Shown piece by piece: positions 1 through 64,000 of a DNA stretch of 64,000 nt. The translations under genes and the position numbers were made by a program. This stretch comes from Proteromonas lacertae. Lineage: Eukaryota > Sar > Bigyra > Opalinata > Proteromonadidae. The stretch is taken from positions 1 to 64,000 of the forward strand of contig NGBS01000326.1 of the NCBI GenBank assembly GCA_002245135.1, given 5' to 3'. Numbering within the stretch: the stretch's first letter is position 1; each line of letters begins with the position of its first letter. The notes beneath the pieces are model-generated. The model worked only from the letters and a program-made list of their open reading frames with translations, was not told the origin of the DNA and ran no database searches.

Positions 1-3000
1 TAAAACATAATCATTTTCATTTGACACTTTTACATTAAACACTCCATTACCATCACCAATAGTAATATAATCATTATCTTGACATTTAACATCATATTTT
101 ATTGGAATATCACCAAATACTTTTACAGCTGGTTCAATAATCTTATCACTACTACCTATACCAACAAAATATCTATAAACATCTTTAGAATAAGAACATG
201 GCACAAATGGTAATGGTGGTTTAGTAGTTGGTATTTCTGTTTTAGATGGATCTTCAGGTGTTGTGTCTTCAGGTTCGGTGGTTGGAGCAGCGGTTGTAGG
301 GGGTAATGTACTTGGGTAAGGTTGTAGGTAATTCTCACAATATGTTCCATTTGCCATTCTATCAACATCATCTTTTTCATCAGAGTCTGTAATAAAGGAA
401 ATAACTAAATTAGATGGTATTTTGCCATTTTTCCATCCATTTACAAAGAATTTTCCAGTATCTGAGCTATAACTGACATTGAAGTAATTAATTTGATGAA
501 CATTTAATTCGTTTACATGATCTTGTTCTGGACATATATTTATATTATATGCTTTACAGTCATTTAATACTTCTTTTCCCAAATCACAAAAGCCACTATT
601 TCCTTCAACATATTCTTTAGCTTCATAGTTATTACCATATGAAGCAAATGTTATTGAAACATTATATACATTGATAGCGTATATAGTTGAATTATAGAAT
701 ATGAAATTATTATCAGTTAAATATAATGTATCAAATCCTTCACCTTTAAAATTAGTGACTTTATATAAGCACCTACTGGAATTCTATTTCTTTTACAATT
801 CGTTAAATCGCTGAATAATTGAATTGTTGCTAAATCATCACAAAATAACTATCATAAGGTGTTGATTCTATCTCTCCACTTGCATTAACAGACACTTTAA
901 AACCTTTACCTTCACCTTCACCTACTAAATCTCCCAAATCTGTTTCATTATCATTAATAAATTTTCCATTTTCACCACAATAACCACTTAAATCTTCTAT
1001 CATCTTGAAATTATCATAAAAAGATCCATCATTATCATTTTCTTAGTAAAGTTGTAAGTATATACTTTCTTTCCTACTGTATAATACATTATTGTATCAT
1101 TAATATAAGCAAGTGAATCTTCTTTATTAGTAAATCCAATTATTGATCCATCTAATATATTTTTATTGTCTAAATTACAATAATCATTATGTGAATAAAT
1201 ATTGACAGTTTTTAAAGCAGTTTCATTGTATTTGCAGTTAAAAGTCTCTTTATCTAAAGACATATACGTAATCTCAACTGTCACATTCTTATCTTTGACA
1301 ATACTCTCATTATCTTCATAGAAAACAATTTCTCTAATTTTGTGTTGATTATCATTAAGACTTTTATTGAAATGTTTATTTTCACCATCACAAAAACCTG
1401 TTCTTTCTTCAATTAATGCAACATAATAAAACATACTTCCACTTATATCACGCTTATTGTTTATTCCTTCTAATCTATAAACTGCTATTGATTCTTCACC
1501 TAAATTATCTACAATAACCATTCTATTATAAGCGAAATACATTGTATAATTTGATTCTAAACTATCACCTGAAAATTGTTTTACATATAATAATCTATTT
1601 CTCATATTCATAAATATTCCACTTAAATGATTATTAACTACATTCCTTGAAGGATTTTCAGTTTCATTACTAACAACCATACCAGAATATCCATTAGGAG
1701 ATCTTACATTCAATTGTCTAGTTGATGCATAATATTGTATTTCTGGTTTAACTAATTGAGATGCTAATTGTGGTTTAGATGTAGTATCATCACAGAAAGT
1801 TGGCTTATAATAATCACTATTTTCACAAGTACTACATATTCCTTGATTTGTATCACACATTCTGATGAATTTTGTTGGAATGTAAATTGATTTTGAATTA
1901 GTTGATTTCTTTGTTACATTATATACATAAGAATATTCGTTATGGATATAAACATAGTTGAAATCTGTTAAAATAATTGGTTTTGGTTATTTTTGATCTT
2001 TATATAAGAATTTGTATGAATATAAGTGATACTTCTACTGCCATTTGTTTATTCATTATTGTTGTAACATCTAATTTATTATCATCACTTGAAACAGTTA
2101 TATTATAATCATCAAAATCTACATCTTTATATACAATTTCTATTTTTCCAATATTATTCTAATAATAAATGATTCGTGTATTAATCCAATAGTGTTATTT
2201 GATTGTTTCCATTCTCCTGATCTATCACAAGATCCACTTAATTCTACATCCATTTTCTATTTCATAACTATTACCTTCAATACCAATTAATGGATTAACA
2301 TTCATTTTATAAACATTCGTTTTATAAAAATCATACACTACAAATCTATCTTCATTAATAAAATATACTGTGTTATCATGATAATTCTGTATTGTTAAGT
2401 AAGTGCCAAGTGGTAATCTTTTCTTTTCACAATATTCACCTTTTATATAATTATCTATTACAGTCTTTTTGCTTGGATCTGCTATTAAAATAATTCTATA
2501 ATTTTCTGGTCTTATCAATTTAATAGTCTTTGAATTAACATATTGAATATTAAATGAACTTTGAGTCAATATTTCACCAATACATCTTGTTGGATTTCCT
2601 TCATTTTCAACACATTTATAATCAGTATTACACTTCATTGATGATTTAGAAATCACATTTCCAAGTGTATAAGAATTACCTCTTCCAGATGGAGCTATGC
2701 CTTTAATCATTTCATGAACAAATACTTCATAGTTTCTAATATGAACAAATCGATTATCTGTTAAATATAACTCAGTCATATTGTCACTTGATAGTATTTG
2801 GAAATAAGTATCTGGTGGTACAAAGGATCCTTCACAATACTTTGATTCTATTGGATTTAATATCTTATTAATTGTATCTCGTTCTGATTTACCTATTGAT
2901 AATAATATTATATATGTATATATATATATATATACTTGCTTCTCTAATTTCTAGATTCTTATTCTCACCTACTAATGAATATTTCTCTTCATCAGTCACA

Positions 3001-6000
3001 GGATCATATGCATATTCAATAGTTATACTTGTTTCAGCTACAGTAGTATTATCACATCCATTTCCTTCTATACTACAATTAGCAAATCCATCACTGTTAC
3101 AACTACCTGACATGTCTATATTATATTCTTTTGTAATAGTATAAACACTTCCTTTATCTGTAGCTAAAGATTTTCTGTAACGTTAAACACATAGAAATAG
3201 TCATCTTTCATCACAATAAAATGATTCTCTGTTAAATATTTTACAGTTCCATTATCAATAATCACCAAATATTTATTATCTTGAACTGCATTCTTATCAT
3301 TACAAGCAACACCTTTCAAAATAGGTTTTATTACTTTACTTGCTTCAAATCCACCATATTCACCAGTAAGATTAACAATTGATGTGGTAATGATTGGAGC
3401 AATATCAGAAGTATTATATATTAGTTTAAATGTATCATCATTAAATGGTTTTAACTCATTAATAGTTTCATTGCATGGTGAAATTTTATTATTAACTGTA
3501 CAATTCTTTAAAATAGAATTTTCACATTTACCTGATAGTAATTGATCCATTTCACCAATTTTATATTCTGAATAAGTATTCATTTGTGTTTTTGTAATTC
3601 TAAATGCAACTATTTCTTTAGTATCATTATTCCTCTGTAATAAATAATTATCAGTAAGATAATATTCTTCTTTTCCATCTATATTCTTCAATATAATATA
3701 TATTCCATTTGGTACTGTTTTATCATTCTGATTATTACATGGTTTACCATATATTGAATCAGTTATTCTCTTCTTTTGTTCAGGTAATGTCATTAATAAT
3801 GCATCTCTTTTTCTAAATCACTTGTTAATAATAATACAGTATTATTCACTACAGCTGATATTGTTATATTGCCATTCTCTGGATATCTTTTACAAATAGA
3901 TAGATTTGGATTATCAATACAATTAGTAAATATACCATCCATACATTTACCACTAAATGATAAATCTCTTGAATATTCATCAGGTTGGATCTTATAAAAA
4001 CTTTCATCTTTATTATCTACTACTGTTTTTTCTACTTTATAAGATGCAACACTACTATCATCTTTATAAAAATACACTACTCCATTATCTCCTAATAATA
4101 TTTCGACATTATTATTATTTGCTTCAGCTTGATTGTTGAATGATATGAATGAATTTTCTGGAACTTTCTTTCCTGTGCAGAATGTTCCATATATATAACT
4201 ATATATTCCTTCTATATCTTCAGATTTAGTTAAATTGGAAATAGTAAAACCTGTTAAATCTTCTTTACCAGTTATGTTGACTATTGCATATGTAATAGAC
4301 ATTTCATCGTTATCATTTGTTGTTACATTTTGACTAATTGTTATATTCAAATTCGTTGAATTCTTTACACATTTTTCATTTTCATAATCCTTTAAACATG
4401 AAGTGAATTCTTTCTTTTCTGGATCACATGTTCCTGATCTTTCTCTAATCATATTCTCTTTAACTGAATAAATTGTACCAACCACATCACTCTCTTTTTT
4501 AGTAATAATTGAAGTAATATTATAAACTTCAATTGTGTTTGTATCTGTTACAAACACGGCAGTAATATTATCCAATAAATATATTGTATTATTTCCTTTA
4601 GAAATCTTCAATATTGAACCATTTGATACTCTTTTCTTTTCATTACAATATCTTCTCTCTAAAATATCATTTACATCCTTGTAAACTTCATTATCCTTAA
4701 GTATAGGAACAGCAGTATAACTTCTAAATGGATTATTTGTAGAAAACTTTACTTCATAATTATTTTTATCATTTTTAACTGTTATAATGAATTTATCATC
4801 ACCTTTCATACATATATTTGAACTATAATAAGAACAATAATTCATAGTTTCATCAATACATTCTCCACTTTTACTTTCAATATAATTATTAATAGTAAAC
4901 ATAGTTTGAAATGATGTAGGTGTTTTTGTTATGTTATATACTTTAACATTATTCTCATTTAATATAATCACTTCATTTTGAGTGAAATAAGTAGTAAAAT
5001 CATTATCAGATGATTGTAATTTCACATAAACTGAGGAAGGAACATAATTATAATAATTACAATTAAAGCCCATTAAATAGTCATCCATTTCAACTTTATT
5101 ATTTGTAATATCTGTTAAAGTATATTTATCTCTATCTGTGGTACATATATTCTCATTGGTATATAATCTTTTGAAACAAGTTATTGTTACATTTTCTACT
5201 ATATTTGTATCTGTATTATCTTCACATTTCTTTATACTGCCCTTAGTGGATCCTATACAACATCCAGTTAAATCTTCATATCTTGAATCATTATTATATG
5301 ATATTTTAATACCATATTCAGGTTTATATTCAACTTTAGAATCTGTGATTATTCTGTAATTATTTGATGATGAATTGATGAAAATATAATAAAATGAATT
5401 GGCATAGATTGTTACATCATTATTTGTTAATTTGTATGTATTACTTCCTGTTATTTGTTTATTACATTCTTTACCTTCAATGATTCTGTCAATCAAATGG
5501 ATTGTTGTGATATTACCATGTTCGTTTAATATTGAAGAATGAGTAAATCCTTCTGAAGTTAAAACTCCATCTTTGTATCTTACATTTATTTCATTAACCT
5601 TCTTTTCAGTAGAAGGTGGTATTATTGTTCCATTTTCACATGTTCCACTTATTCCACTCATTAATGTTCTAATAATAAAATTTGTTCCTAAGTTTCCTCT
5701 CTTTGAATCTTCTCTTGTAAGATTATATACATAATATTCATTTGCATTAACATAATGAACATAATATTTATCAGTTATATAATGTTTTTCAACTACACTT
5801 TTACTCTCAGAAATTTCATCATTATACTAATTCAAAATATTGTTTCAATTTAACATTCTCTGGATCACAATAAGTATTATTTATAAATGAATTTATATAA
5901 CTTTCATCATCACTTATCTTATTTATACTTTCAACTTTATCAAAACTACCATCATCATTTTTAACATATTCAATATTTCCATTGATATAATCATAGTATA

Positions 6001-7331
6001 AATAAATCACTACATTATCATTTTGACAAGTAATAGAACTGCAATTTTTGAAACTATTATCATTGTCACATTCACCACTCATATTATCATATCTTTTAGT
6101 TGAAATGATCTTAGTTCCTTTTATATCAGTTGTTGAAGATATTTTATAATCATAAACTGTATATTTTGAATCTCCCTTTGTATAAATCATATAATCAGAG
6201 ATGTATAAATGTTCATTTTGATTCATTGTAATGTTGATATTCATATCGATAGGATGGTAATCTTGGATTAGCACATACTTTACCTAATTTGAATTCATTA
6301 ATCATGTTTATTGTATTTATATCTATTATGCTATAAAATAATATAATTATACCTTCATCATCTATGATGTTTGCTTTATAACCTGACATATCTACTAAAC
6401 CTAATTTGCCATTTTCATATTTAATTTTGATTTCAACAATTCCTGTCTCATTTACACATTTACTTGTATCTTTTTCATCTACTGTACAATTCACTAATGT
6501 ATTATCTTTACATGATCCACTAATATCTGAATTTACACCATCTGCTTTGTATGAAGTATAATCTTTTGAACTACTGTCAATAGTAATATTATGGACATAA
6601 AAATATCCATTCATTGACACAATATACTCAGATTCAGTCAAATAGTAAATTGGATTGTCCAAAGGAGAAGTTTCTGTGTATATCATAATCATCATTTCTG
6701 TTGGTACACGAAGTCCATTACAGTAAGAACGATCTAATATCTCATTCGTTAATTTCACATCTTTTTCTGATGCAATTGAAACATTGAACTCTTTATTACA
6801 TGAATAATTACCATCAACGTTCAGTGTGATAATAGTATCATCTATAAATAGTAAAATTAAATAATAATACTGAAATCTTCGAGTTTTATATCTTCTCCAC
6901 ATAGTTTATCATCATTCTGGCAAGATGTAAATTTTTCATTGTCTGTACTATATCCATCACATTTTCCACTCAATTCTTTGGATACATTACCCAATATGTA
7001 CTTAATGTTGTTACCTAGAATAAATAAAAATATTATTCAATACCTTCAGTAATTGTTGTTACATCTACAACTATAACATTCTCATTGTAATCAATCTTTA
7101 TAAAATGTGTGTTACTGAAATATATATTGGATGTATCTACTTCTTTTGATGTAAGTTTAAATAGTTGAACATTTTCTTTTTCATTTCTATCCAAATTTCC
7201 TAACAACAACGAAATATAAACAAATATACGATCTAACAGACTTGCTGAAACATCCCCTGTAATTATTACCAACAAATAGCCTTAAATATAAAATACAAAA
7301 TTATACAAGTAAAGAGTATAATGTTTTTCAT
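1..7331 (-). CDS. Secreted cysteine-rich repeat glycoprotein (partial, 3' end outside window)
   Basis: Long multi-exon gene running off the left edge. I place the start at 7331 because the first residues form a signal peptide (MKN, then a hydrophobic stretch ending near GDVSA) once a 26-nt GTATAA...AAG intron is removed; an in-frame Met at 7457 would add about 42 residues. The rest is a tandem array of about 140-residue units. Each carries an SG(T/K/E/S)C motif, an NC or C..C pair, a (Y/F/R)C..(K/R)(V/L)P segment, a YLT(D/E)(N/S) strand and a (V/Y)YN(I/V)T strand, with many N-x-S/T sequons. This suggests an extracellular adhesin or wall protein; I do not recognise the family. Introns are supported near 7030, 6870, 5800 and 2930. 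One-base breaks of frame near 6240, 3800, 3165 and 2270 lie mostly in A runs, so the gene is either decaying or contains assembly indels. Confidence 0.7.
500..6990 (-). repeat. Tandem protein-level repeats of about 430 bp
   Basis: Within the secreted glycoprotein gene, SGxC-like motifs recur on the minus strand at roughly 6965, 6520, 6080, 5645, 5265, 4860, 4430, 3945, 3525, 3110, 2640, 2230, 1400 and 975, a spacing of about 400-480 bp. The copies are similar in protein but strongly diverged in DNA, so this is an old domain array and not a recent satellite. Each unit appears to carry about four to six cysteines, which suggests one small disulfide-stabilised domain per unit. Confidence 0.65.
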
Positions 7332-7606
7332 GAGAGAAATAACAATCCAACTGTTACTTGGTAATTTACCTAATTGCATGTCAGATACTTTCAAATTTTT
7401 ATCATTTTTTAATTCTTTTGGTAGAATAGGATTATCACTTTCATATTCAAAATTCATTTAACCAGATTGGATAATTAAATTAATTATTTGACTATTCTAA
7501 GTATCATAAAATTTTGTAGATGAAAGAGTCTTTTGCTGTTTATAAAAACCATTCATTTAGTATACTCATACAAAACAAGTTATTAAACTATTAATATTAC
7601 ATATAT

Positions 7607-8476
7607 TTATGTCTCAATTTTATCATCCACAATAATGGAAGGAGGACGAAATGGTGAATATAAAAAGGATCTTTGGATGGGATTAAATGCATATTTAGCA
7701 GTACCAGTGTTCTTCTGAGCTACACTCAATCTTACTCCATAAATTCTCATACAATCAATTAAATGATCTCTCTGCTCTCCTGATATTGAATGGCTCTTAT
7801 AGAGTGAATTGACCTGTTGAATTGTGACTGACATAGAAGTCCTATCTTTACCACTTTTACACATTATCACATGACCTCCATTCAACATCGAAACAACATC
7901 AGTAAGCAATAAAAATATATTATACTCTTTAGAATGTGATGAATTAACCAGTGAAATTACTGATTACATTTCAATTAAAGAAATTTCGAAAAATTAGTGT
8001 TAAAAAAAAAGATATTAATAGTTTTTCATCAATTTCATTATCTGAACATGGTATTAATTCAGGATTACATAAATTAACCATTGAAATCAATCCCTTTTCA
8101 AAAGATCCTGCAAATGTAACACCACTTTCATTACATCCATAATTTGGACGATTTTTATATAGCATATATCTTAGTGTATATTTATTTAACAATGTCAATG
8201 CAACGTTATTGATTTCTTTCTGTAATATGCATTTTCCCTATTATAATAAACCATTTATAAAAAATAAATACTGTAATTCTTGAAATAACATCATACCCAT
8301 TGACTCCTTGGTTAAAAAACACTGGAACTAGATAAATATAATCTGATGTTAATTCATTATCATCAAAATCAGCTTGTAATATAATTGGAATTGTTATAAC
8401 ATATGTAAATACTGAACTATGGTGAATTTCTTCTTTGATTGAGATATTTGTATTATCTACTTTACTAAAACCATTC

Positions 8477-8523
<47 letters not shown>

Positions 8524-11242
8524 TAATTATAGAAATAGAAATAGCTATACTTTATCTGATTTTGTATAGATTAGCTTAAAAGCGAAAGCATTAGTACATA
8601 AATAAGTTGAATATGCATCTTCAATCATCCCATTCTCATTACCAGAACATGATAACAATGATTCAATAAAACACTATATATTTATATTTATATTTATATA
8701 TACTAAATATCCAATTGATTGATATTGCTTAACTATTTTTACATAATCTTTTGAATATAATAATTTAGACAAATGAATAGCAAAATCAGTAATTATTGTA
8801 GATAATGCTTGAGCTATAGTTTTATCTAATCTTTCTCTTATATTCCAATAATATAAATTTTCACTCTAATCACAATATATTTATATTATCATATTTATAC
8901 AATTGGTGGAATTGATAACTTTCTTAAATCTTTAACAATAGAGTTGATACCTCCATGTTCAAACTTCATTGTGTGAGCTGCTGGAATTCCACTTGTTGTA
9001 AATACTTCACATTTAATTGGAAAAACAAATGGCCAATCAGATTGAAGTATTTCTTGTGAATATTGTATCATACACAACATAATCAGAAAAGTGTAAATTG
9101 GTTGGTATAAATTGATACATTTTTTCTGTCTTTAACACACTTGGTTTGAATTTTCCATCATTAATTTTTCCTTCTTTACATACATTTTCACATATTTTAA
9201 TTGATTCTAGATGATTCTTTATTCTTTCCAATAAATACTTATTCTCTTCAATATTAGACAATAGTATATTATTAGTCTGAATAACATCACCGAATGAATC
9301 TTTTCTTATTAATTTTGAAGCTTGAACTGATGCAATTTCTATTAAACTATTCACTTCATCCATCATCCTTGTTGTGTTTGATTCTGCTATTTTCATCCAC
9401 AACAATGGAATATTAAATGATAATCTATATTATAATAAATAAATTTATATTTTACTCTGTTTCATATAAAGTTTCTTTTGAAAGTATTGGCTCATTTGAG
9501 TCATTCCATACAACATAATATTGAGTATTACAGGAAGATTTGTTTACTGAGACAAGACCCATAAAATATACCATCAATTCAATATTATTTGAGTTATGAA
9601 ATGAATATGGCTGTTTCAATTTCAATAGATCTTCTAATGCAATATCATTTGAGAATATTGTATTATTTGATTGTACTATTTTTTCATAATCATAATTTTC
9701 ACACTGGTTTACTTCTTGACCATATAAAATAAACAGAAATTGTATATTATTAACTTCAAAAGTAGTAGATGATAAAGGAATTTGGAGAGTGTATTCATGT
9801 TGATTTAACTCATATTTAAGTGCAATTGTATATTTTAGAATCTTCCGATATGGTAATGATTCAGTACAACAAACCTATAACAAAATAATAACAATTATTA
9901 TTATTATAAATATATACCAAATTTGGTTTATTGTTACTATCACTAGAATCAATTTTATATAATAACATTTTGTAAAACTTAAATCTTTTAGGTAAACTTG
10001 ATACACGAACAGCAAACGAAGCAGTATGCTTAAAGTGTTGATATGATTCAAGACTAAATGAACTTGTCTTTACATTATAACTTTTCAAATACTTCTCTTC
10101 CGTTGTATATGACTTTTTACTATTATTAATATTCCTATCGCCAGCAATAAGTGGTGTTGTTGTTGAATTATCATCTTCTTTTCTTATATCATTAATGATA
10201 TATGGTAGAGTATGTTTATTTGCCTATATTATATAATAATAGATAAATATAGATAAATATATATACGTTGTACTGTATATCTCGATATAATAAACAAAAT
10301 GATACTCCCATACAAATCATAAAATCGCTTATTGGATAATACGAAACAAAATACACAATAAATAGTTTATCATCTAAAATATTTGTTAGATTTCTATTAA
10401 TTTATATATATATATATATATATATATACAATATCTGTGAAATTGTTTTAATAATTATTCCAGCAAAACAAACACACAACCAAAGTGTATATGTCCTTAA
10501 ATCATTTATACGATACTAAAAGAGTATAAATTATGAATCTATGTATATACAATTCTGCTAATAGAAACAATATTGATGTAGAACGATGCACCTCCATATA
10601 CAGCTGCTATGAATATAGCTAATTCTAAACTTGAATAAACAATATAAAATTTTCTTACTTCACCATCTGGTGATTTCTAAGATGAAAGAAATACTACAAT
10701 TAATACTATATCAATTAAATCAGATTGGAAAAATGTGTAAATAATTTCAATTAATATGAAAACCATGAGAATATATGCAACTCTAAATCGCTTAGTATAA
10801 TAAGGATCAGTTAATCTAATAAATAAATAAGATTTATATACCTGCTCCAATAAAGAGTACATAAACATAAACACATAAATATCATTAAATCGGAACATAT
10901 AGTGAATCTTCTAGTGAAATAAACATTTATGTTTAAAATATATACAATAATAAATGATATTTTTCTTTTAAATCTGTTACTTTACTTATAAACCCATATA
11001 CAGTGGTAATAATTCGAAATGTTGAGAATATAATTACCATTAACGATGAATTGAAATTCCTAATTTGCAACATAAAAAGCACACATAATACAATTTATCA
11101 AACCTCATCTTTCCATTAAAATAGTGGTAGGTATTTATCTATTATAGTAGAATGTTTTTCATACAGTAGAAACAATAGCGACGCTTGTATAAGTAAAAAA
11201 TGATATTCCATCACACGCATAAGACTCAATTTCAGGTAGCAT
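7607..11242 (-). CDS. Seven-transmembrane receptor fused to inositol polyphosphate 4-phosphatase (INPP4-like)
   Basis: One reading frame, joined through about 12 short GTA...TAG introns, links two modules. The N-terminal part (start MLPEIESYACDG at 11242) has seven hydrophobic helices, ending with a YYPISDF helix near 10330. No stop or gap follows: the chain continues through the 10262-10220 intron (TTTPLIAGD linker) into a C2-like region. Then comes an INPP4 body with FKPSVLKTEK, IPTNLHFSDY, IPAAHTMKFEHGGI and YLVPVFFNQGVN. The C-terminus holds the CX5R active-site loop CKSGKDRTSMS and the family-typical tail KYAFNP...PFRPP...KIET. Known INPP4 enzymes remove the 4-phosphate of PI(3,4)P2. The inference is a receptor whose cytosolic output is phosphoinositide dephosphorylation. 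A one-base frame break near 9062 and an unresolved join near 7960 remain. Confidence 0.8.
8477..8521. repeat. (AAT)n microsatellite inside an intron
   Basis: About fifteen uninterrupted AAT units. It lies inside an intron of the 7TM-INPP4 gene, between the exon ending ...YTKSDK and the exon starting NGFSKVDNTN. This makes that intron longer (about 70 nt) than its neighbours. Confidence 0.8.
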
Positions 11243-11763
11243 AATCAAAAAAACAATTTGTGAAATATATTCGTTTTAAGTGAAACGGATTAATTTTAGA
11301 AAACACAAAATTGAATGAAGTGCAGAATGAGTATATTTACTTTAGTTTAGAATTTGCATATACTATAGTCTTTTATCATATCCACATTTGTAAATGCAAC
11401 TACTGCTACACTAATCCATTCAAGATTTCTTTTGTTTTGTTTTTTCTTAATTTTTAATATTTCTCTATCTTATATAGGATTTTAATAATAACATTTTATA
11501 TTTTTATATCTTAATCTTATAGTTATTATTTGCAATAAAAAGGTGTTAGATACTTTTTTATCTTAGATGAAAAGGTAAAAAGTAAGCTTTTAATATATCT
11601 TTGTATGAAAGCATCATTACTTTGCAAAACATTCGTAAAGTACCATTTCATTATTTTTGTCAAAAATCCACTCCAGACAAAGTATATTTTGAATTATAAC
11701 ATTAAAAATGTTTAATAAAATAGATTATTACATTTGTCTAAATTTATACACTAATTATAATGA
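11243..11763. other. Intergenic region between the 7TM-INPP4 gene and the MGNC-family gene
   Basis: About 520 bp of AT-rich sequence with no convincing coding segment on either strand. It must hold the 5' region of the minus-strand 7TM-INPP4 gene and the 3' end of the upstream minus-strand MGNC-family gene. I see no RNA gene or clear motif. Confidence 0.5.
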
Positions 11764-13000
11764 TTAAAACATATAGAAATTATATTCAGGAAATTGATTT
11801 TTATCAGCAATAACACCAGCACCAACGCTTATTAACTCCAAATTCCTTGAAGTATAAATTTCTGTTTGAGTTAACTTGTTTATTAGAAATCCTTTATTCA
11901 TATCTACAACTTTCTGATTTAGATAAATTATATATTGTTTCATATCCATTAAACTAAATTCTTCCAACATTTGTTTTCTTATGTACAAAATATCCATAAA
12001 ACATATTCTCAAGCATTCTATAACCCTAACAACACTCATATATTCATCATAATTTATTCCATCTAAAAAGCGGTAAGATAAAGAAATATTATCCTCTATA
12101 ACATCAATGTTATTTTTGTAGAATTTTTCATCAGTTGTGCAATCAATATTCATGTCTTCTTTCAACTTTCTCATTCTATTAAACTGAGAATATTCTTCTA
12201 ATGACATTCTTTTAACTACATATATATTCTTATCTTTCACCACTGTAAATCTAATTTCTAGTTTTTCTTTTAGAGATAAAAACACTGTATAACATCCATC
12301 CTTGATATCTTGCTTTTTTAGAGAATATAAATTATTTTTATAATATAAACCAATAATAGCTGCAATTGAATAATCAATATATTTAAAAATAAAATCTTCT
12401 TTAACTAAATTCATTTCTTGCAAAGATAGTATATCGCCTGTATATAATACTAGCATTTTGTCGTTACTCTCTTCTACCAGTTCTTTATATTTTTTCTTTA
12501 TTACATGTAATTTTTGAAGAATTGTATAATTATGAGAAACTTGAAAATCAATTTCTTTTATATAACCTTGCTTCAACTTCATTGCTACATTAATCCTATC
12601 CTCCATCATTAATATCCCAATAAAAGGATTATCAAAAGATTTTCTATTTAATATTACACTTTCTGAAAGGATTGCTTGGAAAAAAACAATCACTAATTAA
12701 TACTTTATGACCTAGTTTAGCTGTATTTTCTATATTTGCATTTTCATCACTTTGGATTATGTTATCTTGAGTTAAATAGTTCATTTGTTCTTCTGTTATT
12801 TCTCTATTAAATGATCCATCTTCATGTTCTGTTTGAAATATAGCATTATCAAAATCAGTAAAAGGTTCTAATCAACATATATATATATAAATTATTAATT
12901 AGTAATAATTTCAAAAATTTTAATTTTTATTTGAATTATTAGAAAGATATAAATTAAACATACCAATTGCACTGGATGATAAATATATACAATTACCCAT
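11764..13000 (-). CDS. Unknown protein of a two-copy MGNC (predicted N-myristoylated) family
   Basis: The start at 13000 gives MGNCIYLSSS, a classic N-myristoylation plus palmitoylation start, supported by an AAGCTTGGCTTG element 38 nt upstream and by an equivalent MGNC start in the diverged paralogue at 18210. An intron of about 115 nt follows codon 12. The body, about 350 residues, is hydrophilic and ends with a TEIYTSR motif and a PEYNFYMF tail, both conserved in the paralogue. I recognise no domain. Near 12690 the frame shifts by one base in a run of seven T; alignment with the paralogue shows the protein should continue through it, so this is a lesion or a consensus error. A role at the inner face of a membrane is inferred only from the lipidation signal. 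Confidence 0.6.
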
Positions 13001-13037
13001 TGCGCTAATATTCCTAAAAGAAAATGAAAAATTACAC

Positions 13038-13049
13038 CAAGCCAAGCTT
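13038..13049 (-). promoter_or_regulatory. AAGCTTGGCTTG promoter-like element
   Basis: In gene orientation AAGCTTGGCTTG lies 38 nt before the ATG of the MGNC-family gene. The same or a one-base variant 12-mer occurs before several other starts in the window (18252, 19449, 21354) and in a duplicated fragment (41928). In such AT-rich DNA, five near-identical 12-mers, all just upstream of starts, are unlikely by chance. Confidence 0.55.
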
Positions 13050-13300
13050 ATTTCAATTTTATTTGAATAAATATAAATTTTAAAATTTTCATTATGAGCA
13101 ACCGACACCAGCACCAATATACATTGTTTTGTATTTCTTTATAACTTCTATCCTCATATTCACAATTGTCGTAAAAGCATTATATAATATCTATATCTAG
13201 TTGCTTCATTTATTGTTACTTTTTCTTAATTGTTTCAAGAAATTATATTTTGTATATCTTTTTTAATTCAAACATCGATTTTTCTACAGCATATTGCTGA

Positions 13301-13359
13301 GAATGGAGGCGTTGGTAAAGTTGATGTTTTTTTCTGATTCTGATGTTGATAATAAGTAA
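13301..13359 (+). pseudogene. Fragment of the 3' end of the 63447-64000 gene
   Basis: Reads as the last ~20 codons (NGG.GKVDVFF then SDSDVDNK and stop) of the gene found complete at its 3' end at 63447, with a shorter T run that breaks the frame. It sits about 100 bp upstream of pseudokinase-LRR copy 1, just as the parental gene sits upstream of copy 4. This marks the fragment as carried along during duplication. Confidence 0.75.
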
Positions 13360-13461
13360 TTTAATTTTTATTTTATGTAATATTAATGATATTTTAGAGA
13401 AATTAGTTAAAATTACATGTATTACATAAATTACATAAATGAAACGACTTAATATTTTGAA

Positions 13462-16400
13462 ATGTTGTATTTGATAGATAAAGTGTTATATGCTAAATTA
13501 GCGCATGATATGAAAGTATTTGAATTAATTTATTTTTATTAGGAGAAAGAGAGAATAGATAGGAAGTGTTAATGAGTTAGATTTAGTTGTAGAATATGAA
13601 AATGATATTCAAAAGTTGAAAGTGTTTAATGTATGTGAAATAAAAGAGAAGCAAATATTAAAATTGTTAGAGAATAACTCCTTTATGTCAGATTATTGTT
13701 CCTCCTTCATTTGCCGATGTAGAATGTATGATATGAATGATTATGGTGAATATATGATATATTGCAGAGAATATTACAGTAGAGACTTGAAAGAGATAAT
13801 TCAACATAAATCCTTTTCAAATCATGAAATATGTGTTATAATAAGTTTCAATATGTGATGATGTAATGGTATTTAGTGAATATGAGATTGTAGTTGGTAA
13901 TTTGAAGAGTAGTAATGTGATATATGAAGAGAATGGTGTTTTAAAGTTATGTGATTTATTGTTGAATGAATTGAGAAAAGAAGAAGATATGAGAATATAT
14001 GATATGAATTTTAAGAGCCCAGAAGAGTTGAATGGATTAGAAATGAATGAGAGAAGTGTAATTTGGTCAATTGGTTGTATTTTATATGAAATGATTTATA
14101 AGAAATTACCATTTAATGAAGATGATAATATGTTTAAAACAAGAGAGAATATTGTGAGATGTAAATACAATTATGATGTAGAATGTGATGATGTGATGAA
14201 AGAGATGATATGTAGAATGTTGAAAGTGAAGAATGAAGATAGAATGAGTTTGAAAGAGTTGAAGAAAGAAATGATAAAAATGAGTGAAATATTGAGAGAT
14301 AAAGATAATAATGTAATGATATGTGAAGAAAGAAAAGAGTTCTTATTCAATAATGATAATGCAATTATAAAATTTCCAATAGTTTATCCATCAAAATATT
14401 ATATTGAAAGTGAAAAAAGAGAAGTGATTAGAGATGATATGATAGAATCCTACAATAGTCAACCAAACGAAAGAATATTGTCAATATTATTGATGATGAA
14501 ATTATTTAAAGAAGAGAAATCAATTCATGATAAATTGAAATTTCAAATACACCACAAATGTAAAAGATGTGAAGAATGTAATTTAGATGAGATGATATTT
14601 AAAATAGAAAGTAGTTATTTAGATGAAGAAATTATTCAAATATATTCTAGTTGTATATGTTTCTGTGAAGAAGGAATGAGCTATTTTTTTAGAATATTGA
14701 GAATAATCAATCCAACTTTAATATTTTGTATGATTTTAATAATTATGATTTATTTAGATTTTATTCACATACCAATTATTCGTCAGTCATTGTTTGTATC
14801 ATATTTGACTGGATTATCAAATCTACAAACATTAGATTTATCAAATTGTAATCTTACTTCCTATTTCATTGAATTATTTGTTAAATCAATTCCATTGATG
14901 AAATTGAAATATGTAAATCTTTCATGTATTTATAATGATATTGTTATTTTATGAAATAGCTAATCCAATTGGTGTGAAAGGATTTAAATTGTTACTTCCA
15001 TATTTGAATTTATTAATCAACGAAAATAATGAATTGAATCTTGAAGGAATGAATTTAAATGATGAATGTATGATATTATTATCATCAGAGTTATATAAAT
15101 ATCCACATCTTAGGGAAATATATATTAGATACAACAGAAACATTCATTCTCAAGGATTAAAAGCATTATTTTCTAAATTTCCAAATATATATTGTGATGT
15201 TTGTAAAGAATTACTGATTGATAAAGACATTCCTGAATTAGTCAAATATATAAACCAATACAATGAATTAGATCTGATTAATTCAGAAATAGATGATGAT
15301 ATTTTCAAAACATTCATTTCATTAAGATCAAATGAATTGAAAGAAATAAATGGATTAGATTTGAGTTGTATAATTTGATATTTTCATAATATTTAGATAA
15401 TGAATTAACACATAAAAGTATAGAAATACTGATAAACAATCTATCATCATTACCGAATCTTAAATATCTCAAATTATATGGAAATGAGATAGGAGATGAA
15501 GGAATGAAAATATTATCTCCACATTTACATTTATTAGAAGATTATGATAATAAATACTATTCTGATTATATTCTTTTAAATATAGCAGAAATAGGATTAT
15601 CTTCAACTGGATTAAAGTATGTATTTGATGGTTTAAAGATTATTCAAGACAAATACAGAAGAGAAGGTTCTAGTGAATATTACTATGATGATGAAGATTA
15701 TGGAGATGAAGATTTTATTTCACTTAATATTAGTAATAATAATATTGATTCAGATGGAATAGAATAAATGATAAATTATATGAAAGAGAATGATATTATT
15801 AAAGAATTGAATATTCAAAGTATATTTATAGTAGTTTTTAATTGGTTTAATGATAATCCAATTGGTAATGCTGGATTTAAGCTATTAATAAACAATTTGA
15901 ATGTTATCAATAAGTGGAATAGATTAGATTTCAGTAATATCTCAATAGATGATGAGAGTGTAATATTATTGTCTAACAATTTAGATTCATTTTCTAATTG
16001 CGGCATAATAGATTTAAATGGAAATAATGTCAATATAAATGGATTAAAAGCAATTTGTTCCAAATCATTAGAAAAAGAAGAATATCCATTTATAAAAATG
16101 AAATATTCCTTAATGACAAAAGAAGAATTTGAATATTATTTGGATTATTGTATTAAAAAGAAAAGAAAAGACTATAAAGAGTATGATTTTTCCAGTATAT
16201 TATCTGTGTTTATAATGAAATAGATTTAAATGTGAATGATTCTCACATTTCATTAATAAAACAGATTAATTATGAAGAACTTTATTTATCCAATAACAAG
16301 ATTACTTCTAATGGATTAAAAGAATTAACAGGTTCTTTTCCAGAAAATGTTAAATATATCTCAATATATAATAATCCAATTGGAGATGATGGGATAGAGA

Positions 16401-16782
16401 TAATATGTAAATATTTAGATAAATTCATCGGATATTCGTCATTAAACATCTCAAGTATTTAAAATTCTCTATTCTATTCTATATAGATATTGGAATGAGT
16501 GAAAAAGGATTGAAGATGTTAATAGAAAGATTAAAAGATTATAGACCATTGACAGATCTATCAATAACAGAATTAGATGAAAGTGAATTAAGATTAATGA
16601 AAGAGAACAAAGAAGTATTTGAAGATTTAAAAGAATTATCAATAACATTAAAAGAAGATATAGAAAAATCAGAATTAAAATCATTTTTAGAAACATTTAC
16701 ATTCATAGAAGTAATAGAATTAGATGGGATAGAAGAAGAAGAAAAGAAAGAATTATCAAAAGAATATTGGAATGTTAAATAA
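13462..16782 (+). pseudogene. Pseudokinase-LRR protein, copy 1 (disrupted)
   Basis: Start MLYLIDKVLYAKLAHDMK, a 27-nt intron, then a kinase-like domain in which the HRD catalytic loop is replaced by VGNLKSSN and DFG by DLL; SPEE and the W.IGCILYEM segment of the C-lobe remain. A (Y/W)IYLDFIH-type segment is removed as a 30-nt intron, and leucine-rich repeats of ribonuclease-inhibitor type follow (L.LS.NPIG..G...L), with phase-1 introns cutting most repeats right after LS. The last exon ends LSKEYWNVK at 16782. Lesions relative to the sister copies: an extra base near 13560, an extra base near 13845, and a TAA in place of a Tyr codon near 15765. Not translatable as it stands. Confidence 0.8.
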
Positions 16783-17068
16783 TTCAATTATTACTTGATT
16801 TACTCTATTATTCTTTTATATGTTAATAATTATGTGAATGTTTATCATACTATACATATTTTCATATTTTTTTGTTTTAATTGATTTTAAATGCTTTCTA
16901 TGTTGTTTTGATGAATTAATTCAAAATACATTTTCAAACCATCATCAAGCCTATTTCATTTTCATTTTGATTTTAAATATAATGATGAAACAGGCTGTAA
17001 TCTTCAATATGTTCAATTTGATATGAAGTAATTGGGTGATATGTTTTAGCAATAAATACAACAAGATA

Positions 17069-18210
17069 TTAAATAACAAAATAATTATATTCAGGTAATA
17101 GATTTCTATCATCAGTCTTTCTTGAAGTATAAATCTCAGTATCTTGTGACAAATACCTCTTCAAATACTCTTCAAGCATATTCATCATATATTCATTTAA
17201 AATTCTAAGTCTTAGTGGTAAAACATGATTGAAACATTCATTAAAATACACATCCATTCCATTAATAGAATAAAACTGATAATCTTCCAGTAAAATCAAT
17301 ATGTCTTTTGTAGAATTTTTCATCACTTACATTTTCTATTTTCTATTTCTTTTTCAACATTTTCATTCTATTAAATAGTAAATATTCTTTTAGTGTTATT
17401 TTGCTTATTATATATATAATTTTATCTTTTACAACAGTAAACCTTATTTCAAATTCGTATTTAAAAGATAGTAATATTGTATAACAACCATCTTTTACAT
17501 CTAATTTTTCTACATTAGAAATACTTCTTTTGTAATTATATCCAACAACTGCTGGTATAGAAAAATCTACGTATCTGAAATAAAAGTCAATATTGGATGA
17601 ACAAATATCTTCTACTGATATATGGTCATAAGCAATCGCAAACTTTATTCTATCTCATCTTTCTCTAACTCGTTCCTCATACTTAACTTTCAAAAATTGA
17701 AGAATTTGCTGAAAATTGGAATTACCAATAACTAAAAAGTCGATTTTACCTATTATACCTGAATTAGTATTCATAGCTACTTCAATTATTTCTTGAATCA
17801 TAACTAGCCCTATGTATGCATAATCATCAAATTTTCTATAATATTTTATTATATTTCCATATAAATACATGTTATTATTTTCTTTTACTAATTCTTTTCT
17901 TCCAAAATTACAGCTATTTTCTGTGTTTGTCGCTTCATCAATTATAATTATGTCGTTAATGCTTTCATTGTTATTATTTGGTGTTATACAGCTGCTTAAA
18001 CATTAATTAGCACCTTTATTCATAGAGTGGTTTTCATATCTCTTATGATATACAACATTGTCCAATACATGAGACTCCTCTATATATTATAATAATATTG
18101 ATTTAATGAAAAAATGATTGAATTTTACAGTATAAAGTGATTGAAATATTATGAAAATGAGTAATAAGAATACTTACTACGGTTGAATTCGTATGCATAC
18201 AATTGCCCAT
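17069..18210 (-). pseudogene. Second MGNC-family gene, disrupted
   Basis: Diverged paralogue of the gene at 11764-13000: start MGNCMHTNST at 18210, shared DVKDGCYTILLSFK / FEIRFTVVKDK region near 17450, shared TEIYTSRK, and a PEYNYFVI end. It carries an in-frame TAG near 17355 and frame changes near 17655 and 17320, so it cannot make a full product. An AAGTTTGGCTTG element lies 42 nt before the ATG, as for the sister gene. The two family members flank pseudokinase-LRR copy 1. Confidence 0.65.
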
Positions 18211-18251
18211 TCTTCTGTCACTATTTTAAAGTAAAAAAATTGAAAATTTAG

Positions 18252-18263
18252 CAAGCCAAACTT
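18252..18263 (-). promoter_or_regulatory. AAGTTTGGCTTG promoter-like element
   Basis: One-base variant of the AAGCTTGGCTTG element, 42 nt before the MGNC start at 18210, at nearly the same distance as in the paralogue. Confidence 0.5.
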
Positions 18264-18369
18264 GAACTTTCAATTGTATTTTGCAACAACTCCAAATAAC
18301 GAATAAATATTAAAAATTATCTATTTTTCTACCTATTTTTCATGATATCTATTGTCCATCTTCATTTCT

Positions 18370-19422
18370 TCAAATCCATATGTCAAAGCAGCTGTAACTT
18401 ACAAAACATGTTCCAATTATGAAATAGAAGCTCAAATGTAAGTCATATAAATATACTGAGCAAATACAAGACAATATGATTGAAATTGCAGCAGCAAATA
18501 ATTTCAGAAGATTATCAGCATACTTAATCACAATTGCCACAAGAATACCACTTGTAATCCTAATAAAGATGCATGCCCAAGTCTATTGAATAAAGTAAAT
18601 ACCAAATAAATACCCATATAGTGTAAGCATTAAAGAATCCTTTTTGAATGAGAATATTTGACGAAGTATAAGACATTTCAATAACGCACAATAATAAACT
18701 CCATATTGACAATTGTATATTTTTAACCCAAATCGAAGAATTCTTTCCTTTTAATATCTTCTCAAAATATACTCCTGCAAATGCTGATGTTAAACAAGAA
18801 ATCATTACACATATAAAACCTAACCAAAAATCATTATTTGCTGATGATGTTGAACTTTCTATTAATAATAATTAAATATATATAATATTTATCATACTTG
18901 TAGGCTGAACTAATATCATTCCAAGTGGTAATATTAATATACTTATCCATTGAATAAATGTGATTGTTTTATTCAAAATACAGATTGAAAAAAAAGCTGT
19001 AACTATAATTCTCCCTTGTGTTAGGATTTGATAGGTCGCTGCATTTAATAATTTCAAGGAGATATATCTATTTATATATAAAATTGTGAAATAAAATATA
19101 CATTAAATAATTTTGAATAGTATACAAACCAGCTGGAATTAATAATAACAGAGTGTCGCACTTTTTATCAATTATTTCATTTTGTATTATTTCACATACC
19201 TTTGAAGCACTTCTTGTTTGAATCAATAATGCCACCAAACAAGTTAACAATTTTCCAAATTCTGTTAATACAATTGCAGTGGATGGAAGAAATTTCTCTC
19301 CTGGTAGCTTTTGAGCATAATTAATGACAAGAGACTATTAAAAAAATAACAATGTCGTGTACTTGAACTGTTGTCCAAACAACAATGCAAATTAGTGATG
19401 CCAATTTTATGCTCAAAGCCAT
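18370..19422 (-). CDS. Nucleotide-sugar transporter, SLC35A family
   Basis: About 300 residues with ten or so hydrophobic helices, built from exons joined by 28-45 nt introns (the first after WTTVQ at 19363). Family landmarks are visible: LTEFGKLLTC early, PAGLYTIQNYL near the middle followed by AATYQ(I)LTQGRI, a QWISILILPLGMILVQ helix, then AGVYFEKILK, and near the end VIKYADNLLK. These match SLC35A-type Golgi/ER antiporters that bring UDP-sugars or CMP-sialic acid into the lumen in exchange for nucleoside monophosphate; the exact sugar cannot be read from sequence. It shares a short divergent promoter region with the lipidated protein at 19524. The C-terminal end (stop at 18372) could change if a further intron exists. 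Confidence 0.85.
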
Positions 19423-19448
19423 TTTGTTTTAAATCATAAAATTATAGA

Positions 19449-19460
19449 AAGCTTGGCTTG
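19449..19460 (+). promoter_or_regulatory. AAGCTTGGCTTG element in a divergent promoter
   Basis: Lies between the minus-strand transporter start (19422, 27 nt away) and the plus-strand MGCC protein start (19524, 64 nt away). Only 101 bp separate the two starts, so it probably serves one or both. Confidence 0.55.
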
Positions 19461-19523
19461 TGCTTCTTTATTCAGTTATTTTATAAATTCTATTGCTATA
19501 GTTGGATTTAATAGATATAAATT

Positions 19524-19844
19524 ATGGGATGTTGTAGTTCAAAAGCTAAGACCACTCCGATAGTGGTGAAACCTAGAGTTGTATGCTGTTTGATACTTAT
19601 TCTGTTATAGAGTAGTAAAGATAATGATTTACAAAACTCAAATAAAAGTAATCAAGGAAGTGTAAGAGGGAGTGTTAAAGAAAGTGTTAAAGGAAGTCTT
19701 CACAATAGTATTAATGTAGCTGAATATAGAAGGAAAGTATCAATGAAGTTAGTCCAACACAATACTGTTGGAGTTTCTCCTCAGCTAAAATCCAGATCAC
19801 AAAGAGAACATCTAAAACAAATTGATGAAAATTTAAAGGATTAA
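19524..19844 (+). CDS. Small dually lipidated (MGCCSSK) protein
   Basis: Two exons, 19524-19580 and 19611-19844, around a 30-nt GTATGC...TAG intron, give a 96-residue protein. MGCCSSK is a strong N-myristoylation site with adjacent palmitoylatable cysteines, as in many membrane-anchored signalling adaptors. The rest is Ser/Asn/Lys-rich with a repeated GS(V)(R/K).S pattern and a basic C-terminal half. No known domain. It is transcribed away from the nucleotide-sugar transporter, sharing a 101-bp promoter region that contains the AAGCTTGGCTTG element. Function unknown; a peripheral plasma-membrane protein is the likely location. Confidence 0.75.
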
Positions 19845-19904
19845 ATAGAATAGTAGTAAATAGTCTTTTAATGCATGTAAATTATATATAAATATTTATT
19901 ATAT

Positions 19905-21328
19905 TTATAAGTGCAACTGACACCAATCTCTATTTGTCTTTAATAAGTGAGTAAAAGTCTGTACTGTGTTATCAAATGCGTTATTCTTATCTATACTAAA
20001 ACTTGTGATTTGTTTCATCTTCAAAACTGAAGTACAAATGATTTTAACTCCTTCATTTCCTAATCCAATATCTAATTATTATAAAAACAAATCAAAATTA
20101 TACTACTCAGATGTAATTCAGTAATAGATGGACAGGATTCAATCATTTGTGCTAATACACTCGCATTCTGAGCTCCAACTTCTAAAACTTCAGTTTTTTT
20201 CAATTCAATTCCTATTTTTTCTAAAATAGTCTGTTTCTTTCTATTTTCTATCGAAAATACCCTCAGATATGGAAATTGCGGAATAATTCGAGCTAGGCCA
20301 AATATTCCATCACCTCCTAAGGCATGTTCCACTATAATAATTGAAATAATAATATTTATATAAAAATACAGGATATTCTTAATTCGTTACAACTTTCATA
20401 TGCTTGTCTTTCTATTATATCATCAACTTCAGGAATTCCAGCAAAATCTATAAATTTAAAATATAATAGAAATATATTATTTTTTCTATACCATGTAAAT
20501 ACTGATCCTGTATATAAGAAGATTCCAACAGTTGATCTACAGTCACTCTTTCCATTGGATGTGGAGTTAAGCACAGTTTAATAATATCTGTTAATTCACT
20601 ACTATATTTACTATTTGTATCATCACTTATTAATAAAACATCAGGGTTAAATATATATGAATATAAATCTTCAACTGTTGAAAATGGTGGTGTTAATGTA
20701 GTTAACTGGTATAATATCACTCCGATTGACCACACATCACTTGTTGATGAATATTCTAATCCATCGTATAATTCTGGTGCTTTAAAACCATTTTTACCTA
20801 TATTGCAGGAGAAATTATAATCTAAATAAGCATTATTATTAGATCTTGATATTAAAACAGTTGATAAAGATATAGCACCATGATATTTGGATCTTTTGTG
20901 ATTTGGACGTAGGGCTGTTAATATTTGGAATAGCCATCGCTTGATATCTCTTTCTGGAAATAGACTCCATGTCTTTCTATTCTTTATTACCAATGATTCT
21001 AGTGAATCTTCAAAATAATCAGTGATTGTTACTAAATATGTAAAATATTGCAATGTTTGCACTATGTGAACATTATATTTGGTTTTTGGATAGTATATAA
21101 CCTATTACACACTATATTGTGAATAAATACAGAGTCTGTGTGAGATATAAACGCTTTTGCATTTAATGTACTTAAACAAGGTAATATACGCATAAAATAT
21201 TTCTTCTTTTCCTTTATATTCTCAATTGTGTAACAGGCTGACACTCCACTACTTTTGACCTTTCCTGTCAATTTATATTCCTTTAGCTTTTCTTGAAACA
21301 TTCTCTCCATCAATGATTGTTTCACCAT
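19905..21328 (-). CDS. Pseudokinase with C-terminal leucine-rich repeats (intact)
   Basis: Exons join through introns of 47 nt (after HNIV), about 44 nt (near 20500), about 38 nt and 32 nt (near 20080), all GTA...TAG, giving one open frame to TAA at 19905. The kinase-like domain has FKAPELYDG, SDVWSIGVILYQL and a PMERVTV(D) C-lobe. However, HRDLKxxN is replaced by YHGAISLSTVL and DFG by DYNFS, and no clear glycine loop is present, so it should not catalyse phosphotransfer. Short ribonuclease-inhibitor-type LRRs follow (LHLSS, GLGNEGVKII), again with a phase-1 intron right after LS. This is the same architecture as the four damaged copies elsewhere, but in a divergent and undamaged single gene. 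It faces the PH-kinase gene across a 120-bp promoter. Confidence 0.75.
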
Positions 21329-21353
21329 TTCTTTAAAAATAAAACAAATATCA

Positions 21354-21365
21354 AAGCTTGGCTTG
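21354..21365 (+). promoter_or_regulatory. AAGCTTGGCTTG element in a divergent promoter
   Basis: Lies between the minus-strand pseudokinase start (21328) and the plus-strand PH-kinase start (21449), 26 and 84 nt from them. Same 12-mer as at 19449. Confidence 0.55.
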
Positions 21366-21448
21366 AAGTGGTATTTTCGTTTTATATTATTTGTCTTTAT
21401 TCTATCTCTCCTAATAAGTAAAATAGATCAAATATAATCAAAAACAAA

Positions 21449-23815
21449 ATGGAATCAACAGCAGATGATAATAGTGATAAGCCAGTTCATGAAGGTTGGA
21501 TAAAAAAACAAGTATTGTTAAATCTATAGTTATTAAATAGGGAGACTTTTTAAAAACATGGAATGACAGGTATTTTAGATTGTATCCTGATTCTCTTCAT
21601 TATTTTTCATCGGAAACTTCTAAATCCTCAAAAGGTTTTATTTATCTCAAAGATATAACTGATATTCGTACAACTTCCTTTAAAGATAGAGATTATTGTC
21701 TTATAATTACATTATTAGTTGGTAATTCTTATTTATTGGCACTTAGATCCTCAGCTGAACAGAGAATATGGTTTCAACATATTTGGAAAACTCGTAATGC
21801 TGCAATTGCAGAAATAGGCAGACAAACCATGGAAACAGATGAAGCAAAAAATATGAAAGTGTTCACAGCAGATGAAGTTCATTTATTATGTAAATCAATA
21901 GTCACAGCCAAGAGTGTAATTAGATTAAAAGATTCGTTAAAATTATTAAGAAATTGTGCAGATTATTTATCTCCAGATGAATTACTAGAGCAAAGGCAAC
22001 ATTTCACATCAGTTATTACACAAAGTCAAGCAAATTGTCCAGAGATATGGGATCATGGGTTAAAGAGATTAGCTGATCAAATATTCCACAGAATTAGTCC
22101 TGAGTATATAGAATCATTAAAGAAACACATTGAACAAGAGAAATTACATCCACATAAAAGAAACAGTGTAACAGGTAATTCAGTAGTAGCACAAATTGTC
22201 AATATTGAACAAATTTATAAATTTGGTAAAAGACTTGGCTCGGGTACATTCAGTACAGTTCATATAGGTCAAGACAAACGTACAGGTGAAAGATTTGCAA
22301 TAAAATGTATAAGAAAGTGTAAATTATCAAAAAATGATGTTTCTGCTTTAATCACTGAAGTAGATGTAATGATGAAATTAAAATCTCATCCAAATATCGT
22401 CAATTTTATGGGCTTCTATCAGGACACAAAATATTACTATTTAGTTCAAGAGCTATGTTTAGGTGGAGAATTATTCAATAGAATAGTGGAAAGGACTTAT
22501 TATAGTGAATATGAAGCTAAAGAAATAAGTAGAACATTAATCGCTACTTTAGGTTACTGTCATGCCTTAGGAATCGTTCATCGTGATTTAAAACCTGAGA
22601 ATATATTACTAGCTGATAGAGATGATGATTATTCATTAAAAGTAGCTGATTTTGGATTTGCAAGACAAGTTGCTTATCAAGATAACAATTTATTAAAAAC
22701 AAGTTGTGGATCACCAGGTTATGTTGCTCCAGAAATTCTACAGAATAAATTATACGGCAGTAGTGTAGATATGTGGAGTTTAGGAGTTATTATATATATA
22801 TTATTATGTGGATTTCCTCCATTTCATAATGATAATCAAGCAATATTATTTAATTTAATAAAGAAAGGAGAGTATAAATTTCCATCTCCCTATTGGGATC
22901 ATGTCAGTAAAAACGCTAAAGATTTTATCTCTCATTTATTAGTCGTTGATCCTGATGGAAGATATACAGCTAAACAAGCATTAGCTGATCAATGGTTAGC
23001 TCAAAATCCACCTGTTTTACCTGATGCTGATAGAAGAGATGGAATGAATAATAACACATCTTCAGGATTAGTTCAACAACAGCAACAACCTAATCTACAA
23101 TCAGCTGTACAGATGCTTGAACAATTCAATGCAAGGAGAAAATTAAAGGCAGGAATGAGAGCTGTAAGAACAGGAATAAGATTGAGAAAGTTATCAACTC
23201 CATTACAAAGTAGAAAACCAACAACTTCCAATATGGATGATAAGAAAGAAGATTCTTCCTCTACTTATATATCTACATTCTGGAAACGTATATATATTAT
23301 TATTTATTATTTTCTAAATAGTTGATACAACTAAATATCACATAGTAAGAAGTGCTCCAGATTTATTAACACCTTCAATTGGTAAATTACCAGCTGGTTC
23401 AAGGATTATAGTAGATGATGATATAATCAATATGTATGGTTGGTGGTTAAAACTATCAGTGATGTGTGCAATAAACTCAGGTGTTTCTGATCCTTCAAGT
23501 GCTTGGGTGATGGGTCAAGCTCCAGGACAATCTGTTTTATTTGAGAGAGAAATTGCATTGAAATATGAGAGTTTACTACCAAGTGATGATTTACATGCTG
23601 TTTATGAAGAACCTGTATTAGAAGGAGGAGTTCAAATAGGTCAGATTAATGGAGGAAAGACAATCTTAGGTGTAACAGTAGTTGATAATAAAGATGGAAA
23701 ATGGTTACAAGTGTTTGCCAATCAATTTGATAATGATCATGAAGGCTATACGATGATTAGTGATGTAAATGGGAAAGTATATTTTCACATGATAGAAAAT
23801 ATTGAAAGAAATTAA
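21449..23815 (+). CDS. PH-domain serine/threonine kinase of the CaMK group
   Basis: Three exons (21449-21511, 21541-23287, 23322-23815) add up to exactly 767 codons plus stop. A PH domain occupies residues ~15-110 (EGWIKKQGDF...WNDRYFRL, ending with RIWFQHIW). A helical linker follows, then a complete kinase domain at ~244-511: GSGTFSTVHIG glycine loop, AIKCIRK lysine, IVHRDLKPENILL, DFGFAR, a GSPGYVAPE activation segment and a WSLGVIIYILLCGFPPF C-lobe. This is an active CaMK-type enzyme, expected to be recruited by phosphoinositides. The C-terminal ~240 residues hold a Gln-rich linker, a basic segment resembling a calmodulin-binding helix, and a compact domain of unknown family encoded mostly by the last exon. 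That last exon is duplicated alone at 44951-45401. Confidence 0.9.
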
Positions 23816-26480
23816 ATAATTCAATATTTAAAATATATAATTATTCTATATATATATATATATATAGGCTATTATTATTATTATTATTTTATATCTAATT
23901 TTCCATCTTCATTTATCATCATTGTTTTATTTGTTTTTATTTTTAACACATCTTCTTCTTCTTCTTCTTCTTTATCTGAAATACTTTCACTTCCTATTTC
24001 ATTGTTTGATATTTCATTTTTACTTTCATCACTATTATTATTCTTATTGAATCTAGATGATAATCTTGTTTTGGGATTTTCATAAACATGAAAATTTCTT
24101 TTGAAACATCCTTTACTTTCTATATTATGATGTTCATCTTTACATTTTTCCCATTCTTTACCATAAACATAATTTCCTCCTCCTTTCGCTAAAAATGGAT
24201 GAAATATACAAACATTTGGAGATAAAAAGTCATTCAAACCACATTTTATACATGTTTTTGTACTATTATGAGAAGATGAAAATTTGTTTGTTTTATTGTT
24301 TGAATTGATTGTTGTTGTTGTTGTTGATGGTAATGATGAGGATAATGATTTTGATGTTGTGTTCTTTATTTCTTTTATTATATTATTCTCTGGTAAAGAT
24401 GAAGAAAATAACAAACATTGACTTTTTGATTTCTTTTTCAATTTTTGATTCTCGTAATATTCCGTTAAATCTTTCAATTTCTTTTCATAACTACTTTTTA
24501 ATCTTTCGATTATTATCTTGTTGTTATTATACATTTCTTCTTGAATATTATTACATTTATATTCTAACATCTTATTCAATTTATCTGGTTTTATCATGGA
24601 ATCCATTTCTTTTTCATAATATTCTTTTAATTCTTTTATATATTTTTCATGACTTTCATTTAATAGTTTTAATTTATTCTCTAAATCAAATATTGTCTTT
24701 TCATATTCTTTCATTATTCTTTCATTTTTCTCTTTCTCTTTTTCTATTTCTTTATTATGTTCATTCTCTTCTTTATTCAGTTTATCTTCATTCTTTTTCA
24801 TTATTTCTTTCAATTTATCATTCTCTTTCTTCATTTCTTCATATTTCATTTCATATTCTTTCTCTAAATCTTTTCTTTTGTTATAATATTCATATTCTAA
24901 ATCATTCTTTATTTCTTTCACTTTTATCTCATTTTCTTCTCTTCTTTTTATCATCTCATATTCTAATGATTCACTACTTTTTACACTACTTTCTAATTCT
25001 TTTATTCTTTTATTATTATCTTTTATTACTTCATTCAACTCATTCATTTTCACTATTAATTCTTCTTTTGACATTTCATTCATATCTTTTTCTTCATTTT
25101 CTATTTTCATCTCATTTTCATTTTTTGATTCATTCTCATTTATTTCTGGATTTAATATCTTTTCTATATTCTCTAATAAATCTAATAATATTATCTTTAA
25201 ATTGTTTAATATATTCTTCTTTTCACTTTCTTTGTTCTTCATTGATAATAAATATTGTTTTATTGATTCTATTGAATTTGTTGTGAGAAATGAAGATATT
25301 GGATAATCAAATGATGATAATGATTCTTTATTATTACTCTCTTCTCCTTTAACTTCTTTTATTTCTTCATTATTATTATTATTTATATTAACATTTGGTG
25401 TGTTTATTATTGAATTTGATTCACTTTCATTTATCTTTGTTTTGGGAATTAATCTATTGCTTTTATTATTCTCTTCTTTTGTTTTATTATTATTATCACT
25501 TTCACTATCTGTGAATAGAATTGAATGCAGTTCTTTTAGTCTATTCTCTAAATGATTCACGATTTCTACACTTTCATTGTTTTCACTATCGGCATCACAT
25601 GAATATAAACTATACACATTATCATTTGAGTTTATAACTGGATTTATTGAAGAGATTTCATAACCACACACTTCGGAGGATATTTTATTTTGATTATTAC
25701 AGAATGAACAATTGTCATATGTATGAGTTGATTTTAACTTTTTCAAATGGTTTGAGGAAGAAATGGAGGAAGAAGAATCTGAGGAATATGGAATATTCAA
25801 AAATATATCTCTATCAGGAGTTTCATTTTTATAACTACTCTCATATTTCTTTAAAGTAGTCTTGTTTTTGATTTTCTTTGTTTTAGGTTTATCTGAGTAT
25901 GATATTTCAATATTATCTATGACCATTATATGAATACATAGGATTATACATTGTTTTAATGAATTAGTGTTTGAATGTCTTTGTTTCATTTTGAATTTTC
26001 AAAAATGCTTGATGAAAAGTTTGCAAAAGTATTTTGATAAAATTGATTATATTCCTTTAATAATGATACAATTATAATATTATTAAAACAATGAACAGAA
26101 ATAAAGCATATTGTATATGTATCGAATATAAAAATATGAATATAATCTACATTTACGAAAAATAGAAGAAGAGGTATTAATGGTAGTTGTGAAGATAAAC
26201 TATAATAATTTAAATTATGAATATCATTTTATGTTAATTATGCATGAGTTCTTGAATAAATATCGAAAATTGTGAAAATAGAGTATAATAATATTTATAT
26301 AAAAATAGAATAAATGTTTCACAGTCACTAACATTCAATTCATATATAATAGAGAAAGAATATTGATATGAAGATGAAGAATATAGATTTTGTGAAGAAA
26401 GGACTAATATTTTCAATTGTATAATGATTTAAAAGATGTACTTAAAATCCTCATTTACTCAATAACTTAATTATAGAAGT
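23322..26480 (+). repeat. Duplicated block B, copy 1 (about 3.1 kb)
   Basis: Contains the last exon of the PH-kinase, the coiled-coil gene and about 490 bp of its upstream region. The same block lies inverted at about 42300-45401, and its promoter plus first 500 coding bases again at 34310-35560. The 45401 edge falls inside coding sequence, just after the codons for LLTPSIGKLPAG. Confidence 0.75.
23884..25989 (-). CDS. Coiled-coil protein with C-terminal Cys/His cluster, copy 1 (intact)
   Basis: Single exon of 701 residues starting at 25989. The N-terminal quarter is Ser/Asn-rich. Residues ~230-510 form a long, highly charged coiled coil dominated by Glu, Lys and Asn. Near residue 580-640 sits a compact cluster, CIKCG, CIFHP, W..C and GC..NFH, resembling a small zinc-binding module. 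The C-terminus is acidic (a run of Glu) and then basic. No family recognised; a scaffold role is likely. It lies tail-to-tail with the PH-kinase, 68 bp apart. A frameshifted copy lies at 42781-44882 and a truncated one at 35059-35574. Confidence 0.85.
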   Translation of the reverse strand: MKQRHSNTNSLKQCIILCIHIMVIDNIEISYSDKPKTKKIKNKTTLKKYESSYKNETPDRDIFLNIPYSSDSSSSISSSNHLKKLKSTHTYDNCSFCNNQNKISSEVCGYEISSINPVINSNDNVYSLYSCDADSENNESVEIVNHLENRLKELHSILFTDSESDNNNKTKEENNKSNRLIPKTKINESESNSIINTPNVNINNNNNEEIKEVKGEESNNKESLSSFDYPISSFLTTNSIESIKQYLLSMKNKESEKKNILNNLKIILLDLLENIEKILNPEINENESKNENEMKIENEEKDMNEMSKEELIVKMNELNEVIKDNNKRIKELESSVKSSESLEYEMIKRREENEIKVKEIKNDLEYEYYNKRKDLEKEYEMKYEEMKKENDKLKEIMKKNEDKLNKEENEHNKEIEKEKEKNERIMKEYEKTIFDLENKLKLLNESHEKYIKELKEYYEKEMDSMIKPDKLNKMLEYKCNNIQEEMYNNNKIIIERLKSSYEKKLKDLTEYYENQKLKKKSKSQCLLFSSSLPENNIIKEIKNTTSKSLSSSLPSTTTTTINSNNKTNKFSSSHNSTKTCIKCGLNDFLSPNVCIFHPFLAKGGGNYVYGKEWEKCKDEHHNIESKGCFKRNFHVYENPKTRLSSRFNKNNNSDESKNEISNNEIGSESISDKEEEEEEDVLKIKTNKTMMINEDGKLDIK

Positions 26481-26690
26481 TATTACTCATGAGATAATTG
26501 AAAAGTGTATTTTTCGCTGTTACTATGTTTTTCATATTATATTCACAATTTAAATTAGATTATAATGGTGATAAAATTTAAATAATATAAGATTAATGAT
26601 AATTACTCAACAGATTATTACCCATTTTTGTAAATATGGTAAATAAATCAATAATCTATTTCATAAAAAATGATTAAAAACAATAATCTA
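25990..26690. other. Upstream region of the coiled-coil gene, repeated elsewhere
   Basis: About 700 bp without coding potential. Its first ~490 bp recur upstream of the other coiled-coil copies (34570-35058 and 42300-42780), and the portion at 26340-26480 recurs once more, without a gene, at about 36860-37000. It therefore probably includes the promoter of this gene. Confidence 0.6.
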
Positions 26691-27830
26691 TTAATGTCTT
26701 CTATTTTGCAATCGTTTTCTACAAGAATCGATCAAATTCTTTGTAATTCTCTTTTCTTCCTGCTCTTTATAATATAATGGTAATATCTTCTCTCTTGTTT
26801 CACTTATTATCTTGTTTCTCTTTGATACAATAATATTCAACTCAGAAATGCATTTCCTTATATCACAACAAATCTCATCATTTTCTTGACTATCAATTTC
26901 ACTGTCAATTAAACCTTCTTCTTTTAGTAATGACTTCAAATTTGATTGTACTTCTTCACTACTTATATCATCATATTTTTCTAGTTTTGGATATTTTATT
27001 TTACTTTGTTCTACTGGTAATAAACATGAAATTAGTTTTTCTTCTAAATTTCTATTCATTTATAATTATTTATAAATATTTATACATTACTGGTGGAGCT
27101 TGTTGTTGTTGTTGTTGTTGTGTTCTATTATTATTATTATTTATTTCATTTCTCTTTCTTTTTATTCCCAAAGGAGGAATTTGTGTTATTGAATCATCAT
27201 CTATTTATAATGATAATAATCATTAATACTATTAAGTGAAACATATTTCAATAAATTACTTGGATCAGAGAAATAAGTATTTACAAAATCAATAAATGTT
27301 TTACATTTATTTAATACTTCTTCACACTATTATTAAAAATTAACAAATATATATACACTTCGTAATATATCTTCAGAAAAAGATCCATTCTCTAGAATAA
27401 CAGATATATTACTCTTATCATTATGAGTCGAGATTTTTGGCTGTGGAATTCTTCTTAATTTGAATGTTAAATTGTCTCTACGAAGTATAGAATATGAATC
27501 TGTTGTTTTATTGAGTATATTCTTCATTATTGCTTCATATTCTTCCATTTTCTGTTTATGTGCTGAATCATTGGGATGAATTGCTATTATATTCTCTAAT
27601 CTTGTTCTTTGAGCGGATAACATCTTTATTCTACCTTCAGCTCCTTTTTTTATTTCTTCAAGTTGTAGCATTAATGACCTTTTATTCTCTGAATTGAATG
27701 TAGTAAAATCTTTAAACTTCTTCAAAACTGAAAGATCTTGTCTGTGTGGACCTTCCATTTTCTCTAAACTAAAAGGTATAGAATCTATGTAAACAGTATC
27801 TATGCTTGTAATTGTTATATTCTTCGGCAT
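26691..27830 (-). CDS. ADA3: Ada3/TADA3-like subunit of SAGA/ADA acetyltransferase complexes
   Basis: Four exons on the minus strand, starting MPKNITITSID at 27830. The first exon encodes a coiled-coil-like N-terminal region. Small middle exons carry DDDSITQIPPLGIKRKR, matching the IPPLGxH/K-R motif of Ada3. The last exon (27059-26691) matches the Ada3 C-terminal domain: NLEEKLISCLLP, then LKSLLKEEGLIDSEID, DIRKCISELNIIVSKRNK and a basic helical end. Ada3 links Ada2-Gcn5 to the rest of the histone acetyltransferase module in the nucleus. A poly-Gln tract (from a CAA/CAG run) precedes the last exon. The start is 54 bp from the divergently transcribed ICT1-like gene. Identification rests on several aligned motifs in the right order. 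Confidence 0.75.
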
Positions 27831-27884
27831 TTTATTTTATTCGAAAAAATAAAATGATTTAAAATAATATATCCGTTTCAAATT

Positions 27885-28488
27885 ATGTTTTTCTCATTAT
27901 CAAAAACATTACAAATTACAAAAATATGTTCACAGAGTTTTATAATCTATAATCAATACCTTCGATGCTTTGCTAAGAATATAGACATACCTTTAACACA
28001 ATTATCTTTCAACTACTCTCGTTCTTCTGGTCCTGGTGGTCAAAATGTTAATAAAGTAAATACAAAAGTTGAACTGAGATTAAAGATTGATGATATAGAA
28101 TGGATTCCTCAGTATGTATTTATATAATATTAAAATCTCTCTAGAGATGCAAAGAATAGATTATATACAAAATATAAAAACAAAATCAATTCAGAGAATG
28201 AATTAATAATTAAAAGCCAAGAAACAAGGTATGAGTGTTAAATATAATGCATTATTGTATAGATATCAGAATAAGAACAGAAATTTATGTATTGATAAAC
28301 TAAAAGAAATAATAAGTGATGTTAGTGTAATTCCGATAGAAAGAATAACAGTTTATGGTATAATATATATATATTATATCGTAATAGAACCTTCTGAAGA
28401 AGAAAAACGTAGAAGAGTAGTATATAAACGTAAAAGATCAGAAATTAAGCAAAATAGAAAAAGTAAGAATCTAGATAGTCTTTTTTAA
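27885..28488 (+). CDS. ICT1: Mitochondrial peptidyl-tRNA hydrolase, ICT1/MRPL58 type
   Basis: Four exons (27885-28111, 28145-28228, 28263-28357, 28388-28488) with 30-34 nt introns give exactly 168 residues. A short, basic, hydrophobic N-terminus looks like a mitochondrial presequence. The RF-1-type core follows: [20 protein letters not shown] with the catalytic GGQ, then [13 protein letters not shown] and SQETRYQNKN, and a strongly basic C-terminal tail needed in this family for ribosome binding. The product releases stalled peptidyl-tRNA on the mitochondrial ribosome and is a large-subunit protein in animals. It implies a mitochondrion with its own translation, which helps to exclude anaerobic lineages. 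Confidence 0.92.
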
Positions 28489-28554
28489 CATATATTTTAT
28501 GTTTAATATACCTATACATGCATAAATAAACAAACATTTCTTCAACAAAATTAA

Positions 28555-28924
28555 TTAATAATCTTCATGTTGAATCCTTGATCGAGATTTATACATTTTC
28601 TTCACTTCATTCATAATTTCATCACTTTTATTATTGGGAGCTTTTTTCTTATTATATGTTTTATTATCATTCAAATCTTGAAACCTTTGTGATAATATTG
28701 AATATATTGAATTGTTAGTTTTATTTGCTCTATTATCCAGTTCTGAGTTAATTGCATATCCAATCTCTTCTTCTCTTTCATCTATTTCATCATCGTCTTC
28801 ACTATCTGTTATTTCCAATTCTTTAAACTGTCTTGTTACTATATCTAATGTAACTATTCTCTTCTTCTTTTTTGGTTTTAATTGTTTCATTGCTTCTCTT
28901 CTATCCTCTTCAGTTGTCCCTATA

Positions 28925-28964
<40 letters not shown>

Positions 28965-30059
28965 TATACAAGAATCATAAGCCATTGAGAAATAATCAAC
29001 TTGATCATCAAAACTATCAATATAATAATAATTATAATAACTATACACTCTTTGTCTATCAATCTGTTCTTTATCATATTGAAGTAATCTATTCTTTTGT
29101 TCTATTGCTTTCATTTCATTATCATCATAAACATTTATTTCACGATGTTGATTCTTAATCTATATTTATGTATATATGATAATAATAATTACTTTCTTTA
29201 TTATTTCATCTCTATTGATTGATATTCCACAAGATGGACAATTCTTTTGTTTTTCATCTTTTTTGCACATTATAAATCCACAGTTTATACAATTAATATA
29301 TAAATCATGAATAATTCCCATACATTTTATATCACATTTTGATTTAGGTGGTGGATTTATAAACTCAACTGATTTTTGAAGATTTGAATAATCATTATCA
29401 TCTTCATTAATTATAATATCATCTTCTAAAATATTGTTATTTTCACTTTTATTGTGTAAATTTGCTATACTTTGTTTCAATGCAAGTTCTATTTGCATTT
29501 CTTCAGACATATTACATATTTCATTATCATCAACACATACTTCATCATCAGACATTATCTCTCTTCCATCATTACACACTCTAATCTCATTCTTTTCTTT
29601 CTTCTTATTCTTCTTGCTTTTCTTTTTATTTTTGGGAATATATTGATCTTCTTCTTGTTTTTTAGGAAGTACAATTGTGTAACCTGGTAGTTCTGGGATT
29701 GGTTCAGATTTCTTTGGTGGTTCTGGTTCTGAACCTACTAAATGCTTAAACAAATATTCTTTTTTAGTTGGAGCTGCATAAGAAAATTGTGATTGACTCT
29801 ATAAACTAGGTAAAAAAAGAAATACTTCATTTCTGTGAAAATAATCATAGAGTCTATTTGATATTCTTTTGTAATCTTCATTTGGACCAAATTGTGATTT
29901 TAGCATTTCATCTCTATCCTTATCATCATCCATTGATAAGAAATACCTAAAATTAACATCGATTCAATACATTGCAATGCTTTCTGCATCTTCTTTGGGA
30001 AGTTTTAATATATTCACTAATTCTTCAGTCAACCACTCAGAAATTATATTTCTTTCCAT
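28555..30059 (-). CDS. TRIP4: TRIP4 / ASC-1-like transcription and ribosome-quality cofactor
   Basis: The start at 30059 gives MERNIISEWLTEELVNILKL, a CUE-like helix as in the TRIP4 N-terminus. Introns of 24 nt (near 29965) and 27 nt (near 29805) restore the frame. A lysine-rich linker and a ubiquitin-interacting-motif-like helix (EEMQIELALKQSI) precede the C2HC5 zinc finger: CDIKCMGIIHDLYINC, CGFIMC, CPSCG. Next comes the conserved EQKNRLLQYDKE...R segment, and the C-terminal region has RIVTLDIVTRQF. TRIP4 is the core of the ASC-1 complex that supports nuclear receptors and splits collided ribosomes. I do not see the ASCH domain of animal TRIP4, so this is a short form. (AAT)n and (TA)n stretches near 28925-28970 lie in an intron. 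Confidence 0.85.
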
Positions 30060-30163
30060 TTTCATTCAAACAAGAATCAAGCTAATAGAATTTAACAATT
30101 TAGAAAAAAATCAACAATTCAATGTAATATAGTTTATTTCGTTAATATCATAGTAGATATAAT

Positions 30164-33100
30164 TTAATTAATAAAGAAAACAATTTCTTCTTCTATTATC
30201 TTACCGTCAACATTTAACATTATAGTTAATAAACCATCATCACTTGCTTTTATTTCCATTTCTATTTCTTCAGATTCATGTTCTCCAATTATTATTTCAC
30301 CTAGTTCTGTCTGATCTGTTGAATTCATTTTATCTTGATATATTTTGATTGAATTACATCTTTTGTGACATCTTATTCTCTTACTACCATAAAATGGTAA
30401 TTTAGTTTGTCTGTTTATCATATTATTCAATATATATCCATCAACCTTATATTTCTTTCCATCTTCACAGTTAATTGATGATTTATCATTAATCTTATAT
30501 TTTTTATAATCTTTATCATATAGCGATTTAGAATATACAGCACATCCTTTACTCACATCTTCTTCAGTATTTTTGCTTTTATGAATTTTTGTATTCTCGA
30601 AATTCTTCCTCAGTAATTCTTCTATTCGAGGTATTAAACTTGATCCACCAACTAATATGAAATAATCAATTTCAGAATCTTTCAATCCAAGTCTATTTAA
30701 GGAGTATTTAACAACATCTATTGTTTTTTTAAACAAATCTTCACATAAATCATTAAACTCTTTTCTTGTTATTGTTTTCTCATATTCTTTATCGCCAAAT
30801 TCTAAACTGATTGTTACTTCCTTACATGATGATATATGTTTCTTTAACTCTTCACAAGATGTATGAATTCTTAGTTTATATCTATCATTATCACTAACAT
30901 CAATTCCTATACTCTCTTTTATATCTTTCTTTATATATTCTTCAATTCTCATTGTTATATCTTCTCCACCTAAATGCTCATCTCCAAATGTTCCCAATAC
31001 TACAACATCTTTTCCTATGAATTCAATAATACTAACATCAAATGTTCCTCCTCCAAAATCATAAACCAATATTTTCCCTTTGTTATTCTCTATTTCATTA
31101 CTAAAAATATATGATAATGCAGCTGCTGTTGGTTCTGATAGTAAATCAACATTTTCTAAACCTGATTTTTCTGCTGCTTCAATAGTTGATCTTCTTTGAT
31201 TATTATTAAAAGTAGCTGGAACTCCAATTATTACCTGAATATCAGATAAATCTACTTCTCTATTGGTTATTTGAGGAAATGAATATGAATTAATATAATT
31301 AATTATTTGTGATAAAACATCAACTGGAGATAAATACACTACTGAATTGTTGTGAATTATTTTATAATATGGATAATCATCTTTCTCTATTATTTCAAAT
31401 GGATAAGAGAATAATTCATTTTCATTAATATCGTATATTTCTTTACCAATAAATCTCTTTGAATCATACAATAATGTTGATTCCCCTTTTATAAGATTTC
31501 GATTCTTTTGAGCTGATAACCCAAAATCTAATTTTAAACTATTATTTTCATAACAAATACAAGAAGGAAATGAATTATTTGAACCATCATTTGGATTAAT
31601 AACATGTATATTTGAATCAACTCCAACAAATGCAGATGATGAATAAGTTGTTCCTAAATCAATTCCATAAGATATTTCTGGATTTTTTATTTGTTTAACA
31701 CCAATGTTAATTGATCTTAATAATATTTCTTTTATTCTGTAATAGTATGAATTCTCATCCTGACAAGAATGAGAATACATTGTTCCTCCGATAGAATATA
31801 TTTCTTCAAGATTAATATTATTTAGAATTGGAATATTATGAAAATTTGATTGAATTAATTCTCTATAATAGGGAATTCTACTAGATACTCCAATTGGAAT
31901 AATAAAATCAATATCTATAACTTTCGCATAATCAATTGATATATTAATAACATGCATTGTTCTATCTATAATTGGTGAGATTATCCAATTAAAAAATGAT
32001 CTACTAAATTCAAATTCATATTTATCATCCTGCAAATCTATCTCAATAACTGTTTCATTAAATACTAATAAACAATCAATTGCTTCTTTACATTTCCTAT
32101 GAATTAGATATCTTTTTCTCTGATTGATTATCACATCATCACCTTTACGCTTTCTAATGTCTTGAATTATATGATCTTCTACAATAGATAATATTTTATA
32201 ACCACTCACTTCATTACTCTCACAATATGATATTAATCTCATGTCATTTCCATCCAAGTTAAATATTGATGATGTAAAACTATTATCTCCAAAATCAATA
32301 ATTAATATATTGCATTTCTTTTTATTAATTAACCCATAACCTATATATGCAAATGCTGCAGCAGTTGGTTCTTTAATCAGCTTTTCCACTTTTAATCCTA
32401 CTAATTCAGCTGCTTTTCTAAATTCTTTTATTTGATTATAAGTAAAATTAGCTGGAATTGTTAATATCAATGGAAAATTATCTCCTATCTGATTAATTGA
32501 ACAATCTTTTACACATTTCAGAATCATTGATAGAATTTCAGTTGGAGAATAATACTTAGTTTGATTATTATACATCACTTCATATAAACAAAATCCATCT
32601 TCTCCTTCAACCAATTTGTATGGTTTATGTTGTAATTCAATTAGATCTAAGTCTTTATACTTTTTACCAATATACTTCATTGCTTCTGAAACTATCGAAT
32701 AATTACTATTATATGATCCAACTAAAAATAGATTACTATTCTTTGAAAAGCTTACAATATTGTTTAAGTTTCTTTTTCCATCATAAAAAGAAACAAATTC
32801 AACATTATCTCTTCTATAATAGGTTGATAATACAGAATTAATTCCTACGCTTATACAAAATGAAAGTGAATTAGGTGGAATATAATCAATTAATTTAATT
32901 CTTTCAATTCCTTTTATCTTATTATTGGCAAATACTGCACAACCAATTGCAACAGCTTCATCTGGACTGATACTTTTTAGTAATGGTATTTCATTAATTT
33001 TCTTCTTCAATCTCTTTTCAAATTCAGGTATTGTACTACTTCCTCCTACACAAATCACATAATTAATATCTCTTATATGTAGATTTTTTCTTTCTAATAA

Positions 33101-34047
33101 TATATCTACAACACTAAGAGTTTTATTTAACATTCTATTAATCAATAGTTGAAGCATTGTTCTTGAAATCTTTTTATTAAAATCTTTATCTTTACCTAAT
33201 GAGATTGTCATTTCATAATCATTTGTAAATGATAAATACTTTTTTGCTTCTTCACAAGCTTTATGAACCCTTATTCTTTGTTTAAAGTTTTGATTTACAT
33301 CAATTCCAAGTTGATCTTTTATTTCTTTCTTTATTTTTTCTTCAAATATTCTAGTTATTTCTTCACCACCTATACTATCTTCACCATATCTTCCTATAAT
33401 ACGAATCTCATTATTCTTATACTCAACTATTGCGGCATTAAAACAATTACCACCAAAATCACATATCAAATACTTACTATCTCCTTTCTTTATTAATTGT
33501 TTTTCATTCAATGTTATATACCAGCTTTCTCAGCTGCTTTAATTATATCATTTTTTTGTTGTTCTTTAAATGCAGATGGAATTCCAATCACAACTTCTAC
33601 ATCATCATCGGTTATTGTTTCACTAGCAACTCTTTTTAATGTTATTTTATTTACATCTTTTATTATTTCAGCTGTAATGTCAGTAGGAGAAAGGTTAATC
33701 TCTTTATTATTGTATATTAATTTATAATACGGCAATTCATTACTTTCAACTAGTTTAAAAGGGAATGATTGTAAATCCTCATTATTTATCTCACACCATT
33801 TCTTCCCTATATAGTGTTTAGAGTTGTATAACACTGTAAAGTCAGTATTGGAAATTTTGTTTAAAGCAGCACTACCAATCATTTTCTTATCTGATTTACT
33901 GTCATAACACACATAAGATGGAAATGTATTAGATGAATAAAGTGAATGAAGATTAACAACCCTTGTATAATTATTATCATCAACATATGCAGAGCAGCAT
34001 TTAGAACATCCCAAATCAAAGCCATATGATAGTTTTGGCTTAGACAT
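30164..34047 (-). CDS. Triple-NBD Hsp70-like protein
   Basis: Two exons (34047-33522, 33483-30164; 38-nt intron) sum to exactly 1281 codons plus stop. The protein holds three Hsp70 ATPase domains in tandem, at about residues 1-375, 380-765 and 770-1155, then a short tail (1160-1281) that resembles only part of a beta substrate domain. NBD3 is orthodox: DLGTTYS, VYDFGGGTFDVS, LSEPTAAALSY, VGGSSLIP. NBD1 has altered loops (DLGCSKCCS, CDFGGNCFN) and lacks the EPTAAA segment. NBD2 keeps EPTAAAFAY and DFGDNSFT, but its first loop is lost (GINSVLSTY) and VGGSS has become IGVSS. Ordinary Hsp70s have one NBD and about 640 residues. A regulatory or scaffolding role in which only NBD3 hydrolyses ATP is my inference. 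Confidence 0.9.
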
Positions 34048-34129
34048 TTCCTATTTGTTATAAATTATACTGTAAAGATGATAGTAATTTTCATAACCCA
34101 ATTATTTTTTCATAACCCCAAATAACTAT

Positions 34130-34262
34130 ATATATAAAATATCAACTTTACCACCACCTCCATTCACAGCACCAGCACTTAGACTAATCAATATCTGAGG
34201 AGGAGGACTAACTGCATCACCAACTGTATTTGTAGAACCAGGCAAAGGTATCACAATATTCA
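34130..34262 (-). pseudogene. Fragment of the 63447-64000 gene
   Basis: Encodes about 40 residues (IPLPGSTNTVGDAVSPPP onward to NGGGGKVD) nearly identical to the last part of the gene at 63447, then runs into unrelated AT repeats. It ends at 34247 exactly where the sequence shared with 41979 onward begins, so it marks a recombination joint. It lies about 80 bp upstream of the Hsp70-like gene start. Confidence 0.75.
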
Positions 34263-35560
34263 TGTTTATTAACACTTGAAATACAACTTTATATAAAAAA
34301 AATAACATAAATATTTTGTAACTGTTATCTTTACTAATTCTTCACTTTCCAAATACCTAAACTATAACAACTCTTTATAATTATTAATTCTCTTAACATC
34401 GAGATTGAACTTTCAGTTATACTAATTTTTAAACCATCTACTTCATGCCAATTTACACCTACTTCTTCTAATCATTATGCATCATTTTAGTAACAAATCA
34501 ATCAAACATACAATAAGTCAACTTCAATTTAGTGATAATAGTTTATGAGAATGATGCAAATAAAACCAAAATGTTGTGACTGGCTTTTGAATTTCTCATT
34601 TCCAATATATTCAACATAATTAACAATTGGAAATATTAGTTCTTTCTTATCTCCACAAAATCTATATTCTTCATCTTCATATCAATATTCTTTCTCTATT
34701 ATATATGAATTGAATGTATGTGACTATGAAACATTTATTCTATTTTTATATAAATATTATTATACTCTATTTTCACAATTTTCGATAATTCTTCATTAAT
34801 TCATGCATAATTAACATAAAATGATATTCATAATTTAAATTATTACATATTATCTTCACAACTACCATTAATACCCCTTCTTCTATTTTTCGTAAATGTA
34901 GATTACATTCATATTTTTATATTCGATACATATACAATATGCTTTATTTCTGTTTATTGTTTTAATAATATTATAATTGTATCATTATTAAAGGAATATA
35001 ATCAATTTTATCAAAATACTTTTGCAAACTTTTCATCAAGCATTTTTGAAAATTCAAAATGAAACAAAGACATTCAAACACTAATTTATTAAAACAATGT
35101 ATAATCCTATGTATTCATATAATGGTCATAGATAATATTGAAATATCATACTCAGAGAAACCTAAAACAAAGAAAATCAAAAACAAGACTACTTTAAAGA
35201 AATATGAAAGTAGTTATAAAAATGAAACTCCTGATAGAGATATATTTTTGAATATTCCATATTCCTCAGATTCTTCTTCCTCCATTTCTTCCTCAAACCA
35301 TTTGAAAAAGTTAAAATCAACTCATACATATGACAATTGTTCATTCTGTAATAATCAAAATAAAATATCCTCCAAAGTGTGTGGTTATGAAATCTCTTCA
35401 ATAAATCCAGTTATAAACTCAAATGATAATGTGTATAGTTTATATTCATGTGATGCCGATAGTGAAAACAATGAAAGTGTAGAAATCGTGAATCATTTAG
35501 AGAATAGACTAAAAGAACTACATTCAATTCTATTCACAGATAGTGAAAGTGAATATAACT
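34247..35560 (+). repeat. Direct repeat of 41979-43280
   Basis: From GGTATCACAATATTCATG onward this stretch is nearly identical to 41979-43280, apart from small indels. It includes about 800 bp of non-coding upstream sequence and the first ~500 bp of the coiled-coil gene. On the left, the two copies join different neighbours: the 63447-gene fragment here, and the 5' end of an MGNC gene at 41979. So 34247/41979 is a defined edge of a mobile or recombined block. Confidence 0.7.
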
Positions 35561-35574
35561 ATTTTTACAAATGA
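35059..35574 (+). pseudogene. Coiled-coil protein, copy 3 (truncated)
   Basis: Same N-terminal 165 residues as the gene at 23884-25989 (MKQRHSNTN..., through LHSILFTDSESE). It then ends in a few unrelated codons (YNYFYK) and a stop where homology breaks off. The whole coiled coil and Cys/His cluster are missing. It could still be expressed from its copied promoter as a short Ser/Asn-rich protein. Confidence 0.75.
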
Positions 35575-35692
35575 AATGTTCTATTACTTAATTATTAAAA
35601 ATAGTAATATTTAATGTTTTATTGCAAATAACACAAAATAATAATTTATAATCAATAATAATATATTAATCTGAATCACTATGTTCTTTCTT

Positions 35693-36709
35693 CTATTTTT
35701 TACCTTTTGCCATTTTTCTTTTCTTAAGATATTCCCATCTCTTATAATTTCTACAATAAAAACATTGTTTCTCTATTTTTAATGCATTCTCATTAACTGG
35801 TGTACTCTTTTTACCAATTCCAGTTTGTTTATCTCTTGATAAGAATGACCATAATGGCTTATAATGTGCTAATCTTTTACACTTACAAAAACCTTCTATT
35901 TTTACTCTTTCTTCTTCTTCCCATGATAGTCCTACTAATTCTTCACCGCTTCTATTTACTGCACATTCTACACATAAAAATTTATTCTCTATTTTATCAC
36001 AAAAACATCTATATAAATATTTATTTCTATTACATTCACAACATTTTACTTTTTTATATTCATTTAATAAATAGCTTCTCAATGCATTTTTATCAAAATC
36101 AGACGGTAATCCATACAAGAAAGGATCTAAACTGTCAGATAATTTATCTGAAAGAGATAGTGAATTATATATTTGTGGTAATACATTTTTTGGATCTGAT
36201 AAACTTGATAAAGACGAATATTCATCATTTTTAATACTTCCTGATATATTTGAAACATTTGAGATAGATGCATACTGAGAAGATATGTTAGTTGATAATA
36301 ATGGTAATGGAGGTGGTTGTTTTATATCATCTATTATTATATTATTCATAGATTCGGACTTTTGATCTGATGCAAAACTGTTATTCTCTAATGATCGTTC
36401 AAAAGGTAGACTGTAAGAAATATTATCATGTTTAAAACTAATTGAATCAAGCTTCTCGGATAATTTCTCACATTCGTCTTTCGGATTCTTTAATTCATTT
36501 TTACTGCTTCTATCTCTCTGTAAAATTGAATTATTATTTGTGGATGAATCATCAGGAAGTATCTTACCAGAATCTACAAGTAATGGATTATGGTTATATT
36601 GAAAACTATTCATACTATTTCTTGTATTTAAATCAGGTAAATTATCTGGAAATGTTGATTCAACATAATTATAAGTATTGTGATCTTCTAAAAAATTATT
36701 CAAAAACAT
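35693..36709 (-). CDS. Unknown Cys-rich protein with Ser/Asn-rich N-terminus
   Basis: Single exon of about 338 residues; I choose the ATG at 36709 (MFLNNFLEDHN). The first 220 residues are low-complexity Ser/Asn/Asp. The C-terminal 120 residues contain a clustered set of cysteines, KCCECNRNKYLYRCFCD, FLCVECAV, GFCKCKRLAHY and QCFYCRNYKRWEY, compatible with two or more zinc sites, and end in a basic tail (KKRKMAKGKK). I know no family with this spacing. It lies tail-to-tail with the truncated coiled-coil copy. Confidence 0.65.
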   Translation of the reverse strand: MFLNNFLEDHNTYNYVESTFPDNLPDLNTRNSMNSFQYNHNPLLVDSGKILPDDSSTNNNSILQRDRSSKNELKNPKDECEKLSEKLDSISFKHDNISYSLPFERSLENNSFASDQKSESMNNIIIDDIKQPPPLPLLSTNISSQYASISNVSNISGSIKNDEYSSLSSLSDPKNVLPQIYNSLSLSDKLSDSLDPFLYGLPSDFDKNALRSYLLNEYKKVKCCECNRNKYLYRCFCDKIENKFLCVECAVNRSGEELVGLSWEEEERVKIEGFCKCKRLAHYKPLWSFLSRDKQTGIGKKSTPVNENALKIEKQCFYCRNYKRWEYLKKRKMAKGKK

Positions 36710-38269
36710 CAAACTTAAGCTTGAAAAAAACACAATTTTTACACAATTTCAACATACAGTTAAATTCAAAACAATATAAAATAAAAATTATCAAAATAAT
36801 ATGTTTCTTATCTTCATTCCACCGTTTTCTTCTTTTAAACCTTTTCTTAAAATTTTTATAAATTTATAAATTGAGTAAATGAGGATTTTAAGTATATCTT
36901 TTTACATAATTATACAATTGAAAATATTAGTCCTTTCTTATCTCAACAAAATCTATATTCTTCATCTTCATCTCAATATTCTTTCTCTATAAAAACAAAT
37001 GTATCTTTGATAGATAATAAAGGTAAATGAACATCTGTTTTGTTTTTTCTTATTTTATCACTTACAGAGAATATATCACTTTTAAAACATTATAAATGAA
37101 TAATGTTGGTTATATGCATTGTCATAGAACTGTATAATCAAATTCAACAATATCTCCTAATTTACTGACAATTTTATAAACCTAAAATATATATCACTAA
37201 AATTCTCTGTAATTACTGTTTTGAATAAAGAATAATGGCATACTTTAAATACACACATACACATATCAATCGTGTTGTAAAAGCAATGGAGTGGTTACAG
37301 TTGATGATGAATAATCTACACAATCATTCACATCCATATTCTCATTTATTACTTTTACTCTAATCATATATTCTTAATATTCTTTTTTATCTTTGTGTTG
37401 GTCTAAGATATAACCCACAACTAAATATTTCACCAATATTATACATTAAATTACGAATATCATTTTTCAAATATTCTTTCATTTGATTTACTGTTATATA
37501 TGGATTGTGACGGTGTTATTGTATTTTTGGGTATTGAAGAAAGTAAGATATCTTGATCGTTGAATGATATTTTCTACATGTTTTGATTAATATTTTTGTT
37601 ATTTTTATTGTTTATTTTCTCTTTTCCTTTCTTTAAATTAAATTGATGTAAGAGTATATTTGCAATAATGAAAAATAGAATTTTCACACCAATGAAAATG
37701 ATGTATTTATAAATAATACATCTTTCAAAACTTCTTCATCATTATTCTTTTATTATCATAATTGCTTCTTTCTATACATTGCTTCTACTTCATTTATTAA
37801 CTCTCATCATTCACACATATTGTACTACAAGCTAAATCTTAAATTTAACTCTCTTATATCTTCTAAAAACATCCAATTACATCAACAAGTATAAAACACC
37901 ATTTACATCATGTTTATATTACACTTCATTATCAATAACACAAACTAACACTAAAAATTACTATTCATCATTTATATCATCATATCATATGCAATATGCA
38001 TAAATAAATCAGAATATAATATTATTGTCTTTATCACACCCTCTGCATATGATTTAAATTACATTTTAAGTTTTGGGTTATTCAAAATTTTGATGAAATA
38101 GGCTTGATGATGGTTTGAAAATGTATTTTGAATTAATTCATTAAAACAACATAGAAAGCATTTAAAATCAATTAAAACAAAAAAATTTGAAAATATGTAT
38201 AGTATGATAAACATTCACATAATTATTAACATATAAAAGAATAATAGAGTAAATCAAGTAATAATTGAA
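36710..38269. other. 1.5-kb intergenic region with a copied promoter fragment
   Basis: No coding segment on either strand. About 36860-37000 matches (inverted) the upstream region of the coiled-coil gene at 26340-26480. From about 38093 the sequence belongs to duplicated block A. Between them I see only AT-rich unique DNA. Confidence 0.5.
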
Positions 38270-41200
38270 TTATTTAACATTCCAATATTCTTTTGATAAC
38301 TCTTCCTTTTCTTCTTCTTCTATCCCATCTAATTCTATTACTTCTATGAATGTAAATGTTTCTAAAAATGATTTTAATTCTGATTTTTCTATATCTTCCT
38401 TTAATGTTATTGATAATTCTTTTAAATCTTCAAATACTTCTTTGTTCTCTTTCATTAATCTTAATTCACTTTCATCTAATTCTGTTATTGATAGATCTGT
38501 CAATGGTTTATAATCTTTTAATCTTTCTATTAACATCTTCAATCCTTTTTCACTCATTCCAATATCTATATACAATAGAATACAGAATTTTAAATACTTG
38601 AGATGTTTAATGATGAATATCCGATGAATTTATCTAAATATTTACATATTATCTCTATCCCATCATCTCCAATTGGATTATTATGAATTGAGATATATTC
38701 AACATTTTCTGGAAAAGAGTCTGTTAATTCTTTTAATCCATTAGAAGTAATCTTGTTATTGGATAAATAAAGTTCTTCATAATCAATCTGTTTTATTAAT
38801 GAAATGTGAGAATCATTCACATTTAAATCTATTTCATTACAAATATAAATTATATACTGAAAAAATAATAGTATTTATAGTCTTTTCTTTTCTTTTTAAT
38901 ACAATAATCCAAATAATATTCAAATTCTTCTTTTGTCATTAAGGAATATTTCATTTCTATAAATGGATAATCTTCTTTTTCTAATGATTTGGAACAAATT
39001 GATTTCAATCCATTCATCCTGATATTATTTCTATTTAAGTTTATTGTGTTGCAATAAGAAAATGAATCTATCTTATCAGCTAATAATATCACACTTTCAT
39101 CATCTATTGAGATATTACTGAAATTCATTCCATCCCACTTATTGACAACATTCAAATTGTTTATTAATAGCTTAAATCCAGCATTACCAAATGGATTATC
39201 TATTAAACAAATATATATAAACTACTATAAATAATACTATTAATATCCAATCTTCCAATATTGTTATTCTCTTTCATATAATTCATCAAATATTCTATTC
39301 CATCTAAATCTATATTATTATCACTTATATCCAATCTGATCTTTTGATGAATAATCTTTAAACCATCAACTAAATACTTCAATCCAGTTGAAGATAATCC
39401 CATTTCTATTGTATACTAAATAATAATTATAATACTTAAACAATCAATTTTATTATTATAATCTATTAATAAATGTAAATGTGGAGATAATATCTTCATT
39501 CCTTCATCTCCTATCTCATTTCCATATAATTTGAGATATTTAAGATTCGGTAATGATGATAGATTGTTTATCAGTATTTCTATACTTTTATGTGTTAATT
39601 TATTATCTAAATATTAGGAAAATATCAAATTATACAACTCAAATCTAATCCATTTATTTCTTTCAATTCATTTGATCTTAAAGAAATGAATGTTTTGAAA
39701 ATATCATCATCTATTTCTGAATTAATCAGATCTAATTCATTGTATTGGTTTATATATTTGACTAATTCAGGAATGTCTTTATCAATCAGTAATTCTTTAC
39801 AAACATCACAATATATATTTGGAAATATGGAAAATAATGCTTTTAATCCTTGAGAATGAATGTTTCTGTTGTATCTAATATATATTTCCCTAAGATGTGG
39901 ATATTTATATAACTCTGATGATAATAATATCATACATTCATCATTTAAATTCATTCCTTCAAGATTCAATTCATTATTTTCGTTGATTAATAAATACAAA
40001 TATGGAAGTAACAATTTAAATCCTTTCACACCAATTTCATTAGCTATTTCATAAAATAACAATATCATTATAAATACATGTAAGATCTATATATTTCAAT
40101 TTCATTAATGGAATTGATTTAACAAATAATTCAATGAAATAGGAAGTAAGATTACAACCTGATAAATCTAATGTTTGTAGATTTGATAATCCAGTCAAAT
40201 TAGATACAAACAATGACTGACGAATAATTGGTATGTGAATAAAATCTAAATATATCATAATTATTAAAATCATACAAAATATTAAAGTTGGATTGATTAT
40301 TCTCAATATTCTAAATAAATAACTCATTCCTTCTTCACAGAAACATATACAACTAGAATATATTTTCATCATTTCTTTATCTAAATAACTACTTTCTATT
40401 TCAAATATCATCGCATCTAAATTACATTCTCCATATTTACATTTATGATGAATTTGAAATTTCAATTTACCATGAATTGATTTATCTTCTTTAAATAATT
40501 TCATCATCAATAACATTGACAATAATCTCTCGTTTGGTTGACTATCTCTAATCACTTCTCTTTTTCACTTTCAATATAATATTTTGATGGATAAACTATT
40601 GGAAATTTTATAATTACAACATCACTATTGAATAATAACTCTTTTCTTTCTTCACATATCATTACATTATTATCTTTATCTCTCAATATTTCACTCATTT
40701 TTATCATTTCTTTATTCAACTCTTTCAAACTCATTCTATCTTCACTCTTCACTTTCAACATTCTACATATCATCTCTTTCATTATATAATCATATTCTAT
40801 ATCAATACTATATTTACATTTAAAAATATTGTCTTTTGTTTTAAACATATTATCATCTTCATTAAATGGTAATTTCTTACAAATCATTTCATATAAAATA
40901 CAACCAATTGACCAAATTACACTTCTCTCATTCATTTCTAATCCATTCAACTCTTCTGGGCTTTTAAAATTCATATCATATATTCTCATATCTTCTTCTT
41001 TTCTCAATTCATTCAACAATAAATCACATAACTTTAAAACACCATTCTCTTCATATATCACATTACTACTCTTCAAATTACCAACTACAATCTCATATTC
41101 ACTAAATACCATTACATCATCACATATTAATCTTGTTATAACACATATTTCATTCACAGAAAAGCATTTATTAGGAATTATCTCTTTCAAGTCTCTATTG

Positions 41201-41514
41201 TAATATTCTCTGCAATATATCATATATTTACCGTAATCATTCATATCATATACTCTATATCGATAAATGAAGGAGGAACAATAATCTGACATAAAGGAGT
41301 TATTCTCTAACAATTTTAATATTCGCTTCTCTTTTATTTCACATACATTAAACACTTTCAACTTTTGAATATCATTTTCATATTCTACAACTAAATCTAA
41401 CTCATTAACACTTCTCTCTATTCTCTCTTTCTCCTAATAAAAATAAATTAATTCAAATACTTTCATATCATGTGCTAATTTAGCATATAACACTTTATCT
41501 ATCAAATACAACAT
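38270..41514 (-). pseudogene. Pseudokinase-LRR protein, copy 2 (frameshifted)
   Basis: Same plan as copy 1: MLYLIDKVLY start at 41514, a 27-nt intron, pseudokinase with VGNLKSSN and CDLLLN, then LRRs (LKYIDLT.NEIG, LDLS.NEL, NNPIGDDGIEII) split by phase-1 introns, ending LSKEYWNVK at 38270. This is the best preserved copy through the kinase and LRR exons. The one clear break is near 40560, where a missing A plus a 21-bp deletion shift the frame after IESEK; copy 3 shares exactly this lesion. Excision of 23 nt (GTGAAA...TTAGAG) there would restore the frame, but its GTG start is unlike other introns here. Expression from this copy cannot be excluded. Confidence 0.75.
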
Positions 41515-41616
41515 TTCAAAATATTAAGTCGTTTCATTTATGTAATTTTTGTAATACATGTAATTTTAACTAATTTCTCTAAAATATCATTAATATTACA
41601 TAAAATAAAAATTAAA

Positions 41617-41690
41617 TTACTTATTATCAACATCAGAATCAGAAAAAAAAACATCAACTTTACTAACGCCTCCATTCTCAGCAATATGCT
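41617..41690 (-). pseudogene. Fragment of the 3' end of the 63447-64000 gene
   Basis: Encodes the last ~20 codons (GKVDVFFSDSDVDNK-like, with a point change to SKVDVFF) just upstream of pseudokinase-LRR copy 2, matching the fragment at 13301. Confidence 0.7.
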
Positions 41691-41980
41691 GTAGAAAAAT
41701 CGATGTTTGAATTAAAAAAGATATACAAAATATAATTTCTTGAAACAATTAAGAAAAAGTAACAATAAATGAAGCAACTAGATATAGATATTATATAATG
41801 CTTTTATGACAATTGTGAATATGAGGATAGAAGTTATAAAGAAATACAAAACAATGTATATTGGTGCTGGTGTGGTTGCTCATAATGAAAATTTTAAAAT
41901 TTATATTTATTCAAATAAAATTGAAATAAGCTTGGCTTGGTGTAATTTTTCATTTTCTTTTAGGAATATTAGCGCAATGG
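41690..41980 (+). pseudogene. Promoter and first codon of the MGNC-family gene, cut off
   Basis: Inverted copy of about 12997-13290, including the AAGCTTGGCTTG element at 41928-41939. It stops at the ATGG of the start codon, where sequence shared with 34247 begins. The promoter now faces unrelated DNA and the coiled-coil copy 2. Confidence 0.7.
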
Positions 41981-42780
41981 TATCACAATATTCATGTTTA
42001 TTAACACTTGAAATACAACTTTATATAAAAAAAATAACATAAATATTTTGTAACTGTTATCTTTTCTAATTCTTCACTTTCCAAATACCTAAACTATAAC
42101 AACTCTTTATAATTATTAATTCTCTTAACATCGAGATTAAACTTCATGCCAATTTACACCTACTTCTTCTAATCATTATGCATCATTTTAGTAACAAATC
42201 AATCAAACATACAATAAGTCAACTTCAATTTAGTGATAATAGTTTATGAGAATGATGCAAATAAAACCAAAATGTTGTAAATGTTTTCCAAAATGTTGTG
42301 ACTGGTTTTTGAATTTCTCATTTCCAATATATTCAACATAATTAACAATTGGAAATATTAGTTCTTTCTTATCTCCACAAAATCTATATTCTTCATCTTC
42401 ATATCAATATTCTTTCTCTATTATATATGAATTGAATGTTAGTGACTGTAAAACATTTATTCTATTTTTATATAAATATTATTATACTCTATTTTCACAA
42501 TTTTCGATATTTATTCAAGAACTCATGCATAATTAACATAAAATAATATTCATAATTTAAATTATTACATATTATCTTCACAACTACCATTAATACCTCT
42601 TCTTCTATTTTTCGTAAATGTAGATTATATTCATATTTTTATATTCGATACATATACAATATGCTTTATTTCTGTTCATTGTTTTAATAATATTATTATT
42701 GTATCATTATTAAAGGAATATAATCAATTTTATCAAAATACTTTTGCAAACTTTTCATCAAGCATTTTTGAAAATTCAAA

Positions 42781-44882
42781 ATGAAACAAAGACATTCAAA
42801 CACTAATTCATTAAAACATTGTATAATCCTATGTATTCATATAATGGTCATAGATAATATTGAAATATCATACTCAGAGAAACCTAAAACAAAGAAAATC
42901 AAAAACAAGACTACTTTAAAGAAATATGAGAGTAGATATAAAAATGAAACTCCTGATAGAGATATATTTTTGAATATTCCATATTCCTCAGATTCTTCTT
43001 CCTCCATTTCTTCCTCAAACCATTTGAAAAAGTTAAAATCAACTCATACATATGACAATTGTTCATTCTGTAATAATCAAAATAAAATATCCTCCGAAGT
43101 GTGTGGTTATGAAATCTCTTCAATAAATCCAGTTATAAACTCAAATGATAATGTGTATAGTTTATATTCATGTGATGCCGATAGTGAAAACAATGAAAGT
43201 GTAGAAATCGTGAATCATTTAGAGAATAGACTAAAAGAACTACATTCAATTCTATTCACAGATAGTGAAAGTGATAATAATAAAACAAAGAAGAGAATAA
43301 TAAAAGCAATAGATTAATTCCCAAAACAAAGATAAATGAAAGTGAATCAAATTCAATAATAAACACACCAAATGTTAATATAAATAATAATAATGAAGAA
43401 ATAAAAGAAGTTAAAGGAGAAGAGAGTAATAATAAAGAATCATTATCATCATTTGATTATCCAATATCTTCATTTCTCATAACAAATTCAATAGAATCAA
43501 TAAAACAATATTTATTATCAATGAAGAACAAAGAAAGTGAAAAGAAGAATATATTAAACAATTTAAAGATAATATTATTAGATTTATTAGAGAATATAGA
43601 AAAGATATTAAATCCAGAAATAAATGAGAATGAATCAAAAAATGAAAATGAGATGAAAATAGAAAATGAAGAAAAAGATATGAATGAAATGTCAAAAGAA
43701 GAATTAATAGTGAAAATGAATGAGTTGAATGAAATAATAAAAGATAATAATAAAAGAATAAAAGAATTAGAAAGTAGTGTAAAAAGTAGTGAATCATTAG
43801 AATATGAGATGATAAAAAGAAGAGAAGAAAATGAGATAAAAGTGAAAGAAATAAAGAATGATTTAGAATATGAATATTATAACAAAAGAAAAGATTTAGA
43901 GAAAGAATATGAAATGAAATATGAAGAAATGAAGAAAGAGAATGATAAATTGAAAGAAATAATGAAAAAGAATGAAGATAAACTGAATAAAGAAGAGAAT
44001 GAACATAATAAAGAAATAGAAAAAGAGAAAGAGAAAAATGAAAGAATAATGAAAGAATATGAAAAGACAATATTTGATTTAGAGAATAAATTAAAACTAT
44101 TAAATGAAAGTCATGAAAAATATATAAAAGAATTAAAAGAATATTATGAAAAAGAAATGGATTCCATGATAAAACCAGATAAATTGAATAAGATGTTAGA
44201 ATATAAATGTAATAATATTCAAGAAGAAATGTATAATAACAACAAGATAATAATCGAAAGATTAAAAAGTAGTTATGAAAAGAAATTGAAAGATTTAACC
44301 GAATATTATGAGAATCAAAAATTGAAAAAGAAATCAAAAAGTCAATGTTTGTTATTTTCTTCATCTTTACCAGAGAATAATATAATAAAAGAAATAAAGA
44401 ACACAACATCAAAATCATTATCCTCATCATTACCATCAACAACAACAACAACAATCAATTCAAACAATAAAACAAACAAATTTTCATCTTCTCATAATAG
44501 TACAAAAACATGTATAAAATGTGGTTTGAATGACTTTTTATCTCCAAATGTTTGTATATTTCATCCATTTTTAGCGAAAGGAGGAGGAAATTATGTTTAT
44601 GGTAAAGAATGGGAAAAATGTAAAGATGAACATCATAATATAGAAAGTAAAGGATGTTTCAAAAGAAATTTTCATGTTTATGAAAATCCCAAAACAAGAT
44701 TATCATCTAAATTCAATAAGAATAATAATAGTGATGAAAGTAAAAATGAAATATCAAACAATGAAATAGGAAGTGAAAGTATTTCAGATAAAGAAGAAGA
44801 AGAAGAAGAAGAAGATGTGTTAAAAATAAAAACAAATAAAACAATGATGATAAATGAAGATGGAAAATTAGATATAAAATAA
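42781..44882 (+). pseudogene. Coiled-coil protein, copy 2 (frameshifted)
   Basis: Nearly identical to 23884-25989 over the full length and with its own upstream region. A single A is missing in an AAAA run near 43287, together with an in-frame AAT loss; this shifts the frame and stops it at 43317 after 178 residues. The rest stays open from 43521 to 44882, including the coiled coil, the CIKCG...CIFHP cluster and the acidic tail. Such an otherwise pristine copy with one homopolymer indel may be a very recent duplicate or a sequencing error. Confidence 0.75.
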
Positions 44883-44950
44883 TAATAATAATAATAGCCT
44901 ATATATATATATATATATAGAATAATTATATATTTTAAATATTGAATTAT

Positions 44951-45401
44951 TTAATTTCTTTCAATATTTTCTATCATGTGAAAATATACTTTCCCATTTA
45001 CATCACTAATCATCGTATAGCCTTCATGATCATTATCAAATTGATTGGCAAACACTTGTAACCATTTTCCATCTTTATTATCAACTACTGTTACACCTAA
45101 GATTGTCTTTCCTCCATTAATCTGACCTATTTGAACTCCTCCTTCTAATACAGGTTCTTCATAAACAGCATGTAAATCATCACTTGGTAGTAAACTCTCA
45201 TATTTCAATGCAATTTCTCTCTCAAATAAAACAGATTGTCCTGGAGCTTGACCCATCACCCAAGCACTTGAAGGATCAGAAACACCTGAGTTTATTGCAC
45301 ACATCACTGATAGTTTTAACCACCAACCATACATATTGATTATATCATCATCTACTATAATCCTTGAACCAGCTGGTAATTTACCAATTGAAGGTGTTAA
45401 T
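44951..45401 (-). pseudogene. Last exon of the PH-kinase gene, duplicated alone
   Basis: Identical or nearly so in protein to the final exon of the kinase at 21449-23815 (from LLTPSIGKLPAG to IENIERN). It has no PH or kinase domain and no upstream exon; homology ends at 45401. It is tail-to-tail with coiled-coil copy 2, repeating the 23815/23884 arrangement in inverse. Confidence 0.8.
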
Positions 45402-45779
45402 AGAAAGTGTTATAATATAAATTTAAGCTAATCTGCTTAACTATGATAAAAAAGTAACGACTAAATTTTCATATTAAAACGGAAAAAGCTTATATCTTTT
45501 GTAGAAGCAATAATTAGTTCAATATTGCCTTCTAAAGCACAAGTATGCTAGATAGTATATTTTTGTAGATAAAAGAAAGAGTAGAAAAGAGTTCTAATGA
45601 AATTCATTTCGTTGTGCAACATCAATACGAATATAAACTATTAAAAGTTATTCAAGTCGATGGAATCAAAGAGAAAATGATTATGAGAGTTTATGAGATC
45701 AGTACAATGTTTGTTAGATTGTTGTTTATCATTAATATATCCTAATCAATTATTAAAACAAAACAATTGAAGTGAATGT
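45402..45779. other. Unique spacer between two duplicated blocks
   Basis: About 380 bp with no coding potential and no homology that I can see to other parts of the window. It separates the truncated block B from pseudokinase-LRR copy 3. Confidence 0.45.
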
Positions 45780-47600
45780 ATGAAGGTAATGAGAGAATAT
45801 TACAGTAGAGACTTGAAAGAGATAATTCCTAATAAATGCTTTTCTGTGAATGAAATATGTGTTATAACAAGATTAATATGTGATGATGTAATGGTATTTA
45901 GTGAATATGATATTGTAGTTGGTAATTTGAAGAGTAGTAATGTGATATATGAAGAGAATGGTGTTTTAAAGTTATGTGATTTATTGTTGAATGAATTGAG
46001 AAAAGAAGAAGATATGAGAATATATGATATGAATTTTAAAAGCCCAGAAGAGTTGAATGGATTAGAAATGAATGAGAGAAGTGTAATTTGGTCAATTGGT
46101 TGTATTTTATATGAAATGATTTGTAAGAAATTACCATTTAATGAAGATGATAATATGTTTAAAACAAGAGAGAATATTGTGAGATGTAAATACAATTATG
46201 ATGTAGAATGTGATGATGTGATGAAAGAGATAATATATAGAATGTTGAAAGTGAAGAATGAAGATAGAATGAGTTTGAAAGAGTTGAATAAAGAAATGAT
46301 AAAAATGAGTGAAATATTGAGAGATAAAGATAATAATGTAATGATATGTGAAGAAAGAAAAGAGTTATTATTCAATAATGATAATACAATTGTTAGACTT
46401 CCAATAGTTTATCCATCAAAATATTATATTGAAAGTGAAAAAGAGAAGTGATTAGAGATAGTCAACCAAACGAGAGATTATTGTCAATGTTATTGATGAT
46501 GAAATTATTTAAAGAAGATAAATCAATTCATGATAAATTGAAATTTCAAATTCATCATAAATGTAAATTTGGAGAATGTAATTTAGATGAGATGATATTT
46601 GAAATAGAAAGTAGTTATTTAGATAAAGAAATGATGAAAATATATTCTAGTTGTATATGTTTCTGTGAAGAAAGAATGAGTTATTTATTTAGAATATTGA
46701 GAATAATCAATCCAACTTTAATATTTTGTATGATTTTAATAATTATGATATATTTAGATTTTATTCACATACCAATTATTCGTCAGTCATTGTTTGTATC
46801 ATCTTATTAATAGATGATAGAAGTATAATCTTATTAACAGAAAAGAAAGATTCTTTTATGAAAAGTATATATATATAATGTTAAATGGAAATAATATCAA
46901 AAACAATGGATTAAAGTCACTTTATCCAATGGACAAATGTAGAATGGGAATATTATCTGAACTATTGTATTAAAAAGAAAAGATTTGATAATAGGTGTTA
47001 TGATTTTTCAAGTATGAAAGCTATTTTTTAATGAAATAGATTCAAATCTAAATGATTCTCATATTTCATTAAATAAACAGATTGATTATAAATATCTTGA
47101 TTTATCCAATAACAAGATTATTTCTAATGGACTGAAAGAATTAATAGAATCTTTTCCAGAAAATGTTAAATATATCTCAATATATAATAATCAAATTGGA
47201 GATGATGGGATAGAGATAATCTGTAAATATTTATATATATTTGTCTATTCGTCAATAGACATCTCAAGTATTTAAAATTCTGTATTTTATTCGATTGTAT
47301 ATAGATATTGGAATGAGTGAAAAAGGATTAAAAATGTTAATAGAAAAGTTGAAAGCTTATAAACAGTTGAGTATAATTAATTTATCAGGTAATATATTCA
47401 ATGAAAAAGAATTAAGAATGATGAGAGAAAACAAAGAAATATTCTATGGATTAGATACACTATCAATAACAGTAAAAGAGAATATCAATAAATCAGACTT
47501 AGAATTATTTTTAGAAACATTTTGTTTAATTGATATTATAGAAATAAATGGAATTACAGATGAGGAAAAGAAAGAGATTTCCAAAAATACTATAATATAA
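45780..47600 (+). pseudogene. Pseudokinase-LRR protein, copy 3 (truncated both ends, internal deletion)
   Basis: Homology starts abruptly at the codons for REYYSRDLKE, so the N-lobe and start are gone. The C-lobe (GNLKSSN, SPEE, WSIGCILYEM) is retained. The frame breaks after IESEK exactly as in copy 2, and near 46803 the sequence jumps from the first LRR (RQSLFVS) to a late one (DDRSIILL-like), losing several repeats. The final exon (MSEKGLKML...) is diverged from the other copies, ending KEISKNTII. Clearly non-functional as a full protein. Confidence 0.8.
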
Positions 47601-47701
47601 AATAATCGAATTGTTATAATTATTACTGCTATACATTTCATTTAAATAAACAACCAATTACAGATATTATCACAATAATAACAAAATTAATTAAAATTTA
47701 T

Positions 47702-48855
47702 CTATGTTTCTCCATTATTCTTAACTTCTATTTTCTTCGATGGTCTCTGTTGATGAATCGTCTGTAACAACGCTTTAAATGATTCAACTTCTGAATCAGA
47801 AGTATCATCTTCATAATCTGCCGAATTCTCACGAGGTGGATGTGTAGCAGCAGTACTACTACTATCTACAGTTGTTTTTGATGTTGTTGTAGAATTTACA
47901 TTTGTAGATTGAGATAATTTACTTGAGTGATTTTTCTTATTAATTGTCGTAGAATGACTGGAAGTAGGTGTTAAAGATGAAGGAATTGATTGTGATACTG
48001 TAGAAGGTGGAGGAGTAGGAGATTGTATTTTTTTAATATTTTTATTAATATTGTTATTATTATTAGATTTGAGTTTATTAGTTTCACTCTCTTTAACTTT
48101 TTCACTTTCACTTTCAGCTATTGTGGTTGTTGTTGTTGTTGTAGCTGTTGCTGTTGTTGTAGAAGCATTCTTTACTTTCTTCTTTTTATTTCTATTTCTT
48201 CTTTTCTTTTTATTAGCAATACTACTTTCAGATTTATTTATTTCTTCCAACAATAATTCTCTCATCTTTAAACTCTTATCAAAAGCAATAGAATAAGAAA
48301 TATCTAAATTCTCTTTATATAATATTGATATTACATCAATTACATATTCAGTACTGGCTTCTATAGTGTTTGAACTATATATATATATATATATATTATA
48401 TAATAGAATTTATTTATACTTAGGACATCTTGTATGATCTGGTTCAATATCTAAAGACTCATCTCCTTTAATTAATAAAGACAGTAAATATTCTTCGTGT
48501 AGTTCGTCATAATTTAATATTATTTTATTTGATATCTATTTATAAATGCATATAGATAGGTTATACTGTAATTAAACTTCTTAACATCTCTGAAGGACTA
48601 CGCAGCTGATTGAAAACATTGTCATAACATCTGTGACATAAATTGTTCTTTATTAAATAATTGTGAAGATGCTCTTTAAAGCATTGTCCTTTGAAAATTG
48701 TTAATCTTGTTTTTTCTTCCTCTGATAATGCCTTCCAATGGATTATCAGAGATTTTGGATTGAAATATGGAGTATGCTAAGATGATAGAGTGTGAATGAT
48801 ATACACAATCTTCTCGAGATATATAATGGATTGAGCAACACTTTCCTGTAATCAT
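47702..48855 (-). CDS. Cys-rich nuclear-type protein resembling GGNBP2 / FAM193-NST1 proteins
   Basis: Four or more exons with phased short introns (for example 28 nt near 48780, 43 nt near 48395). The chosen start is the ATG at 48855 (MITGKCCSIHYISRED), but an upstream exon is possible. A central region has WKALSEEEKTRL, then CFKEHLHNYL....LCHRCYDNVF and an acidic NYDELHEEYLLSLL helix. This pattern is like the (W..LS.EE..)-C..C zinc region of GGNBP2 and FAM193/NST1-type proteins. Then come a basic KKKRRNRNKKKK stretch, a long Thr/Ser-rich region and an acidic end with SDSEVESFKALLQ. The family link is tentative; nuclear location is suggested by the basic stretch. Confidence 0.5.
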
Positions 48856-49120
48856 TTTATCTTGTAATATGTGGTGTAATATATGTGTCTAATAGAAATT
48901 ATAAAATGAAAGCTAATATATTGTTATATAATGGAATTTATAATTCAAGCTATATATTTAATTGCATTTATATGTATTTATATTTATAATATAGCATACA
49001 TGCGAATTTAGATAAATAAAATCAAAACTAAAAATGTGACCGTCAAATGATGTAAAAATTACAGTCATTTTTGTAATAAAATACAATAACATAATAAAAG
49101 ATTAAAATAATTACTTATTA

Positions 49121-49847
49121 TTAATATTGACCTACCTGAACATTATAATAATTCACTTGCTGTTGTTGATAATAAACTGGATTAGTATTAACTCTAGGAT
49201 CAACTGGGTTTTGTTGAATAGTAGGAGTTTGAATTCTTGGTATTTTTTGGGGAGGTTCTGATTTTATTTCTGGAGTAATATTTTTTCTAATTACAGTCTT
49301 TTCAATTATTGGAAGTGAATGAACCATTCCAAAATGTAATTCTATTTTGAAAAGAGCTCTTGCAAGAGCAGGATGGGCTCTTAACATATTCACCGCTTTG
49401 TTTTTATCTTTTGCTACAAGAGATTTAAATTCATTTAATAAATTGACTGTTTCTGTTTGTGACATTTCATCTATTGATCTTTCATTTTGAAAATCCTATT
49501 TAAATAATGTTAATAAATATATACTCTTATATCGTTAGCATATGCTACAATTAAATTATTTCCATTAAATTCTTTATTGTTAAGAAGTGATACAGCATGT
49601 TCTACAGACTCTCTATCACGATATTCACAATATCCAAATCCTTTTGATTGGCCCATGTTATCAGTTTTAATTCTATATAATCGCACATATTAGACTAAAA
49701 TACGTAAAATTAACAACAGTTCCAGCTCTACTAAGCATGTTTTCAACATCATCAGCTGAAACACCAATAGGAATATTGCCAACTAATTCATTATATGTAT
49801 TACATTATACCAAATACACATAAATAGCTATCAACACCTTTCTCCAT
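49121..49847 (-). CDS. CSTF2: Cleavage stimulation factor subunit 2 (CstF64), minimal form
   Basis: Four exons (49847-49811, 49782-49704, 49672-49525, 49495-49121) give exactly 212 residues. An RRM runs from residue ~9: VFVGNIPIGVSADDVE (RNP2), then KGFGYCEYRDRES (RNP1) and NNLIVAYAND. The CstF64 hinge follows: LLNEFKSLVAKDKNKAVNMLRAHPALARALFKIELHFGMV split over residues ~110-150, the segment that binds CstF77 or symplekin. A Pro/Gln-rich tail ends the protein. It recognises the U/GU-rich element downstream of poly(A) sites in the nucleus. Animal CstF64 is over 500 residues with a long C-terminus and a Pcf11-binding end domain; those are absent here. Confidence 0.92.
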
Positions 49848-49948
49848 TCAATAAAAAGCAAAATTGGTTAGTGTGGTTTGATCAGATCGTGGTAATTTCT
49901 TTTCAATCAAAAAAACAATATAAACGATTTATTTAACATATTTCTTAT

Positions 49949-51239
49949 TTATTTTCTATTAATAAAATACAAAATAATTCCAGTAACAACGCTAACACTG
50001 ACAGCAGAGCATGTTATCTTCATTGTATAATTATTTTTATCCCATATCTCTTTTTTCACTTTTCTTATATCTTCAGCTAAATTCTTCAAATCCTCAGAAT
50101 AATAATCAGCATCTCCCGTTTCTTTTACATCTAATTCAATATCTCGTTTTCTTTGTAATAGCATACTCAATTCTTCATTTAGATATTCCAATTCTGCATT
50201 TTTATCTTCAATAATATCTTCCTTCTTCTTTCTCTTGTTTAATTCACCTATATCACTGTTTTGGTGTTCAATTATTCTATTGGTTATTTTTTTATTTTCT
50301 TCAACGTAATTATAGTTAGGTAAGTTATATATCTTTCTAACTGTATCATAACCACAGACATTAACGGTTTTGTTACCAATTACTTGTTGATTGTTCTTAA
50401 TCTCTTCCTGTGTATATTTTTCTATTTTATCAACAAAATCTTTTTCATTTAACATCTTTGATGTGATTATTTTTTCACATAATAATATAAATTCATCAAC
50501 TGTTACATTTGAATTTTCATTCACCATTTCTTCTATTTTTTCATCCTTATTCTTTCCTTCTCTCTCTTCTAGTATCTCTAAGTATGATTTATTAGCTTGT
50601 CGTATTTTATCAGCTGATTCTTTTTGTCCAATCATATCGAAGAAATATTCCATTGTTAATTTTTGACGAAATGATTCTTTTTCTGCAGATGAATCTTTAT
50701 TGGAAGAGGGGAGTAATGAATTGTTTAAAAATTGATTATATATTGAATCATACTCTGTGAAGCCAAAATCTTTCATTATCTTAATTATATCTTTTCTGGT
50801 TATATTCTTGTCATTATATTTAGTTTTTTCTATTACATAGAATATACTACTCAAATAATTCTCAGTTCCTTCATTTAAGGTGGTTTTCACTTTGAAAATC
50901 TGAATAGGATCATTTGATTGAATTATTGCATCTATGTACTTTGTATATTGAGGAAAAGATTCTCTTAGTAATAGACGGTAATTATAATCACCCTGGTAGT
51001 GTTGTTGAAAGTAATATGTTGGTACAGTTGTCATAATCAGCACAACAATTGCTGGTTTCTTCCAATCAAATTTTCTTTTAGATTTCTTTGCTTTCTTTGC
51101 GGTTTCTGGTAATTTTGTTTCTTTCTTAGCTTCTTTTGTTGATTCTGTTACAAAACGACGTATCAGTCGAAACTAAATATTATAGAAATAAAAATAATAC
51201 TTTATTTCTTTGTAAAGACTTTAAAAATGAAGAATTCAT
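49949..51239 (-). CDS. Predicted mitochondrial inner-membrane protein with coiled coil
   Basis: The first exon from 51239 plus a 28-nt intron give MNSSFLKSLQRNKFRLIRRF, a textbook amphipathic mitochondrial presequence, followed by a Lys-rich stretch and a transmembrane helix (KKPAIVVLIMTTVPTYYF, residues ~60-78). A soluble region of about 300 residues comes next, with a coiled coil near the end (LEYLNEELSMLLQRKRDIE), then a C-terminal helix (ITCSAVSVSVVTGIILYFI) and NRK. The order presequence-TM-coiled coil is like MIC60, but the C-terminal helix is not, and I recognise no family motif. The start is 38 bp from the divergently transcribed ZCCHC10-like gene. Confidence 0.7.
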
Positions 51240-51277
51240 TTTAGAAATAAATCAAACCGTTCAAGCTTTTTAGAAAA

Positions 51278-51977
51278 ATGAAAGGTAGTGAATGGGGTAA
51301 AAGAATGCAATATAGAATTAAAAAACAGAAGGATCAAGATCCATGTATATTTTCATATTGATATAATGTGTTAAATAGCTCATATTGTTTGTCAGAAATG
51401 TTTTCAAGTTGGTCATTGGACCTATCAATGTAAAAATGATGCAGTTTATCTAAAAAGGCCATCAAAAACTGAAGAATTAAAGAATCCAAAAAAGAGAAGA
51501 CGATTAATTGAAGAAAAAGTTCCAGAACCTGCATCTAAAGATGAATCATTAGAAGAGCTTAGAAAGAGAATAATAGAAGAAAGAAGGAGAAAAGAAGAGG
51601 AATCTGAGTCTGGATATGAATCAGAGAGTTCAGTGTCATCATCATCTTCAGGAAGTGGAAGTAGTTCTTCTTCATCATCTTCAGGAGAATCATCAGACTC
51701 AGAATCTTCAGATTCAGAAAATGAAATTACAAAAAAGAAAATAGCAGTCAAAAGACATCGTTCTATTTCACATTCACATTCTAAATCAAAGTCAAATTCA
51801 AAGAAGGATCAAGACATGAAGATTAATAAGAAAACTGAAAAAGTGTTGAAAAAAGCAGAAAAAATGTTGAATGAATCTACATCTTCATCCTCTTCATCCT
51901 CTTCATCATCATCATCATCATCATCTGATAGTAGTTCAAGTAGTAGTAGTAGTAGCTCAAGTTCTGATAGTGATTAA
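51278..51977 (+). CDS. ZCCHC10: ZCCHC10-like zinc-knuckle Ser-rich protein
   Basis: Exons 51278-51344 and 51379-51977 around a 34-nt intron give exactly 221 residues. The zinc knuckle is CQKCFQVGHWTYQC (CX2CX4HX4C), followed directly by YLKRPSKTEELKNP, the segment that defines ZCCHC10 and its relatives. The C-terminal half is basic, then alternates Ser runs with Asp, as in the animal protein; this looks like an SR-type nuclear protein. The role in the family is poorly defined and probably linked to splicing or transcription. It shares a 38-bp divergent promoter with the mitochondrial membrane protein. Confidence 0.88.
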
Positions 51978-52119
51978 TTCAATTTTATCTTTTAGATTAT
52001 TTAAATGAACTGTTTTATTAGTCAATCAAAAAGTAAAGCATATTATATATATTTAAAATAAATTATTATTATTAAAGAAAAATCAATACTATTAAATCTA
52101 ATTAGTAAATCTAATTTTA

Positions 52120-53117
52120 TCATTTACCACAACCATCTAAATTAGTTAATCGTTTATTAGCTAATTTATGACCAAAATATCTCTTACCAGCTTCATAACA
52201 AGATATCATTATTGCACAAGCTGGAATTGCTTTAATCATTCTAGGAATTGCACCTTTAAAAAACCCAGTAAAACCTTCATTATTATAAATATACTTCATT
52301 ACTGTAATAATGGAGATATTATCTGTGGTATTGACTTGTTGGACAGTTTTAATCACATCTAAAGGAGTAGTTATTAATGTGCAAATGCTACCAGATATTC
52401 CACCTGAAAGAACAGTACATTTCATTGTATTTCGATCAATTTTTAAATTCTTTGAAATGAACATAACTAAATTTTCGTAAATTTGCCAATATATTGCTGA
52501 AAATGGAACATCTCTGATCAAAGTACTAGTTAAACCACGATAGAATGTTTTCAAACCTCTTTTTCTACTTTCACTCCAACAACATCGAAATGTTTTAATG
52601 AAATTCTGATTTAAAGTTGCTTGTTGTCTTATTCTAATTACTTCTAATGGAGTTAGCAAGGGTACTTCAATACATCTCGCTAAACCACCACATAGTAGTG
52701 GATATATAGAATAGAGATGTGAATTTGGAGGAATTTTGTTGAAAAATATTTTTTTAAATTGTTCATAGAAAGCGTAATAAATGATGTTGGACGGTATTGA
52801 CATTACACATGTTATACCTAAACCACTCCATAATGCAGTTATTCCTAATTTTGAAACAATTTTGTAGGTTAAATTAAAAGGAAAAGTACATATATGTTTA
52901 ATATGAGCTATGCTATATTTCTAGAACATCATATATAGATATAATGTTATACTTTAAATTGAAGTGTTTTAGTTGTCATCTATGATTATAAAAAATACTC
53001 ATATACTTGCATATGAACTTTTATAACATCTAAAGGTGTTACACATAACGAAGTAATCATCCCTGCAGTACCTGAACAAATTATCAAGTGTTGAAACTGT
53101 AAAAGATCATTATTCAT
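52120..53117 (-). CDS. SLC25A39: Mitochondrial carrier, SLC25A39/40 (Mtm1) type
   Basis: Two exons (53117-53007 and 52920-52120) give exactly 303 residues; the 86-nt intron is unusually long for this window. All three carrier signatures are present: PLDVIKVHMQ, PLEVIRIRQQ and PLDVIKTVQQ, each starting an odd-numbered helix. The match to the A39/A40/Mtm1 branch is the second repeat: the PLLCGGLARCIEVPLLTPLEVIR helix and, after it, LIRDVPFSAIYWQIYE. This subgroup imports glutathione into mitochondria in animals and supports manganese and iron handling in yeast. No presequence, as usual for carriers. Confidence 0.88.
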
Positions 53118-54160
53118 TTGTGCTATTGGGATTAACTTATCCTAATTAATTATAACTCATTAAACAGCTTATATCCTTAAAAACAAAATTCTATTATTCA
53201 AACAAGCATCAAACATATTGGATTTTCAAATCTTTCTAATAAATAAACTAGATTAAATATCATCAAAATGAATAATATATTTTAATCAATTAGGCATAAC
53301 TATATGTAATATAGTGTTACTTCATGTTATATATTTCTTCAATCCATATATTTAAGATAAACAATATATCGTGTGTATGAGTAGTACATGATAAAATAAA
53401 TAGTTAAAATACTAATAGAAGTAGTAATATTCAAGCAATTAATAATTAGAACAGGATAAACAACTACTCTTATATAGTGTATTCAATATTATTAAAACAG
53501 TATCAAGATGGTTGTAATACAAAAATACATATTCTTCAGAGGGTGTAAGAATTTGTTTCTGTTAATAAAGTTCTAGATTTTTCTTTATTTTCTCAAACCG
53601 AAAATCAAACTTTTTTAAAAACCATTTTTGAATTTGGATGAGAACAAATGATAATGTGATTTAATAATATTTAGGTAAATGTTCTCAGCATATTTCGGTT
53701 CATTTTTAAGGTAATTACATATTATAAAGGAGGTTAATTACTGTTATACTGAATTAGTCTAGTATATATAGAAATGTTATTATATCTACTTTAAATTTTG
53801 ATGAAATAGATGGGTCATAATTAAAAATACACTCTTTAAAAAATAGATCTATAATTAGTAATTTGAGTTATGTTCATGTGTTTGAAATTAAACTCTTGTT
53901 CAATACTATAAAAATATACTGATAAATAGAATTTTTAAACACACTTTTAAAAAACACGTTATTTATTTCATCAGTTATACCAATTATTTTGTCATTTCTA
54001 TATTCATCCTTCTATCCGTATAGAGGAACTTTTTAGTTATTTATAAATAACAGTTAACAAGTATATTATTTTCTATTGCCTGTTACTTATTTCTAATGTT
54101 TTTAAATAGATCTCTTAAACCAAATTCTCATATTATCTCAAATTTTTTCACACAAACTAA
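53118..54160. other. 1-kb intergenic region
   Basis: Lies between the divergently transcribed carrier and cyclin genes. AT-rich, without coding segments that I can support, and with no copy of the AAGCTTGGCTTG element. It is one of the longest gene-free stretches of the window outside the duplicated zones. Confidence 0.5.
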
Positions 54161-54817
54161 ATGGACAGTGAAACAGGCCAAACTTATGTGCTGTGGATCG
54201 GAGAGATGCTTGAAAGACTAGTTCGTTTGAATCAAAAGGTATTCTAAGTATTGTTCTTATTTTTATAGAATAAAAAGACTAACATTGACAAGAAGTTCGA
54301 TGCTTTGAAAGTGCCGTCAATTTCTGTTACAAATTATCTGGAAAGGTATAAGTTACACCAAAATAAACATTTTTATAGATTAGAAAAATATTTGTACTGC
54401 AGTTATGAATGTTTTGTCATTGCGTTAATCTACATAGATCGAATTATTGAAAGATATGATTTTGTTGTTACTCCTATGAATGTGCATCGTTTGATATTAG
54501 CTTGTATGCGACTATCAACGAAGTTTCATGATGAAGATACCTACGATAACAAATATGTAAGCCAAGTAGGTGGAGTAAAAGTAAATGAATTAAATCGAAT
54601 TGAGATAGAAGCTTTGTTTCTTCTCAGTTTTGATTTATTTGTAAATAGTGAAGATTATGAAAAGTATTATGCATATTTAGGAAAGAAGTGTGGATTTAAT
54701 GATTCTATGTCATCTTTGTCTATAAGTTCGGTTTTGACGTCTTTTTCCAAGGAAAGAGTGTGTAGTGGGATACTCAGTGATCAGGAAGTAGAAATCTCTG
54801 AAAGAATTGAAAATTGA
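54161..54817 (+). CDS. PHO80-like (P/U-type) cyclin
   Basis: Exons 54161-54238 and 54269-54817 around a 30-nt intron give exactly 208 residues. The cyclin box includes ISVTNYLERY, CFVIALIYIDRIIE, NVHRLILACMRLSTKFHDEDTY and a GGVKVNELNRIEIEALFLLSFDL segment. This is the hallmark set of Pho80/Pcl-type and plant P/U-type cyclins, whose partners are Pho85/CDK5-like kinases. The C-terminal tail is Ser-rich. The short length is normal for the group. The process it controls (phosphate sensing, cell cycle or other) cannot be read from the sequence. Confidence 0.9.
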
Positions 54818-54979
54818 ATATATTAATTTTTGTAAATATATTTATGTGCAAATCTACGTAAAATTGTATATGTCTATTTCATTGTTTGTTTTAGTGAATT
54901 AAAAAAAGAAAATATAAAAACACAAAATGTAATTTCATAATAATAAATATATACATTCACATTGTGTGTGGTTAGTTAG

Positions 54980-57050
54980 TTACGATAATGGCTGATGTTG
55001 TTGCATTTGTGCCTTTATTGGTGGTGCACTAGCAGCTGGAGCTAATACTCTATTAACAACAAAAGGAACTTTACTTCTAGACTTTACAAGTTCAACAGAT
55101 TCAGCTTTAGATATTTTAAATGGATTAATTACATTTTTCTTATTATTATTATTATTATTTTTCACTTTTATATTGTTATTTTGAGATTTTTTATATGAAA
55201 TATATTCATTCAAATCCATTGAAAATGGTTTAATAAATATTTCAATATTCATCATATTATCATAATCAAATACAATATCATCATTTTGCTGTTTCTGTAT
55301 GATATTCCCTTGATATTTAAACACTGTATTATCCAAATATATATCATTATCCTCGTTCTTTATATCTTCAACTATTTCATTCAATTTCATTCTCTTATGA
55401 TTATAAATAGATAATATCTGATCTTGATTCATACAGTAATATAACAGCTTTTTTATATCTTTATTACAGGTCAATTCTACAGCCAATTGATTCTTCTTAT
55501 TTCTCTTAAATAAATCCAATGTTCCACATAACATCTTATTATCTATAAATAGTGTTGATACCAATAATGAAGTAATATCCCAATTATTTAACATACATGA
55601 CTTATGCAATAATGTATTACCATTTTCATCAACTTCATTTATATCTGCACCATTTATTAATGCATAGTTTAAACCCATAATATTATTCATTTCTATTAAT
55701 CTATGTGTTAAACTAATAGCAGTAGAACCAGAACTACTTGTTGTAGATGTTGTAGATGATGTTGTTGTTGTTGTTGTTTTGATATTACAATGGAAATGAT
55801 CAAAAACACTTAAAGCTAATTTCTTTTGTAGTTCTGTTGGAGCATTTAGGAATAATTCTTCTAACAGTTTTCTCTTTCTCCTATCATCATCATCATCCAT
55901 CATCATCATCATCATCACCTCCACCATCTCCTCTTCTACGCTTAGTTGGACCAGTCTATACATATAGTAATAATATAATTGATGGAATAAGAAAGAAATA
56001 TATATAAATAAATAAATATATATATAATGTATAGATACATCTGTATATTCTAATGGCCTTATAAACAAGTGATCTCTCTTTATTATCGTCTTAAATGTAT
56101 GATGTTCCCAATCATCTGTAATTATATTAGAATATGCCAAGATTTCTTTCTCTTGCTCTTTTTCTATTGGTAATGATGTATTGGTTAAGAATAAAAATTC
56201 CTTTGGAGCTTGTTTAATTTTCATTTCTATATATTGACGAACATAAGCTAATGTATCATCATCTTTCTTAATCTATACATAATATAACATAATGTTGTAT
56301 ATATTTATACTGGTATAACTGCAAATGGAGTTGAATTATTCTCAATGTTCAAATGAATTATATCTTTTCTTACTATAAACCCTGGTGGCATAGATTGTGG
56401 ATGAATCTGTATAACTGTTCGAGAAACTTCTGTTCTTGAAGAATCAAAACCGGAAGGTGCTTCGCTTAATACATTTCCATATGATTCAAAAATTGAACTG
56501 TTATCTGCTAAATTCATGGGTAATTCAGTGTCCATAGTGGTTATAGGCTGTGATATTGCTGAGGTTTGACTGACTTGACCCCTGGATGAGTCTTCATAGT
56601 TGAATGAAGGAAAAGAGAGTTGTTTTCCCATGTTTTGAGATGAAGAAAATGACAAACCTGGATTACCATCTGGGCTATTGAATGTTTGACTCATTGGGTA
56701 AGATTGAGAGCCAGTTATGCTACTGAAGATAACATCTCGCTTTTTTCTATCCAATAAATTTGTTAATTTTATACTGTTCCAATTTATGTCTTTCACAAGG
56801 ATTACACACTAATCGACGTTTATATCTTTCACGAGTACAACATTCACCCTACAAACTATCACAAATATTATACTGGTCGGTGATCACATTCAAAATAACC
56901 AGGACATCTACAATGCTTGCACTGAACACCTGGATCTTTACACAACGGACATTCTTTCGATAAAACATCAATTTCTGGACGATTAGAAACAGGCATCGTA
57001 GGAGGTAATTGTGGAGGAATTTGACCTAGTTGTGGAGGTATATAATTCAT
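54980..57050 (-). CDS. Zinc-binding and ankyrin-repeat protein, unknown family
   Basis: Appears to be one gene in four or five exons. The start at 57050 gives a Pro-rich leader, then CPLCKDPGVQCKHCRCPGYF..C and, after a 25-nt intron, CCTRERYKRRLVCNPCERHK, which recalls the second half of a GATA finger. A long Ser/Gln-rich region, a globular segment with IVRKDIIHLNIEN and IKRDHLFIRPLEYTD, a TKRRRGDGGG basic/Gly stretch with an Asp run, and finally ankyrin repeats (NYALINGADINEVDENGNTLLHKSC) follow. Order and composition suggest a nuclear regulator. Two one-base breaks, near 56760 and in the GAT repeat near 55905, interrupt the frame; alternatively two genes meet there. The middle model is uncertain. 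Confidence 0.5.
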
Positions 57051-57445
57051 TATTTAAAAAAAATGAAAGAAAATGAGGCTACATTTAATAGAATACTCAT
57101 ACTAGAAAGTGCCTCCTTACAAAAATTCTATAAAATTAATCAACATGAATAAAAAACAACATAGAAATGTATTGACTATCACACATATGATGCTATATTG
57201 GAATAATTATATTAGAACCACTCTATAATGTGATTCTATATTCTAGACAAATTACAAACAATAATTTTTTAGAAATCGAATGTTTAAAGCATATTTATCT
57301 ATTACTCTCATTTCATTACTCTGTATGATGCAAATTTAAGATTTTGAATGAAGAGATTTGAAATCATGATTTGATCAAACCGCATTTTAAAATAATAATT
57401 CATATCTCTTGATTAACCCTATCATAAATTCAATTATAGTTAAGA

Positions 57446-59342
57446 ATGAACTTTAATGGACAGTACAATATGTCTGACCAGAAACCAAGCTGGAGTCCTG
57501 TAGCACAACAACAATCACCTCTAGTAACATATATTGAATTTATAGAATAGGAATACTATCCTCCAGTTGATCAGACATACATGAATCAAGGTTATTCTGG
57601 ATATTATACTGGTTTTGACCCAAATGTTGTTAAAGATAGTTATGCACCTCCACCAATACCACCACAAGAAATGGCAAGTCCAGTACCTGCATCTTTTTCA
57701 CCAGTTAAAGCAGAATTAAGAGCAACAGCAAAAGAATTTATTCCTAATTCAGGCAAATCAACACCTCGTGCAATAGAATCAATGCCACAACAAAATGATC
57801 CATCGATACAAATAAATAATCAATATTATGTATATATTTAAATAATAATTGTGAAATAGTATGTTAATCCTCCTCAAATGTCAATGCCTATACCTCCGCC
57901 ACTACCACCACCTCCATTGCCTCCAACAGCATTATTACCACAGAGAAGTCCTCATAATGTCATGTTTATGAAGAAAAGTCTTTATGATACTTATCAGCAA
58001 ATGGCATTAGATATGACAATATCAGTTCCTCCAGATTCTGAGATTATTAAAGAAATCCCAAAACAATATAATTCAGTTAGATTATTAGATAATCCAGCTA
58101 CTACTGGATCAACAGGTTCATTTGGTTATATCACAAAAGTTTTTAAAGTATTTTTATTTTTATTTTTTTATATATAATAGGTGGTAAATGTAAATGATGG
58201 AATGATTTATTGTTTAAGAAGAATCGAAAATGTTCGGTTATCTCCTCAAATTATCAACAAGTCAACCAAATTATGGCTACAACAAAACCATCCGTTAATT
58301 ATCCCATTAAGAGAGTCGTTTCTAATGAATAAAGCGTTATTCGTAGTTCATGATTATTATCCATCTGCTAAAACTATTCACGATCGTTATATTGTATATT
58401 ATATTATATTTATAAATAGACTACTCCATTACCTTTATCAGAATCATTTCTTTGGAGTTTTATATTACAAATAACAACAGTTTTATATACATTACATATG
58501 AAGAAAATACCATGTAGATGCATTAATAGTCGTAGAATATTAGAAACATCTCCAATGAAGTATATATATATATATATATATATATAATTGTATTATATTT
58601 ATTTAGATTTCATATATCTGGAATAGGAATTAGTGATATATTATTATACGATTCAAAGAAATCAATTGACGAATTAATTACTGAAGATATCAATTCATTT
58701 GGTAATTTATTAATCCAATTATGTTGTAAAAGTATTCCGAATATTATGAATGAACATTCAATTTCTATTATTTTACCTAATTTATCAATGGTTTATAGTG
58801 AAGATTTGATTAAATTTAGTATATATATATATATATATATATGATTATTAATAGTTAAAGGTTGTTTTGAACCAAATATGACAATATTCCAGTTATATTC
58901 TCAACTACAATATCAATCAATTGTAGAATTATCATTTTCATATGATTATTGTAATAATCTAGATATAGAGTTATTTAGACAATATAATGCAGGTAGACTA
59001 TTTCATATTTTATTACATTTAAATTTGATTAACGAAAGACCTGAATTTAGAGGAGATAAGAGTTGGTGTGAAACAGGTAAAAGATATTTATTGAAGCTAT
59101 TTCGTGATTATTTATTTCATGAAATGGATAAAGATGGAAATTCAATAATTGATTATGGTTTTATTATTGATGTATTATATAAAGTAGATAATGAATGTAA
59201 TGAGAAAATTCCGCTTTCCAGTAGAGATGGTAAATCTTTGTTGATTGTTAGTTATAGTGAGATAAAATGTGCAATAGAAGAATCGATATTTGAATTGGAG
59301 AAGAATCCTCCTATGATGATGAATAATTTATATAATTATTAA
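57446..59342 (+). CDS. PAN3: PAN3, adaptor subunit of the PAN2-PAN3 deadenylase
   Basis: Seven exons joined by GT(A)...TAG introns, two of which are (AT)n-rich. The start at 57446 gives a Gln/Pro-rich N-terminus, including a KEFIP-type motif (ATAKEFIPNS) resembling PAM2-like poly(A)-binding-protein contacts and a poly-Pro run. The pseudokinase begins at STGSFGYITKVFK with DGMIYCLRRIENVRLS. The C-terminal knob domain is the best match: AGRLFHILLHLNLINERPEF, SWCETGKRYLLKLFRDYLFH, EKIPLSSRDGKSLLIVSYSEIK. PAN3 recruits the PAN2 nuclease to mRNA poly(A) tails in the cytoplasm. The frame is undamaged throughout. Confidence 0.93.
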
Positions 59343-59984
59343 AATAGAAAATAAATCAAAGAATTTTAGTTTTTTTTTTTTTTACAATCCACAAATTTCT
59401 TTTAAGATAAAATCAAAACAGCAATAAAACATATAAGTAATTTCTTTTCTTAACATTTAATTAGAATTGGTTTAAATTTTCCATTGCAAATCGTGAAAGA
59501 ATTCATTTACTAATTCAATAATATAATTTATAAACTCATATAACACATATACTTCAACTAATCTATTCACAAATTGAAAAATATTCATTCTTATTCTTTA
59601 CCTCTTTCATTAATCCACTCAATTCTATAACCTAAATAATTAACATACTCCACAATAATTTCTTTCTTTTCTTTACACTCTTTTAGCAAATTGTTTCTCT
59701 AAACGCACTTTATAAACATCATCTTCATCTGTAAACTTAACTACTTATTACATCCACAAATTCATTCATTAATCTCTTTCATTCACATTTTAAAATCAAA
59801 ATGAAAATGAAATAGGCTTGATGATAGGTTTGAAAATGTATTTTGAATTAATTCATCAAAACAACATAGAAAGCATTTAAAATCAATTAAAACAAAAAAA
59901 TATGAAAATATGTATAGTATGATAAACATTCACATAATTATTAACAAATAAAAGAATAATAGAGTAAATCAAGTAATAATTGAA
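59343..59984. other. Intergenic region between PAN3 and pseudokinase-LRR copy 4
   Basis: AT-rich and non-coding. The stretch after about 59775 belongs to the flank of the duplicated LRR block and is shared with 16800-16985 and 38093-38269. A run of 12 T at 59370 may be part of the PAN3 3' end. Confidence 0.45.
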
Positions 59985-62900
59985 TTATTTAACATTCCTA
60001 TACTCTTTTGATAACTCTTCCTTTTCTTCTTCTTTTATCCCATCTAATTCTATTACTTCTATGAATGTAAATGTTTCTAAAAATGATTTTAATTCTGATT
60101 TTTCTATATCTTCCTTTAATGTTATTGATAATTCTTTTAAATCTTCAAATATTTCTTTGTTCTCTTTCATTAATCTTAATTCACTTTCATCTAATTCTGT
60201 TATTGATAGATCTGTCAATGGTCTATAATCTTTTAATCTTTCTATTAACATCTTCAATCCTTTTTCACTCATTCCAATATCTATATACAATAGAATACAG
60301 AATTTTAAATACTTGAGATGTTTAATGATGAATATCCGATGAATTTATCTAAATATTTACATATTATCTCTATTCCTTCATCTCCAATTGGATTATTATG
60401 ATATTGAGATATATTTAACATTTTCTGGAAAAGAATCTGTTAATTCTTTTAATCCATTAGAAGTAATCTTGTTATTGGATAAATATAGATATCTTCATAA
60501 TCAATCTGTTTTATTAATGAAATGTGAGAATCATTCACATTTAAATCTATTTCATTACAAATATAAATTATATACTGGAAAAAATAATAGTATTTCATAG
60601 TCTTTTCTTTTCTTTTTAATACAATAATCCAAATAATATTCAAATTCTTCTTTTGTCATTAAGGAACATTTCATTTCTATAAATGGATATTCTTCTTTTT
60701 CTAATGATTTGGAACAAATTGCTTTTAATCCATTTATATTGACATTATTTCCATTTAAATCTATTCTGTTACAATTAGAAAATGAATCTAATCTGTATCA
60801 GACTAATAGTATTACACTTTCATCATCTATTGAGATATTACTGAAATCTAATCTATAATCATCTATTAGCATATGTAGATTGTTTATTAATAGCTTAAAT
60901 CCAGCATTACCAATTGGATTATCTATTAAACAAATATATATAAACTACTATAAATAATACTATTAATATCCAATCTTCCAATATTGTTATTCTCTTTCAT
61001 ATAATTTATCAAATATTCTATTCCATCTGAATCAATATTATTATCACTTATATCCAATCTGATCTTTTTGATTGAATATTCTTTAAACCATCAACTAAAT
61101 ACTTCAATCCAGTTGTAGATAATCCCATTTCTATTGTATACTAAATAATAATTATAATACTTGAACAATCAATTTTATTATTATAATCTATTAATAAATG
61201 TAAATGTGGAGATAATATCTTCATTCCTTCATCTCCTATCTCATTTCCATATAATTTGAAATATTTAAGATTCGGTAATGATGATAGATTGTTTATCAGT
61301 ATTTCTATACTTTTATGTGTTAATTTATTATCTAAATATTAGGAAAATATCAAATTATACAACTCAAATCTAATCCATTTATTTCTTTCAATTCATTTGA
61401 TCTTAATGAAATGAATGTTTTGAAAATATCATCATCTATTTCTGAATTACTCAGATTTAATTCATTGTATTGGTTTATATATTTGACTAATTCAGGAATG
61501 TCTTTATCAATCAGTAATTCTTTACAAACATCACAATATATATTTGGAAATATGGAAAATAAGGCTTTTAATCCTTGAGAATGAATGCTTCTGTTGTATC
61601 TAATATATATTTTCTTAAGATGTGGATATTTATATAACTCTGATGATAATAATATCATACATTCATCATTTAAATTCATCAAATTAAGATTCAATTCATT
61701 ATTTTCGTTGATTAATAAATACAAATATGGAAGTAACAATTTAAATCCTTTCACACCAATTCGATTACCTATTTCAAAAATAACAATATGATTATAAATA
61801 CATGTAAGATGTACATATTTCAATTTCATCAATGGAATTGATTTAACAAATAATTCAATGAAATAGGAAGTAAAATTACAATTGATAAATCTAATGTTTG
61901 TAGATTTGATAATCCAGTCAAATTAGATACAAACAATGACTGACGAATAATTGGTATGTGAATAAAATCTAAATATATCATAATTATTAAAATCATACCA
62001 AAATATCAAAGTTGGATTGATTATTCTCAATATTCTAAAAAAATAGCTCATTCCTTCTTCACATTTACATATACAACTAGAATATACTTGAATAATTTCT
62101 TTATCTAAATAACTACTTTCTATTTCAAATATCATCTCATCTAAATTACATTCTCCATATCTACATTTGTGATGAATTTGAAATTTCAATTTATCATGAA
62201 TTGATTTATCTTCTTTAAATAATTTCATCATCAATAACATTGACAATAATCTCTCGTTTGGTTGACTATTGTAGGATTCTATCAAATTATCTCTAATCAC
62301 TTCTCTTTTTTCACTTTCAATATAATATTTTGATGGATAAACTATTGGAAATTTTATAATTGCATTATCATTATTGAATAATAACTCTTTTCTTTCTTCA
62401 CATATCATTACATTATTATCTTTATCTCTCAATATTTCACTCATTTTTATCATTTCTTTATTCAACTCTTTCAAACTCATTCTATCTTCATTCTTCACTT
62501 TCAACATTCTATATATCATCTCTTTCATTATATAATCATATTCTATATCAATACTATATTTACATTTAAAAATATTGTCTTTTGTTTTAAACATATTATC
62601 ATCTTCATTAAATGGTAATTTCTTACAAATCATTTCATATAAAATACAACCAATTGACCAAATTACACTTCTCTCATTCATTTCTAATCCATTCAACTCT
62701 TCTGGGCTCTTAAAATTCATATCATATATTCTCATATCTTCTTCTTTTCTCAATTCATTCAACAATAAATCACATAACTTTAAAACACCATTCTCTTCAT
62801 ATATCACATTACTACTCTTCAAATTACCAACTACAATCTCATATTCACTAAATACCATTACATCATCACATATTAATCTTGTTATAACACATATTTCATT

Positions 62901-63260
62901 CACAGAAAAGCATTTATTAGGAATCATCTCTTCCAAGTCTCTATTGTAATATTCTCTGCAATATATCATATATTCACCATAATCATTCATATCATACATT
63001 CTATATCGATAAATGAAGGAGGAACAATAATCTGACATAAAGGAGATATTCTCTAACAATTTTAATATTCGCTTCTCTTTTATTTCACATACATTAAACA
63101 CTTTCAACTTTTGAATATCATTTTCATATTCTACAACTAAATCTAACTCATTAACACTCCTATCTATTCTCTCTTTCTCCTAATAAAAATAAATTAATTC
63201 AAATACTTTCATATCATGTGCTAATTTAGCATATAACACTTTATCTATCAAATACAACAT
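59985..63260 (-). pseudogene. Pseudokinase-LRR protein, copy 4 (frameshifted)
   Basis: Start MLYLIDKVLY at 63260, a 27-nt intron (63206-63180), then an uninterrupted pseudokinase exon that keeps the 22 bp lost from copies 2 and 3 (IESEKREVIRDN...SYNSQPNE). It is therefore closest to the ancestral form. An extra base near 61998, just before the usual 30-nt intron, and a 2-base excess near 61075 break the LRR part; other LRR exons (HLTC.NRIGVKGF, GMSEKGLKML to EYRNVK) are preserved. VGNLKSSN and CDLLLN replace the catalytic motifs. It lies just downstream of the gene at 63447 on the same strand, probably the original pairing. Confidence 0.75.
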
Positions 63261-63446
63261 TTCAAAATATTAAGTCGTTTCATTTATGGAATTTTTTTAT
63301 TTACATACACGGAAATCATTCTAACATATTAATCTTATGTTTAAACACTTAAAAATAACATCATTATTTATGTAATTTATGTAATACATGTAATTTTAAC
63401 TAATTTCTCTAAAATATCATTAATATTACATAAAATAAAAATTAAA

Positions 63447-64000
63447 TTACTTATTATCAACATCAGAATCAGAAAAAAAAACGTCAACTTTACCACCACC
63501 TCCATTCACAGCACCAGCACTTGGACTAATCAATATCTGAGGAGGAGGACTAACTGCATCACCAACTGTATTTGTAGAACCAGGCAAAGGTATCATAATC
63601 TTAGTAGGTCCAGATATAACAGGTCGAATTCTTTTTGAATTAGTTATGGAAGTTTCATTCAAACTCAATCCAGGAACTAACAATCCACCACCTAAGGAAT
63701 AAGTTGTTCTATTAAAACCACTAGTTGAAGATGGTAAAGTTCCTATTTCATTGTAATTATTATTGTTATTACTGTGTCCTGGAATTCTTCCATATGAACT
63801 TACTCTTCTTCGACCATTTCCATTAATCACATTTCCACCTATACTGTTATTTCTCACATTTATATTCAATTGATTAAAACTTGGTAAATCATCAACACCA
63901 GCTGTCTGTTTTCTTGCTGATCTTGCTAAATAAGCAGCTGCAGCATCTTCTCCTCCACCACCTTGAAATACATGACAATGAACACTACTTCTTCGACTTT
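63447..64000 (-). CDS. Gly/Ser/Asn-rich protein of unknown function (5' end outside window)
   Basis: Open from the right edge to a stop at 63447, about 184 residues visible. It starts with KSRRSSVHCHVFQGGGGE, a poly-Ala segment, then Asn/Ser-rich and Gly-rich stretches with PLPGSTNTVGDA and a C-terminal GKVDVFFSDSDVDNK. Low complexity, no domain recognised. It precedes pseudokinase-LRR copy 4 on the same strand with about 190 bp between them. Fragments of its 3' end at 13301, 41617 and 34130 show that it is the source of material copied with the LRR genes. Confidence 0.7.
   Translation of the reverse strand, partial: SRRSSVHCHVFQGGGGEDAAAAYLARSARKQTAGVDDLPSFNQLNINVRNNSIGGNVINGNGRRRVSSYGRIPGHSNNNNNYNEIGTLPSSTSGFNRTTYSLGGGLLVPGLSLNETSITNSKRIRPVISGPTKIMIPLPGSTNTVGDAVSPPPQILISPSAGAVNGGGGKVDVFFSDSDVDNK

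Follow-up and report, generated by a model that had tools for sequence, protein, structure and literature searches.

A predicted seven-helix protein fused to an INPP4-type phosphoinositide phosphatase, probably from a stramenopile outside the oomycetes

GPCR-INPPs form the third largest group of GPCR-bigrams in oomycetes, and P. infestans has seven of them (van den Hoogen et al. 2018, PMC5784254). Outside oomycetes, the available portions of that 2018 survey place them only in Nannochloropsis gaditana, which itself has no GPCR-PIPKs, and raise the speculative idea of GPCR-PIPK and GPCR-INPP working as a couple. A companion review sets models of direct activation, cleavage and G-protein coupling of bigrams side by side, in the sections available as speculation (PMC6033456). 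Oomycetes possess INPP4 and, according to the accessible part of PMC9694693, lack robust INPP5 homologues, so the enzyme part of their GPCR-INPPs is probably of INPP4 type. In the literature searched, the term GPCR-INPP occurs in only two papers, both from 2018, and among the titles listed none pointed to a further paper describing a fusion like this; the available text of a 2025 survey of choanoflagellate and related GPCRs mentions GPCR PIPK and contains neither 'INPP' nor 'phosphatase' (PMC12716839).

Here we describe a gene of the GPCR-INPP kind in the window, by which we mean the whole 64,000-nt stretch of DNA analysed. The kind of fusion is already known; what this locus adds is its lineage, its single copy and its co-occurrence with a 7TM-PIPK outside oomycetes. 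As in the published descriptions of the GPCR-INPPs of oomycetes and N. gaditana, an N-terminal seven-transmembrane (7TM) part precedes a predicted cytosolic inositol polyphosphate phosphatase domain. Unlike P. infestans and N. gaditana, with seven such genes each, there is one gene here; it has about 16 exons, and its lineage is probably neither oomycete nor Nannochloropsis. The architecture also resembles that of GPCR-PIPKs (RpkA or GK type) in joining a 7TM domain to a phosphoinositide enzyme, except that a phosphatase replaces the kinase.

Between 11242 and 7607 the minus strand, read in three frames with GT–AG splicing, resolves into a single intron-rich gene that ends in a TAA at 7607 (Table 1). 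The reading frames confirmed the strand and coordinates of the original prediction and refuted its claim of one continuous minus-strand frame: the 7TM part alone, with its eight short exons, needs seven introns, and the frame also breaks near 9,060. An intron that had been placed at 10262–10220 is present there, with slightly different ends. Introns measure 26–43 nt as far as 9425 and 30–109 nt thereafter. The spliced product begins MLPEIESYACDG..., and its seven hydrophobic stretches are spread over the eight exons; no open frame of at least 80 aa lies entirely within 10223–11764.

Table 1. Features of the fusion gene, in window coordinates
Feature	Coordinates	Strand	Details
7TM part, eight exons	11242-11165, 11138-11092, 11059-10946, 10910-10842, 10815-10707, 10676-10551, 10515-10430, 10393-10267	minus	
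Seven introns of the 7TM part	within 11242..10267	minus	26-36 nt each
Junction intron, TM7 exon to cytosolic part	10266-10224	minus	43 nt, GT-AG
Linker and supposed C2 region	9425..10223	minus	exons 10223-9918, 9874-9456; introns 9917-9875, 9455-9425
Exon entering the INPP4 body (IPTNLHF)	9037..9424	minus	one-base frame break near 9,060
INPP4 body	8016..9062	minus	exons ~9062-8901, 8865-8704, 8673-8551, 8475-8272, 8237 to 8069 or 8048
Introns inside the INPP4 body	between 9062 and 8016	minus	30-75 nt
Probable last intron	8068-7960; alternative 8047-7960	minus	109 nt; alternative 88 nt; GT-AG
Last exon: catalytic loop and KIET end, stop codon included	7607..7959	minus	
CKSGKDRT, CX5R catalytic loop	7838..7861	minus	

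The introns were initially chosen by eye for an open frame, and controls were therefore run afterwards. First, a search in which the introns were left free (GTA donors, [CT]AG acceptors, 20–80 nt) and the ends were fixed at ATG 11242 and 9064 returned as its best solution a chain of 1,851 nt that runs from 11242 to 9064 and includes the junction intron; its introns match the set picked by eye, except for the donor of intron 5 (10697 versus 10706). With GTAT donors only, the chain drops to 1,484 nt because one intron begins GTAA. Second, when the 7TM stretch is dinucleotide-shuffled 300 times, no shuffle yields a chain that reaches its end, the longest shuffled chains being 263 nt (GTAT) and 353 nt (GTA) versus 756 and 765 nt in the real sequence. 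Third, a codon score was trained on 13 long window ORFs, among which three are near-identical copies. It ranks the model's frame best across the 7TM part, with no base shuffle in 1,000 scoring as well; this frame contains no stop over its 252 codons, and the two other sense frames contain 27 and 19. The codon bias of the 7TM part is weak, with a slightly negative mean score, and in two of its eight exons (11138–11092 and 10910–10842) another frame outscores that of the model.

The junction between the two parts bears on whether there is one gene or two. A stop in the frame of the exon at 10223–9918 lies immediately upstream of it, and the first ATG that this exon offers in frame is at 9968, 85 codons in; it therefore needs an upstream exon; the exon encoding TM7 sits 43 nt away, with compatible splice sites and phase. 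Two neighbouring genes, a 7TM protein terminating just after TM7 and an independent INPP4 gene, would account for the fact that retention of the 43-nt intron ends the 7TM frame soon past TM7, and for the 26 INPP4 homologues recovered below, which carry no 7TM fusion. We nevertheless regard such a pair as improbable, given the exon without an early start codon, the matching junction that the chain without preset introns spans by itself, and the GPCR-INPP fusions that other stramenopiles carry. On the gene model, then, an open spliced chain predicted from the DNA places the 7TM region and the INPP4 domain in one protein, which supports a single gene in which a 7TM region is fused to an INPP4-type phosphatase.

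The phosphatase identity of the C-terminal part is firm at the level of sequence. A protein search with residues 560–1020, for which the INPP4 queries used coding sequence down to 8016, gave 26 INPP4 homologues at the cut-off of E ≤ 1 among 5,017 candidates, of which 25 reach 1.6e-8 or better and the remaining one has 0.94. The top match (E 1.2e-27, 31% identity over 73%) confirms the INPP4 body of the original prediction. Those with names include Paraphysomonas (taxid 36769), the diatoms Seminavis, Epithemia and Cylindrotheca, and a nematode, and one (P0010) is annotated as inositol 3,4-bisphosphate 4-phosphatase. CKSGKDR occurs in 26 of 26 homologues and in the gene itself (7861–7838); the predicted CKSGKDRTSMS and KIET tail were both found in the last exon. 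As in INPP4A, INPP4B and protist INPP4, the gene thus has an INPP4 domain with CKSGKDR, and it differs from them in its extra 7TM part and in having no recognizable C2 domain. The homologues have at most three hydrophobic segments each, so by this measure none of the 26 is a 7TM fusion.

Four pieces of the protein gave no credible Pfam match (lowest E 0.11, all far below cut-offs). A region previously described as C2-like found no credible sequence counterpart: its best Pfam E value is 2.9, PDB sequences up to E 10 gave none, and neither did the 26 INPP4 homologues. Against PDB sequences, the last exon has its best match in the Rac exchanger P-Rex2, at its INPP4-like domain (9zq7_A, E 5e-6); P-Rex1, also a Rac exchanger, matches weakly. 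In these alignments the P-Rex loops read CSSGVHR and CGTGMQR and, unlike the loop of the gene described here, lack the lysines and the aspartate found in CKSGKDR. A structure was predicted for the 117 aa of the last exon from a 27-row alignment; the model is poor, with a mean pLDDT of 63.3, and Foldseek against the PDB returned nothing for it at E ≤ 0.001, the best value being 1.5. INPP4 acts on PtdIns(3,4)P2 (PMC6563779, as available in part), and by analogy with the family the substrate of the fused phosphatase would be PI(3,4)P2.

Within the INPP4 region the frame shifts by one base near 9,060. Homologue P0001 (IPTNLHVHICEVKSATATDVYEIVTMGCPAVH) shows coding sequence on both sides of the break. 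The only GT–AG intron that would bridge it and keep IPTNLHF (9073–8992, 82 nt) was discarded, since it would cut out residues aligned to conserved positions ahead of a PAAH-like motif. A second assembled copy of window 1–9497, on contig C1010 (21016–30491), is 99.1% identical over 9,520 columns and ends within the gene at window position 9497; it has one-base gaps around 9,060 as well and is itself not clean, its many one-base gaps marking it as a haplotig or an error-rich contig end. The break and the frame-changing indels in the C1010 copy could be read as signs of a decaying pseudogene. Yet the other exons are open, the catalytic loop is intact, the last exon of the C1010 copy encodes an identical protein (100% over 117 aa), and the differences between copies are mostly gaps (67 gap columns, 20 mismatches), a pattern that suits assembly error; decay is very improbable in our estimation. 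The break is probably an assembly error; a frameshift that is allelic or real is less likely. At the last join, three GT–AG introns are possible, of which the two in Table 1 preserve the conserved ISLVNSS ahead of the catalytic loop; a third candidate, 8078–7925, loses the conserved stretch before the loop and was set aside.

Seven hydropathy peaks on both of two scales confirm the seven hydrophobic segments of the 7TM part. Loops 1, 3 and 5 carry a total charge of +7, and the N-terminus together with loops 2, 4 and 6 a total of −4; by these charges the N-terminus, only about 11 residues long, would lie outside, and the C-terminus and the enzyme would be cytosolic, although loop 2, predicted outside, runs counter to this with +2. 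There are two glycosylation motifs, NLT in outside loop 6 and NSS in predicted inside loop 1. Calling this part a receptor rests on its predicted topology. An hmmscan of it against Pfam recovered no 7TM family: the sole listing was PLAC8 (E 1.4, 10.3 bits versus a cut-off of 34.4), and PF06454 (THH1/TOM1/TOM3) was absent. PDB sequences gave no match, and the N-terminal half of the protein (7TM and supposed C2 region) had none at E ≤ 10 among 6,281 candidates, in a search that has little bearing on distant relatives.

Two candidate kinships of the 7TM part were examined within the same genome and rejected. A THH1/TOM1/TOM3 domain (PF06454, E 2.5e-9) occurs in a different protein of the genome (L029, contig C352:182637–183014); in a comparison of the 7TM part with that protein, 48 of 500 shuffles reach the score of the real sequence. 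Against pieces of two PIP kinases with upstream hydrophobic exons (L022 and L021, below), 122 and 66 of 500 shuffles are as good, so that, unlike the architecture, the 7TM parts of this gene and of GPCR-PIPKs show no detectable relation.

The lineage of the host was approached through another gene of the window, a PH-kinase with 2,671 matches at E ≤ 1e-30, 120 of them listed. Among the matches listed, other stramenopiles (Tribonema, Achlya and Aphanomyces) lead by total score, and the first Blastocystis protein is P0086; the leading proteins have two kinase domains and match twice. When the 120 matches listed are ranked instead by their best single stretch, Blastocystis proteins take the first three places, aligned over PH and kinase together. 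Only 6 of these 120 cover both domains, namely four Blastocystis rows and two unnamed ones. A tree was built of 25 rows, of which 24 were hand-picked from the 120 matches listed; in it the window protein groups with three Blastocystis proteins (99/97), and the fourth falls in the sister group. This position beside Blastocystis indicates that the host, a single-celled eukaryote, is probably a non-oomycete stramenopile on the Blastocystis (Opalinata/Bigyra) side and a distant relative of that genus, as judged from one gene, and to that extent supports the earlier suggestion of a fusion outside oomycetes.

We then consider the rest of the assembly (50.2 Mb, 1,181 contigs). No second INPP4 was found with the last exon of the gene (E ≤ 0.01) or the end of a Paraphysomonas INPP4 (E ≤ 1) as queries; both hit only the two assembled copies of the fusion gene, although an INPP4 that is strongly diverged or split into small pieces could escape these searches. 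The 7TM half was found only at the window locus, the C1010 copy matching only the later stretch. PIPK gave eleven genome matches across five contigs. One of them (L022, contig C5:62883–63257) splices to exactly seven hydropathy peaks ahead of the kinase and is a GPCR-PIPK; another (L021, contig C1162:55195–55464) has hydrophobic exons upstream that give five peaks by the same rule, making its 7TM less certain. G-alpha had twelve matches, six above the cut-off alone and one together with its neighbours, and PI3/PI4-kinase seventeen. For a 239-aa piece from a PI3-kinase pair on contig C41, the closest of the matches listed is class I (p110 gamma, E 1.3e-59), and all 60 listed of 96 are class I.

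Several features were observed alongside. The class-I-like PI3-kinase is present on contig C41 twice, in opposite orientation and with equal scores (L035 and L036, 13834–14385 and 22584–23135). On inspection of its sequence, the C-terminal third of one G-alpha (L012, contig C234:59265–60338) holds a cysteine-rich insert, approximately GPDDPGMFLDYECGICTCGGGYPNDYPCECG. The window itself contains, between 12997 and 63306, direct and inverted segmental repeats of 0.7–3.5 kb that are 80–99% identical. Some bear kinase or LRR-kinase genes (13845–14951, 40555–41433 and 61926–63179), and one inverted pair (23364–26428 / 45402–42338) carries a near-identical long coiled-coil-like ORF. On the minus strand at 30164–33529, a 1,121-aa open frame comprises three consecutive Hsp70 stretches.

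The reading that we favour, with moderate confidence, is that this fusion gene of the GPCR-INPP kind encodes a 7TM protein with a cytosolic INPP4-type phosphatase, in which the 7TM part localizes the enzyme and sensing alters its activity or its access to lipid. The 7TM part would anchor the phosphatase at a chosen membrane; that sensing by it may change phosphatase activity or lipid access has less support. By family analogy, the enzyme would convert PI(3,4)P2 to PI(3)P at the membrane housing the 7TM part, downstream of a class-I-like PI3-kinase. The 7TM part might sense a ligand and be coupled to the phosphatase without G proteins, as the original prediction proposed, and the fusion may be paired with the 7TM-PIP-kinase of the same genome. 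In favour of a receptor-enzyme are, besides the open chain, the hydropathy peaks, the summed loop charges and the INPP4 and P-Rex2 matches given above, the class-I-like PI3-kinase, G-alpha and 7TM-PIPK that share its genome and the GPCR-INPPs known elsewhere. Against it stand the frame break near 9,060, a 7TM part that matches no receptor family and has weak codon bias, INPP4 homologues none of which is a 7TM fusion (0 of 26), an N-terminal half without a match at E ≤ 10 and the poor model of the last exon; against the predicted orientation stand the net positive outside loop 2 and the one glycosylation motif in a predicted inside loop.

The main rival to sensing is that the 7TM part is a mere membrane anchor or targeting module, which would keep a constitutive INPP4 on one membrane and sense no ligand. 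Such an anchor would fit the want of any match to a receptor family in Pfam or the PDB, the chance-level likeness to the genome's other 7TM proteins (48, 122 and 66 of 500 shuffles as good) and a predicted outside N-terminus of so few residues. On the other hand, seven helices exceed what anchoring requires, and signalling phenotypes have been published for the PIPK type of GPCR-bigram (PMC6033456, in the sections available). We consider the anchor unlikely, though a serious contender, and sequence cannot choose between anchor and sensor.

A question already posed for GPCR-bigrams in the available part of PMC6033456, and called untested in that of PMC5784254, is whether the lipid enzyme fused to a 7TM domain can be switched by it in the absence of a G protein. 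The genome described here, which has a single receptor-phosphatase, few PIP-kinase genes and no further INPP4 in the searches made, is simpler than those of oomycetes with their ~44 bigrams. A non-oomycete that has both a GPCR-INPP and a GPCR-PIPK also bears on the age of the pair. More doubtful than the fusion itself is a wider reading, which we offer tentatively: with no INPP4 found besides the fused one, a seven-helix sensor may directly run the whole PI(3,4)P2 4-phosphatase step of this organism, opposite the 7TM-PIP-kinase, and the fusion, if truly present on the Blastocystis side of the stramenopiles, would have originated before the main stramenopile lineages diverged.
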